Assembly (NCBI GenBank): GCA_030605125.1
Contig: JAUWBD010000001.1
Span: forward strand, 1 to 64,000
DNA length: 64,000 nt
Source of the DNA: Verrucomicrobiota bacterium
GTDB lineage: Bacteria; Verrucomicrobiota; Verrucomicrobiia; Opitutales; Opitutaceae
Direction of reading: 5' to 3'
Part shown: positions 1-64,000 of the stretch, piece by piece
Layout of the letters: the number at the start of each line of letters is the position of its first letter
How positions within the stretch are numbered: position 1 is the first letter of the stretch
The notes under the pieces: generated by a model
The model's input: only the letters and a program-made list of their open reading frames with translations
The model's database searches: none
Told to the model about the DNA's origin: nothing
Made by a program: the position numbers and the translations under genes

Positions 1-2
1 CA

Positions 3-281
3 GCGCCGACCGCGCCCTCTGGCGCTCCGGCGGCCGGCGGCGCGGCCGCGCTGCGCACCCCCGCTTCGACGCAGACCCTGATCGATCTGACGCGCGAGGC
101 GGTGGCCGCAATCGGCACCAAACAGGAGGAGGAGGCCGCCGAGGCTCTGCGCTCCTACCACGACGCGATGTCGGAGCTGCTCGCCGCCGGCGACAAGCGC
201 TACGCCGAAGTGGTCGCGCAACTGAAGATCGCGCTCCAGGAGCTGCAGGGCCTGAAGGCCCGCGCCAACACCAAGGGTTAA
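3..281 (+). CDS. C-terminal fragment (5' partial at window edge) of an Ala/Glu-rich, coiled-coil-like protein, probably a phage structural or tail-assembly protein
   Basis: Open frame from the window edge to TAA at 279-281: ...TQTLIDLTREAVAAIGTKQEEEAAEALRSYHDAMSELLAAGDKRYAEVVAQLKIALQELQGLKARANTKG*. Lies directly upstream of the next + strand gene. Confidence 0.5.
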   Translation, partial: APTAPSGAPAAGGAAALRTPASTQTLIDLTREAVAAIGTKQEEEAAEALRSYHDAMSELLAAGDKRYAEVVAQLKIALQELQGLKARANTKG

Positions 282-288
282 ACGCGCC

Positions 289-1983
289 ATGGCCGTCGAT
301 ACGACCCACTTCAAGATCAACGGGCAGACCTTCGCCGAGCTGGGCATCAGCGAGCCGCGTCTGCGGGGCGTAAACGGCGCGCCCGATGTCTTCTCCTGGC
401 GCGATCCTCTCACGCGCTTCGACGCGGCGCTGCGCTGGCCCTACGACACCGAGATCGTGCTCACGGCCGGAGGCGAGGTGGTGTTTCGCGGCAAGGTGCG
501 GAAGACGCCGCGTTTCCTTGGGGCCACCGCCGAGAGCATCGCCTACGAGGCCCACGGGCCGTGGGCCTGGTTGAACGAGCAGGCCTACCTGCAGGAGCAC
601 CGCTTCGTGGACGATCCCGAGGCGGAGGAGCCTACCTTCACGCCGAAGGAGCACGGCCGCGCGGTGCTCGGCCTGAAACTCAAAGAGGATGGCACGAGCG
701 AACACGTGCAACTGGGCGAGGCGCTGGCCGAGATCGTCTCCACCTCCGGCGCGGGCGTGACGGTGGGCTCGATCACCGGCTTCGATTTTCAGGTCCCTCT
801 GGACGAGGCGGTGGATCTCCAGGTGACGGACGCGATGGGCCGTCTCCTGCAGTGGGCACCCGACGCGGCGGAGTGGTATGGCTACGCAGCCTCCCCGCCG
901 ACCTACAACGTGGGGCGGCGAGCCGATCTCGAGGAGGTCACGCTCGCGGTGCCAGCGCCGGGCGAGGGAGGCACCGAGCCCTTCGTGCCATTCGAGAGCA
1001 TCGCTCTCGATCCCGCCTATAAGCTCCAGGCGCCGGCGGTGGTGATCTTCTTCCGCCGCGCCACGGACGCGACCAATGGTGTCTGGGCCGTGCATGAAAA
1101 ACAGGCGGCGCCAGAGGGGGCGACAGGGCGCGAGCCGCGCGCGATCGTGCGGACGATCGATCTCGCCGGCGCCGTGCCTGGTGGCGGCCGCCTCACTCAG
1201 CCGGTGAAGACGGAGTCGCTCTCGGCGCTGCTACAGACGGCGGGCACGGTGCTGCCGGCGACGGGCGAGGCGGGCAATGCCTTCAACGCCCTCGCGGCCT
1301 TCTGGCGGCGGAAGGTGCCGCGCCTCCGCAACGCGACGATCAATGCTTTCCAGGCTTGCACCCGTGTGCGCGTGCCTGACGGGAGCGAGGACAAGAACCA
1401 ATCGACGGCACCGACGGCCGTCTGCATCCGCGAACTCACGCGCGGCGGCATCACCGACTGGATGCTCGAGCAACAGGCATCGCTCCGGGTGGAGACGCAG
1501 GTGATCAGCTGCCGGGTGCTGTTCACTGAAGTGGTGGACGGTGTCTCCACGGTGCGCGTGGAGAACTACACCACGCGCGTGACTGCGACCAACGCGGTGA
1601 CGAAGGCATACCGGTCGCGCGGTGGTGTGGTGGAGGTTGGTGAGGAAGCCGAGGCGGCGATGCCTGGTCTCGCCGCCAAGATCTGGCAGGGCGTCAAGGA
1701 TCTCCACTACGACGGCACCTTCGTGATCGTTGAGGAGCGGCCCACGCTGACGGTGCGCCCGGGCAAGGTGGTCAATCTGGACTGCGCTGCGCGCCCGGAG
1801 TGGGCGAACATGCGCGCGCTGGTGCAGATGGTGGATGCAGACCTGGCGACGGGGCGCACGGTCGTGACGGTGGGCCCGCCGCACCACCTGGGGCCGCAGG
1901 AGCTGCAGGAACTCTTCCGCAGCAACCGCAGCCGAAAGGACGTGCTCAGCGCCGACGTGCGCGTGGCCGGCAGATACAGCTAA
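289..1983 (+). CDS. Phage tail/baseplate-like structural protein (putative)
   Basis: 564-aa ORF 7 bp after the preceding stop. Tail-hub-like composition and a C-terminal ...VVTVGPPHHLGPQELQELFRSNRSRK segment. Part of a tight co-directional module. Confidence 0.5.
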   Translation: MAVDTTHFKINGQTFAELGISEPRLRGVNGAPDVFSWRDPLTRFDAALRWPYDTEIVLTAGGEVVFRGKVRKTPRFLGATAESIAYEAHGPWAWLNEQAYLQEHRFVDDPEAEEPTFTPKEHGRAVLGLKLKEDGTSEHVQLGEALAEIVSTSGAGVTVGSITGFDFQVPLDEAVDLQVTDAMGRLLQWAPDAAEWYGYAASPPTYNVGRRADLEEVTLAVPAPGEGGTEPFVPFESIALDPAYKLQAPAVVIFFRRATDATNGVWAVHEKQAAPEGATGREPRAIVRTIDLAGAVPGGGRLTQPVKTESLSALLQTAGTVLPATGEAGNAFNALAAFWRRKVPRLRNATINAFQACTRVRVPDGSEDKNQSTAPTAVCIRELTRGGITDWMLEQQASLRVETQVISCRVLFTEVVDGVSTVRVENYTTRVTATNAVTKAYRSRGGVVEVGEEAEAAMPGLAAKIWQGVKDLHYDGTFVIVEERPTLTVRPGKVVNLDCAARPEWANMRALVQMVDADLATGRTVVTVGPPHHLGPQELQELFRSNRSRKDVLSADVRVAGRYS

Positions 1984-1989
1984 GCAACG

Positions 1990-2553
1990 ATGAACGGACT
2001 CCCCAGATGGCTCCCTCAAGACGACACGGTGCCGACGCCGGGCAGCGGCGTGTCGAACTTGCCGCCTCTCTACTTGACCTTCGAGCAGCCGCCTGGCTAC
2101 CCGCCGCCGCCGCCCGGAACGGTGCACCCGGTCTTCGTGACGTGGGGCCGCGCCGGCAATCGGCCGCCAAGCAACATCACCGCCTACTCGCCGGCCGCGA
2201 CGGGAAAGCGGTTCGCGATCAAGGTCACCACCAACGGCGCGCATCCAATCCAAGTGCTCTCGGCGGAAATCGTGGCGGCTGTAGGCGAGGTGCCGGCCGA
2301 CACGGGCGGCACCGAGTTTACTCCGCCGACGGTGATGTATCGGCTGCTCGGCGAGATCCTCGGGGCCGGCACGGAGGCGAGCCCATTTGCGATAGGGCAA
2401 GGACCGGGCGGGAACCTGAATCTCGAAAGCTATCTGCTCGGCACCGTTTGCCAGACCTACGCGCCGGGCAACCCTTCGGCGGAGCCGCCTGTTCCGGCGA
2501 CGCCGGCCGGAGTGCGCAGCACCTACGGGGTGCGGTGGGTGGTGGGAGGCTGA
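1990..2553 (+). CDS. Hypothetical protein of the phage-like module
   Basis: 187-aa ORF starting 6 bp after the previous stop and followed 3 bp later by the next ORF. Proline-rich N-terminus. Confidence 0.55.
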   Translation: MNGLPRWLPQDDTVPTPGSGVSNLPPLYLTFEQPPGYPPPPPGTVHPVFVTWGRAGNRPPSNITAYSPAATGKRFAIKVTTNGAHPIQVLSAEIVAAVGEVPADTGGTEFTPPTVMYRLLGEILGAGTEASPFAIGQGPGGNLNLESYLLGTVCQTYAPGNPSAEPPVPATPAGVRSTYGVRWVVGG

Positions 2554-2556
2554 GCC

Positions 2557-4833
2557 ATGGCAGACCCAACTTTCGCTAAGGTGGTCCCCATGGCGGATTG
2601 GTGCGGCCCGGTCGGCGGCAACCCGGCGCCCTGCCTCTCGTGCGTGCCCTTCGTGGCGCGCGGGGCGGCCACTACACGGGAACGGCCGGGGTATTGGGAC
2701 GCGCTGCCCGTGCAGCCGCAGAACTGCGAGTTCGGCGATCAGCGCCATGTGTATGCCACCTGGCGGCGCTTCCGCCGGATCGATGCCTCCGGAGAGATCG
2801 TGCTCACCACCGTGCACGAGGCGCGGCTGCATGAGCCGGAGTTCGGTTACACTTCCACCAATGTCCAAGCGTTCAAACTTGAGGGCGGTGGCGAGGTCGC
2901 ATTTTCCGGCGATCCCTTCAGCGGCACCCCCTACATCTACCCCACGCTTACGCTCCGCCGCTACGCCTACGGCATCCTAGAGGGCTACATCAACAACGAC
3001 CCCAATTTCTACGAGGAGACGCCCCCCGGCCCTTGGGGCTACGATCAACCCGGGGCTTCGACGCAGAGCGTGCCGACAGGTGTGAACAGCGCATGGGTGG
3101 GGAGCTTCAGCACCGGCAATCCGTTTTTTATCCCGGTGCGTCGCAGTCCAGACGACAACGAGACACACCGACGCTGCCAGATCGAGAGCACGCCGACGCG
3201 TTCCGCGATCAAGGCAATGAGCGGCTCGGGCGTGCATGAGGTGCGCAACAGCAGCGGCGTCTTGACCGACCGCTACACCTACACCGCGACCGGCGAGATC
3301 GCGCTGGAGGTATCGGAGGAGCTGACCGTGGAGGACTGGATCGCGGAGCTGGCGGCGAGTATTGCCAACCCGAACATCTGGCCCGCCGGGGTGATCGACG
3401 GCTCCGGGCTTGCCGGCGGCAGCATCAACCAAATCGCCAATCTTAATGCCGCGACCCCTCGCTATCCCGACGCCTACAATGTCGGGATCGTCATGAGCTT
3501 TCGCCATTTGCGATTCCTCATCCCTGACAGCGTTGCGCCGAATCAGACGTGGCGTGTGGCGCTGCTGATCGAGAAGCGCAAGGGCCTACCGGGTTGGGTG
3601 GAGGCTTTTACCTCTGCGGGAACGCCAAACAGCTTCGACACGGAAACGCTCACATTGGAGGACGAGATCAGCGCGCCCGTGGACCCATTGGGCTCGCTGG
3701 CGCAGGCCGATGCGTCGTGGGCGCTCATTGGGTGGACTTGGGGCACCATCGCGCTCAACTCGGCGCAGACTGTGGCAACGCACACCCGGCGCTCCCGGGT
3801 GCGGTTGGGCTTCGCTCCCGGCACGCGGAGCGTCGCGATCACCTTCCGCCTGCGCCGACTGGAATCCAAGCCAGGGAGCCCGACAGTGGAGACCTTTGCC
3901 GAGCTGACGACGGCGATCCAGCCCGATGGCCTCAACCTCACGGCCGAGGTATGGGTGGCGCCACCGGACAACCTCACCACGGTGACGATCTCAGTGGTAT
4001 GGGTGCGCGACGCGGAGGGCAGCAACGTGACCGGCTGGTCTTGGATCACGAAGACTCGCGACGGGCAATGGGGCATCCGTCAGCTCGATCACGCCTCGCT
4101 GCAAGCGGGCAGTCGCTTCTTCCGCCGTGCGCGTTTGGTCAAGAGCACCTCAATCACACCGAACTATGGCTACGGCGATGACCCGGGTGCGCCGGAAGTG
4201 GATGACTATATGCTCCGGGTGCGAAATCAGGCCGCCTACGCTTTGGTCGCTTCGATCACTCAGACCCAAGAGTGGGTGCGGGAGTGGTCGTGGACGCGCA
4301 ACAACGCCGCCGCGTGGGGGTGGGGCGACGGTGGCTGGCGACTTGTGGCGGCGGCGGGCGAGATGACCGAATCTCCCGCTCAACCTAACCCGATGGGCGA
4401 AGGCGGGGCGTTTTCGTGGCAGAACCGAGTGTCGGGCGACTCGCTGTGTGCGCCGACAGTGGCCTTGCTGAACCTGCCTCTCGCGCCCGGCTCGATCTCG
4501 GCGGGCGGCACCGGGGGCTGGAGCGTGTCGGCTACGAGCGTGTCGCGTGCGCGCTCCTTCCACTACTACACTCCGCATGTGTCGATCTTCGGTGAGCACG
4601 CCGGCTCTGCGCCGTCGGGCAACGCGGCCTACGTGCCGTTGGCGGAGCAGCTCGGCGAACCTGAATACGAGCGGGTGGAGTTGACCACGAGCAAGGTGAC
4701 CAGAACGGGCCTCAACCCTTTCACCGGGCAGACAGGCAGCTTCGATTATCAGGAGACGCCGCCGATCCTGTTGTTGGCTCAGGAGCGAGGCACGCAGGTT
4801 AGGATCGCGGACGTGGTGATCACGCCAGCCTAG
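2557..4833 (+). CDS. Hypothetical 758-aa phage-like structural/receptor-binding protein
   Basis: Long ORF, last gene of the co-directional module. Beta-rich, Trp/Thr-rich composition. No family recognised. Confidence 0.5.
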   Translation: MADPTFAKVVPMADWCGPVGGNPAPCLSCVPFVARGAATTRERPGYWDALPVQPQNCEFGDQRHVYATWRRFRRIDASGEIVLTTVHEARLHEPEFGYTSTNVQAFKLEGGGEVAFSGDPFSGTPYIYPTLTLRRYAYGILEGYINNDPNFYEETPPGPWGYDQPGASTQSVPTGVNSAWVGSFSTGNPFFIPVRRSPDDNETHRRCQIESTPTRSAIKAMSGSGVHEVRNSSGVLTDRYTYTATGEIALEVSEELTVEDWIAELAASIANPNIWPAGVIDGSGLAGGSINQIANLNAATPRYPDAYNVGIVMSFRHLRFLIPDSVAPNQTWRVALLIEKRKGLPGWVEAFTSAGTPNSFDTETLTLEDEISAPVDPLGSLAQADASWALIGWTWGTIALNSAQTVATHTRRSRVRLGFAPGTRSVAITFRLRRLESKPGSPTVETFAELTTAIQPDGLNLTAEVWVAPPDNLTTVTISVVWVRDAEGSNVTGWSWITKTRDGQWGIRQLDHASLQAGSRFFRRARLVKSTSITPNYGYGDDPGAPEVDDYMLRVRNQAAYALVASITQTQEWVREWSWTRNNAAAWGWGDGGWRLVAAAGEMTESPAQPNPMGEGGAFSWQNRVSGDSLCAPTVALLNLPLAPGSISAGGTGGWSVSATSVSRARSFHYYTPHVSIFGEHAGSAPSGNAAYVPLAEQLGEPEYERVELTTSKVTRTGLNPFTGQTGSFDYQETPPILLLAQERGTQVRIADVVITPA

Positions 4834-4934
4834 CAGCCCCGCCCTTCCCCCGAAACTTTTAAGGCAGCCTAAAAGGGCGTTTAAGCCACCTGCTGCGGTT
4901 TGGACCTAAAGGATCAAACCTCCGCCAATCGGGA

Positions 4935-6128
4935 TCAGACCTTGCGCCGCTTTACTGCGGACCAGGTAAGATGCAGCGGTTGCGAGGGCGGCCAGTCGTG
5001 CATCGCCGCGCTGTCGAGCCGGTATTGGCTCAGGTGCATCACAAAATCCGTGAGCCCATGGCGCCCCAGCCAGAGAAGGTAGCGCTCGAGATCCTCGGGA
5101 GTGCCGCCCCAGCCCGAACCGCCAAAGGCCTCGACCATGCAACGCCCGTCGCCAAATTGCCGGGCCGCCGAGGACACCTGCCGCGGATAGAAGTTGTTCG
5201 CCGGAAACCGCTCCAGCGCGTCGATCCCCGGAAGCGCGAGGCTGCGGAAAAACTGATGGCAGGAACCGGAGGTCGGGATCTGGAAGAGCGGATGCTCCTC
5301 GCCTTTCACGTGCGCCGTGAAGCGCTTTCCCTGCGCGCGGCACCACTCGTCGATCGGGCGAACGAAGGACGCGTTGAACAAATCGGTGAGCAGTTCCCAA
5401 AACTTCACCCGCAGCGCGGCGGCGCCTTCGCCGGGAAAGAACAGGAGCGGGAGCAAAGGCTCCAAGTCCTCCCCGTGACGCGCCCGCCACAGCTCCGGCA
5501 AACGCGGCGTCCAGGGAATCGCCCCGTCCTTCGGCAGCGCCTCGTAGGCGTGGCCGAGCCCAAACTCCGGCTCGTCGCTGAAAATCGCCTCGACGTAGTC
5601 CCACGCCTCCGGCGCGAGCCCCTGCCGATAGCGCTCGTAGGTCATCTCGATGAAGTGACGCGCGACATCGGGATTCAGGTAATCGACGCCGTGGTCGCAG
5701 ACCTGGTCGCCAAGATACCAGCGCCTCCCCTCGTGCTCAAACTCCGCCAGCACGTGCTCCGGCCGCTCCCGGTAAAGACCGGCCCAGTGCTGCATGTCGG
5801 CCGGGTATTTCTCCAGCAGTTGCCCGCCCACCGTTCCGCTCGGCCAGCCGTTCTCGTCGTAAAGCCAGAAAGCAAGACCGACCTCCTTCGCGTGGAGAAT
5901 CACCTCCGAGACGATGCCCAGATACTCGTCGCCGAGATAGCCTGGTTGGTCTGGATAATAGCGGGGGTGGAACACCGCTCCGTCCAGACCATGGGCTTTG
6001 AAAGCATCCAGCTGGCGGCACAGCCGGTCGCGGTCGAGAGCGCCATTGATTGCCCAAAAGGCATGGAAACGAGCAGGAGACGCTGGAGTCACGTAGCAAG
6101 GGGTGCAGCCGCTAATCCACCGGCCCAC
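4935..6128 (-). pseudogene. GH106-like (alpha-L-rhamnosidase-like) glycoside hydrolase, apparently 3'-truncated
   Basis: 397 aa with GH106-like N-terminal catalytic features (LAFWLYDENGWPSGTVGGQLLEKYP, FSDEPEFG, RFTAHVKGEEHP). It stops abruptly (...HLTWSAVKRRKV*), without the C-terminal beta domains such enzymes normally carry. Confidence 0.55.
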
Positions 6129-6150
6129 CGCATCCCACGCAATCGCATTT

Positions 6151-6167
6151 ATTGGCTATATTTCCAT
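6151..6167 (+). promoter_or_regulatory. Operator-like motif ATTGGCTATATTTCCAT in the divergent intergenic region of the GH106-like and GntR genes
   Basis: Imperfect palindrome TTGG-N8-CCA(T). 15/17 matches to the copy at 21372-21388 and 15/17 to the copy at 46586-46602. Confidence 0.4.
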
Positions 6168-6211
6168 GATCGCGATCTATCCGCTGCGCGACGGCGCACC
6201 GCTTTCTTGAC

Positions 6212-6231
6212 CAACGGGAATAATTCCGTTG
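6212..6231. promoter_or_regulatory. Palindrome CAACGG-GAATAATT-CCGTTG immediately upstream of a GntR regulator; candidate autoregulatory operator
   Basis: Perfect 6-bp arms, 14 bp before the ATG at 6245. Confidence 0.5.
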
Positions 6232-6244
6232 ATTTGGTAAAAAC

Positions 6245-7357
6245 ATGAGCACCCTGCCAAATCTCGCCCTGCAAGTTGAGCGTCCGCTGGTCGTGTGGCG
6301 ACAGATCGCGGATCAGATGCGGAGCAAGATCCTCAGCAACGAGCTTGCGGTCGGGACCAAGCTCCCGTCCACCGCCGAATTGGCGAAACTGGCCAATACG
6401 GATGTAAAAACCATCCACCGCGCCCTGACCGAGCTGGTGCGCGAGGGGCTGATTACCCGGGCGCGCAAAGTCGGCACCTACGTCTCCGAGCGAAAGTCGG
6501 TCATGTCCCCGATCGGGATTTATCACTCCCGCAATGTCATCACGGAGCGCAGCGATCTCTTCCTTCAGTGCCTGCACGGCGAGCTGCAGCGCCTGGCCCA
6601 CGACAAGGGCATCGCCGTCCGCATCTGGGTGGACCATCGGCCAAAGGAGAAACAGGACACCGTGCTGCCCGAGATCGAGGAGGCGGCGCGGGCCCGCGAG
6701 ATCGTCGGTCTCGTCAGCTCCGTCGCCGACCCCCGCCACCTCGCCTGGCTCGACAAACTCCGCGTGCCGGTCGCCTACAACGGCTCCTTCATGCGCTCGA
6801 GCGTGCGCTCCGACATGAACCAGATGCTGGACCTCACCCTGGAGAACCTGAAAGCGCAGGGCTGCCGCTCAGTCGCCCTCATCAGCGGCTTCCGCACGAT
6901 CAGCAGTGATTTCTTCGAGAAGTTTCACTCAAAATGCGCCGAGCTTGGCCTGGAAGTCCGGGAGGAGTGGCTTTTCCGCCCCGATCAATTCATCGGCGAG
7001 ACCAAGAACTCCTACGAATTCGGCTTTAAGTGCTTCAATCAACTTTGGGCGCTGCCCGAACGCCCCGACGGTCTCTTCGTTTACCCTGACGGCATCGCGC
7101 GCGGCGTGATCATGGCCGCCGTCGCGAAACAGGTGAATACGCCCGAGCAACTGAAACTCATGCTGCACAAGAACGACGAGATCGACCTCTTCTGTCCGAT
7201 CCCGGCGACCTTCGTGGTCTCGAGCGTGCGCGACAACGCCATGGCGCTCCTCAAGCAGCTCAACGACCAGTTCCACGGACGGGTGCCGCAGCCGATCCAG
7301 CTTCAGTTCAAGCTCACAGGCATCGGGGCGGAACTGGCCGCAGTGGCCAACGCCTGA
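6245..7357 (+). CDS. GntR-family transcriptional regulator with LacI-type sugar-sensor domain
   Basis: N-terminal wHTH (VWRQIADQMRSKILSNELAVGTKLPSTAELAKLANTDVKTIHRALTELVREGLITRARKVGTYV) followed by a periplasmic-binding-protein-like sensor. Confidence 0.85.
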   Translation: MSTLPNLALQVERPLVVWRQIADQMRSKILSNELAVGTKLPSTAELAKLANTDVKTIHRALTELVREGLITRARKVGTYVSERKSVMSPIGIYHSRNVITERSDLFLQCLHGELQRLAHDKGIAVRIWVDHRPKEKQDTVLPEIEEAARAREIVGLVSSVADPRHLAWLDKLRVPVAYNGSFMRSSVRSDMNQMLDLTLENLKAQGCRSVALISGFRTISSDFFEKFHSKCAELGLEVREEWLFRPDQFIGETKNSYEFGFKCFNQLWALPERPDGLFVYPDGIARGVIMAAVAKQVNTPEQLKLMLHKNDEIDLFCPIPATFVVSSVRDNAMALLKQLNDQFHGRVPQPIQLQFKLTGIGAELAAVANA

Positions 7358-7689
7358 GCCGGCCACCAAACTCCGGATTTGCGGAACGGCGAACGGTGCG
7401 CGTTCCGGCCCGTATCCCCGTCTTTGCGGGCTCTTCCGTTGGGTTTCTAATGACTTGACAATTATGCCAAGTTAAGGCCTCCTACGGCCACCCCACAACC
7501 CCACCCCTCCCCAGCCGGTTCGCGGCTTGTCTCTTCCGCGCGAACTGTTTCCCGACGCGAGCGTCCGCCCCACCGCGCTCCGCCTTTCCCCACCCCGGCC
7601 GTGCGCAAACATGCGTCGCGTGGCTTTGCCATGCCGCTTCCCGGCGCACATCCGCCCACCCCACCAAACCCCCACCACCCCACCCACCC

Positions 7690-9921
7690 ATGAAACCCTC
7701 GCATGGTCTGTTTCGCGCTTTGCTCGCGCTCTGCTTCGCCCTCTGCGCCTTCGCCCTCGTCCACGCTCAACCCGCCCCGCAACTCCCGGTGCTTGCGTGG
7801 CAGCAGCGCTCCGACTGGCTCAACGTGAAGACGATGTTTGGCGCCGTCGGCAACGGCGTCGCCGACGACACCGCCGCCATCCAGGCCGCGCTCAACCTCA
7901 ACAACAACTCCTACAATCCGCGCGCCGTCTATCTGCCGCCCGGCACCTATCGCATCACCTCGACGCTCTCGCTCACCCAGAACACCGGCGGCCTCATCAT
8001 CGGCCATGGACGCGACACCCGCATCGTCTGGGACGGCCCGCTCGACGGCGTGATGTTCTGGTCCAATGGAGCCACCCGCTTCCGCTTCGTCGGCATCATC
8101 TGGGACGGACGCTCCATCGCCGGCATCGGCGTCGAGCACAACTCGCACACGCTCTACGAGACCTCCATCCGCCATCAGAACGAGCAGTTCATCGACTTCC
8201 GGATCGCCGGTATCCAAGTCAATGATACGAGCCCCACCCACTCGGCCGAAATCTACGTGGACCACTGCCTCTTCTATCGCTGCAACAAGGGCTTCTCCAC
8301 GCTCAAGTGGAACTCCTACAACAATATCTTCAACGGCTGCGAGTTTCACGACAACAACCACGGCATCTACTTCGGGCCCGGCAACGGCCATGTGCGCAAC
8401 TGCCGCTTCGAGCGCAGCGCCATCGCCGACATCCACATGCAGCCGCACTCCAACTCCGTGCGCCGCTGCGTCTCGATCGGCTCCCACCGCTTCATCGAAA
8501 TCACCCAGACCAGCAACAACACCCCGCTCATGGTCCAGGACTGCCGCGTGGACGGCTGGACCTCCCCGCAAGGCGCCATCTACGCGCGCAGCCGCGGCCC
8601 GCTCGTGATCCTGGATACCGCCTTCACCAACCCTCCCAGCACCGGCGCGCCCATCGTCCTCGCCAACTGGTCCGGCTGCAAACAGGCCGTTGTCGTCTCC
8701 AACAACAGCCACCCCGGCGCCACCGCCCTGATCGCGCCCGGCGCCAACTCCACCATCCACAGCGTCCCCGCCGGCGCGCTCGGCGCGAGCGCCATCACGA
8801 CCGCGACCCGCTTCTTCAAGCAAAGCGCCTTCGTCCCCACCTCGATCATCGACGTGAAGGTGGACCACGGCGCGCTGGGCAACAACGTCGCCGACGACAC
8901 CGCCGCCATCAACGCCGCCATCGCCGTCGCCAAAGCCCGCGGCAACGGCTGCATGGTCTATCTGCCTCACGGCACCTACAAGCTCGGCGGCACGCTCAAC
9001 CTCCAAGGCGGCGTCGGCGACTTCGCCATCGGCGGCAGCGGGTTCCGCACCATCCTCAACCACACCAGCAACCCCGGCATCCTGCTCAAGGACCCGCAAA
9101 ACCTGCGCGTCGAGCAGATGCGGTTCACCGCCGCCGACTCGATCACCAAGGTCCGCCAGACGAGCACGGCCAACACCGCGTCCTTCGCCAGCTACGACGG
9201 GCTCTACGTCAGCAACCCGAACTTCCACCCGATCAACAACCCCACCTACGGCCTCTCGATCATCGATCTGCCCGCGCAGGCCAGCGTGTTGATCGACCAC
9301 CTCTACGGCGACGCCTGGTTCCGCAACAGCTCGCAAGGCATCATCCTCGCCAATTTCTGGATCGACGGCGCGCTCCGCGTCTCCAACTCCGGCGCGCCCC
9401 GCACCGGCTTCCTCGGCGTCAACACCCGCGTCACCTCGCGCAACGCCTACGACACGATCGTCTATGACCACGAGAGCGTGGTGATCGGCGACGCCTACAC
9501 CGAGCAGACCGAGCGCGCGCTCAACACCCAGAACTCCAGCTCCACCGCGAGCGGCCGCATCACCATACGCTACACCAAGCTGGCCGCCAGCCAGGTGCCG
9601 ACCATCGCCATCGGCAACTACCGCGGGCGCGTCTCGATCTTTGGCGGTCTGTTCTATCCGCAGAATCCCACCACGATCACGCACAACGGCACCAACCCGC
9701 TCGACCTGATTCTCTGCGGAAACTCGTTTTTCTACCAAGCTCCGCAGATCTCGCTCTCCCCCAGCGCGACCCCGGTCTTCGCCAAGAACATCATCCAGGA
9801 CAACGCCAACGGCATGTTCGAAAACACGATCACCGCCGCCGGTGCCGCCGAGCTCGCCGCCGCGCTTGATCACTTCCGCGAGCTCGGCCTCGCCGACCTC
9901 GCCCTGAACCACGGGCTGTAA
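7690..9921 (+). CDS. Secreted protein with two tandem pectate-lyase-3-type right-handed beta-helix domains
   Basis: Signal peptide MKPSHGLFRALLALCFALCAFALVHAQ. Two copies of the FGAVGNGVADDTAAIQAAL / HGALGNNVADDTAAINAAI motif with downstream Y[LI]PxGTY. Confidence 0.85.
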   Translation: MKPSHGLFRALLALCFALCAFALVHAQPAPQLPVLAWQQRSDWLNVKTMFGAVGNGVADDTAAIQAALNLNNNSYNPRAVYLPPGTYRITSTLSLTQNTGGLIIGHGRDTRIVWDGPLDGVMFWSNGATRFRFVGIIWDGRSIAGIGVEHNSHTLYETSIRHQNEQFIDFRIAGIQVNDTSPTHSAEIYVDHCLFYRCNKGFSTLKWNSYNNIFNGCEFHDNNHGIYFGPGNGHVRNCRFERSAIADIHMQPHSNSVRRCVSIGSHRFIEITQTSNNTPLMVQDCRVDGWTSPQGAIYARSRGPLVILDTAFTNPPSTGAPIVLANWSGCKQAVVVSNNSHPGATALIAPGANSTIHSVPAGALGASAITTATRFFKQSAFVPTSIIDVKVDHGALGNNVADDTAAINAAIAVAKARGNGCMVYLPHGTYKLGGTLNLQGGVGDFAIGGSGFRTILNHTSNPGILLKDPQNLRVEQMRFTAADSITKVRQTSTANTASFASYDGLYVSNPNFHPINNPTYGLSIIDLPAQASVLIDHLYGDAWFRNSSQGIILANFWIDGALRVSNSGAPRTGFLGVNTRVTSRNAYDTIVYDHESVVIGDAYTEQTERALNTQNSSSTASGRITIRYTKLAASQVPTIAIGNYRGRVSIFGGLFYPQNPTTITHNGTNPLDLILCGNSFFYQAPQISLSPSATPVFAKNIIQDNANGMFENTITAAGAAELAAALDHFRELGLADLALNHGL

Positions 9922-9923
9922 AC

Positions 9924-10006
9924 AAGGAGCGGGCGTGCCCCCACGCCCGCCGCGGCGCCCCGCCGCGCGTCCAGCAAGGGCGGGCACGAAGCCGTGCCCG
10001 CTCCTT
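9924..10006. repeat. Large GC-rich inverted repeat between convergent genes (terminator- or REP-like)
   Basis: AAGGAGCGGGC (9924-9934) pairs with GCCCGCTCCTT (9996-10006). Internal small hairpins GGGCGTGCCCCCACGCCC and GGGCACGAAGCCGTGCCC. Confidence 0.6.
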
Positions 10007-10031
10007 CGGGTCGCCCAGCCCGGGCAGCGAT

Positions 10032-11807
10032 CTACTCGCGCGCCAGCGCGCCAAACGCCCCAGCCACGACGTGGAAGGCCTTTTTCGGAACGTGATCCCG
10101 GTCCACCAGGCCCTTCCGGTTGTAGCCGTCCTGGTGCTTCGAGAGTTTGATCGGCGTGCGGAAATCCGAGAGCGTGAAAAAGCTCACCCCCTGCAAGCTG
10201 CCCTCCGCGCGCAGCGCGTCGAGGATCGGCCAGATCTTGCGGTAATACGCCTCCTGCCGCTCCTCGCCGAAATCGAAGCCGGTCTCGCCGCGCACCGCGT
10301 CGATGCCGATCTCCGCGAGCAGCAAGGGCCGCCCCAGCGCGCTGGCGGCGCGGATGCGATCGGTGAGCGTCGGCAAGAGGTCCTTCTCCTCGCCGGGCGT
10401 GCCGTCGTGGATGCCCGCGTAGGTGTTGACCCCGACCACATCGAGCCGGGCCACCAGCTCGAGCGGGCACACCTTGGCCATGTGCGGCGTGTAGGCGCCC
10501 TCGATCCCGCCCGTGTAGGTGACGAGGCGCGTGGCATCGTGCTCGTGAAAAAAATCCGCCGCGCGCACGAAATACTCGAGGTTGGTCTGCGGCTTCTCGA
10601 CGTCGTGGTAAACGCACTCGTTGCCCACGCTCCAGAGGATGATCGAGGGCGCGTTGCGGAAGGCCGACAACATCTCCTCCGCGCACGCAAGCCCGCGCCG
10701 CAGCGGCGCGGGCTCCGCCATGTTGGGCATCCAGTAGGCCGGTATCTCCATCCAGAGAAGGATGCCCGCCTCGTCGCAGGCGCGGACAAACTCCCGGCTC
10801 TGCGGCCAATGCCCGGCGCGCAGGTAGTTCGCGCCGAGTTCACGCGCGAGTCGCACCGCCTCCGCCGCCGTTTTCTCCGACGCGGAGAAGGGCCCGCGCA
10901 CCGGGTCCGTGATCCACGAACACACGCCGCGCAAAAAAATCGGCTCGCCGTTGAGCAGAATCTCGCGACCGCGGGCGCGCACTTCGCGCAAGCCCACGCG
11001 GTCCTCCCAACGATCCGCGCCGCACTCCACCACGAGGCGATAAAGAAACGGATCTTGCGGCAACCAGAGGCGTAGCGCCTCGCGCGGCAGCGCGATCTCG
11101 GCCTCGGCCCAGCGCGCGGCCCGCGCCGCGAGCGTCCACCGCGCGGCGATGCTGCCGTCGGGCGCGACGAGTTTGCCGAGCACCGGATGCCGCTCGTCGC
11201 GCTCGTCGCCGAGCAGGCGCACGCGGAGCTTCAGGCACACGCGATCCTCCTCGAGCCGCGTCTCGAGCGCGGCCGCCTGCACGCAGAGCGCCGGCACGCG
11301 GTAGAGCCGCACGGGCGCATGGATGCCGCCGAAGTGAAACCAGTCGTGGTTCTCGCCCGGCACCGAATCCTCGAGCCGCTTGCACTCCACGAAGACCAGC
11401 AAGCGATTTTCCTCCTGCAGCAGCGAAGTCACGTCGCAGGCAAAAGGCGTGAAGGGGCCGTCATGCTCGCCCGCCAGCTTGCCGTTGAGGAAGACACGGC
11501 AGCGATCGGCGACGCCCTCGAACGCCAGATACACGCGCTCGCCCGGTCCGGCCGGGCGCTGCCGAAAGAGCAGCCGATAGACCAGCAGGCCCTCGTAGAA
11601 TTCGAGTCGGGGATGAATCTGCTGGTAAGCCGCCGGCACGCTCGTGGGCCAAAACGCGTCGTCATCATACGACGGAAAAAAACGCCCCGGAATGCGCTGG
11701 CTGCTCCACCAACTCTGGCGACGCGCCCGCTCCATCGGATCGGGCAAGAGGCCCCACTCGGCGGGGAGCGATTCGGAAGGACGTTCGGCGAACTGGATGG
11801 TAAGCAT
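10032..11807 (-). CDS. Glycoside hydrolase family 2 (beta-galactosidase/glucuronidase-like)
   Basis: Sugar-binding, Ig-like and TIM-barrel layout. FLRGVCSW..., ILWSVGNE (acid/base) and LLLAEIGIDAVRGETG (nucleophile region). True start taken as MLTIQFAERPSE (ATG at 11807), not the longer ORF start. Confidence 0.85.
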   Translation of the reverse strand: MLTIQFAERPSESLPAEWGLLPDPMERARRQSWWSSQRIPGRFFPSYDDDAFWPTSVPAAYQQIHPRLEFYEGLLVYRLLFRQRPAGPGERVYLAFEGVADRCRVFLNGKLAGEHDGPFTPFACDVTSLLQEENRLLVFVECKRLEDSVPGENHDWFHFGGIHAPVRLYRVPALCVQAAALETRLEEDRVCLKLRVRLLGDERDERHPVLGKLVAPDGSIAARWTLAARAARWAEAEIALPREALRLWLPQDPFLYRLVVECGADRWEDRVGLREVRARGREILLNGEPIFLRGVCSWITDPVRGPFSASEKTAAEAVRLARELGANYLRAGHWPQSREFVRACDEAGILLWMEIPAYWMPNMAEPAPLRRGLACAEEMLSAFRNAPSIILWSVGNECVYHDVEKPQTNLEYFVRAADFFHEHDATRLVTYTGGIEGAYTPHMAKVCPLELVARLDVVGVNTYAGIHDGTPGEEKDLLPTLTDRIRAASALGRPLLLAEIGIDAVRGETGFDFGEERQEAYYRKIWPILDALRAEGSLQGVSFFTLSDFRTPIKLSKHQDGYNRKGLVDRDHVPKKAFHVVAGAFGALARE

Positions 11808-11866
11808 GATAGGAAACAAGTCCGCGCCCACGCGGAGCGGCATCTGTCGGGGGCCCGGGCCCGGCC

Positions 11867-13855
11867 TCAACCTTTGCCCCGGCGCAGACTCGCGCCCGGA
11901 TCGTCCAGGCCCTCCACGGCAAAGGTCGGCATCGGCAGCGCGGCGCCGTTGATGCTCACGAAGCGGAAGGGCGACACATAGGGCGAATACGACGCGGCGA
12001 GCTTGAGGCCCTCGCGCTCGTAGCTGGTGGTGCGCATCAGCGCATAGTAGTCGTCCTTCACGGTGGCGCGCGCGAGCCAGCGGCGGAAGTCCGCGAAGGA
12101 TTCGAAGTCGCCCGCCGGATGAATCTCGAACACGAAGCCTTGGTGGGTCTCGACGATCTGGCGGTAGCTGAGCGCCACCGGATTCCACGCCTCGAAGGCG
12201 GAGATCAACACCGAGAGATGCCCGCCGTGGGTCTGGACCTGAAGCACGGCCTTGCGGCTCTGCTCGGGGCCGGCCGAGAGGGGCAGCGGGATGATGCCGA
12301 CGTAGTGCGCGCCCTCGTTGATCGCGATCGGCGCGAGCTTGTGTGCGGTGTGATTGAGCGTCGGCACCGCCACCTCGCCGACAAACAGCTCCAAGGGCTC
12401 GCTGAAGTGGAGCGGGCGAAACACGCCGGCGCGGATGCGCTTCACCATGCCATCGAGCGGCAGCGGGTTGTAGAACACCATCGCGGTGTTGCGGTGCTGC
12501 ACGGTGCGGATCTCGCCGGTCTCGCGAAAATCATCGGCGCCGGCGCCGCCGCCGAAGGGATAGCGCTCGTCGAAAAAGCTGCGGCTGTAATACACCGCCG
12601 CGTTGGCCGGACCGCGCGTGCGATCCGTCGCCGGGCGCCGGGCGAGCGTGGCGAAGAAGCCGTTGGCCTGGGAGTTGTCGAGCCAGCTGTATTGCGCGGT
12701 GCCGAGGGTGTAGTTTTCCCCGAAGTAGGTCGTCAGCAGCGGACGGCGCGGACCATAGACGGCCTCGGCGGGGGCGCCGGCGGGACGCGTGGCCGTGGGC
12801 GCGGACCAGGAGATGGTCGAGGTCCCGGTCTCCGCGGTGCCGCGCACGCAGGCGCCGGCCGGCTTATGGAAAATCGTCTCCACCAGCGCCGCGGTGAGGT
12901 GGTATTCAGAACGCGAATACCAGATCGGATGCGCCTGAAAGAAGGCGATCTCCTGCCTGGTCTTCGCGGTCACGTGCGGGCTCGTCTCGGGGTGCCGAAT
13001 GATCTCGTCCACGAGATTGAGCGCGAAGCGCTCCGGGAACAGGTGATGCAACAGGCAGGCCGAGCCGCCGAGCAGGCCCTGGCGGTCGTTGGCGGAGGCG
13101 CGGCTCATCGGGCCGGCCATCACGCCCGCGCGGGGATCGAAATGCAGCGCGAGGTCCTGCCAGTAGAAACGCTCGAGACGCAGGGCGAGTTCGCGCGCCT
13201 CGGTGCTCTTCGCGCCGCCCACCATGGCCGCGAGCGGCTGCAGCGAGACGGGCGTGTAGTTGGGCGAGTTATACTCGCAGGGGAAGCCGTTGCGCTCGAA
13301 GACCTCCATCGCCTGGTGCAGCCTCATCAGCCCGACCTCCACCAACGCCGGATCGCCGACCAACTCGCCGCCCACGATCAAGGCATGCATCGCCTTGAAG
13401 GGGTGATTGTCGTTATAGCCGTGGATCTTCAGATCCTCCGTCGTCATGAACGGAAGGTTCAACTTCAGGTAACGGAGCAGCTTTTCCTCCGCCTCCGGCT
13501 CCAGCCGCTCGCGGTAGTGATGCAGGATGTCCACCGCGGCCCCGGGGGTGAAGTGATCGGGCGTCTCGCGATAGTGCCGCAGAATGATCCGGTTGGCGCG
13601 CTGCACACAGCGAGGATCGCCATCGAGGTAGGCGAGGCATTGCCAGAGCGCACCTCGATACCCGCCGAACGCACGCTGCGCATTACCCGGGCCGATAAAG
13701 TCACCCTCCTCGCTCCAATACTGGTCGATCCGCTCGCAAAAGGCGGCGTAGAGCCGTTTGCGCAAGAACCCCTGCTCCACCGGCCCGGGGACGAGGGGCG
13801 CAGCGGCGGAAGCGGCCGCCCGCGAGGCGCTGAGAGTGCTGGCTAGATCGATCAT
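11867..13855 (-). CDS. Uncharacterised alpha-toroid-like protein (polysaccharide lyase/glycosidase-like)
   Basis: Contains HGYNDNHPFKAMHALIVGGELVGD and EYNSPNYTPVSLQPLAAM blocks, shared with the 31625-33793 protein. C-terminal half is beta-rich. Confidence 0.6.
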   Translation of the reverse strand: MIDLASTLSASRAAASAAAPLVPGPVEQGFLRKRLYAAFCERIDQYWSEEGDFIGPGNAQRAFGGYRGALWQCLAYLDGDPRCVQRANRIILRHYRETPDHFTPGAAVDILHHYRERLEPEAEEKLLRYLKLNLPFMTTEDLKIHGYNDNHPFKAMHALIVGGELVGDPALVEVGLMRLHQAMEVFERNGFPCEYNSPNYTPVSLQPLAAMVGGAKSTEARELALRLERFYWQDLALHFDPRAGVMAGPMSRASANDRQGLLGGSACLLHHLFPERFALNLVDEIIRHPETSPHVTAKTRQEIAFFQAHPIWYSRSEYHLTAALVETIFHKPAGACVRGTAETGTSTISWSAPTATRPAGAPAEAVYGPRRPLLTTYFGENYTLGTAQYSWLDNSQANGFFATLARRPATDRTRGPANAAVYYSRSFFDERYPFGGGAGADDFRETGEIRTVQHRNTAMVFYNPLPLDGMVKRIRAGVFRPLHFSEPLELFVGEVAVPTLNHTAHKLAPIAINEGAHYVGIIPLPLSAGPEQSRKAVLQVQTHGGHLSVLISAFEAWNPVALSYRQIVETHQGFVFEIHPAGDFESFADFRRWLARATVKDDYYALMRTTSYEREGLKLAASYSPYVSPFRFVSINGAALPMPTFAVEGLDDPGASLRRGKG

Positions 13856-13969
13856 TGAAAGGTGCTTGTGCGGGAAGTCGCGTGCTCGCTCGTGAAGCGC
13901 CGAAGGTTGCCGGTTTCCGACTAAAAGCTCAACCGTTTATTGCATTTCTTCCCGTGTATTAATTAAGCC

Positions 13970-16087
13970 CTATTGAAAGCCGTATTTCAGGGATTGGGTG
14001 ACGAGCGGGAAGTCGTCGCTGCGGAAGGGGCCGACAGGCAGGCCGGCGGCGCTGTAGAGGTTGGTGGTCGGGTTTTTGGCCCAGCCATAGCGCACCGCCA
14101 CGGGCGCCGGGACCTCCGGCGACCACACGCGCACGGTGTCCCCCTCGATCGCGGCCTGCGCCCACACCCAGCGGCGATCGGCGCCGCAAATGGCAAAACC
14201 CTGCAGCTGGCTGCCCGGACTCGTCGGCTGGAGGGGAGCGGTGGTGGCCGGGCGATCCGGCAGCGTGCGCAGCACATAGGTGTCGGAAAGCGGCTTCGCC
14301 ACGAGGCCGCCTTCGACGTGGGTGAAGTTCACGATGATCGAACCACCGCTAACGTTGGCGGACTTGAAAGCGGGCCCGGTCCAGGCCACGTCAGACCGCC
14401 CGTAGGTATTCGCCAAGGCGATACGCGCGAGCCGCTCCCCGGGGTCCTGCTTGTTGCCGCCGTGCACGTCGTCGGCGTCGCCGGTGTCGATCAGGATCGC
14501 CTGCCCGGTGTGGGGCAAGGCGAGCGCGAGCGTCTGCGACTCGCGCAGGTCGGCGACGTTGTCCTCGCCGGGATTGGGCGTCTTGCGGCCGTAGTTGGCG
14601 ATCTGGCACCAGTAGAAAGGCAGGGCGGGCCACCCGAAACGTTCGCGCCAGTCGGTGATGAGCAGCGGAAAAGCCTCCCGGTATTGGAAACCGCGGGAGC
14701 CGTTGCTCTCGCCCTGATACCAGAGGACGCCGCGCACGGCGAAGCGCTCAAGCGGAGCGATCATGCCGTTGTAGAGCCGCGAGGGAGATTGCTGCTCCTC
14801 GAAAGGCGGCGGAGTCGGCGCGCGCGGCGCGGACTCGGACTCGGCGCTTCCGAGGGCAGGGAAAGCGTGCTCGACCTTGGCGAGCCACGGGCCCTTGAGC
14901 GGGTCCGTCTTGCTGCCTTGGACGAGGCGGAAGGGGCTGCGTGGGTCGAGCTCCATGCCGCCAACCGGATTCCACAGGCGCACCGCCACCGTGTGCGTGC
15001 CGGCGGCAGCCTTGGCCGCGACCACGTCGTAGCGGCGGCGGTTGTTGTGCGGCTGGAGCGAGCGGGCGTCGGTGGTGTCGAGCAGCTCGCCGTTCCAATA
15101 CACCTCGGCGAAGTTTCCGCCGAGGATCGGCAAGTCGAGGTAGTGGTGCTTGCCGGCCTGCGCGGCGGCGATCTCCACCGTGCGGCGCAGCCAGACCACG
15201 CCGGCGTCGGGCAGGCCCGCGCGCGCCAGGGTCGTCGGCAGCTCGACTTGGGTCCAGGAGGCGGTGTCGGCGTCGGGACCGGCGAAGGCGCGCGCATCGG
15301 CGCTGGCAACCACTGCGCGACCATGCCGCTTTTGCCATTCTTCAAGCGCTGCGGCGTAGGCCTCCTGCCGCGCCGGGTAGCCAAACACCGCGTCGTTCAC
15401 ACGGCGGCTGCCCTCGGCCAGATCCGGGTGGCACTCCAGCAGCTCGGCCCGCATCCACGCCTCGATCGGCGTGCCTCCGACGGAAGCGTGTAGCAACCCC
15501 ACCGGAGTCTTCAGTTCGCGGCCGAGATACTTGGCGAAGTAGTAACCCACCCCGCTCATCTGGCCGGTCGTCCGCGGTCCCGCCTCGACCCAACGACCGT
15601 GGCGGCTGGTGACGTCGTCCGCGGGTTCCGCGGGCGAAGCCAGGGTGACGCGCAGCTCGCGAATCCAGGGATTGGCGGACGCGGCGATTTCGACCGGGGC
15701 GTTGGCGGTGTGGCCCAGGTGGTGGCCCATGTTGGACTGGCCCGAGATGAGCCAGACTTCGCCGACCAGGACATCGGGGATCGCCACGCGCTCCCCGGCC
15801 TCGACCACGAGATCAAAAGGGCCCGCCTCGGCGCGCTCCAGATCGAGCCTGGCGATCCAGGCACCGTCGGGGCCGGCCGTCGCCTCGGCCGCGTGCGAGC
15901 CGAGCGTCACCCGCACCCGCTGACCGGGCGTCGCCTTTCCCCAGACGGGAACGCTCGCGGCACGTTGCAATACCATGCCCTCGGTGAAGACACCGGGTAG
16001 GCGCACTTCGGCGTGGAGTCCGCTCACGCCGGCGTCGCACAGGCCCAGCACCAGCAGAGTGGTGGCCCAAAAGGTTGATTTGTTCAT
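13970..16087 (-). CDS. Sialate O-acetylesterase-like carbohydrate esterase (SASA domain), secreted
   Basis: Signal peptide; LPGVFTEGMVLQRAASVPVWGKATPGQRVRV; LVGEVWLISGQSNMGHHLG; VLWYQGESN. Confidence 0.85.
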   Translation of the reverse strand: MNKSTFWATTLLVLGLCDAGVSGLHAEVRLPGVFTEGMVLQRAASVPVWGKATPGQRVRVTLGSHAAEATAGPDGAWIARLDLERAEAGPFDLVVEAGERVAIPDVLVGEVWLISGQSNMGHHLGHTANAPVEIAASANPWIRELRVTLASPAEPADDVTSRHGRWVEAGPRTTGQMSGVGYYFAKYLGRELKTPVGLLHASVGGTPIEAWMRAELLECHPDLAEGSRRVNDAVFGYPARQEAYAAALEEWQKRHGRAVVASADARAFAGPDADTASWTQVELPTTLARAGLPDAGVVWLRRTVEIAAAQAGKHHYLDLPILGGNFAEVYWNGELLDTTDARSLQPHNNRRRYDVVAAKAAAGTHTVAVRLWNPVGGMELDPRSPFRLVQGSKTDPLKGPWLAKVEHAFPALGSAESESAPRAPTPPPFEEQQSPSRLYNGMIAPLERFAVRGVLWYQGESNGSRGFQYREAFPLLITDWRERFGWPALPFYWCQIANYGRKTPNPGEDNVADLRESQTLALALPHTGQAILIDTGDADDVHGGNKQDPGERLARIALANTYGRSDVAWTGPAFKSANVSGGSIIVNFTHVEGGLVAKPLSDTYVLRTLPDRPATTAPLQPTSPGSQLQGFAICGADRRWVWAQAAIEGDTVRVWSPEVPAPVAVRYGWAKNPTTNLYSAAGLPVGPFRSDDFPLVTQSLKYGFQ

Positions 16088-16120
16088 GTTCGAAATCGCG
16101 CCAAAATCGTATCCGTTTAG

Positions 16121-19100
16121 TTAATACAGCTCCAGACGGACTCCGCGAATCTCGCCGTCCATCTTGGGGATGCCCTTCTTGAAGTAGTCCTGGTAGCTGC
16201 CGTGGCGGGGATGGTAGAGGTCGATCTCGTTGACCCCCGTCTTGAGCCAGTGGTCCACGCGGACGCCGTAGCCGGCGAGCTGATCGCGCGCCTCGCGGAA
16301 GTAGCCGGTCTGGTTGAGCATCACGGCGCCGACCTGCGGGCTGCGCTCGTCCTGCTCCACCACGATGCGCACGGTCCGCCCCTCCCAGTGCTTGGGCAGC
16401 TCGAAGGTGCGACGAAGGCCGAACATGCCCTTCACCTGTCCGGGCAACTCGCTCCGTCCCTTCTGCTCGTGCCATGAGAGGGCGTTGGTCCAGGAGCCCG
16501 CGAGATCGAGGACCTCGACGGGACGCGGCACCGCCCAGAGGTAGAGCAGGCCGCCGGGACCGCCCTCGCGGGGCTCGCCGGTCACCTCAAGGGCGAGATC
16601 GAGCGGGCCTTGGGCGGCGGCCTCGCTGACATCGACAATCATCGGGTTGGCCAGCGGCACGTCCGCGAGCCGACCGTTGATCCAGACCTTGCCGCTGCCA
16701 CCACGCACGCCCATCTGGTGGAAGCCGGCCTTGAAGCCAAGGAGCACACGCTTGTTGGACTGAAGCCATTCGGCGGGGACCTCGACGCGCCGCAGGTATT
16801 GCGCGGAGCGAGTGTCGGTCCAGCCGCGGGCGAGCCAGGTGCCGAGGCGGGCCTTTTCCCAGCCGGTGGCGGTGAAGCCAGGCTTTTCCCAGCCGTCGGC
16901 GATCGGACGCGGGTTGGTGGAGCGTCGCACGAGCCAGCCGTCGGAGAGATCGCGTCCATCTTGCCCCAGCGCCTGTGCCTCCTGGCGCATCAGCGGGTAG
17001 GTGTCGCCCAAGCCGGAGGGCTCGAGACGCAGGGCGCGCCAGGTCTTGGACTGGCGCTCCAGCCAGACGAAGGGCGCGCGCAGTCCGGCATCTTTTCGCA
17101 TGACGGCGAATTGGCGGATTTGGAAGGGGCCGAAGCTCTGATCGCGAAGGATGAACTCTCCCTCGGCGCCTCGCTCGGCCGGCACGGTCTGGTCGAAGCC
17201 GCCGGCGAAATCGGCCACCGCGGTGCCGGTGGTTCCGCGCAGGGTGAGGTTGGCGGTGAAGCGGGTCTCGAGATCAAGGTTGCGGTCCACGCCGAAGGCG
17301 GAGGCGAGGAAGACATCGTAGAGGCCGTTTTTGCTCTCACGCTTGTCCACCCAGATCTGCGGATTGTCGGAGCGCGCCTCGAGCGACACGCCGAGCGACA
17401 CCAGCATCTCCTCGAAGAGCGCCTGGCGGCCCTCCTCGTTGACGAAGCTTCCGCCCTCGTCCTTCACGCGCAGGTGCAGCGGCGAGCCGAGCCAGATGAG
17501 GCGGCCTTTGCCGTAGGCGATCTCGGCGATCGCCGTGCCGCCGTCGGTCCACTTCGCGATCGAGTTGAGCTGGGCCGGCGCACCCTCGATGCGGATGGCG
17601 CCGGAGCTGGCCTGTCCCTGAAAATCGATCGCGACACCACTGCCCTCGACGGTGCGACCGCGAAGCGAAGGCAGGAGCGTCTGCTCCTGCGCGAAGGTCA
17701 TCTTCGCGGTCGGCGAGCGGCTGAAGTCCGAGCCGTCGATGCGGTAGTCCTCGATGCGCAGACCGAAAGCTTCCGCGAGCGGCCAGCTGTTTTGCTCCAC
17801 CGGCGAGTGCCGTCCGGTGTTGAACTGGGCGACGAAGACGCCGCCTCCGCGGACGTAGCGCTTGATCGCCGCGACGCGCTCCTCGGACACGACGGAGGTG
17901 GAGCAGTCGATGATCACGGGGACGGCGTCGGCGAGCCCCTTGTCCATGTCCGGCCCATCGACCAGCACCGGGCTGAGGCCGGCGCGGGGCAAGGGGCCGC
18001 GCGAAGGATCCCAGCGCCAGATGTCGTGGTTCATGAAACGCTCGCCCTGCTCGACATCGCGAAGCACGCCCACGGAGGGCGCGACAAAGTCCACCTTGCC
18101 GAAGGTTTTGAGGAGGGACGCGTTGTCCTTCCACCATTGCACGACGTCCTTGCGGCTCCAGAAGTCGCGCTCGACGTCGAAGACATAGTCGTGCGCATCC
18201 TGCCCTTCCCAGAAGAGCGTGGCGAACTTGTGCTGGATGCGGTTGGCGTTGGCCGAAGGCTGGCCGCCCTCGCTGCTACCGGGGATGCCGCGCAGGCGGG
18301 AGTAGCCCTTGTAGTGCATGGGGCGAAAGAAGGCCCCCTGCCCCGTGAGCTGCGGGTAGGCGCCGTATTGCTCGAAGAGATCCATCGCCGCGGCCTGGAA
18401 CATGTGCGGCGTCATCACCTTGATCGGACGCACGGGATCGATCTCGCGCATAAACTGAAGGTAGATGCGCAGCATCTCGAGTTTCTCCCAGATCAGGTAG
18501 TCGTTCCAATCGACCCAAAACTGGTTGAGCTCGCGGCTGGCAAAGGGGAACTCCTCGCCGTGCTCCTTGCTGAGGAAGGTGCGGTAGATGATGCGGCCGC
18601 CATGCGAATAGAGCGCGAAGTGGTTGGCGCCGGGGCGGAGCAGGCCGGTCACGTCGAACTGCGTGTGCTTGTTCAGGTGATGACGCGGATTGTTGGTGGC
18701 GGAGCCTCCGGCGCGGCGTCCGTTGACCCAGAGTTCAACCGGCCGTCCTTCCTTTTCGGTGAAGGGTTGGACGTGGAGGTAGATCGTCCGGTCGCCTTTC
18801 AGGAAGTCGGCCGGCACTTCCTCGTTGAAGCGGAACCAGAGGGGTGCGGTATCGCCCTCGGCGCGGAACTGGTTGTGCACGCGGCGGCTGGTGCGAAGAT
18901 CGCTCGCCCACGTGGAATCGTCGAAGCCGGGGCGGGTGAAACCGCGCTGGTCGCCCGCCTCGGCATTGACGCCGGGCAACCAGCGCCAGGGGCGCGCATC
19001 GAGATCGATCACCTCGCCGCGACGGCCAAAGAAGTAGGCGTGTTCCGGATACGGGAAGGTTTCCCAGCTCTTGGCGTCGATGCCGAAAAGGCGGTTGGCC

Positions 19101-20125
19101 TGCTCGAGCGAGTAGTTTTTCACCGTGCGCAGATAGAGCGGGAATCGCGTCTCGGCCTGCGGCGGCACGCGGCGCGGCTCGCTGAGGAAGAACTCTCCGT
19201 GCGGCTCCATCCACCCGATGAGATTCGGGTCGTCCTTGAAGTGGTTCATCACGGTGCGAAGACCGTGCAGCTCGATGGCCTTGGCGGCATCGGAGGCGAT
19301 CTGCGTCGCGTAGTATCCGTCGGCCGACGGCAGATCGCGTGCGGGCAGCGCGGCCTCGGGCGCGGTCTCCACGTGGTCGGCGAGGTCGCCCACGCTGCGC
19401 CCCCACCACGGCGGCACGCCACCCCAGATCATGAAGCGGTAGGGAGCGCCTATCTCACGCGCGCCGGCGACGATGTTCTCCGCCGTGCTGAGGTCGTAGG
19501 CGTTGGGCGCGAAGCTCGCCGTGAGACCGCTGCTGTGCGGATGGACGTTGACCACCGGGATGTGCTCGCGGGCGAAATCGCGCACCTCGGGTGATTTCGT
19601 CGGCGGCATCCACCACATGCCAAGAGCCAGGTTGTCAAAACCGTCGAGGTATCGCGGGTGCGCGCCCAGCTCCGGGCCCGCCCAAGATTTCGCGTTGAGC
19701 GCGGTCACGAAGGGTGTGAGCGAGTCGCGCGTCGGGCCGGACAACACGAAGACCTCGCGCTCCTTCACGCCCACCGCCCAGAGGCCGGAGTCGGCGATCT
19801 CGAGCACCGCACCCGAAATGCGGGGGTCCGCCGCGGGACGGGACGCCGCGTAGGCCGTGAGATCGGCGAGATACTTCGAGGCGACGATGCGAGCCTTGGC
19901 GGCATCCTCACAGGTGAACCGCACCAGAGACACTCCCGAGGCCCATCGGCCGCCCTTCGCCTCCACCAGACCGAAGCCGCGCATCTCGAAAGGGCCCGCG
20001 GACAACTCCTTCGCCGGCGCCTCGCGGTATCCGCGGAGGAGCGGCTCGGCGGAGAAACCGACGAGGGTACATGCTAGCAAAAGGGCGAGCACCGTGGCCC
20101 GCACAGGGGGAGCAATCATCGTCAT
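16121..20125 (-). CDS. Giant secreted GH42-like (beta-galactosidase-like) protein with C-terminal beta-sandwich domains
   Basis: 1334 aa with signal peptide. TIM-barrel-like region with DPNLIGWMEPHGEFF, SSEGGQPSAN and a trimerisation-like domain (YVRGGGVFVAQFNTGRHS). Paralogous to the split gene 33798-37846. Confidence 0.65.
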   Translation of the reverse strand: MTMIAPPVRATVLALLLACTLVGFSAEPLLRGYREAPAKELSAGPFEMRGFGLVEAKGGRWASGVSLVRFTCEDAAKARIVASKYLADLTAYAASRPAADPRISGAVLEIADSGLWAVGVKEREVFVLSGPTRDSLTPFVTALNAKSWAGPELGAHPRYLDGFDNLALGMWWMPPTKSPEVRDFAREHIPVVNVHPHSSGLTASFAPNAYDLSTAENIVAGAREIGAPYRFMIWGGVPPWWGRSVGDLADHVETAPEAALPARDLPSADGYYATQIASDAAKAIELHGLRTVMNHFKDDPNLIGWMEPHGEFFLSEPRRVPPQAETRFPLYLRTVKNYSLEQANRLFGIDAKSWETFPYPEHAYFFGRRGEVIDLDARPWRWLPGVNAEAGDQRGFTRPGFDDSTWASDLRTSRRVHNQFRAEGDTAPLWFRFNEEVPADFLKGDRTIYLHVQPFTEKEGRPVELWVNGRRAGGSATNNPRHHLNKHTQFDVTGLLRPGANHFALYSHGGRIIYRTFLSKEHGEEFPFASRELNQFWVDWNDYLIWEKLEMLRIYLQFMREIDPVRPIKVMTPHMFQAAAMDLFEQYGAYPQLTGQGAFFRPMHYKGYSRLRGIPGSSEGGQPSANANRIQHKFATLFWEGQDAHDYVFDVERDFWSRKDVVQWWKDNASLLKTFGKVDFVAPSVGVLRDVEQGERFMNHDIWRWDPSRGPLPRAGLSPVLVDGPDMDKGLADAVPVIIDCSTSVVSEERVAAIKRYVRGGGVFVAQFNTGRHSPVEQNSWPLAEAFGLRIEDYRIDGSDFSRSPTAKMTFAQEQTLLPSLRGRTVEGSGVAIDFQGQASSGAIRIEGAPAQLNSIAKWTDGGTAIAEIAYGKGRLIWLGSPLHLRVKDEGGSFVNEEGRQALFEEMLVSLGVSLEARSDNPQIWVDKRESKNGLYDVFLASAFGVDRNLDLETRFTANLTLRGTTGTAVADFAGGFDQTVPAERGAEGEFILRDQSFGPFQIRQFAVMRKDAGLRAPFVWLERQSKTWRALRLEPSGLGDTYPLMRQEAQALGQDGRDLSDGWLVRRSTNPRPIADGWEKPGFTATGWEKARLGTWLARGWTDTRSAQYLRRVEVPAEWLQSNKRVLLGFKAGFHQMGVRGGSGKVWINGRLADVPLANPMIVDVSEAAAQGPLDLALEVTGEPREGGPGGLLYLWAVPRPVEVLDLAGSWTNALSWHEQKGRSELPGQVKGMFGLRRTFELPKHWEGRTVRIVVEQDERSPQVGAVMLNQTGYFREARDQLAGYGVRVDHWLKTGVNEIDLYHPRHGSYQDYFKKGIPKMDGEIRGVRLELY

Positions 20126-20196
20126 GAAAAGCTGGATACGTCGTAAGTCGGGCGATCCGACGGGGTGTCGGTCGCCGGGAAAAAACCGAGGAGCGG

Positions 20197-20213
20197 GGCC
20201 GCCTGCGGCGGCC
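20197..20213 (-). other. GC-rich hairpin between pseudopilin gene and giant GH gene
   Basis: GGCCGCC-TGC-GGCGGCC. On the minus strand it is followed about 14 nt later by a T6 tract. Confidence 0.35.
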
Positions 20214-20238
20214 GGCCGTCAGGGGCGGGGTGCGACAC

Positions 20239-21045
20239 TCAGTTCGCGTAATAATGCACGCCGTTCGTCCATCCGGCGGCGCGATCGGCCGGGGCGGAGG
20301 CGACGCGCGAGCCACGCGCGGCCACCGGGCCGGCGAGGGTCTCCACGTGGCCGTCAGCAAAGAGCATGTTGATCTTCCCGTTGTGGACGTAGCGGGAGCG
20401 GTTCAGCGTATTCGGAATTCCCGCGTAAATATCGTTCGGCAGATTCCCTTCGCCATCGGTGCGGAAAATCTCGTGGCGAAACCCTGCCTTGTCCCAAACC
20501 GCGTAGAGTTTCGCGGGATTCGCCATCCGACTGAGTGGAACGCTCGTGAAGCGATTTTCCGACACCTGGGTGTTGTTGTTCCAGCCATTGATCCCGTAGC
20601 TGCCAGAGATCTCGCCGTCGGTGGTGTTCTGCCCCATCGGCGCGATCAACTGCTCGCGATTCTCCGGACAACGCCAGACGCCAAAGTAGCCGCCGCCTTT
20701 GGCACGCGTGGCGAAGAGATGCAGGGTGCCATCCCACGCGGCGATCTCTTCGCCCCACGAACGGGAACTCGTCGAGCCATCCGGGTTGGTCCGGAGCACG
20801 CTGGCCGCGATCGTCACCCCGCGGTTGTCGTTGGCGTGAGTGAGCAAAGTGATCCCGATCTGCCGCAGATTCGAGGCGCACTCGGCTTGCCGGGCGGAGC
20901 TCCTCACGCGCCCCAGCACCGGAATCAAGATGGCGGCCAAGATGCCGATGATCGCGATCACCGTGAGCAATTCGATCAGAGAAAATCCGCGCGCGCTCGA
21001 CGGTGAGCCGGCAGCAGGACCAAAAGAAACCGGGGATGGGTTCAT
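20239..21045 (-). CDS. Type II pseudopilin-like protein with H-X9-DG C-terminal motif
   Basis: Prepilin N-terminus ARG|FSLIELLTVIAIIGILAAILIPVLG; CPEN motif; HNGKINMLFADG matches H-X9-DG. Start MNPSPVSF at 21045. Confidence 0.85.
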   Translation of the reverse strand: MNPSPVSFGPAAGSPSSARGFSLIELLTVIAIIGILAAILIPVLGRVRSSARQAECASNLRQIGITLLTHANDNRGVTIAASVLRTNPDGSTSSRSWGEEIAAWDGTLHLFATRAKGGGYFGVWRCPENREQLIAPMGQNTTDGEISGSYGINGWNNNTQVSENRFTSVPLSRMANPAKLYAVWDKAGFRHEIFRTDGEGNLPNDIYAGIPNTLNRSRYVHNGKINMLFADGHVETLAGPVAARGSRVASAPADRAAGWTNGVHYYAN

Positions 21046-21371
21046 GGCGGGGTGAGACGTTCGGGGGTTAGGGCAAACGACGCCAGAAGCGTCGTGAAAT
21101 CGGCACGCACAGCAAGCTTTATTTTTCCATATTATTTCCAAGGGATTTTTATCGGGAGTTATGCACACTGCAGAAGTGCCGCGCCTTAAAGCTTCCGACC
21201 ACACCAAACGCGCGTTCCGGGTTCCCTATCCTTTCATTTGTAGAACATTACCTAGATCACCTGCTGCACCTCCCGCCCGCTTACGCCGACGTCGCAGCGA
21301 ATTGCGCGCGCCTACGTCCGACACAGCTATAGGCCCTGCCCTCCGTTCTCTTTAGTGCCGATACTTTTTGT

Positions 21372-21388
21372 ATTGAAATAAAGCCAAT
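21372..21388 (-). promoter_or_regulatory. Operator-like motif ATTGGCTTTATTTCAAT upstream of GH4/ABC operon
   Basis: 15/17 matches to the 6151-6167 motif, about 80 bp before the GH4 ATG. Confidence 0.4.
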
Positions 21389-21468
21389 TGAATATCTCGC
21401 TCCGTCCATCCTCCACCAGCCGCCCCGCCTTTGGCCGGATGCCAGGCTCGTGACCTTTCCCCTCCCCT

Positions 21469-22869
21469 ATGAAACTCGTCTTTGTCGGCGGCGGCGCGCA
21501 TCGCGTTCTCGCCATCTCCCGCAGCATCCTCGCCCTCCCCGGCGCCCTCGAATCCGGCGAGATCTGCCTCTGCGATCTCAACCTCGCCCGCGCCGAAGCC
21601 ATGGGGCGTATGCTGAGGCAGAGCCCCGAGTTTCGCGCCTCCGGTGGACGCATCACCTGGACCACCTCGCTCGACGAGGCGCTCCCCGGCGCCGACGTGG
21701 TCGCCATCATCATGCCCGCCGCGCCGAAGGAGTTCTTCCTTCGCGCCCGCGGCCGCGCCCTCCACCACGGCTTCATCAGCTCCGACAACGTCTCGCCCAC
21801 CGGCGCCCTCTGCGGCGTCAACGTCGCGCCGATCCTCCTCGACCTCGCCCGCCGCATGGAGCGCCACTGCCCGGAGGCTTGGCTGCTCAATTTCGTCAAT
21901 CCGGTGGCCGTGCTCTCGGGCATGATCAACAACCACACCCGCATTCGCTGCCTCGGCGTGTGTGCCGGCTTCATCAACCACCTCTGGGACATCCCGCGTC
22001 TCTTCGGCCGCGACGAGGAAGCGTCGCAACTCCAGGTCGAGACCGCCGGCATCAACCACCTCAGCTTCATCCTCAAGGGCCGCTGGGAAAACCAAGACCT
22101 GCTCCCCGCGCTAGAAAAGCGCCTCGCCGCCCCCGACTGGCAGCCGCCGCAGCTCCAGCCCTGGTGGGGCGAAAGCGGACAACGCAACATCACGCGCAGC
22201 GTAAAGCGACTCGCCCGCTTCTGGCGCGAACTCGGCGTGCTCGTCTTCTCGACCGAGGGCGACGGCATGGATCACCTCATGTATGACGAGGTCGTCGAGA
22301 CCGAGCGCGCCCGTCACCGCGACCTCACCGACGCCGAGATCGCGGACTCCGTCGCCACGACCGCCACCCGTCGCGCCGAGTTGGACAAGACCTTCCAAGC
22401 CTGGCTCGACCGCCCGCTCGACGACGCCTTCTGGGCCGAACACTGGAAAACCGATCCACGCTTCAAACGCGCCGACGAGGACATCTTTGTCCGCATTTTC
22501 GCCGCCCTCGCCGGTGTTTGCGAGGCGCGCGTGGCCACCAGCTACCTGAATCGCGGCGCCATCGCCGGCATCAAGGACCGCCACGTCGTCGAATACACCC
22601 AGACCATTCGCGGCCGCAGCCTCGCCCCCGTCACCCCCGGCCTCGAAATCCCGGACGTGGTCCAAGGTATCACCTGCGGCATCGCCGCCCACCAGACCGC
22701 GCTCGGCGACGCTCTTGCGCACGACGATCCCCGCGAGCTCGCCCGCGCCCTCCTCACCTACCCGATCGCGCCCTACTCGCGGCCGCTTCGCGCGCTCTAC
22801 CGCGAGCTGCTCTCGCTCTCCTGCTGCTCCTTCACACCCGCCGCCCGCCAGGCCGCCAGCCACCTCTGA
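21469..22869 (+). CDS. Glycoside hydrolase family 4 (NAD-dependent alpha-glucosidase/galactosidase/galacturonase class)
   Basis: KLVFVGGGAHRVLAISRSIL Rossmann start; LLNFVNPVAVLSGMINNHTRIRCLGVCAGF; AGINHLSFI. Confidence 0.85.
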   Translation: MKLVFVGGGAHRVLAISRSILALPGALESGEICLCDLNLARAEAMGRMLRQSPEFRASGGRITWTTSLDEALPGADVVAIIMPAAPKEFFLRARGRALHHGFISSDNVSPTGALCGVNVAPILLDLARRMERHCPEAWLLNFVNPVAVLSGMINNHTRIRCLGVCAGFINHLWDIPRLFGRDEEASQLQVETAGINHLSFILKGRWENQDLLPALEKRLAAPDWQPPQLQPWWGESGQRNITRSVKRLARFWRELGVLVFSTEGDGMDHLMYDEVVETERARHRDLTDAEIADSVATTATRRAELDKTFQAWLDRPLDDAFWAEHWKTDPRFKRADEDIFVRIFAALAGVCEARVATSYLNRGAIAGIKDRHVVEYTQTIRGRSLAPVTPGLEIPDVVQGITCGIAAHQTALGDALAHDDPRELARALLTYPIAPYSRPLRALYRELLSLSCCSFTPAARQAASHL

Positions 22870-22881
22870 GTATTCCGCGAG

Positions 22882-25560
22882 ATGCGCTCCGCCCTACCCC
22901 GCCTGCTCGTCCACGCTGCCCGCGCCGTCTGCGTCGGCCTCGCATTCCTGCCCTTCCTTGGCTCGCGCCTCGACGCCAGAAAAGATGCGCCGGACGACAC
23001 CGTCCGCGTCTCCGTCGTTTCGCGCTTCTTCGATCCCAACCAGCCCGAGTCCGCCCCGCAATTGATCGAGATGATGCGCCGCGATCCCGCGCTGCGCATC
23101 GAGATGTGGAGCGGCCTCGCGCTTCCCGGCGGCGGCGGACGCTCGGCGATCATCATGTCGATCGCCGGCCAGACCTCGCCCGACATCATGGAGTCGTGGT
23201 TCCACGTCATCCGGAACGACATCGACCAAGGCTTCCTCCACCCGCTCAACGAATGGATCGGCGAAGACCTCGACGGCGACGGCGAGATCAGCCCCGAGGA
23301 GGCGATCTGGCCCGGATGGAAAGACGTGCCTCCGCTCTGGCGCAAGGTCGCCACCGTGAACGGCAAGATCTACGGCCTCCCCCAGGCCGCCGCCTCCACC
23401 ATGGGCGTGCTCTTCCGCACGGACCTCGTGCGCAACGCCGGCCTCGATCCCAACCAGCCGCCGACCACCTGGGAGGAGTATCACTACTGGGCCATGCGCC
23501 TCTCCGACCCCGGCGTGCCGGTGCCGGGCCGCCTCTACAACCCCGGCCAACGCGCGGTCGCCATCGCGCCCCACGGCTTCACCTGGCTGCCCTGGGTGCA
23601 GAGCGCCGGCGGCGAGCCCATCGTGCAAACCCGCACCGATCCGCGCACCGGGCAGGCCCACGTGTTCTCCCTCGACGCCGAATCGTTTGTCCTGCCCGAC
23701 GGCACCGACCTCGCCGACATCGCCCCCGAGTTTCGCGCCAACTTCGACTCGCCCGAGGCGATCAAAACCGCCGCGTTCTACCACCAACTCCGCTGGGGCC
23801 GCTGGATTCTCGACCCCGAGACGCACGAGCCGATCGCGCTCGACTCCGCCGCGCTCGCCGCCGGCGAGGTCGTCGTCGGCGGGCGCACCCTGCGCTTCAC
23901 CCCCGCCGAGGTTCGCCAAGGGGTCGCCCGCGCCCACCTCGGCTCGCGCGACACCGACCCGCTCCAGCTGCTTGGCCGCGGCGAAGTCGCGATGACCACC
24001 TGGTTCGTCACCGACATCCTCAACACCGGCAACACCTCCAATCTCAACCCCGACCTGCTGAGCTGGTTCCCCATCCCCGCCGGCTCGCCCGACGCCTCGC
24101 CTGTCGTGCAAGTGCAGCGCCACTACGCCGCCATGGCGGTCAACGTCGGCCTGCGCCCCAAGGCCGAGCGAGACCAGGTCTGGCAGGTGCTCCAGGGCGT
24201 GACCGACGGCGCCGCCCGCGACGCCAACTCCGCCCGCATGGTCGCCTTCGGCCTCGCCCGCTTCGTCGATCCGCGCACGCTCACCCGCCTCGGCTACGAC
24301 GACTACCTGCGCAGCGTGCCCGCCGCGCTCCGCGACGCCTACAACCGCATCGACCGCGGCGAGATCAAGAGCTTCACCGAGCCCTACCAGGGCTTCTGGA
24401 CCACGATGGACGGCGCCATCAACCGCGAGGTCCTCGGCATCCTCATCTCCCAGAGCGGGGAAAACTTCGACTACGCCGCCGCGCTCCGCGCCGTGAACCG
24501 CAAGGCCAACTCCGGCGTCATGTTCGCGCGCCCCCAGGCCGAGCTCGACGAGCACCGCCCGCTGGCCCGCGTCATCTTCGCCGTGCTCGCCGCGCTCGTC
24601 ACCGGTCTCGCCGTGATGTTCGTGCGCTCGATCTTTAAGAAACGCCCCGTCGCCTCCACCGGCATGGTCAACAACCCCGTCCTGCCCTGGCTGCTGCTGC
24701 TGCCCGCGCTCGCGCTGATCGGCACCTGGGGCTACTACCCGCTCGTCCGCGGCATGGTGATGGCCTTCCAGAACTTTCGCATCGCCGGCGAGAGCCCCTT
24801 CGTCGGGCTGGACAACTTCATCACCCTCGCGCTCGACCGCAGCTTCTGGGCGAGCATGGGCACCACGGTTTACTACGTCGTGCTGACGATGCTGATCTCC
24901 TTCACGTCGCCCATCGCGCTCGCCATCATGCTCTCCGAGGTGCCGCGCGGGAAGATGTTTTACCGCACCCTCTTCTTCCTCCCGCAGGTGACCAGCGGCC
25001 TCGTGATCGCGCTGCTCTGGAAACTGATGTTCGACCCGAGGCCCAACGGCATCTTCAACCAGGTCGTATCCATCCTTAACTACATCCCCGGGGTGGAGAT
25101 CGGCGCGCAGTCCTGGCTCGAGGACCCCTCGATCGCCATGCTCTGCGTCGTGTTGCCCGGCGCCTGGGCCAGCGCCGGCATCGCCAGCCTCATCTACCTC
25201 GCCGCGCTCAAGAGCGTGCCCGAGGACGCCTACGAGGCCTGCGAGATCGATGGCGGCGGCATCCTCGTGAAGCTGCGCCACATCACCCTGCCGGTGCTGA
25301 TGCCGCTCATCATCATCAACTTCCTCGGGGCCTTCATCGCCACCTTCCAAAACATGGGGAACATCTTCCTGCTCACCTTCGGCGGCCCCGGCGAGGCGAC
25401 GATGGTCGTGAGCATGAAGATCTGGATCGAGGCCTACAGCAACCTGCGCTTCAGCATCGCCACCTCGATGGCGTGGATCGTCGGCGCCTGCCTGATCAGC
25501 TTCACCTTCCTCCAGATGCAGGTGCTCAAACGCGTGGAGTTCCGCCGCAGCAAAGACTGA
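22882..25560 (+). CDS. ABC transporter solute-binding protein fused to MalF-like permease
   Basis: N-terminal extracellular binding-protein-type sequence (ADIMESWFHV.., TTWEEYHYWAMRL). Then a TM linker and a six-TM permease with the EAA-type loop EDAYEACEIDGGGILVKLRHITLPVLMPLI. Confidence 0.85.
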   Translation: MRSALPRLLVHAARAVCVGLAFLPFLGSRLDARKDAPDDTVRVSVVSRFFDPNQPESAPQLIEMMRRDPALRIEMWSGLALPGGGGRSAIIMSIAGQTSPDIMESWFHVIRNDIDQGFLHPLNEWIGEDLDGDGEISPEEAIWPGWKDVPPLWRKVATVNGKIYGLPQAAASTMGVLFRTDLVRNAGLDPNQPPTTWEEYHYWAMRLSDPGVPVPGRLYNPGQRAVAIAPHGFTWLPWVQSAGGEPIVQTRTDPRTGQAHVFSLDAESFVLPDGTDLADIAPEFRANFDSPEAIKTAAFYHQLRWGRWILDPETHEPIALDSAALAAGEVVVGGRTLRFTPAEVRQGVARAHLGSRDTDPLQLLGRGEVAMTTWFVTDILNTGNTSNLNPDLLSWFPIPAGSPDASPVVQVQRHYAAMAVNVGLRPKAERDQVWQVLQGVTDGAARDANSARMVAFGLARFVDPRTLTRLGYDDYLRSVPAALRDAYNRIDRGEIKSFTEPYQGFWTTMDGAINREVLGILISQSGENFDYAAALRAVNRKANSGVMFARPQAELDEHRPLARVIFAVLAALVTGLAVMFVRSIFKKRPVASTGMVNNPVLPWLLLLPALALIGTWGYYPLVRGMVMAFQNFRIAGESPFVGLDNFITLALDRSFWASMGTTVYYVVLTMLISFTSPIALAIMLSEVPRGKMFYRTLFFLPQVTSGLVIALLWKLMFDPRPNGIFNQVVSILNYIPGVEIGAQSWLEDPSIAMLCVVLPGAWASAGIASLIYLAALKSVPEDAYEACEIDGGGILVKLRHITLPVLMPLIIINFLGAFIATFQNMGNIFLLTFGGPGEATMVVSMKIWIEAYSNLRFSIATSMAWIVGACLISFTFLQMQVLKRVEFRRSKD

Positions 25561-25621
25561 GCGCGCCTCCACCGCCACCGCCGCCCCGCCCTCCTCGTCG
25601 TCACCCGCCCCTTTTCCTCCG

Positions 25622-27784
25622 ATGCCTCTCCTCTCCAGCGTGGGCAGCAAGACCCTGTCGCAACGCCTCTTCGTCGCCTTCATCTACGCCACGTTGACCT
25701 TCTTCGGCGCCACCATGGCGGTGCCGTTCATGATCATGCTGACGAGCTCGGCGTCCAACAGCTACGACTACGACCGCTACTCGATCGTGCCGCGCTCCTT
25801 CTGGTCCGCCGAGGACCGCTTCATGAAGGGCACGCCCTATTTCGCCGGCCCCGGCGAGCTCTTCCCCGACAAGCCCGCCCTCTGGACCTCCTGGCGCGCC
25901 GTCGGTCTCGATCGCGACACCGCCGACCAGCTCGCCCGCCGCTACCTCGACGCCTCCGCCCAGGAGCGGGCTCTCTGGAGCCGCCAGGCCGCCGACTACT
26001 CCGACTTCGCGCTCGATTACCCGCTCGTTGACTCCGAAGCCGTCTTCAACCGCGAGATCGCCTCCGAGTTCATGCTCCAGCACTACGTCGAGCAGGCCCT
26101 TCGTCGCGATCCATCCCTCGCCGACGAGCGACGCTCGGTGCGTGAACGCGCCGCCCTCGCCCTCCTCTCCGAGACCTGGGGCGTGCCGGTCGAGAACTAC
26201 ATCGCCATCCGCTTCGACCGCGAGGCGCGCTACCCCATGGCGCAGCAGTCCTGGGTCCCGCCCGGCGGCCCCAAGTGGGACGACTTCATCACCCTGCGAC
26301 ACGCCCTCCGGCACGGGCTGCAGACTCCCGGCGTGCTCGGCGAGTGGCGCTCCCACCTGCGCAAACACGGTTATACCAGGGCCGAGATCCAGCGCCTCAG
26401 CCCGCCGCCCGCCGACGCCCCCGCCGAGGTCGCCGCGCTCTGGCGCGAGTTCGCCCGCACCCAGGCCCCGCTCTCCCCCGTCATTCCGCTCTCCTTGCGC
26501 AAGACCTGGCTCCACTACCTCGCCGGCGACGACGCCCGCGAGATCCTCGGCCTCGACGCCAGCCAGCGCTTCGACATCGCCCGCTACAATACCCTCGCCG
26601 GCACCGCCTACGCCCGCCTCGAGGACACGCCCTTCCCGCTGCCCGCCGAGGGCTTTGACGGCCTGCGACCGCTCTGGCTCCGCTTTATCGAGGAGCAATA
26701 CCCGCTGCGCCTCACCCACCTGCGGCCCAGCCCGGGCCTCCGCACCCGCTACGAGGCCTTTCTTCAGGCCAACTACGAGAGCGTCGCCTCGCTCAACCAG
26801 ATCCTCGGCACGCACTACGCCGACTGGTCCGAGGTGCCGCTGCCCGAGAGCCTGCCCGAGGCGCGCCCCGGCCAGGCCGGCGGCCTGCGCGAGGTGTGGT
26901 TCGCCTTCGCCAAGAGTCTTCCCGCCGCCGACCGCCTCGTGCACTCCGGCGACGCCGCCTGGCAGGCGTATTTGCGCGGCAAATACGGATCGCTCGAGGC
27001 GCTCAACGCCGCCTACGGCTGGAACCTCCGGCTCTGGGAGGAGGCGCGCATGCCCCTCGACAAGGCCTACGCCGTCACCTACGGCCAGCACCGCTTCGCC
27101 TTCGCGATCGAGCCGGTGCGTTTCAACTACAGCACGATCCTGCGCTTCCTGCTCGACCAGGGAAACTCCATCCCGGTCACCCTGTGGCTTATCGTGCTGA
27201 GCATCGCCACCTCGCTCACGGTCAACCCGCTCGCGGGCTACGCCCTCTCGCGCTTTAACCTTCGCATGAAGGACAAGATCCTTCTCTTCTGCCTCGCGAC
27301 CTCCGCCTTTCCCGCGATGGTCAGCGCCATCCCGGGCTACCTGCTGATGCGCGACCTCGGGCTGCTCAACACCTTCATGGCGCTCGTGCTGCCCGGCGCG
27401 GCTAGCGGAATGAGCATCTTCATTCTGAAAGGCTTCTTCGACTCGCTGCCGCAGGAGCTCTACGAGGCCGCCACGATCGACGGCGCCAAGGAGTGGCAGA
27501 TCTTCCTTTTCGTCACGATCCCGATGGTGACGCCGATCCTCGCGATCAACGCGCTAAACGCCTTCATCGCGGCCTACGATGGCTGGGCCTGGGCGCTGAT
27601 CATCGCGCAGGACAAGAGCATGTGGACGCTCTCGGTGTGGCTCTACCAGGCCAACTTCTGGTGGTCGCAATCCCCGTGGATCACGACCGCCGGCTTCGTC
27701 GTCACCTCGATCCCCACCCTGCTCGTCTTCGTCTTCTGCCAGAAGATCATCATGCGCGGCATCATCGTGCCCTCGATGAAATGA
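25622..27784 (+). CDS. MalG-like ABC permease with ~450-aa periplasmic insertion after TM1
   Basis: TM1 FVAFIYATLTFFGATMAVPFMIML; permease core from IPVTLWLIVLSIATSLTVNPLAGYALSRF; EAA loop QELYEAATIDGAKEWQIFLFVTIPMVTPIL. Residues ~47-510 are an extra hydrophilic region. Confidence 0.85.
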   Translation: MPLLSSVGSKTLSQRLFVAFIYATLTFFGATMAVPFMIMLTSSASNSYDYDRYSIVPRSFWSAEDRFMKGTPYFAGPGELFPDKPALWTSWRAVGLDRDTADQLARRYLDASAQERALWSRQAADYSDFALDYPLVDSEAVFNREIASEFMLQHYVEQALRRDPSLADERRSVRERAALALLSETWGVPVENYIAIRFDREARYPMAQQSWVPPGGPKWDDFITLRHALRHGLQTPGVLGEWRSHLRKHGYTRAEIQRLSPPPADAPAEVAALWREFARTQAPLSPVIPLSLRKTWLHYLAGDDAREILGLDASQRFDIARYNTLAGTAYARLEDTPFPLPAEGFDGLRPLWLRFIEEQYPLRLTHLRPSPGLRTRYEAFLQANYESVASLNQILGTHYADWSEVPLPESLPEARPGQAGGLREVWFAFAKSLPAADRLVHSGDAAWQAYLRGKYGSLEALNAAYGWNLRLWEEARMPLDKAYAVTYGQHRFAFAIEPVRFNYSTILRFLLDQGNSIPVTLWLIVLSIATSLTVNPLAGYALSRFNLRMKDKILLFCLATSAFPAMVSAIPGYLLMRDLGLLNTFMALVLPGAASGMSIFILKGFFDSLPQELYEAATIDGAKEWQIFLFVTIPMVTPILAINALNAFIAAYDGWAWALIIAQDKSMWTLSVWLYQANFWWSQSPWITTAGFVVTSIPTLLVFVFCQKIIMRGIIVPSMK

Positions 27785-27787
27785 TGG

Positions 27788-27814
27788 TAGGGCGGGCCCG
27801 CTGGGCCCGCCCTA
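27788..27814. terminator. Perfect 12-bp-stem palindrome TAGGGCGGGCCC-GCT-GGGCCCGCCCTA between convergent genes
   Basis: Immediately after the permease stop and before the 3' end of the convergent SGNH gene. Related to the sequence at 56705-56731. Confidence 0.55.
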
Positions 27815-27819
27815 ACGAC

Positions 27820-28953
27820 TCACTGCTCCGCCAAGCGCACCGTGGCAGGGAAGCCGGAGACGCACGCGCTCTCGAAGCGCAATTCCTGTCCGGCGTTGAG
27901 CCGTGGGATGATCTCGACCAGGTGATCACGGTCGGGCTCCAGATCCTGCGCGATGAACTGCACGAGACGGAAGTTGCCGTTCTTGGCGTTGGCCCCGGCG
28001 TCGTAGGCGGTCGGCTGTCCGCCGTTCACGCTGACTTCGTAGCGACCCGATAGCGGCGTGGCCTCGCCGAAGAGCAGCACATGCCTGCCGCGCACCACCA
28101 GGCGGATCGGCACGGCCTCGGGCCCGCGCGCCAAGGTGACATCGTCCAGCCAGCGCGACATCGTGAAATCAAACGCCATCCCGAGCCGGTGCGGACGGCC
28201 CACACTCCAGCCGACCGGTAGCGTGCCCAATTTCGAGAGCCGATTGCGCGTCGCCGTCAGGTAGGTATCCGGGTGCAACATCCTCTCCGGCACGCGGCAT
28301 ACCTGCTCCTCGCCCACCGCACGCGCAAACGCGCCCCACACCGCCTCCGCATACAGCGCGTAGCCTTCGTCGCCGGGGTGCGTGACGTCGGGCGCCATCG
28401 GCCAGAGCGTGTCAGGATCGGCCAGGCCCGCCGCGACGCGCTCGCGCATCAAGGAAACCGCGTCGCCCGAAGGCAGACCGTAGGCGGCCGCGATCTCGCG
28501 GTGCAGCGCGTCGAGTGGGCGCTCGGGAGCGTCCGGCAAGACATCCCGCTTGGCCGCGAAGATCGCCTGCACCACCGGCACGCCCGCGCCGACCAGGCGG
28601 CGCACGAGCGATTCGTAGGCGGCCAGGCGATCCGGAATGACCGGCGCGTAAGGCGTGTCGTTGATCGTGAAATCGAGAAACACCAGGTCCGGACGACGCG
28701 CCAACACATCGCGCTCGAGACGAAAGGCGCCGAGCTGCGAACCCGTTCCGCCGATGGCCGCGTCCCAGAACCGGAAGTGTGCCGCCGGATAGTGCTCCTC
28801 CAATTTGCGCGACGTCAGCGCCCGATAGGAGGTGAGCTGCGGGTCCGTGGCCTGCGCGCCCCAGGTAAGGCTGCCGCCGAAGAAAACGACGCTCAGACGT
28901 TCGCCGGCGCGGGCGCGGCGATCAAAATCCCCAAAGTGGGCGCGGGGGCTCAT
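27820..28953 (-). CDS. SGNH/GDSL-family hydrolase
   Basis: SVVFFGGSLTWGAQA; DFTINDTPYAP; DVTHPGDEGY. Confidence 0.75.
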   Translation of the reverse strand: MSPRAHFGDFDRRARAGERLSVVFFGGSLTWGAQATDPQLTSYRALTSRKLEEHYPAAHFRFWDAAIGGTGSQLGAFRLERDVLARRPDLVFLDFTINDTPYAPVIPDRLAAYESLVRRLVGAGVPVVQAIFAAKRDVLPDAPERPLDALHREIAAAYGLPSGDAVSLMRERVAAGLADPDTLWPMAPDVTHPGDEGYALYAEAVWGAFARAVGEEQVCRVPERMLHPDTYLTATRNRLSKLGTLPVGWSVGRPHRLGMAFDFTMSRWLDDVTLARGPEAVPIRLVVRGRHVLLFGEATPLSGRYEVSVNGGQPTAYDAGANAKNGNFRLVQFIAQDLEPDRDHLVEIIPRLNAGQELRFESACVSGFPATVRLAEQ

Positions 28954-30380
28954 TGAACGTCGCCCTCCTCCGGCAGGCGCGCGCCCTGCGCGAGCAGCGC
29001 GGCGCGGACCTCGGCGTAGGGCACGCTCGCAGGGCGCGCGCCGGCCGCGGTGGATCGAGCGGCCAGCGCGGCGACCACGCCACCGGCCTGGCCGATGGCC
29101 ATGGCGATGGGCGTCACGCGAAACGCGGCCGCGGCCTCGTGCGTCGCGCTGATGCAGCGACCGACCACGACGAGATTCTCCGGCCGCGCGACGAGCAGGC
29201 TGCGCAGCGGAATCTGGTAGGCGAGCGCGCCGGCCACGTGGCTGGTGTTGGTCTTCTCGCCCGAGGGCGAGTGGATGTCGATCGGGTAGCCGCCGAGCGC
29301 GATGGCGTCGGGAAAGGGCCGCTCGTGCAGGAGGTCCTCGGCGCTCAGGCGGTAGAGGCCCTCGACGTGGCGCGACTCGCGCACGCCGATCTTCGCGGCG
29401 GTGTCCATGCGCACCGCGTGCTCAAAGCCGACGCAGCGCGTGCGGAGAAACTGGAAGATCTGCGCGCATTGCCGACGGCCGAGAATCTCGGCGCGACTGA
29501 GCTGGAAGGGATCGGTGGCGTCGAGGCCTTGGATGCGTGAGGTGTTGACGATCACGACGCCGGGCACCGCGGTCTCGAAGAACAGCACCTGATCGCGCGG
29601 CACATCCACCTCGCCCGCCTCGCGCGCGGCGCGCCAGGCGCCGAGAAAACCAGCCAGGCTGATTCGCGGCGAAGTGGCGAGGCGCTGCTTGCCGGTCTCG
29701 ACCCCGTGCTCCCAGAGAAAGTCGTCCGGGTGCGTGAGCGCGTAGGCGCGGATCGCGGCGGTGTCCACGTTGGCCAGCTTGAGATTCATCGTCATCGGCT
29801 GCGCCAGGCCGTCGCGTTCGCGGCCGGAGACGAAGGGTGCGCCGGCGCGCGCGGCGAGATCGCCGTCACCGGTGGCGTCAACAAAGACGCGGGCCGAGAG
29901 CGCGACGAGCCCGCCTTTGTTGCAGACGACGACGCGCGCCACGCGCTCGCCCTCGCGTTCCACTGCCGCGAGCTGGGTGTGGTAGAGGATCTCGCCGCCC
30001 GCCTCGGCGAGCATGGTCTCGAGCTCGATCTTCAGCTCCTCGCTGTCGAAGGGCGTGACCGTGCTGCAGTAGGTCGTGGTGTCGGGGATGTGGCCGGGGC
30101 TGGCGCCGCGGCTCACGAGCCGGCGGATGATCTCGTCGGCGATGCCCTCGACAACCTGGCGGCCGGCCTTGTTGTGAAAACTCATCATCGGGCCGACGCC
30201 CATCGAGGTGAGCGAGCCGCCGAGAAAACCATGCTCCTCGACCAGCAAAGTGCGCGCGCCCAGGCGGGCGGCGGCAATGGCGGAAACCGCGCCGGAGACA
30301 CCGCCGCCCACGACGACAACATCGTAGGCGGGGCCGGTGGCGACAGGGAGCGGGAGGGCGGTGGCGGAAGCGGCGGACAT
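28950..30380 (-). CDS. FAD-dependent oxidoreductase
   Basis: DVVVVGGGVSGAVSAIAAARLGARTLLVEEHGFLGG; VFVDATGDGDLAARAGAPF. ATGA overlap with the SGNH gene. Confidence 0.85.
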   Translation of the reverse strand: MSAASATALPLPVATGPAYDVVVVGGGVSGAVSAIAAARLGARTLLVEEHGFLGGSLTSMGVGPMMSFHNKAGRQVVEGIADEIIRRLVSRGASPGHIPDTTTYCSTVTPFDSEELKIELETMLAEAGGEILYHTQLAAVEREGERVARVVVCNKGGLVALSARVFVDATGDGDLAARAGAPFVSGRERDGLAQPMTMNLKLANVDTAAIRAYALTHPDDFLWEHGVETGKQRLATSPRISLAGFLGAWRAAREAGEVDVPRDQVLFFETAVPGVVIVNTSRIQGLDATDPFQLSRAEILGRRQCAQIFQFLRTRCVGFEHAVRMDTAAKIGVRESRHVEGLYRLSAEDLLHERPFPDAIALGGYPIDIHSPSGEKTNTSHVAGALAYQIPLRSLLVARPENLVVVGRCISATHEAAAAFRVTPIAMAIGQAGGVVAALAARSTAAGARPASVPYAEVRAALLAQGARLPEEGDVQ

Positions 30381-30390
30381 GGCGAAAGGG

Positions 30391-31539
30391 TCAAGTGAGC
30401 GGATGTTCTCCGGGGTGATCCTCGAAGCGGTTGGAGATGAAGATCGGCTCCACTTTCTTGCCCTCGTGCTGGTCGCGCACCATGGCGATCAGCGCCCTGG
30501 CGACCTCGGCCTCGTCGGTGATTTCCCAGCTCGCGGGAAAGGGGCACAACAAGTCCACGTGCTTGTTGCGGTGGAAAAAGAAGCGCAAGTCGCGCGGGGC
30601 CCGCACCCCGGCCTCGAGGGCCGCGAGGATCACGCCGCGCACAACCATGTCGGGAAACGCGATCACGGCGTCGGGCCGCTCGGGCTGCGCCCACAGCTCG
30701 TGAAACTCCCGGTAGCCGAAGCGCGCCAGCCCATGCGTCTCGGCCTTCCTCGACTTGCTCACCCACGACGGCCGCGTCCTCATGCCGGTCTGCTCCAGCG
30801 CCTGGGCAAACGCGCCGTCGAAGAGCTGGCGGTCGCTCTTATGCTCGGAGCTCTCGTTGACGTAGAGATTGCTGATCACGCCGACCGTGCGGCAGCCCTG
30901 CGCCTTGAGGTGCTTGAGCATGCGCAGCAGGTTGTGCGGCTCGTCGAAACCGACCTTGTTGGCGAGGCCGGCGCGGCTGGTGACGACCGCGAGCGGCGTC
31001 GGGAGCTTCAGGAGCCAGCGCAGGCTGTTCGCGTCCACCATCGGCGCGATCACGCCCTGCACTTCGCGGGCATCCAGCGCCTTCCTCAACTCGGGCAGGA
31101 TCGTGACCCGTTTGGTCGCGCCCCGCGGGTCGGCGAAGACGCGGAGGGCGACGCGTTGTTTGGCCAGCTGCTTTTCCAGGGCGCCGTAAACGTTGCGGTA
31201 GAAGGCGTTCTCATCGCCGGTCCAGACCGAGGTGTCGTTGTAGTAGAGCCCGATGCAATCGAGCGTGGTGCGCAGCTCGCGGACGTAGGTGCCGGCGCCG
31301 TGCTTGCGCTCGAGGAAGCCTTCCTTGACGAGGTTCTTGAGCGCGGTGTGCGCCGTGAAGTAGCTGGTCTTCCACTGCTCGGCCAAGGCGGCGGTCGGCG
31401 GCAGTTCGGTGCCGGGGGTGATTTCCCCTTTGAGAATCTGTTCGCGGAGTCTCGCCGAGATCAGGCGATGGGCGACCTCGCGCCGCCCGATTTCGATGCC
31501 GGCAAACGGGGACTGCTCCGTTTCTGAGATTTTAGACAT
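30391..31539 (-). CDS. GntR-family regulator with LacI-type sensor domain
   Basis: VAHRLISARLREQILKGEITPGTELPPTAALAEQWKTSYFTAHTALKNLVKEGFLERKHGAGTYV wHTH. Start taken as MSKISETEQ at 31539. Confidence 0.8.
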   Translation of the reverse strand: MSKISETEQSPFAGIEIGRREVAHRLISARLREQILKGEITPGTELPPTAALAEQWKTSYFTAHTALKNLVKEGFLERKHGAGTYVRELRTTLDCIGLYYNDTSVWTGDENAFYRNVYGALEKQLAKQRVALRVFADPRGATKRVTILPELRKALDAREVQGVIAPMVDANSLRWLLKLPTPLAVVTSRAGLANKVGFDEPHNLLRMLKHLKAQGCRTVGVISNLYVNESSEHKSDRQLFDGAFAQALEQTGMRTRPSWVSKSRKAETHGLARFGYREFHELWAQPERPDAVIAFPDMVVRGVILAALEAGVRAPRDLRFFFHRNKHVDLLCPFPASWEITDEAEVARALIAMVRDQHEGKKVEPIFISNRFEDHPGEHPLT

Positions 31540-31552
31540 AGGTCCATATGAA

Positions 31553-31571
31553 CAACCAATGTCTTTGGTTG
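31553..31571. promoter_or_regulatory. Palindrome CAACCAA-TGTCT-TTGGTTG upstream of GntR gene; candidate autoregulatory operator
   Basis: Perfect 7-bp arms, 13-14 bp before the ATG at 31539. Same CAAC/GTTG half-site ends and same placement as the 6212-6231 palindrome. Confidence 0.5.
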
Positions 31572-31624
31572 CTTCAATCGGAAACACGGAGGCCGGTCGC
31601 CTCGCCCAGCCTGCGCCTGAAGCT

Positions 31625-33793
31625 CTACGCTTCACGGTCGCCGATCGTGCCCTTCAGGCCCCACCACGGAACCGACGTGTCCTCCCACGGGAAGTAGGAG
31701 GGGACCGATTGCCACGGCTCGTTGAGGATCGGGATGTCCTTTTCCTCGAGACCGTCGATCTGCACGCGGACATCCTGCGGCACGCAGCGTCCGTTGATGG
31801 TCGCGTGGCGCACGAGGCGGCTGCCGGCGCTGGTGGAGAGCTCGAGCTCGAGCGCTTCGCGACCCGGCATCGCGGGGCGGCGGTAGCGCATGCGGCGGGT
31901 CGTGAGGTGAAAATCGCTGAAGCGGCTCTCCGTCAGCGCGGCCATGAAGGCCGCGAGCGAAGGATACTCGCCCACGCTGGCGTGCTCGATCACGTAGCCG
32001 CCGAAGACGAGCTTCAGCTCGCCCTGCGTGAAGGTCCGCTCGGGCCCGTGGTAGAAGGTCGTGCGGATGACCTCGTAGTGGTTGATCTTCTCCAGCGTGA
32101 CGACCGGTTGACCGAGCGTCTCGGTGTAGGCCATCGGACGCACGGCCACGAGCAGGCGGCCGACACGCACGCCGATCCACTCGCCATGGGCGGCCTCGCC
32201 CGACCAGGAGGCGAGCGCGCGCTCGCCGACGCGCACCTCGTCCGCCCCCGAGAAATGCGCGGGGAAGACGAGCATCTCGTTGAGCCGATGGAGGGCGCGC
32301 GGCCGCGAGGCCTGCGCATGGCGCGGCGTCGGCATGGAAAGGTGCGAAAGCTCGAAGCCGGCGAGGCCGAGCGCGGGCTGCGTGTGCAGCATGACCGTGG
32401 AATCGGCCTGGAGCGCGAGCAGGTGGCACCGCGAGACGAGGTTGTCCTGCTCGCCCGAGTTGGCGTAGGGCCGCCCTTGCTCATCGGTCGCGGCGCGGAG
32501 CAGGCCGGGCACCTCGTCGTTGATGGTGAACTTGTGGAAAAACGTGCCGACATCGCGGTAGGAGCCGACCACGGCCTTGCGCTTGAAGGTGGCGAAGTAG
32601 CTCATCGACTGCTCGCCGCCCAGGAAGTGCGACGACGAGGTTCCGACGGTGTAGTCCTTTTTCAGATACGTCTCGACGCGGATCGGACCCGCCGGGTAAT
32701 CCACGCCGCCGTCGCCGGCCTCCGCCATGGCCACCGCGCGGAAGGGATACGGCTTGGCCTGGAAGAGGCGCAGGGCGGCCGGCGGGATGTGGTAGTGGCC
32801 GGACGCGGTCCAGCAGCGGTTGATGATGTTGTGCGGCAGGTCCCCGCCGTTGTGCAGGGCGAAGCCGTGGTCGGGCTTGAAAATCTCGAGGGGCGAGGGG
32901 CGCGCGCGCTCGCCGAGCACGAACCAGAGCAGGACCGAGACGCTGGAGAGGTGCGCGATGCTGTCGCAGTTGTAGGCGCGCGAGTAGGGCCCGGCGCAGA
33001 CGCCCATCTCGGGGTGGAAACGCGCGGCGAGATCGAGCCAGAGGCGTTGCTCGAGCTTGAGCGCGAGTTCGCGCGCCTCCGGGTGCTTCGCGTAGTGCGC
33101 GATGTCGCCCAGCGCGTGCAGCGTGAGCGGCGTGTAGGAGGGCGAGTTGTATTCGCTGTTGATCCCGCGCCGGAAAAGCATGTCGCGCAGCCGACGGAGA
33201 TTCCAGAGCCCGTGCTCGACGGCCGCGTCGTCACCGAACATCTCGCCGCCGAGGATGAGCCCCATGGTCGCCTTGGCCGGCATGTTGTCGTTGTAGCCGT
33301 GGAACTGGTAGTCGGGCTGGCGGTTTCCGGGCAGGAAACATAATCCCTCACGGACAACGGCCTCCAGCTTCGCGACCACATCGGCCGCCATGCGCTCGCG
33401 GTGCTGGATGAGCAGCAGGCAGGCGATGTTGGTGTGGAAAATATTGAAGGAGGAATCCGCCGTCCCGTCGTGCGCGACCCCGTGCGTGCGACCCGCGCGG
33501 ATGACGGCGTCGGCCAGCGCGGCGAAGCCCTGCGCGTAGAGCGCGAAGCACAGCCAGTAGCGATTGCGCGTCGAAGCGGGTCGGGAGCGAGGCAACCAGC
33601 GACCCTCGGCGTCGAACCACTTGGTCGCGACCTGGGTGGTCCGGCGAAAATACTCGGCGACGCGTCCATCGAAGGTGGAGAGATCCGCCTCCGGCTCGGC
33701 GGGTCGCGCGGCCGCGAGCGCGGCCACCGCCAGCGCCGCGCCACGCGGGCGCGGCGGCAAGAGCTCGGATGGAAGGATCGAAGGAGGAATCAT
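31625..33793 (-). CDS. Uncharacterised alpha-toroid-like protein, paralogue of 11867-13855
   Basis: HGYNDNMPAKATMGLILGGEMFGD, EYNSPSYTPLTLHALGDIAHY, ETYLKKDYTVGTSSSHFLGG. Start chosen as MIPPSILP at 33793, 5 bp after the upstream stop. Confidence 0.6.
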   Translation of the reverse strand: MIPPSILPSELLPPRPRGAALAVAALAAARPAEPEADLSTFDGRVAEYFRRTTQVATKWFDAEGRWLPRSRPASTRNRYWLCFALYAQGFAALADAVIRAGRTHGVAHDGTADSSFNIFHTNIACLLLIQHRERMAADVVAKLEAVVREGLCFLPGNRQPDYQFHGYNDNMPAKATMGLILGGEMFGDDAAVEHGLWNLRRLRDMLFRRGINSEYNSPSYTPLTLHALGDIAHYAKHPEARELALKLEQRLWLDLAARFHPEMGVCAGPYSRAYNCDSIAHLSSVSVLLWFVLGERARPSPLEIFKPDHGFALHNGGDLPHNIINRCWTASGHYHIPPAALRLFQAKPYPFRAVAMAEAGDGGVDYPAGPIRVETYLKKDYTVGTSSSHFLGGEQSMSYFATFKRKAVVGSYRDVGTFFHKFTINDEVPGLLRAATDEQGRPYANSGEQDNLVSRCHLLALQADSTVMLHTQPALGLAGFELSHLSMPTPRHAQASRPRALHRLNEMLVFPAHFSGADEVRVGERALASWSGEAAHGEWIGVRVGRLLVAVRPMAYTETLGQPVVTLEKINHYEVIRTTFYHGPERTFTQGELKLVFGGYVIEHASVGEYPSLAAFMAALTESRFSDFHLTTRRMRYRRPAMPGREALELELSTSAGSRLVRHATINGRCVPQDVRVQIDGLEEKDIPILNEPWQSVPSYFPWEDTSVPWWGLKGTIGDREA

Positions 33794-33797
33794 GAAA

Positions 33798-36700
33798 TCA
33801 GTAAGGCTCCGAATAGATGCTGAGACCGACGGAACGAACGTCGCCTCCGCGGGGCTCGTCCCAGTGGCGGATGAGCTCGATGTGGTTTTCCGCGCCAAAG
33901 CGGATCCAGGGCGTGACGTTGAGTTGGAAACGATCGGCCGTGATGCGGTGGTAGCGACGCACGAAACGACCGTTGACCAGCGCGCCGATGATCCGCCCGC
34001 CGGCATCGACATCGAGGTAGGCGTGCGGCGTCTCGACGCCGGGGAAGCGCGCCGGGACCTGCACCATGCGCTTCATCGCAAAAGCCGAGGAGCGACCGGG
34101 GAAGCGGACCGAGCCGGTCCAGCGCAAGGCGTCGGGACTCTCGCTCCACTCGCCGGCCAGATCGACGCGCGCCGCGGGCTCGGGCCAGAGCCACAGCCAA
34201 GCGTCGCCGCGCACGCCGGACAGCGTGCCGGTCGAGTGAATCACGACGGCGAGCTCGTGGGTGGAGCCGGGTTTGAGGGAAGGCGAGGTGAAGCCGTCGA
34301 TGCCGTTTCTCGACTTCGCGTGGATGACCTTTCCATCGAGGTAGATCTCGCCCTCGCCGACGAAGTAGTTGCCGGAGTTCGACTCGAGGGTGAGCGTGAC
34401 GTCACCCTTCCAGTTTTGCGGCACGGTGAACGAACGGCGCACCACGACGGTGCCAGGCTCGGGCCAGCCGGCAGTCGGCCAAGCGCCGAGGCGGGTCTTT
34501 TCCCAGGCGGCGGTGCTGGAGGTAGGCGCGAGGAGCGCGGCGATGTCCTCGCCGGGCTTCACCACGTGGCGGGCCCAGCCGTCGGTGAGGTCGAGCGTGT
34601 TGTCCACGCGCACGGGCTCGGCGGGCGGCGCGTCGCCGCGGGCGGTGCCGCGCCACCAGTTGCGTTGCAGCGTGAACCAGTCGGCGGGCGCCTGGCCGAT
34701 GGCGTTGCGCGGCGTCATCACGGCGCGCGTTTCCAGCGGCTTCAGCTCAAGCGCGAGAGCGCCATTGGTGATCGGCAGCGAAGCCTTGTCGCGCAGATCG
34801 ACGCCCCAAGTGGCGGAGCTGCCGGTGAGCTGGAGCCGGCCCTTGACCGCGGCGCTGTCGCTCGGATTCCAGAGCACCCAGATGTCGTAGAGTCCGTTGT
34901 TGGAGACGTAGTGGCGGACGAGCGTGCCGTCGCGATCCGCCTGCCAGCGGAAGGGCAAGGGAGCGATGTTTCGCCACTCGAGCAGTTGGGTGAGAAGATT
35001 GGTAAGCGCGTCGTTGCCGTTGGCGGGCAAGGCGCGGAGCGAGGCGGCGTCGCGGCGCTTGGCATCGATGCGGTCGGGAATGGAGTCACCGGAGAACTTG
35101 CAACCCACGTGGACGATGTAGCCCTCGCCGAGGCGACGCACTCCCAGGGCGACGCTGCCGTCATCCCAGAGCAGGACGTCCTGCGCGTCGTCGGCCACTT
35201 TGCGCAGGCGGAGGCCGTTGGCGCGAACGCCATCCCACTCGCCAGCGAGCACGGTTTGCCCAGGGGCGGACGCGAGGCGGCCCGATTGGCGGATGCGACC
35301 GTTGTCGTCCAAGGCGTCGATCCGATCGACGGCGTAGCCGGTCAGGCGCGAGATGGGCCAGGCGTCGGCCTGGTTGGTGGCGTGGCGACCGGTCTGCACG
35401 AAGGTGACGAAGGTGCCGCCCGAGCGCACGTAGTTCTCCACGTCGGCCAGCATGCGCTCGCTCATGATGGAGCTGTTGGTGTCGATGATGACGCGGTAGG
35501 CCGCGGCGTCGCCGTTGGGGAAGGAGGTCTCGCTGAGGCCGTCGCTGGGGTAGTAGTCGCGCAGGTTGGCGCGGACGTTCCAGCGCCAGTAGCCGGCGCC
35601 CAAGGTCTTGTTGGGATCGAGAATCCAGGGCAGCCGTTGAGCCGGATGTTTTCGGTCGAGTAGAAGGCGGCGACCTCGGCCTTGGGCGCGTGGTATTTGC
35701 CGATCAAGCGGAAGAGCGGGAGGTCCTGCTTGAGGTGCTGGCGGATCTCGGCGTTCCACATCAGCGAGCCGATGTGGATGAAGTAATCGATGCCCTGCAC
35801 GCCCTCGGTCATCCAGAGGCCTTGGAAGGTCTTGAAATGCTTTCCGTCGCGGGCGGGGCCGCCCGGCTCGACGGACATGGGCAGATTGCGCCCGCGCATG
35901 AGCGACGGGAGGTAGTCGGCCCAAAAGGCCGCCATGTAGCCGGTGTTGTGGAAATTGGAGCCGTAGCGGCCGGCGAGGTCGTTGATGTCGTCGGCGTAGG
36001 CGTCGGGCGCCATCTGCACGACCTGGTGGTTCGGATGAGTCTTGCGGATCGTCTCGAGGCCGCGGCGCACGGACTCCTTGCGCATCCAGCGGTGCCACAT
36101 CGCGAAGTCATACCACTGCGCGTTACGGCCCTTCTCGAAGAACGGATAGCCGTGCGGTTCCTCGCCGGAGAGGTAAACGCGGTAGGAGAGCTTTCCCTTC
36201 GGCAGGCGCAGCGCGAGGACGTTGCCCTCGGGCTTGAGGTGCTGGCTCACCTCGACGGCGGTCCAGTGCGGGGTCATGTGCCGGACCGTGGATTCGTCCA
36301 CGACCTTGTCGTTGAGCACGGCCTTGAACTGGTCGTTCGAGGTCAGGTTCATGCTCCAGACGTAGAGCCAGACCTGCGGGTGCTTCGCGAGCCAGTCGCG
36401 GGACACGGAGAAGTGCCGGCGCATCACGCCCGGGCGGCTGGGGATCACAAGGCTACGCTCGTCGCCGGGAGCCTGCAGCGAGGCCCAGCCGGAATCGTCG
36501 AAGCGGCTGGAGAACCACTCCTGCGGCGCGCCCAGAGAGGGGATGGCTCGCGTCCAGTTCGTGTCGGTGAAGAAAAGCAGGCGCTCGCCCTGCGTGTCCA
36601 GGTTCGGGGGCAGATCCTCGTAGGCGAGTTTCCACTCGCCGGTGAGATCGACGGCGTCCTCGCCCCAGCCGGCGAAGGAGGCGATCTCCTGCACGCGCAC

Positions 36701-37846
36701 CTCGTCCCAGGACGCGTGCGCGGTGCCCCAGGCGGCGTTCAGCGCGCGCAGGTCGTCGTATCGGGTTTTTAGATACTTGCGGTAGCTGGCGTCGGCGACG
36801 GAGCCGTATTCGACGAAGATCGAGTGCGCGACGTTCTTCAGCTCGCCGTGGGGCTCGAGCACGGTGGTGAGATTGGGCTGGTCCTTGAAGCGGCGCAGCA
36901 TGGTCTCGGCCATGTCGAACTGGATCTGGTTGGCCTCCTTGGCGGCCCAGGAAGCGGTGCCGCGGCCGCCGTAGAAGGGCGTGCCGATGCGGAAGAAGGA
37001 GCCGCCAAACTGCGGCATGGGCTCCATCATCTGCTCGCGATAGCGGTTGGTGAGCCAGGTGGCCTCGATGCCCTCGGCGACCTTGAGGTTGAGGCCGAGC
37101 GGGAGGCCGCGCGCCTCGGTCTGCGGGACGATCCAGTCCCACCAGACGTCGCGGTTGAGGCCGCCGGCCGTATCCATGGCGTTGGGGCCGGTGAAGACCA
37201 CCAGGCCGGTGCGGTCCATTTCCTCGGCGAACTGAAACTCGGAGAGGAAGTCGTAGCCGCCCTTGGCCTGCGCGGGCTTGTAGTCTTTGGGCGGGTTTTC
37301 CCAGGTGCGGTGGTAGGCGCGGAAGCCCCAGCGGTCCCAGCGGTCGAGATACATCGGCACCTCGGTGTCGGTGGCGAACTCCCAGCCGGCCCACTCCGGG
37401 CCGGCGAGCGCGGCTGCGAGCGCGGCGGACTCGGCGGCGGAGAGGATGCGCACCTCGGAACCCCGGCGCACGGCGACGATGCTCCCCTGCCCTTCGATCT
37501 GGCGGGCGGTCGCGGTCTGGCCCGTGCGGCCGAGGGTGATCTTCGATTCGCTGACCTTGGGGAGCAGCGACAAGTCCGAGAGATATTTCGCCTGGAGCAG
37601 CTTGGCTTTCTCCGGCGACTCGCAGCGGATGGAGAGCTGGCTCACACCGCCGCGCAGGTCGGTTTTCACCCCCGATACCGTGCCGTAGCCGCGCAGATCG
37701 ATTTCGCGAAATACGCCATCATGCGCGACGGCTGAAGTGGACGCGTCCGCACGCGGCTTCGCATCGGGAGCCGCTTGGGCAAAGGCGGTGGCGCCGCCAA
37801 GGAGCAGAGCGGCGAGCACGCGTTTGATCGGGGTCGGAGAGATCAT
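33798..37846 (-). pseudogene. Giant secreted GH42-like protein split by a single-nucleotide frameshift
   Basis: The N-terminal ORF (37846 to ~35630, ...AFYSTENIRLNG) and C-terminal ORF (~35630 to 33798, WILDPNKTLGAGYWRW...) are contiguous in two frames. Joined length would be ~1349 aa, matching the 1334-aa paralogue 16121-20125. Confidence 0.75.
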
Positions 37847-40134
37847 TGAGCGAGAAATTCGGGGTAGTTGAGCTGCCAGTCCACGAGGCCCAGTTTGCGG
37901 AGGTCGGTGATGGCGTTCTCGATCCGGTGGACGAGGTGGACGCGTTTGCCGTCGAGTTCGGCGGAATTGTAGGCGGAAGAACCGTCGCTGCCCACGAAGT
38001 TGATCTCCGTGTCGGCGGGATCGACGACGAGTTTCGGAACGTAGAAGTAGCTCGCGATGAAGTTGACCTCCGGCTGCTCGCCCACGAAGTCGATGCCGGG
38101 GTTTCCGTGGCTGCGGTGCAGGTAGAACTGCGTGGCCACGAGGTTGATTTCGCCGACGTAGTTTCGGACGTGGACGATGCGATCAATCTTCACGAAGCCG
38201 AGCGTGAGGCGACCGGGTGTGTCGCCCGGCTTGCCGGTGAGCACGATACCCTCGGGCGGGGCCTGCTCCTCGTAAAAATCGCTGGCGACGAAGGACTGGC
38301 TGTCCTCGACAAATATGGTGTGCTTCGAGCGCGTGGCCAAGCGGGTCAGCACGCCGAGGAAGCCTTTTCGGTTCTCGCCGTGGACCCAGAAAGTGCCCTC
38401 GTAGCCGACGGTGTGCAGGATGGTGGCGTCGCCCGAGTTGGCGAACTGCAGGTTGCCCTCGATGTTGTGCAGGATGACGGTGTCGTGCTCGCGCAAGCCG
38501 TCGAACTGCATGCCGAGCGCGAAGGGCATTTCGATGTATTTGCCGGACACATACACGGTGTGGTAGAGCACGCGCGATCCGTTGACGGAGGGCAGCTGGC
38601 GGATGTCCGCGCCCTTGCCGTCGAACTCGCCGATCCGGGACGTGCGCACGCGCCAGCCCTCGTCGCGGGCCTCGCGGATGATTTTCACCGCGTTGCGGCG
38701 AACGCGGAAGGTGTCGAGCGTGAGCTCGCCCTCGGGCGCGACCACGATGGCGTCGGCGTCCTGTTCGCCGTCGAATTGGAGTTCGCTGTAAACGGTGCCG
38801 CCGCCGAAGCTGTAGCCGCCACCCTCGAGACGCAGCGGGCGGGTGATGCGATAATCGCCCTTGGGGATGTAAGCCATGGCGTTTTTGCCGTGGGCGCGGG
38901 CGGCGTCGATCGCGGCCTGGATCGCGGCGGTATCGTCGGCCTTGCCGTCGCCGACCGCGCCGAAGTCGGTCCGCGCGTCGAAGCGGCGGGCGGGGAGGAC
39001 GACCTTGGTCGGCATGGGGTCCAGGTCGGCGCGGAGCACGATCGGGGATTTTTCGGCGAGCGTCGTGGTGACGTAGGTGTCGGAATCACGGAGGAATAGA
39101 CGCGTCGCGCCCTCGACGCTGTTGGCGGTGTGGACGACGTGCTGGTCGCGCTTCGCCTCGATGGCGACGGTTTTGGGCGCGGTGCTGACGAAGCGATTGT
39201 CGAAGGCGAGGAAGGGCGCGCCGCCGGTCTTGATCGCGACGTCGTTTTTCCAATCGATGACGAGGCAGTTCTCGACGGTGAAGGGAGAGACGCCGTTTTG
39301 GAAATGCAGGAAGGCGCCGGAGCCGACGGAGACGGAGCGGCGGATGCTGCTCGAGTGCTCGGGGTTGGCGAAGACGTCGAGGGCGTTGCGCTCGAAGCGG
39401 CTGTTGCGGACGTAGAAGTTGCCGTTGACGCATTCGAGGCCCATGCGGGCGTTGTCGCGGAAGATGCAACCGTCGAAGGTGAAATTGTAGTCGTTGAACG
39501 CGTTGAACGCGATGCCGGTGCCGCAGTCCTCGAAGATCATGTGCTGGAACGCGGTCTCGGCGCTGGCTCCGGCGGGGTTGTCGTCGAGGTAGCCGAAGAG
39601 GATGCCGTATTGGGTGAAGCCGCGCATCGTAATGAAACTATGATACAGGTGCGTCTCGAACAGATCGCGGTCGGGCTGGTTGTCGTGATACATGCCGACG
39701 CGGGCCTTGCCCGAGCCGTCGAACACGAAACCGTCCATGCGGTAGTGCAGCATGCCGCGGATGCGCAGCATGATCGCGCCCGGTTCGCCGTCGTATTTGA
39801 GCACGGTGTCGGCGCCGTGGCCGTAGAAGCCGATGCCGATGAGGCGTCGCTCGCGCGGGTTTTCGTCGGTGGATTTTTGGATGAGCAGCTCGCGGGTGAC
39901 GCGATAGACGCCGGGCGGAAAATACAGGATGGAGCCCTGGCGCAGCTCGCGCAGGAGCGCTTGGAGCGCATCGGTGTCGTCGGCCACGCCGTCGCCGACA
40001 ACGCCGTGGTCTTTGACGTTGGTCCAGTCGCTCGCGGGCGTGTGGTCAAGGACGGGGATCTGGGTGCGCGCCACGCCGTGCAAGGGAAGCAGCAGGGCAA
40101 GGAGCAGCACGAGCTTGGAGAGATATCCGGGCAT
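37843..40134 (-). CDS. Secreted protein with two tandem pectate-lyase-3-type beta-helix domains; paralogue of 7690-9921
   Basis: Signal peptide MPGYLSKLVLLLALLLPLHGVART; DHGVVGDGVADDTDALQALL and DFGAVGDGKADDTAAIQAAI motifs. ATGA overlap with the downstream gene. Confidence 0.85.
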   Translation of the reverse strand: MPGYLSKLVLLLALLLPLHGVARTQIPVLDHTPASDWTNVKDHGVVGDGVADDTDALQALLRELRQGSILYFPPGVYRVTRELLIQKSTDENPRERRLIGIGFYGHGADTVLKYDGEPGAIMLRIRGMLHYRMDGFVFDGSGKARVGMYHDNQPDRDLFETHLYHSFITMRGFTQYGILFGYLDDNPAGASAETAFQHMIFEDCGTGIAFNAFNDYNFTFDGCIFRDNARMGLECVNGNFYVRNSRFERNALDVFANPEHSSSIRRSVSVGSGAFLHFQNGVSPFTVENCLVIDWKNDVAIKTGGAPFLAFDNRFVSTAPKTVAIEAKRDQHVVHTANSVEGATRLFLRDSDTYVTTTLAEKSPIVLRADLDPMPTKVVLPARRFDARTDFGAVGDGKADDTAAIQAAIDAARAHGKNAMAYIPKGDYRITRPLRLEGGGYSFGGGTVYSELQFDGEQDADAIVVAPEGELTLDTFRVRRNAVKIIREARDEGWRVRTSRIGEFDGKGADIRQLPSVNGSRVLYHTVYVSGKYIEMPFALGMQFDGLREHDTVILHNIEGNLQFANSGDATILHTVGYEGTFWVHGENRKGFLGVLTRLATRSKHTIFVEDSQSFVASDFYEEQAPPEGIVLTGKPGDTPGRLTLGFVKIDRIVHVRNYVGEINLVATQFYLHRSHGNPGIDFVGEQPEVNFIASYFYVPKLVVDPADTEINFVGSDGSSAYNSAELDGKRVHLVHRIENAITDLRKLGLVDWQLNYPEFLAQ

Positions 40135-40157
40135 TGAAGTGGTGGTGGTGGCAAAGC

Positions 40158-40193
40158 GGGCCGTTCGCCGCGGTCGCGCGGCGGGGGCGGCCC
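40158..40193 (-). other. GC-rich hairpin between pseudopilin and beta-helix genes
   Basis: Nested arms GGGCCG...CGGCCC and GCCGC...GCGGC, overlapping the pseudopilin stop codon. Confidence 0.35.
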
Positions 40194-40963
40194 TAGTGGG
40201 AATACCAGCTCGCTCCGTTGGAGAAGCGGGTGGCGTTGGTGCCGGAGGAGCTCAGGACGGAGCCGCGGTTTTCGAGCGGGCCTTGGAGCAACTTCACATG
40301 ACCGTCGGCATAGACCATGTTGATTTTGCCGCCGTGCGCGTAGCGCAGATAGTTGGGTCCGCTGGAGTAGAGACCCGCGGGGACGGTGCGGTCGCCGTTG
40401 TTCACGTTCTCCTCCATGCGGAAATACGAGGCCTCGGTGACCATGTAGAGCTGGGAGGGGTTGGTGAAGGAGGCGACGCGTGCTCCAGTGTAGCGCGTGC
40501 CCTGGACGGCGCTGGTGGAGTTCGCCCAGCCGTTGATCCCGTAGCTGCAATGCTCCTCGCCCATGCCGGCGCCGGAGACGACGCGGTCCTGAACGCGGTT
40601 CTCCGGGCAGCGCCAAATACCGTAGTCGGTGTCCTGACCCGGCGCCTGGCCCCGGGTCAGGTGATCATAGGTGCCGTCGTAACGGGCGATCAGCGTCTGC
40701 CAGGTGGACCAGGTGCCGTCCGCGTTGACCTGGTTGGCTATGACGGTGACGCCCCGATTGTCGTTGGCGTATGAGATCAGCTGCAGGCCGATTTGCCGGA
40801 GGTTGGCGGCGCACCGCGTGGTGTGGCCGGCGGCGCGGGCGCGGGAGGCCACCGGGATCAAGATCCCGGCGAGGACGCCGATGATCGCGATCACCACGAG
40901 CAGCTCGATGAGCGTGAATCCAGGGCGGGCCCCATGGCCGGAGAGGCGACGGTGCGGTTTCAT
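40193..40963 (-). CDS. Type II pseudopilin-like protein with H-X9-DG motif; paralogue of 20239-21045
   Basis: RPG|FTLIELLVVIAIIGVLAGILIPVAS; CPENR; HGGKINMVYADG matches H-X9-DG. Start MKPHRRLSG at 40963. Confidence 0.85.
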   Translation of the reverse strand: MKPHRRLSGHGARPGFTLIELLVVIAIIGVLAGILIPVASRARAAGHTTRCAANLRQIGLQLISYANDNRGVTVIANQVNADGTWSTWQTLIARYDGTYDHLTRGQAPGQDTDYGIWRCPENRVQDRVVSGAGMGEEHCSYGINGWANSTSAVQGTRYTGARVASFTNPSQLYMVTEASYFRMEENVNNGDRTVPAGLYSSGPNYLRYAHGGKINMVYADGHVKLLQGPLENRGSVLSSSGTNATRFSNGASWYSH

Positions 40964-40988
40964 CGGAGTGGTCGCGGACGGGGGCGTC

Positions 40989-41957
40989 TTAGCGGCGGCG
41001 ACGTCCGGCGACGCAGCAGCCGGCGGCAAACAGGCTCACGATAAGCGCGTAGCTGCCCGGCTCCGGGATGCTGACCGCTTCGAAGGAGGCCGGAACCGCG
41101 TTGTAGATGCGGAAGGAGTCGAGATCAAGCGTCTTGGTGTCGTTGACGGAGTTTTGGAGCAATCCGAAGTTGAAGCCATCGACGGAGCTGAAGGAACTGG
41201 AGATGCTGTTTCCAGCATCCAGAGCGCCGCTGGAGGTCGCGGTGGCGATACGGTGAGTGGCGGAGCTTGTGTCGATGGCCGTGTCGCCCTCGGCCATATA
41301 AAGATTTACCGTAACAATGCCGCTGGAGTTGGTGAAGACCGTGGCCGCGATGCGGTAGGTCGTGTTCGCCGTGAAGCTTATGGCGGCGGAATTGGCCCGG
41401 GCAATATCGCCCGCCCCGCCGTTCTGGATAAGGGCGAGGGTAAGCCTGTCCGTGCTTGACGAAAAAAGCGCGAGTCGAAAGCCGGTGCTGCCAAGTGCGT
41501 TTAGGTCAAGAAATCGATAGGTGTTGGTAGCGCCGAAACTCGTGCCTGTTGACCGGAAAAGAAAATCGAAACCACCGTTGAGGGTGTCGTAGCCCAGCGT
41601 GCCGCTGGTGTTGGAATACCAGGACTCGAACGAATTCGCCGCGCTGTTCGGCGTGAACCTGACTCCGGCCGCGCGGGTGGCGCTTTGGATGCCTTGGTCG
41701 TTGATCCGAAGGAAGGAGCCGGAGCCGTCGGCGAGCGACGTGCCCGATGTGATCGAGGCGGTCGCGTTGGAAATCTGCGGATCGAGGTTGGTGATGACGC
41801 CGGTGCCGCCGAAGGTGACGATGTCGGCCGCGCCGCCGGTGCCGGAGCCGGCGCCGTTGAAGTCGGCTTGGAAGACGAGGGCGGCCTGGGCGCCGACGGC
41901 GAAGAGGACGGAGGACAAAGCCGCGGCGATATGGCGGCGCGAGGGAGCGGTTTTCAT
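40989..41957 (-). CDS. PEP-CTERM sorting-domain secreted protein
   Basis: Signal peptide (MKTAPSRRHIAAALSSVLFAVGAQA) and C-terminal SIPEPGSYALIVSLFAAGCCVAGRRRR. Confidence 0.8.
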   Translation of the reverse strand: MKTAPSRRHIAAALSSVLFAVGAQAALVFQADFNGAGSGTGGAADIVTFGGTGVITNLDPQISNATASITSGTSLADGSGSFLRINDQGIQSATRAAGVRFTPNSAANSFESWYSNTSGTLGYDTLNGGFDFLFRSTGTSFGATNTYRFLDLNALGSTGFRLALFSSSTDRLTLALIQNGGAGDIARANSAAISFTANTTYRIAATVFTNSSGIVTVNLYMAEGDTAIDTSSATHRIATATSSGALDAGNSISSSFSSVDGFNFGLLQNSVNDTKTLDLDSFRIYNAVPASFEAVSIPEPGSYALIVSLFAAGCCVAGRRRR

Positions 41958-42271
41958 GTGGGCTGGCGGGGGTTGAGGGTATTTTAGCCTCCGTGCACTA
42001 CGCCAAGAGGTTTGAGAGATATGTTTCGATCTAGGATATCTTAGTCAACCCGATTTTGGAGGGAAGACCGCGCCCGGAGGTGACCGCGAGCGATATGCGA
42101 AGGCCCGGAGGCCCGAGACGCGACCCGGCGAAAGGCTGTAGTGATTTTTCGGATACTTAAGCGAAAACACCAATGGACGCCGTTGCAGTGGCGCCCGGCG
42201 GGACTCTCGCCGGCGTGTCCTGCAGAGCCGCCGACTCGGCGAAGAAGGACGACGGACCGGTGCGTCGAGGG

Positions 42272-43183
42272 CTAACGCCCGCGCTCGGGGGTGATGCTGA
42301 AAGCCGCAGGAACCGCTTTATAGAGGCGGAACGAATCGAGATCGAGGGTCTTGGTGTCGGGATCCAGGTTGTCTATGATGCCGAACTGGTAACCCGCGTA
42401 GGAGCCGAAGCCGTCGGAGAGTTTGTTGCCGCGATCCAAGGCCGTCGCGGACGTCCGCGTGGCCAGCAGATGCGTGGAGGAGTTGGTGTCGATCGGCACG
42501 TTACCCTTCGCCAGGAAGAGCTTCATCGTCACCAGCCCGGTATGCGCCGTCGAGATGGTGCCGGCGATGCGATAGGTGGTGTTGGGCACAAGGTTCACCG
42601 AGTTGCCAGCACTCGAGGAGGTGCCGACGTTGAGGAACGTCACGCCAGCCTAATGCAGCGTGAACTGGAGATTGTTCACGGAGGTGGAAGCGAGGGCCAG
42701 ACGGTAACCGGAGTCGCCGCCGTTAATGTCGAAAAACCGCAGCGTGCTTTGCCCGAGCGGCTCGTGGCTCGAGGTGCGAAACAGGAAATCGAAGGCGCCG
42801 TTCAGCGTGTCGTGCCCCAGCGTGGCGCTGGTGTCCGCATACCAAGCGTCGAAGGAATTGGCATCCGAGGCAGGTATGAACAGGACGCCCGCGGGACGGT
42901 TGGCGTTGGTGCGCTGCCCCTTGTCCGTCAGCTGCAAATAGCCGCCTGTGCCGGCCGCCAGCGGATTGGCCGAGGAGAAGGCGACCTCGACGTTGGATTG
43001 GGCGGGGTTGGCGTTCAGGACCCGGCCGGTGCCGCCATAGGCCACGATGTCGCTCGGGCCGCCGGTGCCGGAGCCGGGGCCGCTGAAGTCGGCCCGAAAC
43101 ACCAGCTCGGCCTTGGCGCAGAGGGGAGCGAGGGCAATCAGGGAAACCGCCAAAAGACGGTGCGGGGCAACGAACAGATTCAT
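42272..43183 (-). pseudogene. Decayed paralogue of the PEP-CTERM protein 40989-41957 (in-frame TAG, degraded C-terminus)
   Basis: Both ORF pieces (42650-43183 and 42272-42643) are in the same frame, separated by FTLH*AGVTFLN. TKTLDLDSFRLYKAVPAAF matches TKTLDLDSFRIYNAVPASF. The expected IPEP..TM..RR tail is replaced by SITPERGR*. Confidence 0.75.
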
Positions 43184-43283
43184 GGACGACGGGGAGGAGT
43201 TCTTCAGGACGGAAGGCTCAGAGCTCGAGGAGCCAAGAGATTTGAGAGATATGCTCCCGTTGGCGCCCTCCTTGTCAACCAGA

Positions 43284-43300
43284 ATTGGCATTATTTCAAA
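43284..43300 (+). promoter_or_regulatory. Operator-like motif ATTGGCATTATTTCAAA
   Basis: 15/17 matches to the 21372-21388 motif. Upstream of the PEP-CTERM pseudogene. Confidence 0.35.
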
Positions 43301-43360
43301 GCGATGCTACCCGGCGGTGGAGCAGCATTGACCACCAAAAGAGATCGCGACGTGACGCGA

Positions 43361-44590
43361 TCAGTCCCCGCCCGGAATCCAGAATGTCGTCTGCGCCGTG
43401 AGCGCCTCGGGCTTGCCGTCGGTCTTGAGCACGATCACGTGGGCCGGCGCATCGGGCAGCGGCATGGGCAGGCCGCGCAGGAAAAGCCGCTCCGGCGTCT
43501 GCTCGAACACGATGGGCGCGCCGCTCTCCAGCCAACGCGCCGAGCGCACGCGCGTTTTCAGCTCCGCCCAGCAGAGCTCGGTGCCGACGCCGTGCCGCAG
43601 GTGCAGATACACGTGATTGCCGCGCACGGTCACGCGTCCCCAGTTGTTCCAGCCGAAGGGACTGCGTTCGGATCGCGTGAAGGCATCGCGGTTGCGCCCC
43701 AGCCACGCGCCGGCCTCTCGCAAGATGCGCAGCGATTCCTCGGGGATCGTGCCGTCGGCGCGCGGGCCGACATTGAGCAACAAATTGCCGCCGCCCGCCG
43801 CGGTCTCGCCGAGCATGCGCACGACTTCGCCGGCGTCTTTCCAGCGGCGGTCGCCCGCGTGCCAGCCCCAGTTTTCGTTGAGAGTCATGCAGGCTTCCCA
43901 GAGCACGGTCGGGTCCTTCGGCGCACGGATCGCCTGCTCGCTCACGTGCACGTGCGAGGGCGTGCCGTTGCGCTCGGTGATGAGCAGGTGTGGCTGCAGG
44001 CGGAGCAGCTCCTCGTTCACCTCGCTGCGCTTCAGATCATACGGGATGCAGCCGTCGAACCAAAGGTAGTCGATCTTGCCGTAGTTCGTGAGCAACTCGA
44101 CCAGTTGCGCGCGGTAGTAGGCGATGAAGCGCTCGCGCGCTTCCGGCGAGGCCCAGTCTTTCACGCCCGGCCAGTCGCGAAAAAACGGCCCCGGATAATC
44201 GGGGTGATGCCAGTCGGCCGGCGAGTAGTAGAGGCCGACCTTGAGACCCGCGGCGCGCATCGCCTCGACGTAGGGGCCGACGAGATCGCGCTTCGGGCCG
44301 ATCGCGCCGGCGTGAAAATCGCTCGTCTTGGTCGGCCAGAGAGCGAAGCCGTCGTGGTGCCGCGTGGTGAGCACCGCGTAGCCCATGCCCGCCTCTTTCG
44401 CGAGCGCGGCCCAAGCCGCCGGATCGTAGCGCTCGGCGCGAAAATTCTCCGCATAGAGGCGGGCATACTCCTCCTGCGGGATGCGCTCGCGATTGCGGAC
44501 CCATTCGCCGCGGGCGGCGACCGCGTAGGGACCCCAGTGGATAAACAGGCCGTAGCGGGCATCGTTGAACCAAGCGTGATCGGGATTCAT
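43361..44590 (-). CDS. Alpha-L-fucosidase (GH29)
   Basis: ARYGLFIHWGPYAVAARGEW; AKEAGMGYAVLTTRHHDGFALWPTKTSDF; GKIDYLWFDGCIP; LLLNVGPRADGTIPEES. Start MNPDHAW at 44590. Confidence 0.9.
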   Translation of the reverse strand: MNPDHAWFNDARYGLFIHWGPYAVAARGEWVRNRERIPQEEYARLYAENFRAERYDPAAWAALAKEAGMGYAVLTTRHHDGFALWPTKTSDFHAGAIGPKRDLVGPYVEAMRAAGLKVGLYYSPADWHHPDYPGPFFRDWPGVKDWASPEARERFIAYYRAQLVELLTNYGKIDYLWFDGCIPYDLKRSEVNEELLRLQPHLLITERNGTPSHVHVSEQAIRAPKDPTVLWEACMTLNENWGWHAGDRRWKDAGEVVRMLGETAAGGGNLLLNVGPRADGTIPEESLRILREAGAWLGRNRDAFTRSERSPFGWNNWGRVTVRGNHVYLHLRHGVGTELCWAELKTRVRSARWLESGAPIVFEQTPERLFLRGLPMPLPDAPAHVIVLKTDGKPEALTAQTTFWIPGGD

Positions 44591-44657
44591 CGGAATTAGG
44601 AAGGTGAAGCGGAAAGGTGAGACGCGAGGCTCGGACGCAAAAATGCCGACACGTAAA

Positions 44658-44687
44658 ACAGGCGCATGCCTCGCGGCATGCGCCTGT
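44658..44687 (-). terminator. Intrinsic terminator downstream of PEP-CTERM autotransporter-like gene
   Basis: Perfect 13-bp stem ACAGGCGCATGCC/GGCATGCGCCTGT with 4-nt loop. On the minus strand it is followed by TTTTAC. Confidence 0.75.
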
Positions 44688-44720
44688 GGGAACCGTGGTC
44701 TTCGCGTGTCGCGTGCGAAA

Positions 44721-46550
44721 TCAGGCGCGACGGCGCGAGCGGCGCAGGCCGCAGGCGGCGAGCGCACCAAGGCCGGCGAAAGCGGCGAAGGCGGAGGGCT
44801 CGGGGATGACGCCCACGCTCAGGTAGAGCGCGTCACCACTGATCGAGAAGCTGCCCTGCATGCCGCTCGCAAGGTTGAGCGCAGTGAAGTCGCCGGCGTT
44901 GAAGCCGGTGCTGCCGGTCCAGTTGACGAGTTGATACACCCCCTGCTGGCCGCCTCCCTGGAAATCGAAGGCGAAGCCGGAACCGGTGCCCTTGACGAAG
45001 TTGCCCGAGATGCTGAGGCGATCGCTGGCGCCGGGATTGGCGAGGTCGAAGCCGGCGGTGCCGAGGTCGAATTTCCACGCGTTGTTGGTGTTGAAGTTCC
45101 AGGTGACGTGGTTGGCGATCGTAAGGGTGCCGATGCTGCCGCCGTTGACCGCGCTCGGGGCGATCATGCCGCCGACCGTGGTGGCGCCCGCGATGCGGCC
45201 TCCGCCGCCGAGCGTGGCGCCGGCGTCCACCGTGACCGCGCCGACGCCGGTGCCGGAGGTGTTGGCGGCGGTGTTGTTGACCAGCAGGGTGCCGGCCTTC
45301 ACCTGGAAGCCGCCGTCGCCGGCATCGGCGCCCGTGATACCGTTGACGGCGGCGAGATTCACGACGCCCTGGCCGGTCTTCTCGAAGCGCATGAAGCTTA
45401 CGCCCGACATCGCGCCGGTGAAATTCACCCTGCCGCCCTCGACGGCGGAGAAGCGGTAGGTCTGGGTGGTCGCGACCGTTCCGGTGCCCTGCGCGTTGCT
45501 GAAGGCGATACTGCCGCTGTAGGTGGACTCGTGCGCCGTCGAGCCGCCGATTTCGCGCGTGACGTTGCTCTGATTGGTCACGCTGGTGGACGACTGCGTG
45601 ACGATGTTGTTGGCGATGGTGCGCGCGCCGCTGGTGAGAACCGCCGCGTAGGTGTCGTTGCCGCCGCCCGAGGAAAGCTCCAGGCGTCCGCCGCCGAGCG
45701 CGTTGTTGTGACCCACGATGAGGGTGCCTCGGACCAAATTGGCGGAGGTGGTGCCGAAGTTGATCGCGGAGTTGTCGCCGTTGACCTCGTAAATGCCGAA
45801 CATGTTGGAGGCGCCATTTCCGAAGCGCATCACCACGTTGGTGGTGGCGCTTGCGCCGCCGCCGACAGTGAGCGTGCCCACCAGATGATTGCCGTTGATG
45901 ACAATTCGATTGGGGGACGATTCGGTGCCGCCCGTGCTGTATTCCATTCGGAGGGTGCGGGCGCCAGCCGAGGTGAGCGTGTCGCTGGAGAAAGCGGTGA
46001 TGTTACCGTTCAGGGTGAGCGTGCGACCGCCGCCGGTTTGGGTATCGCGCACAATGTGACGCTCAAGGCCCGTGGCCGAGGCGCTGCCACCGAAATCTAC
46101 GCGGAGATTATTCGAAATGATGGTGGCTCCGGTGAAGGCGGAGGTCATTTCGATCGCGTTCGTGGTCGGCCGAGCCGTGATGACGCCGGTTCCGCTCAAG
46201 GAATAACCCGCTGCGGCAAAGCGCAGGCTCAGTAGCGTGATATCCGTCGTCACGTTGACCGGCCCCGTGGACTTGCCGTTCGTCGGAGCCGTGAAGTTGG
46301 CGTTGTTGTTGGTGTCGTTTACCCACGCCTGCTGGGAACCGGCACCAATCCGCCAATTCAGCGAGGTGGTGTCCCAATCGCCCGAACCACCCACACCGTC
46401 GGGATCAGACGTGCGCCAAACCAGATTGGTCTGCGCGGAGGCAAAAGGAGCCCCTACGAGGAGCAGCAAAGCACCGGCCGCGAGGGCCTGACGCTGAACG
46501 CGGCTGGAACGAAGGCCGCGCGAGGACTTGGTAGCGAGGGGTAATTTCAT
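44721..46550 (-). CDS. Autotransporter-like beta-strand-rich protein with PEP-CTERM sorting signal
   Basis: Signal peptide ending APFASAQ; DWDTTSLNW-type start; GAVTVDAGATLGGGGRIAG repeats; C-terminal VIPEPSAFAAFAGLGALAACGLRRSRRRA. Confidence 0.8.
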   Translation of the reverse strand: MKLPLATKSSRGLRSSRVQRQALAAGALLLLVGAPFASAQTNLVWRTSDPDGVGGSGDWDTTSLNWRIGAGSQQAWVNDTNNNANFTAPTNGKSTGPVNVTTDITLLSLRFAAAGYSLSGTGVITARPTTNAIEMTSAFTGATIISNNLRVDFGGSASATGLERHIVRDTQTGGGRTLTLNGNITAFSSDTLTSAGARTLRMEYSTGGTESSPNRIVINGNHLVGTLTVGGGASATTNVVMRFGNGASNMFGIYEVNGDNSAINFGTTSANLVRGTLIVGHNNALGGGRLELSSGGGNDTYAAVLTSGARTIANNIVTQSSTSVTNQSNVTREIGGSTAHESTYSGSIAFSNAQGTGTVATTQTYRFSAVEGGRVNFTGAMSGVSFMRFEKTGQGVVNLAAVNGITGADAGDGGFQVKAGTLLVNNTAANTSGTGVGAVTVDAGATLGGGGRIAGATTVGGMIAPSAVNGGSIGTLTIANHVTWNFNTNNAWKFDLGTAGFDLANPGASDRLSISGNFVKGTGSGFAFDFQGGGQQGVYQLVNWTGSTGFNAGDFTALNLASGMQGSFSISGDALYLSVGVIPEPSAFAAFAGLGALAACGLRRSRRRA

Positions 46551-46585
46551 GTTGAGCGTGAGGTTACGAGTGTTAGCAAACGTAA

Positions 46586-46602
46586 ATTGGTTATATTTCC
46601 CT
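46586..46602 (+). promoter_or_regulatory. Operator-like motif ATTGGTTATATTTCCCT
   Basis: 15/17 matches to the 6151-6167 motif, 36 bp upstream of the start at 46550. Additional partial copies nearby (GGAAATAAT at 46622; AATTGGCTTTAA at 46639). Confidence 0.35.
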
Positions 46603-46672
46603 ATGTAGTCAATGGCTTTTTGGAAATAATAGGCACATAATTGGCTTTAACGCTGTTTTTCTCCGGCTTGGT

Positions 46673-47698
46673 TCAGCGACTAGCCGAGCCAACCGAGCTC
46701 AAGATTGTAACCTGATAGTCAAACAGGCCCGGGCTGTATTCGAGGTGGCGGAACTGCGCGCTCTGCCCCGGCCCGAGGCCGAGCACCGTAAAGTCGTGCG
46801 CGGGCTTGCCCACGTTCCGGAAAAGCGTGTGCCAAGTGCCGGGCGTGTAGCCGCGCAGGAGGTTGAGCTTCAGTTGCGCCCCCCGCTCCACCGTGAGCCA
46901 ATTTTGCTGAAAAGCGTCGGTGCTGCCATTGCCGGTGGCCCACAGGTGGTCGATGCGGTCGCCACCGGGACCGATGTCCATCTCCAGCGTCGCACCGCGG
47001 CGAACAGTGAGCGAACCTTGGCGGGCAGGCGCGTCGGCAGAGATAAAGTGGACCGCGCGCCCCACCCCTTGGCTGAAGGCCCAAGTGCCCTGCGATACGG
47101 TGATCGCGAGGGTGTTGCTGGCGTTTTCTTCGGTGGCGCGTCCGATGCTCGAGCCGAGGTAGTCCACCGTGCCGGCGCCCAGCTTCTCGAGGTGGCGTTT
47201 GGGACCCGACGCAGCGCCGAGGTTCGCGTCCACCTGGAAGATCTTGCCGTCGCCGATAATCCATTGCGTAGGAGCGTCGATACGGGATCCCGTCTGCATC
47301 CGGAGCGTGTGGGGCGCGGTGGTGCGGATGGCGACCCGCTGATACGTCCCTCCAGGCTGAAGGGTCACCGTGTTCAGGTAGGAGAGATTGATCGCTGCAA
47401 AAGTGAGATCGGCGCGGGCGGCCGAGGTCACCTTAAGGTCATGGATATACATCGTGTTTCGCGGCTCCTTGCCCCGAAGCACCACGGTCAGCGCGTTTCG
47501 CCCGAAATCACCAAAAACCACCGTGTCCCCCGCCGGATCGCTCGGATTTGGAACCGCGCTCGGACTCCAGTTTCCCGGATTGTTCCAATCGCCGTCGGAG
47601 GCCGTCCCGACCCAATGAAACTCCGCCGCAAAGAGGCCGACGGCGCCGAAGAAACAGACCAAGCTGCCGCAATAGGGGAAGAAACGGTGTTTGCTCAT
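46673..47698 (-). CDS. Secreted autotransporter-like beta-strand repeat protein
   Basis: Signal peptide; FHWVGTASDGDWNNPGNWSPSAVPNPSD start typical of such proteins. No PEP-CTERM tail seen. Start MSKHRFFPY at 47698. Confidence 0.65.
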   Translation of the reverse strand: MSKHRFFPYCGSLVCFFGAVGLFAAEFHWVGTASDGDWNNPGNWSPSAVPNPSDPAGDTVVFGDFGRNALTVVLRGKEPRNTMYIHDLKVTSAARADLTFAAINLSYLNTVTLQPGGTYQRVAIRTTAPHTLRMQTGSRIDAPTQWIIGDGKIFQVDANLGAASGPKRHLEKLGAGTVDYLGSSIGRATEENASNTLAITVSQGTWAFSQGVGRAVHFISADAPARQGSLTVRRGATLEMDIGPGGDRIDHLWATGNGSTDAFQQNWLTVERGAQLKLNLLRGYTPGTWHTLFRNVGKPAHDFTVLGLGPGQSAQFRHLEYSPGLFDYQVTILSSVGSASR

Positions 47699-47803
47699 CT
47701 GGGGTAGGGTAATGCAGCAAGGGTAGCGCGAAGATCTCGCCGGATTCAATATTTCTTTTGTTCCACGAGCAAATACTAACCATATTCAAGCGCCTTTAGG
47801 TGG

Positions 47804-47932
47804 CTACGTCTGCGGAGGCAGCATGGGCTGCGACCAAGGGGCAGCGGAAAAGCCGTCTGCGAAGGCCCCTATTGCTCGGAGCGGCTCGCAGAAGCCGCCG
47901 CGTGAGGATTCGGTAACGAGGGGTAATGTCAT
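47804..47932 (-). pseudogene. Fossil 5' end of a duplicated PEP-CTERM/autotransporter gene
   Basis: ATGACATTACCCCTCGTTACCGAATCCTCACGCGGC closely matches the 5' end of 46550-44721 (ATGAAATTACCCCTCGCTACCAAGTCCTCGCGCGGC), then diverges and stops after 43 aa. Confidence 0.6.
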
Positions 47933-48027
47933 GAAAAACGCGAGCTTAGGAGCGTAGGCTGCTTTAAAATTGCCTTTATTACCTTCAGTGCCGATGGCGT
48001 TCAAGAAATAGTGCACTACCTCCCCCT

Positions 48028-48987
48028 ATGATCCGCGTCGGACTCCACGGGCTCAATGGCCACCAGATTCACCGAAATCTCGACGCCCACCCCCGCGCCA
48101 AGCTTGTCGCGGTCGCCGACATCCCGCGCGACCAGCTTTCCCGCGAGCATGCCGCCGACGCTGCGCTGCGCGTCCACCCCAGTTTCGATGCGCTCATCGC
48201 CGATCCGGAGGTGGACTTCGTCTCCCTGTGCTCGCCCCGCCGCGCCGACCAGGCCGCCCTCGCCATCCGCTCTCTTCGCGCCGGCAAACACGTGCTCGCC
48301 GAGAAACCCTGCGCGCTCACCGAAGACGAGCTCGACGCCATCATCACCGCCGCCCGCGAGTCCGGACGTATTTTCCACGAAATGGCCGGCAGCGGCTTCG
48401 GGCAGCCCTACCTCGCCATGCGCGACATCGTGCGCTCGGGAGTGCTCGGCGAGATCATCCAGGTCATCTCCGAAAAGTCCTACCCCTACGCCGACTGGCG
48501 CCCACAGGACGAGAGGCTCGACGGCGGCGTCATCCTCCAAAACGCCATCCACGCTCTCCGCTTCGTCGAACACGTCGCCGGCCTTCGCATCGCCTCCGTG
48601 TGCGCCGCCGAGACCACCCTGGGCAACCCGGTCGCCGGCGGCGGACTCCGCATGGCCTCGGCGCTGTTGCTCACCCTGCACAACGGCGGGCTCGCCTCGA
48701 TCACCGCGAACTACCTCAACCCGCCCGGCACCGGCGTCTGGGGCGACGAGTCCCTGAAAATCCTCGGTTCGCGCGGCTTCGTCGAATCCACCGCCGGAGG
48801 CAAACACACCCGGCTCGTCGTCGGCGACCAAGACCATGGCCCGCTCGACACCACCGCGCCGCGTATCGACTGGTTGAATACCTTCTTCGCGGAGATCACG
48901 GGCGGCGGGAAGTTTCCCGTGACACTCGAAGAGGAACTCTCCCCCACCCGTTGGGCCCTGCGCGCCAAGGCGGGCATCGCTCGCTAG
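48028..48987 (+). CDS. Gfo/Idh/MocA-family oxidoreductase
   Basis: VGLHGLNGHQIHRNLDAHPRAKLVAVADI; AGKHVLAEKPCALTEDELDAII. Confidence 0.85.
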   Translation: MIRVGLHGLNGHQIHRNLDAHPRAKLVAVADIPRDQLSREHAADAALRVHPSFDALIADPEVDFVSLCSPRRADQAALAIRSLRAGKHVLAEKPCALTEDELDAIITAARESGRIFHEMAGSGFGQPYLAMRDIVRSGVLGEIIQVISEKSYPYADWRPQDERLDGGVILQNAIHALRFVEHVAGLRIASVCAAETTLGNPVAGGGLRMASALLLTLHNGGLASITANYLNPPGTGVWGDESLKILGSRGFVESTAGGKHTRLVVGDQDHGPLDTTAPRIDWLNTFFAEITGGGKFPVTLEEELSPTRWALRAKAGIAR

Positions 48988-49042
48988 AGCGGGCGTGGAT
49001 CCGAACGCGCATCCCCCTCCTCCACCCTCTCTTTCCATACCC

Positions 49043-50065
49043 ATGCACACTCCCGCCCCGGTTCCCATCGGCATTGTCGGCCTCAACTTCGGCCGCCAAA
49101 TCCTCGACCAACTCCTCCGCGACACCGTCCGGCCGCACCTCCGTCTGGCCGCCGTCTGCGATATCGACGCCCCCAAGGCCGCCGACTACGCCGCCCGCCA
49201 TGGCGTCAAGGCCTTCAGCTCGATCGACGACCTGATCGCCGATCCCGACATCGCCGCCGTGGGTCTCTTCACCGGCCCGGTCGGCCGCGCCGCGCTGATT
49301 CGCCAGATCATCCGCGCCGGCAAACATGTCGTCACCACCAAGCCCTTCGAAACCGATCCCGACGCCGCCCTCGACGTCCTTCGCGAGGCCCGCGCTCTAG
49401 GCCGCGTCGTGCACCTCAACTCTCCCGGCCCCGTTCCCCCGGACGACGTCGCCAAGATCCTGTCGTGGATTTCCGAATACAAACTCGGCGCCCCCATCGG
49501 CGCCCGGGCCGACGTCTGGGCGGGCTACCGCGAGCGGGCCGACGGCACCTGGTATGATGACCCGCAAAAGTGCCCCGTCGCCCCCATCTTCCGCCTCGGC
49601 ATCTACCTGATCAACGACCTCATCCGGATCTTCGGCCCCGTCCGTGAGACCCACGTCTTCCAATCGCGCCTCTTCACCGGCCGCCCCACCGCCGACAACG
49701 GCCAGCTCTCCCTCCTCTTCGAAAACGGCGCCCTCGGCAACGTCTTCGCCTCCTTCTGCGTCAACGACGGCGACCACTACCGCGACACCCTCGTCCTCAA
49801 TTTCGAGCGCGGCACCATCTACCGCAACGCCGGCCCCGACCGCGTCGGCAATCACAGGGAGCTTGCCCTCGTCATGAGCCGCTCCGAGCGGCGCGAAGTC
49901 GTCGCCCGCGAGATCGTCAAGGGCGCGAGCGGCGCCTACCACTGGGAGGCCTTCGCCCGCGCCGTGCGCGGCGAACCCCTCGCCGACGAGACCACGCCCG
50001 AGCAAATCGTGGCCGGCTTGCGCGTCATCCAGGCCATGGCCCGCACCGCCAACCGCCTCGACTGA
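49043..50065 (+). CDS. Gfo/Idh/MocA-family oxidoreductase
   Basis: IGIVGLNFGRQILDQLL; AGKHVVTTKPFETDPDAALDVL. Start MHTPAPVPIGIVG at 49043. Confidence 0.85.
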   Translation: MHTPAPVPIGIVGLNFGRQILDQLLRDTVRPHLRLAAVCDIDAPKAADYAARHGVKAFSSIDDLIADPDIAAVGLFTGPVGRAALIRQIIRAGKHVVTTKPFETDPDAALDVLREARALGRVVHLNSPGPVPPDDVAKILSWISEYKLGAPIGARADVWAGYRERADGTWYDDPQKCPVAPIFRLGIYLINDLIRIFGPVRETHVFQSRLFTGRPTADNGQLSLLFENGALGNVFASFCVNDGDHYRDTLVLNFERGTIYRNAGPDRVGNHRELALVMSRSERREVVAREIVKGASGAYHWEAFARAVRGEPLADETTPEQIVAGLRVIQAMARTANRLD

Positions 50066-50091
50066 TACCAGCAGCTAAAAAGATTCAGACT

Positions 50092-50228
50092 TTAGCCACA
50101 GATTACACGGATGGACACAGATGGGGCAAAGGCAGGACCTTAACCGCGGATCACGCGGATGGGCGCGGATAATGACTGGGGATCATCCTGCTTCTTATCC
50201 GTGATATCTGTGCGATTTGTGGTCGAAA
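50092..50228. repeat. Intergenic repeat array of three ~30-bp units (two direct, one inverted), consensus rCCaCaGATnACaCgGATgnaCaCgGATaa
   Basis: Units agccacagattacacggatggacacagatg, aaccgcggatcacgcggatgggcgcggataat, and the reverse complement of cttatccgtgatatctgtgcgatttgtggtc. Confidence 0.75.
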
Positions 50229-50260
50229 TTCAGGTTTCCTAGTTCAGGGGACAACTGGGT

Positions 50261-51397
50261 TCACAGCAGCTCGGCGCTGGCTTGGAACGACACCTGGGGC
50301 AGATACCGCGCCTCAAAGGTATGCAGGATGCCGGGGCTGGCGTTGAGCGTTTCGCTGAGATCGGCGGCGATGCGCGTGGCGATGTCGGTGGCGGAGAAGC
50401 GCACGATGTCGATCCGGGCGTCACGATGATGGAAATACGGGATGCGGATCGGTCCGCGGCAAAAGCCGACGCGGCAGGTCTTGATGAGTTGCTCGATGAT
50501 CACCGGCTCCTCGTTGCAGATCGCGTCGGCGCCCTCCTGGTCGATAAAGGCGACCGCGCACTCTCCCGGCCTGAAGCGCCGGGCGGCGGCGAGCAGCGTG
50601 GCGGCGTGGCCCTCCTCGATGTGCACCTCCATGCCGGCGGCGATCAGGGTATTCGCGATCTGGTTCTTCGCGCGCTTTGAGGGCAGATAGACCGGCGAGG
50701 GCATGATGACGTGGCGAATGCCCGCATCCACCCACGCGGCCGCCATGGTGCGGTAGGCGACGTGCCAATCCTGCAAATAGCTCGGCAGGGCGATGTGCAG
50801 CTGGCTGTCACTCGGCTGGACGAGCACTTGCCGCACGCCGTGGTCCTGCAGCGCGCGCAGCACCTCGATGGCGTGCGGGTGCGGCGTGTGCCAGAGGACG
50901 TAGTCGAGGTTGTGCTCGATCAGGCGCTGGGCGAAGTCGGGGCTCGCCACCTCTTCGCCGCGGAAAAAAATCAGATCGGCGACGAAACCCTGCTGGCGCA
51001 GGCGATCCTCCAATTCGATGTGCAGGATGCGCGAATAAGGGGCCACGACCATGGCGTGCAACCAGACCGGGATGCCCACGACCGCCCGCACCACTTTCCG
51101 CGGGGAGAGGTTCTTGCCGACGAGCAAGGTCTGCGAACTGCGACGGCGATTGAGGATGCCCTCATGCTCAAGCGCCTCATAGGCGAGCGCCACGGTCCGA
51201 AGCGGCACCTGAAAACGCTCCACGATATCGCGCATCGAGTAGAATGGACGCGGATCGCTCGTCTGCAGCCGCAGGGCGACCTCCCGCAAGTGCCGCGTAA
51301 GGGCGAATTGCTTGCTCAGCTGTTTGTCAAAGCCCGCGAAACCAACGGTCAACAAGTCCGCCGGGGGCAGGTCGCGGAGGATGGGTTTACGTGCCAT
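50261..51397 (-). CDS. GntR/LacI-type transcriptional regulator
   Basis: ALRLQTSDPRPFYSMRDIVERFQVPLRTVALAYEALEHEGILNRRRSSQTLLVG wHTH plus a sugar-sensor-like domain. Start MARKPILRD at 51397. Confidence 0.75.
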   Translation of the reverse strand: MARKPILRDLPPADLLTVGFAGFDKQLSKQFALTRHLREVALRLQTSDPRPFYSMRDIVERFQVPLRTVALAYEALEHEGILNRRRSSQTLLVGKNLSPRKVVRAVVGIPVWLHAMVVAPYSRILHIELEDRLRQQGFVADLIFFRGEEVASPDFAQRLIEHNLDYVLWHTPHPHAIEVLRALQDHGVRQVLVQPSDSQLHIALPSYLQDWHVAYRTMAAAWVDAGIRHVIMPSPVYLPSKRAKNQIANTLIAAGMEVHIEEGHAATLLAAARRFRPGECAVAFIDQEGADAICNEEPVIIEQLIKTCRVGFCRGPIRIPYFHHRDARIDIVRFSATDIATRIAADLSETLNASPGILHTFEARYLPQVSFQASAELL

Positions 51398-51509
51398 GAG
51401 GGTGAAACCGGGGTGAAAGAGTGAAGGCCCGTGCTCTTCCGACGAGACCAGGCGGGGAAGCGAAAGAGGTTCAACCGATACTCGCTTCGCTTGTCGATAC
51501 AGGGCCACC

Positions 51510-52211
51510 TCATCCGGGCGGATTTTGCGATCCCGCGACCACTTTGCTTTTGTGGATATGGCGATGGATCGTGGAAGCGATGAGCGCGGCGCCCGCCGCA
51601 TCGGGATGCACCGTGTCGGGGAAACAATCGGCGCGGCCCGAAAGCGCGGAGTAAAGGTCGATCAACGCGGCGCCGGTGTCGGCCGCGACACCGCGCACGA
51701 GCGGAAGGATCTCTTCGCGAATCGTGGTATCGTCTATGCCCGAGATGCCCGGGAAGGCGGGCACGGGGAGGCAGGCGAACACGGACACCGAGGAATTGGC
51801 GGAACGGAAATCCGCTATAAGGGCTCGATAGTCGGCGGCGTAGTCCGCCTTGTGCGCCCAATTATCCGGAGCGGTGTCCGCACCGGGTCGGGGACGCTTG
51901 CTGTCGTTGGTGCCAAGCAGAATCACGACGACGTCAGGACAGAAGGCCAAGGCCGCCCGGCAAGCCTCGGTCTGCGCATAGGGATGGTCGCCGCGCCGCA
52001 GCAGAGTGGTGCCGCTGACGCCGAAATTGCGCACCTGCCAAGACGGTCCAAGCAGGCGGGCGAGCACGGCGGGGTAGCTGTAGTCGCCGCTCTCGTCGCG
52101 CAGGCCGTGGCCGAAGGTGATGCTGTCGCCCACGCACGCGAGCCGACGCACGGGTGCGGAAGGAACGTCATGCCCACGTCGGTGCAGGATTTCGGAACGG
52201 AGCGAATACAT
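51510..52211 (-). CDS. SGNH/GDSL hydrolase
   Basis: RLACVGDSITFGHG; VVVILLGTNDSK; DTVHPDAAGAALIA. Start MYSLRSEIL at 52211. Confidence 0.75.
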   Translation of the reverse strand: MYSLRSEILHRRGHDVPSAPVRRLACVGDSITFGHGLRDESGDYSYPAVLARLLGPSWQVRNFGVSGTTLLRRGDHPYAQTEACRAALAFCPDVVVILLGTNDSKRPRPGADTAPDNWAHKADYAADYRALIADFRSANSSVSVFACLPVPAFPGISGIDDTTIREEILPLVRGVAADTGAALIDLYSALSGRADCFPDTVHPDAAGAALIASTIHRHIHKSKVVAGSQNPPG

Positions 52212-52560
52212 CGGTCGATCGGTGGAGGTGGAGAGCGGGGCGGACACGCCGCGTGTGAACAGGGATCACGGGCGACGCGGGGTTGATGAGACCGAGACAC
52301 CCCGAGACTCGCGCCGCGGTAAAGCTATTCACAATGGATACGCATGCGGCTTCGGGTCGGCGCCACGGGTCCATCGTGCGACGTCCAAGCCAGACGAAAG
52401 CGTATGCGATGTGTGCCGCGTGCGCTTGATGCCGCTCGACCGGATGCTCGACCCTACCGTCCTTGTAGTTGCCTATCGGCTACAACGCGACGCTCCCTCG
52501 CCCACCCCGCTCCCCACTCCCCATACCTGCTCGCGAACCATCGGTTCGCGCAAATCTCCT

Positions 52561-55500
52561 ATGACAAGAAACCCCGTCGCACACCTGAAAGCGCTGCTGG
52601 CTTGCTGCCTGGCGTCCGCGTCCACCTTGGCCCATGCTTCGAGCCTGCCCTCACCGATGATGGGCCGGCAGAGCCACAACACCGGCATCCGTGCCGTGCC
52701 CGCGCCGGGACCGGTGCAGATCGACGGCGACCTCTCGGATTGGGATTTTTCGGGCCGCATCTGGAGCTTCGCCGACATGTCGATCCGCGACCGCTACTCC
52801 GCGCAGACCGCGGTGATGTGGGACAAGGACCAGGTCTATCTCGCGGTGAAGTTCACCGACCCCACGCCCCTGCACAACACGATCAACCCGGTGTTCGACC
52901 CAGAGTCCGGCTGGAAGGGCGACGCGCTCCAACTGCGCGTGCTCACCGACCATCCGCAGTGGCTCACCTTCTGGCACTACGCCGCGGAGCAACGCTCGAT
53001 GTTTCACCAAGCCGTCTGGAAAGACGCCGACAGCCCCCGCCCCGGCCAGGACGTCACCCTCCGCGCGGGCGAGCCCGGAGCCGTGGAGCTGGGCGACGGC
53101 GTGGCCGTGGCCTACAAGGCCGACGCCGACGGTCGCGGCTATGTCAAGGAGGCCCGCATCCCCTGGCGCGTGCTCTACAAGGGCCCGGTCCCCGAGATCG
53201 CGCCCGGGCTAAGCTTCCGCATGGGCATGGAGTTCTTCTACGGCTCCCCCGGCGAGAGCGTTTGGCCCGTGCATCGCTACGCGGACAACCTCCAGCAAGG
53301 CGAGACGAGCCGCGAGTTCTTCTGGTCCGCCAAACGCGCCTGGGGCGACGTCCGCCTCGTGGCGGAGAACAATGTCGAGCAGCTCGTTTACGTGCCCGCG
53401 GACGGAAAGCTCGAAGGCAGCATCGCGCTGCGCGCGGAGATCCCCGCCGACGCCAAGGAGTTCACGCTCGTGGTCGAGACCGCGGACGGCAAACGCGTGC
53501 GCAACCTCGGCGCCCAGCTCAACCCCGAGCAATATTCCGTCTCCAACAAAGACGGCATGCGTATCGTCGAGGTGTTGTGGGACGGTCTGGATGATCACGG
53601 TGCGATCGTCGCGCCCGGCGACTACCGCGTCCGCGGGCTTTCCCACGGCGGCATCGGCGCCACCTACGTGATGAGCTTTTTCAATCCCGGCACGCCGCCT
53701 TGGGAGGCCGGTCGCTCGGGCAGCTGGGGCGCGGATCATGGCGCACCCCGGTTCGCCGCCACCGCGGGCGAGTGGGCGATCATCGGCTGGCGCTTCGCCG
53801 AAGGCGGGCACGGCATCATCGCGATCGGAGCCGACGGCCTGAAAAAATGGGGCGAGAAGCGGGGCGTGAGCGCCCTGGCCGCCGACCGTGACAGCGTGTA
53901 TTTCATCTCCAGGAGCTGGCACCAATCGGGCAACCTGTGCCGCCTCAACCTCGCCGACGGCGCCTACAAGCCCTTCGTGCTCGACGGCCAGGAGCGCCCC
54001 TTCGAGCTCACCCTGGCGGATATCTTCGGCCAAGCGGACGCCGTGCCCGGCGAAGTCGTCGCGCTGGCGGCTTCGGGCAAGACGCTCGCCCTCGCCATGA
54101 GCGGCGGAAAACTCGCCCTGCTCGACCCCGCGTCCGCCGCCCTGCAAAAGGTCCTCGACCTGCCCGCGCCCTCCGCCCTGGCCTACGGCCCGGGAGGCGA
54201 ACTCTATGCGCTCTCCGCCGGGCGCCTCGTCTCGATCGACACCGCGAGCGGCGCGCTGCGCGCCATCCCCACCCCCGGGCTCGCGACGAGCTCCGACGCT
54301 TCGCCGCGACAGGAGGACCTCCCCGAATCCAGCGCCGCCAGCGACGCCAAAACCGCGCAGGTCGGCGTGCTCACGGTGGACGCGCGCGGCAACATCGGCC
54401 TCTTCGACTCCGGCCCCGACCAGCAGGTCAAGTTCTACACCCCGCAGGGCAAACTCGCCTACGCCGTGGGCAAGAAGGGCGGCCGCCCGATTCGCGGAAA
54501 GTTCGACGAGCAAGCCATGAGCAAGGTCAGCTCCGCCGCGGTTGACGCGAAGGGCCAGGTCTGGGTGACCGAGTCCTGGGAGTATCCGCGCCGCGTCTCG
54601 GTCTGGGGCGGCGATGGCCGCCTCGTGCGCGACTACGTGGGCAATACCGGCTACGGCGGCACCGGCACCTTCCTGCACGATCAGGACCCCACCCTCGCCT
54701 ACTACGGCCCGGTCGAGATGAAGCTCGATCTGGAACAACGCACCTGGAAGGTGCAGCGCGTGCTCTGGGTGCCCGACGAATCCGCGGGCGAACAATTCGC
54801 CGTGCCCACCGGCAGCCACGCGCACCCGCATCGCTTCCGCAGCGCCGCGAGCGGCAAAGTGCGCGAATACATGTTCTCGCCGCCTTACCGCCGCAGCGAA
54901 CCCTACGTCGTGTATATGGAGAACGACCAAGGCGAGTGGCGCCCCGTCGCCGCCATCGGCCTCCTCGGCCAGATCTCCGGCGAACTGGCCTACAAGGATG
55001 CCAAGGTCATCCGCCAGCCCGAGGGCGAATACGCCGGACGCAACGCCTACGACGGCTACTTCTGGAACGACGCCAACGGCGACGGCAAAGTTCAGTTCTC
55101 CGAGGTCCAGATCATCCCCGCGGCCAAGCCCGCCAAGGTCGATGGACGCGGCGAGTCGGGCATCCCGCTCGGCAGCGGCTGGGGCACGCGCATGTCGATG
55201 GACGACCTCTCGTTCTATGTGAACGGCGTCGGTCGCTACGCGCCCGTGCGCTTCACCGCCGACGGCGCGCCGGTCTATGGACCGCCCGGCCTCTCGCGCC
55301 TCACCGCGTTGCCCGGCACCGGAGACTTTGTCCCGGTCATCACCGAGGGCGCGGTGATCGCACTCGCCTGGGAGAAGTTTTTCGGCACGCGCGGCCTCTA
55401 CGCCATCGACGCCAAGACCGGCGAGCCGCGCTGGTCCTACCCCAACCCGTTCCCCGGCGTGCACGGCTCGCACCGCGCGCCCATGCCCTCGCCCGGCCTC

Positions 55501-56625
55501 GTGATCGGGCCGCTCAAGATCCTCGGCGTCGCCGATCTCCCCAAGGGCAACGGCCACGTATTCGGCATGCGCGGCAACCTCGGCCAAGACTACTACTTCA
55601 CCACCGACGGCCTGTTCATCGGCACGATCTTCCAGGACACACGCCTGCCGAGCGAGAAGCTCCCCGCCAACGAGGCGGAGTTGTTCGGCGCCCCGATGCA
55701 GTCCTACAGCGGTGGCGGCGAGCCCTTCACCGGCTGGTTCGGCGGGCACGACGACGGCAAGCTCCGCCTCCTCAGCGGCATTCCCCGCCAGGCGGCGATG
55801 GTGCTCGAGGCCACCGGATTCGACAGCATCCGGCGTTTCCACGCGCCCCCCGTCGCGGTCAGCGCCGCACAGCTCGCCGAAGCCTCCGTCGCGAACGACG
55901 CCCGCGCCACCGCCAAGGCCAAGGCCTCGGAGAAGAAGGCCACCATCGCCAAACTCGCCGCCGCTCCCGCCATCGACGCGAGGGGCGCCGGCTGGAAAGA
56001 CGTGCCCGCCTTCGACGTGAAGAGCAGCTCCTCCAACCTCACCGCCAAGGCCCGCCTCGGCTACGACTCCGCCCACCTCTACCTCGCCATCGAGGTCGAG
56101 GACCCCAGCCCTTGGTTGAACAACGGCAAGGACTTCGCGCGCCTCTTCAAAACCGGCGACGCCGTGGACCTCCAGCTCGCCACCGGTCCCAAGACCGGCG
56201 AGGAGCGCCCGCTCGCGGGCGATCTGCGCGTCGTCTTCTCGCAGCTCGACGGCAAGCCCGTCGCCGTGCTCATGCAGCCGGTCAACCCGGCGGCGCCGTC
56301 GAGCGCGTCCCGGCTCTACTCGTCGCCGGTGAGCGATCAGCGCTTCGACGAAGTGCGCATCCTGCCCGAGGCGCGGATCGCCGTGCGCAAGACCGGCAAG
56401 GGCTACGTGCTCGAGGCCGCCCTGCCCTTGTCCGCCCTCGGCCTCGCGCCGAAACCCGGCGCCGAGATCCGCGGCGACATCGGCTTCATCTCCTCCGACG
56501 CGGCCGGCGAGATCAACGTCGCCCGCACCTACTGGGCCAACCAGAACACCAACCTCGTCAACGACGAGCCCTTCGAGGCGCTGTTCAAGCCCAACGCCTG
56601 GGGCACCTTCGTCTGGGGCGAGTAA
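52561..56625 (+). CDS. Giant secreted protein: CBM9-like, FlgD-like and beta-propeller regions plus C-terminal CBM9-like domain
   Basis: Start MTRNPVAHLKALLACCLASASTLAHA (signal peptide) at 52561, in frame with the longer ORF. VQIDGDLSDWDFSGRIWSF; VLWDGLDDHGAIVAPGDYRVRGLSHGGI; C-terminal VEDPSPWLNNGKDFARLFKTGDAVDLQLA. Confidence 0.7.
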   Translation: MTRNPVAHLKALLACCLASASTLAHASSLPSPMMGRQSHNTGIRAVPAPGPVQIDGDLSDWDFSGRIWSFADMSIRDRYSAQTAVMWDKDQVYLAVKFTDPTPLHNTINPVFDPESGWKGDALQLRVLTDHPQWLTFWHYAAEQRSMFHQAVWKDADSPRPGQDVTLRAGEPGAVELGDGVAVAYKADADGRGYVKEARIPWRVLYKGPVPEIAPGLSFRMGMEFFYGSPGESVWPVHRYADNLQQGETSREFFWSAKRAWGDVRLVAENNVEQLVYVPADGKLEGSIALRAEIPADAKEFTLVVETADGKRVRNLGAQLNPEQYSVSNKDGMRIVEVLWDGLDDHGAIVAPGDYRVRGLSHGGIGATYVMSFFNPGTPPWEAGRSGSWGADHGAPRFAATAGEWAIIGWRFAEGGHGIIAIGADGLKKWGEKRGVSALAADRDSVYFISRSWHQSGNLCRLNLADGAYKPFVLDGQERPFELTLADIFGQADAVPGEVVALAASGKTLALAMSGGKLALLDPASAALQKVLDLPAPSALAYGPGGELYALSAGRLVSIDTASGALRAIPTPGLATSSDASPRQEDLPESSAASDAKTAQVGVLTVDARGNIGLFDSGPDQQVKFYTPQGKLAYAVGKKGGRPIRGKFDEQAMSKVSSAAVDAKGQVWVTESWEYPRRVSVWGGDGRLVRDYVGNTGYGGTGTFLHDQDPTLAYYGPVEMKLDLEQRTWKVQRVLWVPDESAGEQFAVPTGSHAHPHRFRSAASGKVREYMFSPPYRRSEPYVVYMENDQGEWRPVAAIGLLGQISGELAYKDAKVIRQPEGEYAGRNAYDGYFWNDANGDGKVQFSEVQIIPAAKPAKVDGRGESGIPLGSGWGTRMSMDDLSFYVNGVGRYAPVRFTADGAPVYGPPGLSRLTALPGTGDFVPVITEGAVIALAWEKFFGTRGLYAIDAKTGEPRWSYPNPFPGVHGSHRAPMPSPGLVIGPLKILGVADLPKGNGHVFGMRGNLGQDYYFTTDGLFIGTIFQDTRLPSEKLPANEAELFGAPMQSYSGGGEPFTGWFGGHDDGKLRLLSGIPRQAAMVLEATGFDSIRRFHAPPVAVSAAQLAEASVANDARATAKAKASEKKATIAKLAAAPAIDARGAGWKDVPAFDVKSSSSNLTAKARLGYDSAHLYLAIEVEDPSPWLNNGKDFARLFKTGDAVDLQLATGPKTGEERPLAGDLRVVFSQLDGKPVAVLMQPVNPAAPSSASRLYSSPVSDQRFDEVRILPEARIAVRKTGKGYVLEAALPLSALGLAPKPGAEIRGDIGFISSDAAGEINVARTYWANQNTNLVNDEPFEALFKPNAWGTFVWGE

Positions 56626-56651
56626 GCGCTCCGCCACCCGAGAACGCCGCG

Positions 56652-56686
56652 ACCGGCCGTCGATTCGCTCGACGGCCGGTTTTTTG
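56652..56686 (+). terminator. Intrinsic terminator after the giant secreted protein
   Basis: ACCGGCCGTCGA-TTCGC-TCGACGGCCGGT followed by TTTTTTG. Confidence 0.85.
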
Positions 56687-56704
56687 TGCGGGGCGATGCC
56701 TGCG

Positions 56705-56731
56705 GGTAGGACGGGACCGCCGGGACCCGCC
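56705..56731. repeat. GGTAGGACGGGACCGCCGGGACCCGCC palindromic element
   Basis: Similar to GGTAGGGCGGGCCCGCTGGGCCCGCCC at 27786-27812. Confidence 0.5.
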
Positions 56732-56818
56732 GCGTTGCCTCGCAGCGTTCGCCGCTCCGTCGCGGCCGGCCCGGCGTCAGGCCTCACCGCAACCGCCACG
56801 AACACCCGAACGCGCCAA

Positions 56819-58558
56819 TCACCTACCGGCGACCTCGAGGCGCACGAGGCGTTGGTTGCCTTCGTCCACCACCACCGCGCGGTCGCCGCGGGCGGCGATG
56901 CGGCCGGGGGTCTTCAACGCGCCGATCACCTCGTCGCCGGTGAAGATCACCGGCGCTTCGAGCGGCCCCTCCTCCGTCAGGCGGAAGAGCAGCACGCGGT
57001 GGTTGTCCGCATCGCTCACCCAGAGCCGGTCGTCGTCGGTCGCGAGATGGATCTTCGCGCCAAAGCGCTGATCACCCCAACCGGTGATGCGCGCGGTCTC
57101 GGTCCAGGTTTCCCCGGCGGCGCGCACCCGCACGATCGTGCCGCCATCGGCGACGATCACGCCGTCGCGCGGCGTGCGACCGAGGCTGGTGATGCCGGGC
57201 TCGGCCGAGGCGGTCTTGATCCTGACCTTGCCGAGCAGCGCACGGTGGCGGCCGTCAGGGTGGAGCGAGAGGCGCGCGCCTTCGCCGCGGGCGTTGACGA
57301 ACACGCCTTCCTCGCGGCCCGGGGCGCCGAGCACGAGCGCCCCGGTCGGATTGGCCGGGAGCGAATCGGCGACGGCGTGCACGCCGCGGTCGAAGCGGTT
57401 GCGCGGCTCCGGATCGATCGCGCCGACCACGAGCACCCGACGGTTGCTCTGGGTCGAGAGGCCGACCATCGCGTCGCTCGCGAGCATCGCCATCTGCCAG
57501 CCTTCGTCGTCGGTCATGTGAAGGGTGTTGCGCGGATAGGTGGCGGGGCCGTCGGTCCAGTCCCAGTATCCACAATTCCACCACACGCGTCCCTGGCGGT
57601 CCACCGCGAGGCCGGAGGAGCGGTGCACCGCGCCGATGCGTCGCACCCCGGCGAAGGCGCGACGGGCCTCGTCCCATTCGAGGATATGGATCACGCCGAG
57701 CGCGCCGGCGATGGCGAAGCGGCCGCCGCCGAGCACGACCAGTCCGATCGGGTGATGGATCTCGCCGTCCTTGGGCAGGGTGCCGATGAAGGAGCCGGAG
57801 CTGCCGCCGAGGACCACGCCGGGCGAGGGCGAGCCGTTGTCGTCCACCCGGTGGATGGTGGTGTGCCAGGCGAAGGCGTAGAGGTGCCCGCCGACAAAAA
57901 CCGGCCAGCTGCCGGGAAGGTTGACGCGGGTTTGCCCGCCGTCGGCCGCGATCTTGAGGTTGCGGTCGATGATCAACGAACCGTCGGGCAGGAGCACGAT
58001 GAAGTTGTTGCGGGCGCCCTCGGGCAACGCGCCCCGCGACACGGCACGCCCGGAGGGCACGTCGAGCACGGCCAGCTCGTTGTCGGGCGTGATCAGGGCG
58101 ATGCGGCCGTCGATCGAGCTGGTCGAGATCGCGCGGGCGCGGTGCGGGGTCTCGGCGAAGGCGGCGCCGGACTCGGCCCGCGCGTCGAGGGTGTGGAGAC
58201 GCTCGTTACCGAGCAGCAGCACCTGGTGGCCGACGACAGCGAGGAACATGCGCCCGCGGCCCGCGCCGCGGGGCACGGGATGGGAGGCGAGGCGGCGTCC
58301 GTCCACCGAGTAGCGGCTAACCGAGCCGGTGCCGGAAAACGACCAGATGAATCCGTCGGGATCGACTCCGAGGCCGATCAGCGCCGCGCGAGGATCGACC
58401 CGGCCGTCGAAACGCACGAGCGTGTCGCCGGCTTCGCCGGAGTTGCCGAGCACGCCGGCGGAGCGGATGGCGACTGGTTGCGCGACGGCGGGGACGACGG
58501 CGGCGAGCAGGGCGACGCCGAGGACGAATCGCGAGATCAGGGAGCGGGGGGTGTTCAT
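56819..58558 (-). CDS. Secreted beta-propeller-like protein
   Basis: Start MNTPRSLISRFVLGVALLAAVVPAVAQ at 58558 (signal peptide). NHL/YVTN-like repeats (SSGLAVDRQGRVWW, IHLATDDDRLWVSDADNHRVLLF). Confidence 0.65.
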   Translation of the reverse strand: MNTPRSLISRFVLGVALLAAVVPAVAQPVAIRSAGVLGNSGEAGDTLVRFDGRVDPRAALIGLGVDPDGFIWSFSGTGSVSRYSVDGRRLASHPVPRGAGRGRMFLAVVGHQVLLLGNERLHTLDARAESGAAFAETPHRARAISTSSIDGRIALITPDNELAVLDVPSGRAVSRGALPEGARNNFIVLLPDGSLIIDRNLKIAADGGQTRVNLPGSWPVFVGGHLYAFAWHTTIHRVDDNGSPSPGVVLGGSSGSFIGTLPKDGEIHHPIGLVVLGGGRFAIAGALGVIHILEWDEARRAFAGVRRIGAVHRSSGLAVDRQGRVWWNCGYWDWTDGPATYPRNTLHMTDDEGWQMAMLASDAMVGLSTQSNRRVLVVGAIDPEPRNRFDRGVHAVADSLPANPTGALVLGAPGREEGVFVNARGEGARLSLHPDGRHRALLGKVRIKTASAEPGITSLGRTPRDGVIVADGGTIVRVRAAGETWTETARITGWGDQRFGAKIHLATDDDRLWVSDADNHRVLLFRLTEEGPLEAPVIFTGDEVIGALKTPGRIAARGDRAVVVDEGNQRLVRLEVAGR

Positions 58559-58566
58559 GGCGGGGC

Positions 58567-61500
58567 TTATTCGGTTTTCAACCCGCCCCAGAGCGAGGGG
58601 TTGATCATGGTTTCGCCGGGCACGTCGTTGACGAGACCGGTGGAGGGGTTGGCCCAGTAGCTGCGGAGGATGTTGGTCTCGCCGTCTTCGTCGCCGTAGA
58701 TGACGCCGAAGTCGGCTCGCAGCGCGTGGCCCGCGTCGGCCGGGAGCCCGAGGGTGGCGAGCGGCACGCGGACGACGACGGTGTAGGCGCCGCGGGTCCG
58801 GCGAACCTTGATCACGGCGTCGTCGAGCACGACCACGCGGTCCACCCGGGCGCTGCGCCACGGGCTGTTGAAGAAGACCGGCTCGGTCGTGCCGGGCACG
58901 ACGTAGTCGTAGAGCACGGCGACGGGCGATCCCTGGTAGTCGGCCACGAGCAGGCGGCGGTCGCCGGGGACGGGCGAGGATCGGGTGGGCGAGGCGGCGG
59001 GATCGGTCGAGAACTGGAAGTCGATCGCGTCGCCGGTCTTGAAGAGCAGGTTTTGCGCGACGCCGTGGTTGAGCCAGGGCGTGGGGTCCTTGACCTCGTA
59101 GCCGAGCACGAGGTCGGCGCCGTCGCGCAGGGCCTTGACCCGGGCGTGCGGGAAGGGCCGGGTGGCGTCGCCCCACTCGGCGGTCCAGGCGCCGGGCCAC
59201 TCGGCGGGCTGGCTGCCGGCGGGTGCGGAGCCGGCGCGAAGCACCGCCTCGGCCCGCGAGGCCTGGCGGGCGGCGCGCGCCTCGTTGAGCTCCTGCGCGG
59301 CGGTGAGCTGCGCGGCGGTGACGCCGAAGCCGCCGGCGGAGCGGACGAGCCGGTTCATGCCCTCCAGCTCATAGACGCGGATCGCGCCGTGGCCGGCGTG
59401 GAGGAGATAGCGGCCGCTCTTCGCATCGCGGGCGAAGGAGCCGCCGAAGGCCTCGCCGCCGATGCGGTAGGGGCTGCGCTCGAGGGCGACGCGCACGTCG
59501 TCGAAAAACTCGTCGAGGTAGATGCCGTCGGTGGTGAGCGCGAAGAAGCGGCCGTGGTTGCCGTTGAGCACGGTGATCGAGCCGACGTCGTCGAGGGGCG
59601 CCTCGCCGAGGAAGCCCATGTTGCCCTGCATCACGCCGATCTCGGGCAGCGGCGCGCGGTGCGAGCCGTGCACGCCGATCCAGTCGTTGCGCATGCGCCA
59701 GACGACCTCTCCGCGCTCGTCCACCCCGACCATCGGCGAGGCGTTGAGCAGGAGCTTGCCGTTCGCGGCGAGCATTGAGGCCTGGACGTTGCCGGGCGTG
59801 AGCCCCCGGAGCGGCACCGCCTGCCGGTAGGCCTCGGCCAGATCCCAGTCGGGCGCGCCGGAGGGGAGAAAGCCGCGAAGCTTCAGCGTGGCGCGCGACC
59901 AGGCGCGGCCCTCGTTGACCGCAAACCCGAGGTCGAGCCCGGGGCTGATCGCCGACCAGTAGGGGATGACGAGGCGCGGGCCGTCCGGGCCGGAGACCTG
60001 GATCTCGTCCACCTGCGGAATCTCGTCGCCGTCCCGGTCGATCCAGAGGACGGTGTAGCTGTTGGCGTTGCGCGAACCGCGGACCCCGCCGTGGTTGAGC
60101 TGGTCTTGGAAACGGCCGGCGGGCGTGACGAACTCGGCCAGTTCCTCCTTCAGCGCCGGATGCTCGGTGAACACCGCGGGCACCGACCAGCGGGGAGGCT
60201 TGGCCTGGAATCCGGAGAGCGAGCCAAGCGCGGCGCGGATGCGCGCCGAGCCGTCGGGCATGAGCTCGAACACTTCGATGTAGCGGCCCTTCGCGAAAAG
60301 GAAGGTGCGGTCGCCGTGGTGAACGACGCGGACGTTGTGGCCGTCCACCATCTCGGGCAGCTCGCCGGGCCGGGTCTTGCGATGGAGCGTGGAGACGATC
60401 TTCGCGCCGCCCTTCCACGGATCAAATTGCCAGAGCGCGCCGCCGGCGATCCAGCGGGTGACGTCGCGCGGGTCGAAGCCCGCGCCGGTGCCGCTGTAGG
60501 GGGGCGGGCCGAAGATCTCCTTCAACACCGAGTCGTCGCGCGGATTCCAGATGGCGACTCGCTTAGGCGTCTCCTCGTTCTCCGCGATCCAGAGCCGCCC
60601 GCGCGAGTCCACCGCGAGCCCGGTCGGCTCACGCATCGCGCGGGCCTGCCACGGGCCGCGGGCGGCGGCTCCGCCGCGCTCGCCGAGCTGGCGGAGCTGG
60701 CGGCCGTCCGGCGCGTAAACCTTGACGTTTTGATCGACGCCGTTGTCCGCGATGAAGAGTTCCCCGCCGGGCCCGACCGCGAGCGCGGGCGAGACGAACG
60801 GGGTGCGGGCGTGCGGGCGGCGCTCGCTGGGCGCGTAGGAAAACAGGCGGCTGGCGCGCGGCGACGGGCCGGCCGGCGAATCGACGCGAAAGACGTGGGT
60901 CGCCCCGAGCACGAAAAGCGATTTGCCGTCGGTCGCGATCGCGCCCGGCGAGTCGAGCGGGATCGAGCCGCGCTCGGCGCCGTCGGCCGGGTCGAGGCGC
61001 AGGATGCGGTTTTCGTCGTGCAACGAGAGGTAGAGCGAACCGTCGAGCCAGACCGCGCCGCGCAGGTTGCTCATCGAGAGGCGGCGGCGCGCGGGGTCGT
61101 GGCCGCGGCCCTCGTCCACCGGACGGCGATACTCGAGCACCGGGTGCTCGCCGTGCCGCCCGCGGTAGCGTTGCTGCGCGCCGGAGTGGTCCCACGCGAC
61201 GAGCGAGATGTTGCCATAGACGTATTGGTTGCCGCCCTCGTCGCGGCGCACGCTCTCGTAGTGCGGGCTGCCCTCGGAGAGGGCGTAAACGCGATCCGGA
61301 CCAAGCGCGAGGTAGAGCCGGCCCAGTCCGATGAAGGAGGAGAGGCTGGCGCTCATGATCCGGTTGCCGTCGAGATCGACCATCACGATGTTGTTGCCGG
61401 ATTCGGAGACGGGCGCGCCGAGAACCACGCGGTCGCCGTGCGCGGCGGCGCTGGTCGGGTTGCTATGGTCGGCCAGCCAGAGGTGCCCGGCCCAGGGGGT

Positions 61501-62256
61501 GCCGCCCTCGGGGGCGTAGAAATAGTTGAGGAAGCGCGGCGTGATCCCGGGATGGGAAATCGCGCGCCAGCGGTAGTCTCCGGGAGAGACGAGCATGCCG
61601 TCGTCGTCGAGGCCGTCCCAGACCAGCTCGTGCTCGCCGGCCGCGTAGGCCTGGCCGGAGACGAGATTTCGCACGCGGCGGCCGTCCCGGTTTTCGATCA
61701 CCACGGAGGCCTTGCCGTCGATGGGTTGGTGGAGCGTGAACGCGATCCGCTTCGCGAGGCGCGCCTGCGCGGCCTGGTGCTCGGTCAGGCTGAAGACACC
61801 CCACGCCGAGGCGTCGCGCCCGATCCCGCGATGCGGCGCCCAAGTGGGCGGCGTGAAGAAGTTTTGCCTCTGCACCGAGCGCCCCCGCGCATCGACCCAC
61901 TCGACCGACAAGGCCCGGCGGAAACGGGCGTCCTCGGGCGAATCAAAGCGGACTTCGGGCAACGTGAAGGTGTGCAGCCAGGTCGCGCCGCGCTTCTCCA
62001 CCTTGGCCCGGCTTTGGTCGAGCACCGCGGTCTGGCGCGCGGAGATGCCGAGGCCGATCCGCGGCGGGGGAGCGCCGGGCGCGATCTCCGCGACCTCCAC
62101 CCGCACGGTCAGCGTGGAGCCGTCGTGGTCCACCGCGTAGGCCACCCGCGGCGTCGCGCCGTCGGAGAGGATCGTGAACGCCGGATCGGCGAGGAGAGCG
62201 GCGGAGCACGACAAGAGCCCGATCAGGGCGCGAAAAAACGGGGGCGAGCGAAACAT
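58567..62256 (-). CDS. Giant secreted FlgD-like/beta-propeller/CBM9-like protein, paralogue of 52561-56625
   Basis: 1229 aa with signal peptide. ELVWDGLDDDGMLVSPGDYRWRAISHPGI, GVHGSHRAPLPE and C-terminal VKDPTPWLNHGVAQNLLFKTGDAIDFQFS all match the 52561 protein. Confidence 0.7.
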   Translation of the reverse strand: MFRSPPFFRALIGLLSCSAALLADPAFTILSDGATPRVAYAVDHDGSTLTVRVEVAEIAPGAPPPRIGLGISARQTAVLDQSRAKVEKRGATWLHTFTLPEVRFDSPEDARFRRALSVEWVDARGRSVQRQNFFTPPTWAPHRGIGRDASAWGVFSLTEHQAAQARLAKRIAFTLHQPIDGKASVVIENRDGRRVRNLVSGQAYAAGEHELVWDGLDDDGMLVSPGDYRWRAISHPGITPRFLNYFYAPEGGTPWAGHLWLADHSNPTSAAAHGDRVVLGAPVSESGNNIVMVDLDGNRIMSASLSSFIGLGRLYLALGPDRVYALSEGSPHYESVRRDEGGNQYVYGNISLVAWDHSGAQQRYRGRHGEHPVLEYRRPVDEGRGHDPARRRLSMSNLRGAVWLDGSLYLSLHDENRILRLDPADGAERGSIPLDSPGAIATDGKSLFVLGATHVFRVDSPAGPSPRASRLFSYAPSERRPHARTPFVSPALAVGPGGELFIADNGVDQNVKVYAPDGRQLRQLGERGGAAARGPWQARAMREPTGLAVDSRGRLWIAENEETPKRVAIWNPRDDSVLKEIFGPPPYSGTGAGFDPRDVTRWIAGGALWQFDPWKGGAKIVSTLHRKTRPGELPEMVDGHNVRVVHHGDRTFLFAKGRYIEVFELMPDGSARIRAALGSLSGFQAKPPRWSVPAVFTEHPALKEELAEFVTPAGRFQDQLNHGGVRGSRNANSYTVLWIDRDGDEIPQVDEIQVSGPDGPRLVIPYWSAISPGLDLGFAVNEGRAWSRATLKLRGFLPSGAPDWDLAEAYRQAVPLRGLTPGNVQASMLAANGKLLLNASPMVGVDERGEVVWRMRNDWIGVHGSHRAPLPEIGVMQGNMGFLGEAPLDDVGSITVLNGNHGRFFALTTDGIYLDEFFDDVRVALERSPYRIGGEAFGGSFARDAKSGRYLLHAGHGAIRVYELEGMNRLVRSAGGFGVTAAQLTAAQELNEARAARQASRAEAVLRAGSAPAGSQPAEWPGAWTAEWGDATRPFPHARVKALRDGADLVLGYEVKDPTPWLNHGVAQNLLFKTGDAIDFQFSTDPAASPTRSSPVPGDRRLLVADYQGSPVAVLYDYVVPGTTEPVFFNSPWRSARVDRVVVLDDAVIKVRRTRGAYTVVVRVPLATLGLPADAGHALRADFGVIYGDEDGETNILRSYWANPSTGLVNDVPGETMINPSLWGGLKTE

Positions 62257-62308
62257 GGCGGCGAGGTCTCGGGGTTAACGGAAAGCGGGTAGCCGGGGCG
62301 GGGTCGAT

Positions 62309-64000
62309 TCAAGGCGAGCGCACGAACCAGCACACCGCAAAGGGCGGCAGCGACACGTCGCCCAAGGCCGGACGCGAGTCGGCGATCGCGTCGCGCCACG
62401 CGCCCTCGGGCAGGCGCACGGCGGCGGTGGCGGAGGCGACGTTGTGACAGGCGAGCACGGTCTGGCCGGTCGCGGCGTCGCGCCGCAGCACGGCGAACAC
62501 GGACGGGCCGAGGTCGGGGATCTCCTGCGCGGCGTCCGGATGAAAGGCCGGCAAGGTCGCGCGCAGGTCCAGCAGGCGCTTGATCCGGGCGAGCACGCGG
62601 GCGCGCAGGCCGCCAGGATCGGCCAGCTCGCGCTCGAGCGCGGCGACGTCGAAGGAGGAGCGGTTGATGCTCCGCGCCCGGCCGGTCGAGACGACGAGCG
62701 CCTGGTCGTTGCGCGTGCCGAGCATCGCGGGCAGATAAAAGGCCGGCACGCCCATCAACGCCATCGGCACGGCCTGCGAGAGCACGAAGCGGTCGATCTG
62801 CTCGTCGAGCGGACGCGCGGCGGCCGGGTCGTTGAGCGCGTCGAAGTAGGTCACGTTGAGCTCATAGAAGGAGACGGAGCCGTCGGCGTTTCGCTTGCCG
62901 GTGATGTCGCCGCCGTGGCGCCTCGCGAGGTCGCAGAGTTCCTGGCGCTGCACCTCGGTCAGGATGCCCTCGGTCGGACGCATGCCGATGCCGTCGTGCG
63001 TCGCCGTGATGTTGAGATAGGTCGCGCGCGGGCCGATGTAGTCGAGCGTGGCGGCCCAGCGGGTGAGCACGCTCGCGTCGCCCGAGTGGAGCGCCCAGAG
63101 CAGCAGCGGAGGCAGCGAGAAGTTGTAGATGATCTGGGCCTCGTCGCCGCGCTCGCCGAAGTAGCTGACGTTCTCCTTGTGCGGGACATTGGTCTCGGTG
63201 AGCAGCAGCAGATGCGGCGCGGCGAGGTCGAGGAGATCGCGCCAGAGCTTGATGATCTCGTGCGTCTGCGGGAGGTGCGCGCAGGAGGTGCCCAGCTCCT
63301 TCCAAAGGTAGGGGATCGCGTCGAGCCGCAGCATCGACGCGCCGCGGACGGCGTAGAAGAGCAACACGTCCGTCACCTCGACGAGCACGGCGGGATTGCG
63401 GAAGTTGAGGTCAACCTGGTCGGCCGAAAACGTCGTCCAGAGCCACTCGACGCCGCGCACGGTCTCGAAGGGATGCAGCAGCGGAAGATTCCGCGTGCGC
63501 AGCACCGAGGAGGTGTCGGTGCCCTCGGGGATAGCGACCGCGAAATCCGCGCGCGCCGGATCGCCGGAGCAATGTCCCTTCACATAGTCGCTGTGCTGCG
63601 AGACGTGGTTGACCACCGCGTCGAAGACCAGGCGGTAGTCGGCGGCGAGCGCCTCGACATCGTCCCAGTCGCCGAGGTCTTCGCGGACCTTGCGGTAGTC
63701 GATCACGGAAAACCCGTCGTCGCTTGAAAACGGAAAGTGCGGCAGCAGGTGCACCAGGCTCACGGAAGAGCCCAGATGTTTGCGCAAAAACGCACCCAGC
63801 GCGCGGAGCGGCATTTGGCCGGCCTCACGAATCGTGTCGCCATAGGTGATGAGCATGGCGTCCCGCTCCGACCACCCCTCGGCGCGCGCGGGCGGCATCT
63901 CCGCGCGCCGGGTCAGCGCGAGCGCGATCAACGCGTCGGCCAGCGGGCCGCCGGTCTCGCGACCATAAACAAGCGCCACCCGCGCCCGGACGGAGGCCAC
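62309..64000 (-). CDS. GH13 subfamily-18-type sugar phosphorylase (sucrose/glucosylglycerate phosphorylase-like), possibly 5'-partial at window edge
   Basis: SLVHLLPHFPFSSDDGFSVIDYRKVREDLGDWDDVEAL; LVFDAVVNHVSQHSDY; MLRLDAIPYLWKE; LTETNVPHKENVSYFG. Confidence 0.75.
   Translation of the reverse strand: MASVRARVALVYGRETGGPLADALIALALTRRAEMPPARAEGWSERDAMLITYGDTIREAGQMPLRALGAFLRKHLGSSVSLVHLLPHFPFSSDDGFSVIDYRKVREDLGDWDDVEALAADYRLVFDAVVNHVSQHSDYVKGHCSGDPARADFAVAIPEGTDTSSVLRTRNLPLLHPFETVRGVEWLWTTFSADQVDLNFRNPAVLVEVTDVLLFYAVRGASMLRLDAIPYLWKELGTSCAHLPQTHEIIKLWRDLLDLAAPHLLLLTETNVPHKENVSYFGERGDEAQIIYNFSLPPLLLWALHSGDASVLTRWAATLDYIGPRATYLNITATHDGIGMRPTEGILTEVQRQELCDLARRHGGDITGKRNADGSVSFYELNVTYFDALNDPAAARPLDEQIDRFVLSQAVPMALMGVPAFYLPAMLGTRNDQALVVSTGRARSINRSSFDVAALERELADPGGLRARVLARIKRLLDLRATLPAFHPDAAQEIPDLGPSVFAVLRRDAATGQTVLACHNVASATAAVRLPEGAWRDAIADSRPALGDVSLPPFAVCWFVRSP

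Follow-up and report, generated by a model that had tools for sequence, protein, structure and literature searches.

A solute-binding protein fused to a MalF-type permease and paired with an oversized, repeat-bearing MalG-type subunit in Verrucomicrobiota

Sugar importers of the CUT1 type usually rely on a free or lipid-anchored receptor. In E. coli MalFGK2-E the receptor MalE is free, and it contacts the large MalF-P2 loop and the short MalG-P1 loop (Daus et al. 2007, as cited in PMC3150292). A covalent link between receptor domains and the channel subunit is found in GlnPQ, a homodimer with two tandem receptor domains per channel subunit (PMC8025302), and in OpuA, which has two receptor domains for betaine (PMC11065425). 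Within CUT1, Licht et al. (2019, Res Microbiol 170:1-12, PMID 30193862, as cited in PMC9045158 and PMC7756565) have characterised a MalE-MalF fusion, and PMC7756565 describes such a fusion as transport-competent. A further close system is AlgM1M2SS with its free receptor AlgQ; an EF-hand-like site in the large solute-binding protein AlgQ2 touches the importer (PMC5717064).

The window analysed here is a stretch of 64,000 nucleotides from an Opitutaceae genome (contig JAUWBD010000001.1, positions 1 to 64,000), and it holds a gene pair encoding a fused receptor-permease and an oversized MalG-type partner. The pair shares with E. coli MalFGK2-E the subunit plan, the EAA loops and the use of a MalK-type ATPase, but its receptor is not free, its MalG loop is not short and its MalF core lacks MalF-P2. 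Two different BPD_transp_1 subunits with EAA loops, an SBP_bac_1 receptor and a MalK-type ATPase with OB/TOBE domains place it in CUT1, as an earlier sequence-only reading had proposed. It resembles GlnPQ and OpuA in the covalent joining of receptor and channel, but it is a heterodimer with one receptor domain, and the distinct, conserved MalG argues against a homodimer. As in the fusion of Licht et al., a single receptor domain shares one chain with a MalF-type channel of the CUT1 kind; the fusions grouped here as class I, to which the window gene belongs, differ from that fusion, as far as its citations describe it, in the repeat-bearing oversized MalG and in forming a large clade of Verrucomicrobiota and Armatimonadota. 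Receptor-permease fusion in CUT1 is therefore not new. What is new is the breadth of the clade and its obligatory repeat-bearing MalG, the latter being more unusual than the fusion itself; in the open-licence literature we found no description of the class I clade or of such a MalG.

The fused gene occupies 22882..25560 on the plus strand (coding 22882-25557) and is open from ATG to stop over 892 residues. It begins with a hydrophobic, signal-peptide-like stretch in which no lipobox was seen (residues 8-26, 22903..22959), followed by the solute-binding half (residues 40-552, 22999..24537), delimited by Pfam and by profile comparison with relatives. Residues 27-562 (536 residues) are soluble by hydropathy. 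An extra transmembrane helix, TM0 (residues 563-581, 24568..24624; mean hydropathy 2.42), conserved in relatives, then links receptor and permease and is followed by a 13-residue positive loop (582-594) with 4 K/R. The MalF-type core of six helices (residues 595-892, 24664..25557), whose nearest solved relatives are AlgM1, SugA and MalF, carries the EAA-type coupling loop YEACEIDGGG...LP (residues 784-808, 25231..25305), which is largely invariant in the alignment. Pfam detected SBP_bac_1 (residues 82-237, 45.5 bits against a cut-off of 26) and BPD_transp_1 (residues 681-888, 38.5 bits against 26.4) in the same chain, with SBP_bac_8 just under its cut-off. Thus the domain matches, the hydropathy and the open frame bear out the order of receptor-like half, transmembrane segment and full MalF-like permease that the sequence-only reading had given, and the receptor is indeed covalently joined to the MalF-type subunit.

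The solute-binding half also contains a canonical EF-hand loop, DLDGDGEISPEE (residues 129-140, 23266..23301), in which D129, G132, G134 and E140 are invariant across six relatives. Of 79 fused frames, 21 have the strict motif, most of them in the subclade of the window gene, and it is absent from shuffled sequences. It parallels the EF-hand-like calcium site of AlgQ and Smon0123 (SBP cluster 7, to which FusA also belongs), which are likewise large solute-binding proteins but free ones, and since that of AlgQ2 touches the importer, a structural role for the loop is plausible here. The receptor half has such a loop and the large size (about 57 kDa) of that cluster, but a profile search of solved structures returned neither AlgQ nor Smon0123, and by sequence we recognised no closeness to AlgQ.

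To place these proteins we compared permease cores. In a quick tree a single branch set the class I fusions apart (52 rows, SH-aLRT 94), and in a careful tree 38 class I permeases formed one clade (96/96, and 98% of bootstrap trees), the rows having been gathered with the class I profile so that nearby unfused relatives may be under-sampled. A second set of fusions, class II, occupies a separate place on the tree; it is found in other Opitutaceae, in one or two Armatimonadota and in the genome of the window itself, where it constitutes a third, separately derived SBP-MalF fusion (G000:C122, L092:1-2763 and 1782-3623). The one class II receptor tested is related to the chitobiose receptor NgcE. 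A tree with all fusions constrained to a single clade was rejected (AU p 2.1e-7, a somewhat optimistic value since the grouping was set before the AU test but after the quick tree had been seen), so that receptor-permease fusion arose at least twice, and class I and class II are, on these trees, of separate origin.

The partner gene (25622..27784, plus strand) encodes a MalG-type subunit of 720 residues. Its permease core (residues 506-720, 27137..27781) carries the EAA loop YEAATIDGAKEWQIF, a BPD_transp_1 match (540-712) and an NCBIfam MalG match; among solved structures, AlgM1 and AlgM2 come closest to the two permease cores of the pair. By hydropathy 481 residues separate TM1 from TM2, which agrees with the large accessory periplasmic domain previously read from the sequence, and most of this stretch is an insert of about 460 residues (residues 45-505, 25754..27136) that is conserved in relatives, absent from ordinary MalG and placed in the TM1-TM2 loop, the counterpart of MalG-P1. 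Such inserts contain 2-6 copies of a helical repeat of about 34 residues with the consensus, roughly, W..FL..KYG.L..LN..YGT.Y.SW.E..LP. Three of them lie in the window copy: a partial copy 1 (residues 318-339, 26573..26638), copy 2 (376-410, 26747..26851), which overlaps a Pfam Glyco_hydro_42 match at 374-414, and copy 3 (445-478, 26954..27055). The repeats are visible at the protein level only; no nucleotide tandem repeats were found in the fused gene or the MalG gene. AlphaFold models of the fused subunit and of MalG, built on alignments of six sequences each, were poor (mean pLDDT 44.5 and 49.5).

The oversized MalG was found in all 25 class I genomes tested (E <= 1e-72) in open frames that span about 500-850 residues (one of them truncated at a contig end), and ten of ten control Opitutaceae lacking class I matched in the MalG core only. 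The pairing holds despite unlinked genes (for example in G260, G327, G333 and G642), and in several genomes (L094, L095, L096, L128-L134) unrelated genes surround the class I fused gene, whose MalG lies elsewhere in the genome. Where the class I partner is linked and its MalG core complete, about 345-590 residues lie between TM1 and the core; the shortest unlinked partners have about 280 residues ahead of it. The length of the receptor did not correlate with that of the MalG insert (20 pairs, rho 0.18, p 0.44). The MalG partners of class II are ordinary where found, which shows that a fused receptor alone does not require a big MalG domain; the exception is the class II copy in the genome of the window, with a MalG frame of 614 residues whose start is provisional.

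About 67 kb away on the same contig lies a second operon copy (G000:C191:86716-92677, minus strand, at about 6.7-12.7 kb of L017), with a fused SBP-MalF gene (90062-92677, 74% identical), an oversized MalG, a MalK-type ATPase and then an FAD oxidoreductase. Three-gene operons including MalK were also seen at L008 and L009. The ATPase of the second operon is the one OB_MalK protein detected in the genome and does not lie beside the window copy; as there are at least four MalF/MalG pairs, it is probably shared. The genome also encodes a canonical importer whose SBP gene is separate (C115). Similarly, 11 of 14 class I genomes had exactly one OB_MalK ATPase, mostly unlinked, and three showed none.

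Both copies have carbohydrate enzymes as neighbours: GH4, pectate-lyase-like and GH42-like proteins and esterases, and, near the second operon copy, an alpha-L-fucosidase (GH29). These neighbours hint at plant or algal glycans as a possible substrate, and no common neighbouring enzyme that would name it was found around the operons compared. The glycoside hydrolase family 4 gene (21469..22869, plus strand; Pfam) ends 12 bases upstream of the fused gene and is probably co-transcribed with it. Its product reads CAGF where GH4 enzymes usually carry Cys-His, so its activity may differ from that of characterised members. The protein encoded at 35465-37846 on the minus strand (794 residues) has a weak partial Glyco_hydro_42 match (profile 97-188).

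Taken together, we consider it fairly probable that the gene pair encodes the membrane part of a CUT1 sugar importer with a single receptor, that the MalG domain serves as a dock for this tethered receptor and that MalK is shared. The signal sequence would secrete the receptor to the outside of the inner membrane, where TM0, in the predicted topology, would hold it to the permease so that it could not be lost by diffusion. The channel would be formed by the MalF core with its six helices together with the MalG core, and the EAA loops would couple it to the MalK-type ATPase encoded elsewhere, in the second operon copy. The 460-residue domain in the P1 loop would most likely dock and orient the tethered receptor, doing the job of the E. 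coli MalF-P2 loop that is missing from the window MalF core.

It is also possible, but unlikely, that the repeat domain is a second sugar-handling site, GH-related and binding or threading glycans, which feeds long oligosaccharides to the receptor. The neighbourhood rich in carbohydrate enzymes and the variable repeat number would suit this, and so would the resemblance of the repeat to a helical segment of GH42 and, weakly, of solved GH14 and GH50 enzymes, where a repeat-like stretch occurs singly; the MalG of L080 matches GH42 with E 2e-20 over three stretches (Pfam). The matched segment is, however, short (about 40 residues) and helical, and no other part of the enzyme fold turned up: the match in the insert covers only positions 151-196 out of the 376 of the GH42 profile, and a complete GH42 (beta/alpha)8 barrel was not found there. 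No binding residues were identified in the repeat domain. One may tentatively propose a distinct, old class of sugar importer with two extracytoplasmic sugar sites, one per subunit, the receptor being on MalF and the glycan-binding GH-related repeats on MalG; we regard this as doubtful.

We think it quite unlikely that the MalG domain instead reaches across the periplasm, or attaches to the cell wall or to an outer-membrane system for uptake, with the importer positioned beneath. The size, the tandem repeats and the helical content of the low-confidence MalG model would suit a stalk, but a match to a cell-wall-binding family is absent, and beside the operons no conserved outer-membrane gene stood out at a casual look. 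More improbable is that the receptor half is cleaved after secretion and acts free, the fusion being a genetic packaging device. Solute-binding protein levels usually exceed those of the permease (PMC9045158), an excess that a fusion would prevent. However, the junction helix is conserved, dozens of genomes keep the domain order, and the fused MalE-MalF works, as described in PMC7756565. Between the two copies in the genome dN/dS was 0.25 in the SBP part, 0.43-0.49 at the junction and 0.21 in the permease, hence purifying selection spans the SBP-permease junction. That the fused frame is an assembly or frameshift artefact, a concern which the sequence-only reading had raised for the read-through region at about 24540-24670, can be dismissed as having a negligible chance, because dN/dS in that region is 0.49 and stays below 0.5 through the junction, the second copy in the same genome is fused too, and many independent assemblies carry the full-length fusion, among them those of five full-length relatives (Verrucomicrobia, Opitutaceae, Lentisphaerae and Armatimonadetes included) with 53-76% identity over the whole length.

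A survey of genomes showed that the two-gene architecture recurs in Verrucomicrobiota, as the sequence-only reading had anticipated. There 197 of 388 genomes matched the six-sequence profile at E <= 1e-20, a count that includes ordinary permeases, and at least about 55 had strong matches (E < 1e-60) within open frames of no fewer than about 750 residues (counted from the table of matches). The same counting gave about 90 of 201 genomes in the Armatimonadota sample. Separate receptor and permease profiles confirmed both parts within one frame in the frames sampled. The departure from a free or lipid-anchored receptor thus stands, but not as a rare or isolated one, given dozens of genomes in two phyla and the earlier fusion cited from Licht et al. 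2019. Opitutaceae have few close class I fusions (G000 and G439; G471 and G414 are more distant), and most members have an ordinary MalF of about 300 residues.

Outside these phyla, at E <= 1e-45, a cut-off that would miss distant fusions, none was confirmed among 200 Bacillota genomes, and under the same limitation one of 149 Spirochaetota genomes had fusions. For a Bacillota frame of 862 residues (G756, L119) Pfam detected no SBP within the 810 residues examined, and it was not counted as a fusion. In a plasmid collection 869 records matched but none covered 80% of the query, the best ones aligning with the permease part only. Several contigs of the genome of the window (C239, C59, C218 and C217; L171, L173) carry SBP_bac_1 in frames of 806-854 residues without a permease-profile match.

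A large clade in two phyla has given up the free receptor for one receptor per channel and, in the genomes tested, always combines this with a MalG that bears repeats, an arrangement which annotation names such as permease or solute-binding protein conceal. The clade offers a way to test what normally favours a surplus of free receptor, which function the P1 loop of MalG has and in what way a single shared ATPase can drive several permease pairs.

Some members of the clade are irregular. In the subgroup of L094, L095 and L096 the receptor half is shorter by about 90 profile positions (about 209-302), and the MalG has only about 500 residues. The match to the class I fused gene of L028 (G231:C63:8524-11196) counts one TGA, which suggests a disrupted copy, a sequencing error or an edge effect. 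The Spirochaetota genome with fusions (G1024) has two of class I (L121 and L124; L138 and L139), which suggests transfer or mis-binning.

Follow-up and report, generated by a model that had tools for sequence, protein, structure and literature searches.

The open reading frame at 25622-27784 (+ strand) of the window, the 64,000-nucleotide stretch of Verrucomicrobiota DNA analysed here, encodes a MalG/UgpE-type (CUT1) permease with ~440 extra residues between TM1 and the permease core. The insert is predicted to fold into a periplasmic domain of tandem repeats, and profile searches support a relation between the repeated module and a short helical element of GH42, GH50, GH14 and GH167 glycosidases. 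We hold the chances to be about even that a sugar permease took up a glycosidase helical element and amplified it into a non-enzymatic periplasmic domain which, with a tethered SBP, makes up a distinct sugar ABC importer architecture across the PVC group and Armatimonadota.

The MalG permease and its inserted domain

The gene divides into the following parts.

25622..27784, + strand: MalG-type permease, 720 aa, with an expanded P1 periplasmic loop (ORF and profile matches)
25655..25747, + strand: TM1, helix, residues 12-42 (AlphaFold2 secondary structure; hydropathy)
25748..27157, + strand: inserted periplasmic domain and start of the TM2 helix, residues 43-512 (AlphaFold2; hydropathy)
27158..27781, + strand: conserved permease core, residues 513-720 (PF00528, NF008231)
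27455..27487, + strand: EAA-type coupling loop ELYEAATIDGA, residues 612-622 (sequence conservation)

The frame is intact for 720 aa from its ATG. MalG, UgpE and GlcU profiles match residues 517-716, and since the MalG match begins at residue 517 with MalG position 79 (likewise ~79 in E. coli MalG), about 440 residues are extra; a long insertion after TM1 and before the permease core, as originally predicted, is borne out by this alignment. The TM2 region starts near residue 516, as compared to about 80 in ordinary MalG, and the short P1 loop that goes with a total length of about 270-300 aa (a usual trait, not a strictly defining one) is absent. The core matches PF00528 (BPD_transp_1) at residues 540-712 with 50.6 bits, above the curated cut-off of 26.4, and in the EAA loop E615, A617, D620 and G621 are invariant or nearly so across 79 family sequences. 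NF008231, the MalG equivalog model, gives 85.6 bits, below its curated cut-off of 261; judged by sequence, the protein is MalG-like but not the maltose MalG equivalog. The core fold matches solved MalG (3rlf_G, E 1.4e-8 over 208 columns), and among solved structures the closest by sequence is AlgM2 (alginate importer), followed by E. coli MalG.

Hydropathy reveals no TM segment within residues 43-500, so the insert is periplasmic by topology. AlphaFold2 models the whole 720-aa protein (alignment of 79 homologues) with pLDDT 93.1 and pTM 0.89, and the insert alone (residues 43-508) with pLDDT 96.4 and pTM 0.94. The predicted insert fold is compact and mainly helical, and three-residue strands recur at the unit ends (138-140, 287-289, 365-367 and 438-440). 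Disorder, which had been named as the outcome that would speak against the insert, is ruled out by this model, and we regard the insert as a folded domain on the strength of the prediction. It is rich in Y and W, and its most strongly conserved positions (W, F, P, G, N, D) look structural. Foldseek found no PDB match to the insert model at E<=0.001 (best E 0.15), and TM was mostly 0.12 or below among the PDB matches listed. The top eleven of these non-significant matches are GH50 agarases; lower matches are an exo-beta-D-glucosaminidase, a beta-1,2-glucosyltransferase and a beta-amylase, amid unrelated helical proteins. The viral fold search (BFVD) gave nothing below 0.001. As modelled, the insert appears to have no whole-domain counterpart in the PDB; the comparison covered the PDB and BFVD, and we do not claim a new fold.

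Repeat units and their kinship with glycosidases

Six units can be placed on the insert by predicted secondary structure, more than the three originally quoted, and a single related module lies in another protein of the window.

25808..26047, + strand: unit U1, residues 63-142, weak repeat (AlphaFold2 pattern; hhalign U1-U5 1e-4)
26048..26326, + strand: unit U2, residues 143-235 (hhalign U2-U5 2e-10, U2-U6 3e-10)
26327..26494, + strand: unit U3, residues 236-291, mostly the helix-B half (hhalign U3-U4 2e-8, 27 columns)
26495..26728, + strand: unit U4, residues 292-369 (repeat HMM 2.6e-15)
26729..26944, + strand: unit U5, residues 370-441, also matched by PF02449 at 374-414 (repeat HMM 2.3e-18)
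26945..27097, + strand: unit U6, residues 442-492 (repeat HMM 9.6e-16)
36692..36796, - strand: single related module, residues 351-385 of the GH42-like protein 35462-37846 (repeat HMM E 3e-10; PF02449 match to the protein)

The module of ~67 aa consists of helix A (aWqdFLkakYgSieaLNraYGt), an extended stretch (dYasFeEiplP) and helix B (LRadWetFv). A family-built repeat HMM of 67 positions, whose E-values are optimistic because its training included the units of the 720-aa MalG itself, matches residues 292-368 (E 2.6e-15), 371-439 (E 2.3e-18) and 442-498 (E 9.6e-16), and a half unit at 249-285 (E 2.5e-4). The three degenerate units first read from the sequence are real by these matches; the LR..W..F half said to follow each of them is present in units 4 and 5 and missing from the third quoted unit. 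Unit profiles were obtained by cutting the family alignment at the predicted unit boundaries and were compared profile against profile. U4-U5 and U5-U6 each matched at E 6e-16 and U4-U6 at 1e-9, and column-shuffled controls for the strong pairs scored <=15 as compared to 43-73 for the real ones. We count three tandem units as clear and up to six by structure, of which U1 and U3 are weak. Family members have 3-6 units each by the repeat HMM.

PF02449 (GH42) scores above its cut-off in the 720-aa MalG, covering profile positions 151-196 of 376 only, and it also matches 39/79 family inserts at E<=0.01 (best 3e-15), the unit matched differing from member to member. Across the 79 inserts Pfam gave GH42, GH14 and two weak chance families only. 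When a 25-unit profile was run against 177,635 PDB sequences, 27 matches came back at E<0.1, and all are glycosidases or closely related enzymes (GH42, GH50, GH14, GH167 or related; 6ptm is an uncharacterised, GH42-like protein). The resemblance of the repeats to glycosidase sequence, a central point of the original prediction, is thus upheld by both searches. The best match is residues 155-216 of 1KWG (E 2e-9), and the matched GH42 stretch is a local helical element after the acid/base strand. By residue numbering, this region appears to include the arm that enters the sugar pocket of the neighbouring subunit. Opposite the fWSQR stretch of GH42 the MalG module has a five-residue gap; in 1KWG that stretch carries Trp182 by numbering, which we take to be the likely counterpart of Trp-200. 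Because the MalG units are gapped at this Trp-bearing stretch, it is the element, not the enzyme, that is shared. We rejected the insert as an enzyme: there is no barrel and no visible catalytic site, the profile match is short, and the AlphaFold2 model is helical with three-residue strands.

Over ~2,170 ORFs the repeat HMM gave only three non-MalG matches, among them the GH42-like ORF at 35462-37846 (minus), and the LNaawGT-type wording that had been noticed in both this protein and the MalG insert is confirmed at E 3e-10. With the unit profile, tandem copies in the window's genome are found in the two MalGs only, with isolated copies in several further large ORFs, the GH42-like protein included. 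The occurrence of single copies in several glycosidase families and of tandem copies in one permease clade suggests a possible transfer from glycosidase to permease. A weak single module match (residues 322-362, E 0.0065) is also seen in the 1334-aa protein at 16121-20125 (minus).

Family, partner and genomic setting

A scan of named genomes returned 80 loci, distributed over Kiritimatiellota, Lentisphaerota, Verrucomicrobiota, Armatimonadota, Planctomycetota and Firestonebacteria; the search for other MalGs with long post-TM1 loops therefore uncovered a large family, and the insertion is not confined to this protein. In the permease-core tree one branch (SH-aLRT 100, length 0.77) parts 98 insert-bearing rows from all short or other-long MalGs, the insert side holding these 98 and six cut rows. 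As the rows had been found with insert-bearing queries, we repeated the test with a core-only profile blind to the insert. It found members in 79/243 genomes of the phylum, with 98 of its 101 matches falling in ORFs of 490 aa or longer; the other three ORFs have 231, 380 and 401 aa, and at least two of them are probably cut at contig ends. On these sequence comparisons the insert-bearing MalGs form one clade, with a single origin of the MalG domain. Across the clade, the part before the core is about 250 to 580 residues long, with a rumen Kiritimatiellae group at the short end, and the number of units therefore probably varies. An already defined family had been named as a counter to novelty; Pfam, NCBIfam and the literature searched hold no entry or paper for the loop domain or the fusion.

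The two copies in the window's genome fall beside a Chthoniobacterales protein, within a group drawn mostly from Kiritimatiellota and Lentisphaerota. The system is rare in the window's own genus and family, which fits horizontal transfer without proving it. A cultured member of the family is Oligosphaera ethanolica DSM 24202 (L124, 2565-7443; SBP-MalF ORF at 2565-5447 and MalG at 5479-7443), with two insert-MalG genes in its genome. At ten loci (L094, L098, L100, L102, L109, L117, L118, L120, L129, L141) a lone insert-MalG sits amid unrelated, partly housekeeping-like genes; SBP-MalF is elsewhere in most such genomes, and the domain is shortened in some. That one MalG serves many SBP-MalFs in these 'solo' genomes was considered but finds no support, as most show a single recognisable SBP-MalF elsewhere.

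In relatives, other long upstream MalG extensions (L044/L006, L049, L050, L051, L052, L055) have no match to the insert profile and mostly look like overprinted frames. Apparent shorter inserts in Rhizobium plasmids (tblastn, query 301-720 or 347-720) were dismissed: both genes that were checked encode a MalG of 278 aa, with an alignment that simply runs on into the upstream gene. The MalGs of two relatives, L048 (3336-5042) and L047 (3160-4926), resemble the family in having a long post-TM1 insert beside an SBP-fused MalF, but their insert does not match the repeat-domain profile and reads like a beta-sandwich, and their MalG core lies in another clade.

Two genes upstream of the MalG gene share its orientation.

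21469..22869, + strand: GH4-family glycosidase gene (Pfam match)
22882..25560, + strand: single-chain partner protein, 892 aa, with an SBP_bac_1 domain joined through a TM tether to a MalF/UgpA-type permease (profiles; TM windows)

Among complete operonic MalFs, 39/42 have the SBP in the same ORF, and in the other three SBP and MalF occupy overlapping frames, as a frameshifted fusion would give. The operonic MalF partners of insert-MalGs form one clade (SH-aLRT 100). SBP-MalF fusions of other clades go with short MalGs, so the SBP fusion arose more than once and the MalG domain once; seven loci (L049, L050, L051, L052, L057, L058, L053) carry such fusions, apparently independent, with a MalG of normal size. 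The association of insert-MalG with SBP-MalF (Fisher p 7e-7) involves a trait with one origin and is not independent evidence. Fused MalF cores are mostly about 280-430 residues long, most of them too short for a P2-like domain, and MalF-P2 appears to be absent from the fused partner.

We compared the divergence of the insert with that of the SBP across 38 pairs and found r 0.95. Once both TM cores are controlled for, a partial r of 0.72 remains (0.60-0.66 under Kimura, cubic and rank controls), as compared to -0.01 to 0.17 for the insert with either TM core; within the two sub-clades the insert-SBP correlation is 0.22-0.56. This closer correspondence of the insert with the SBP of the partner chain than with its own membrane core is suggestive, and the correlation may partly reflect two fast-evolving soluble domains near saturation.

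The minus strand of the window carries a polysaccharide-degradation cluster (13970-40134) with acetylesterase, GDSL esterase, FAD oxidoreductase, GntR/periplasmic-binding-like regulator, GH42-like and pectate-lyase-like genes, a setting that makes a plant-type oligosaccharide the likely class of cargo. The system occurs twice in the genome: the other copy (69% / 74% identical; the MalGs 69%), at L040 (G000:C191:84001-100000, 1122-8995), has SBP-MalF, insert-MalG, a MalK-type ATPase and FAD_oxidored on one strand. That ATPase (ABC_tran, OB_MalK and TOBE_2; ~86.7-87.9 kb of G000:C191) is the only OB_MalK-type ATPase found in the genome and probably serves the window copy as well. No ATPase lies beside the window copy, and its FAD_oxidored gene (28950-30380) is on the other strand.

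Proposed role and comparison with known systems

The insert domain most likely docks the SBP. With the SBP tethered, P2 apparently absent and P1 enlarged roughly tenfold, it is simplest to take this loop as the docking surface. The P1 loop would have grown by tandem multiplication of the ~67-aa module into a docking wall that steers the one tethered SBP to the MalF-MalG mouth and takes on the work done by P2 and P1 in E. coli; the domain may also line the route taken by a bulky or branched plant oligosaccharide. Our confidence that this is a CUT1 MalG whose P1 became a rigid ~450-residue repeat domain docking the tethered SBP over the pore is evenly poised. The constant pairing with SBP-MalF fusions and the insert-SBP distance correlation argue for it. 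SBP-fused MalFs of other clades work with a short MalG, so tethering alone does not require the domain, and some Kiritimatiellota and related genomes place the insert-MalG away from the SBP-MalF gene. A weaker candidate, still to be taken seriously, is that the domain mainly binds and guides glycans, its repeats holding long oligosaccharides near the pore as a second stage after the SBP. The kinship of the module with a glycosidase element, the surrounding polysaccharide-degradation genes and the abundance of Y and W are consistent with this role, but the units are gapped just where GH42 has the likely Trp-200 counterpart and the strongly conserved positions mostly look structural.

It is rather improbable that the domain docks some other periplasmic partner (a processing enzyme, peptidoglycan or an outer-membrane component), the importer then being part of a larger degradation complex. 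The size of the domain would suit such a role and the 'solo' insert-MalG genes of small genomes point beyond one operon, but no constant third partner gene was seen and insert divergence tracks the SBP. As to origin, the domain might instead be unrelated to glycosidases, its likeness to GH42 having arisen by convergence on a common helix-turn motif, a view that draws on the short (35-60 aa) helical match and on the fold search without a significant whole-domain hit; this is already disfavoured and we think it unlikely, as the 27 PDB matches are without exception to glycosidases or close relatives, PF02449 is found in about half of the inserts and in several different units, and even the top non-significant fold matches are GH50 and GH42-type enzymes. 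Spurious overprints account for other long upstream ORFs in this high-GC genome (e.g. L044, L049), and the frame could likewise be a mis-called ORF, an assembly-error fusion or a disordered filler loop. We consider an artefact of this kind next to impossible, with 98 distinct homologues from many assemblies in one clade, a second copy in the genome and a confident fold. The docking of the tethered SBP by the expanded P1 is the reading that we prefer.

Among type I ABC importers the maltose importer is the textbook example, and its binding protein is reported to touch the MalF loop P2. The MalG core fold and the EAA loop are common to E. coli MalFGK2-MalE (2R6G, 3RLF) and the present system. 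The E. coli importer has a short MalG P1 and a free SBP held by MalF-P2, whereas here the SBP is fused to MalF, P2 is apparently absent and the MalG P1 is a domain of ~450 aa. Contact of E. coli MalG P1 with the binding protein has been reported, to go by the title of Daus et al. 2007 as cited in PMC3150292. This branch appears to have rebuilt the part of the importer that meets the SBP, with the SBP on one half and a repeat domain on the other, and offers a natural test of the roles of the P1 and P2 loops. AlgM1M2SS (4TQU) and LpqY-SugABC (7CAF) have a CUT1-type permease pair as well, but AlgM2 (305 aa) and SugB (274-278 aa) are of normal length and lack the insert domain. In OpuA the SBP is also covalently tethered to the transmembrane domain via an extra TM helix (PMC11065425); OpuA is a glycine-betaine importer with SBDs on its two TMDs and has no MalG-type loop domain.

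The core, the ATPase type and the SBP type are those of an ordinary CUT1 importer, and the new part is the insert domain, for which neither Pfam, NCBIfam nor the PDB has a family. The importer branch with tethered SBP and MalG domain is widespread and apparently undescribed; a third of the sampled genomes in one phylum carry the system, and the analysis corrects how a gene family is annotated in degraders of complex glycans from plants and algae. GH42 enzymes (1KWG, BiBga42A) and GH50 beta-agarases (4BQ2) contain one copy of the helix A/extended/helix B element within complete TIM barrels with catalytic Glu residues (two in GH42), whereas the MalG insert has the element only, multiplied and lacking both barrel and active site, which would be an instance of a transporter domain made from recycled enzyme parts.
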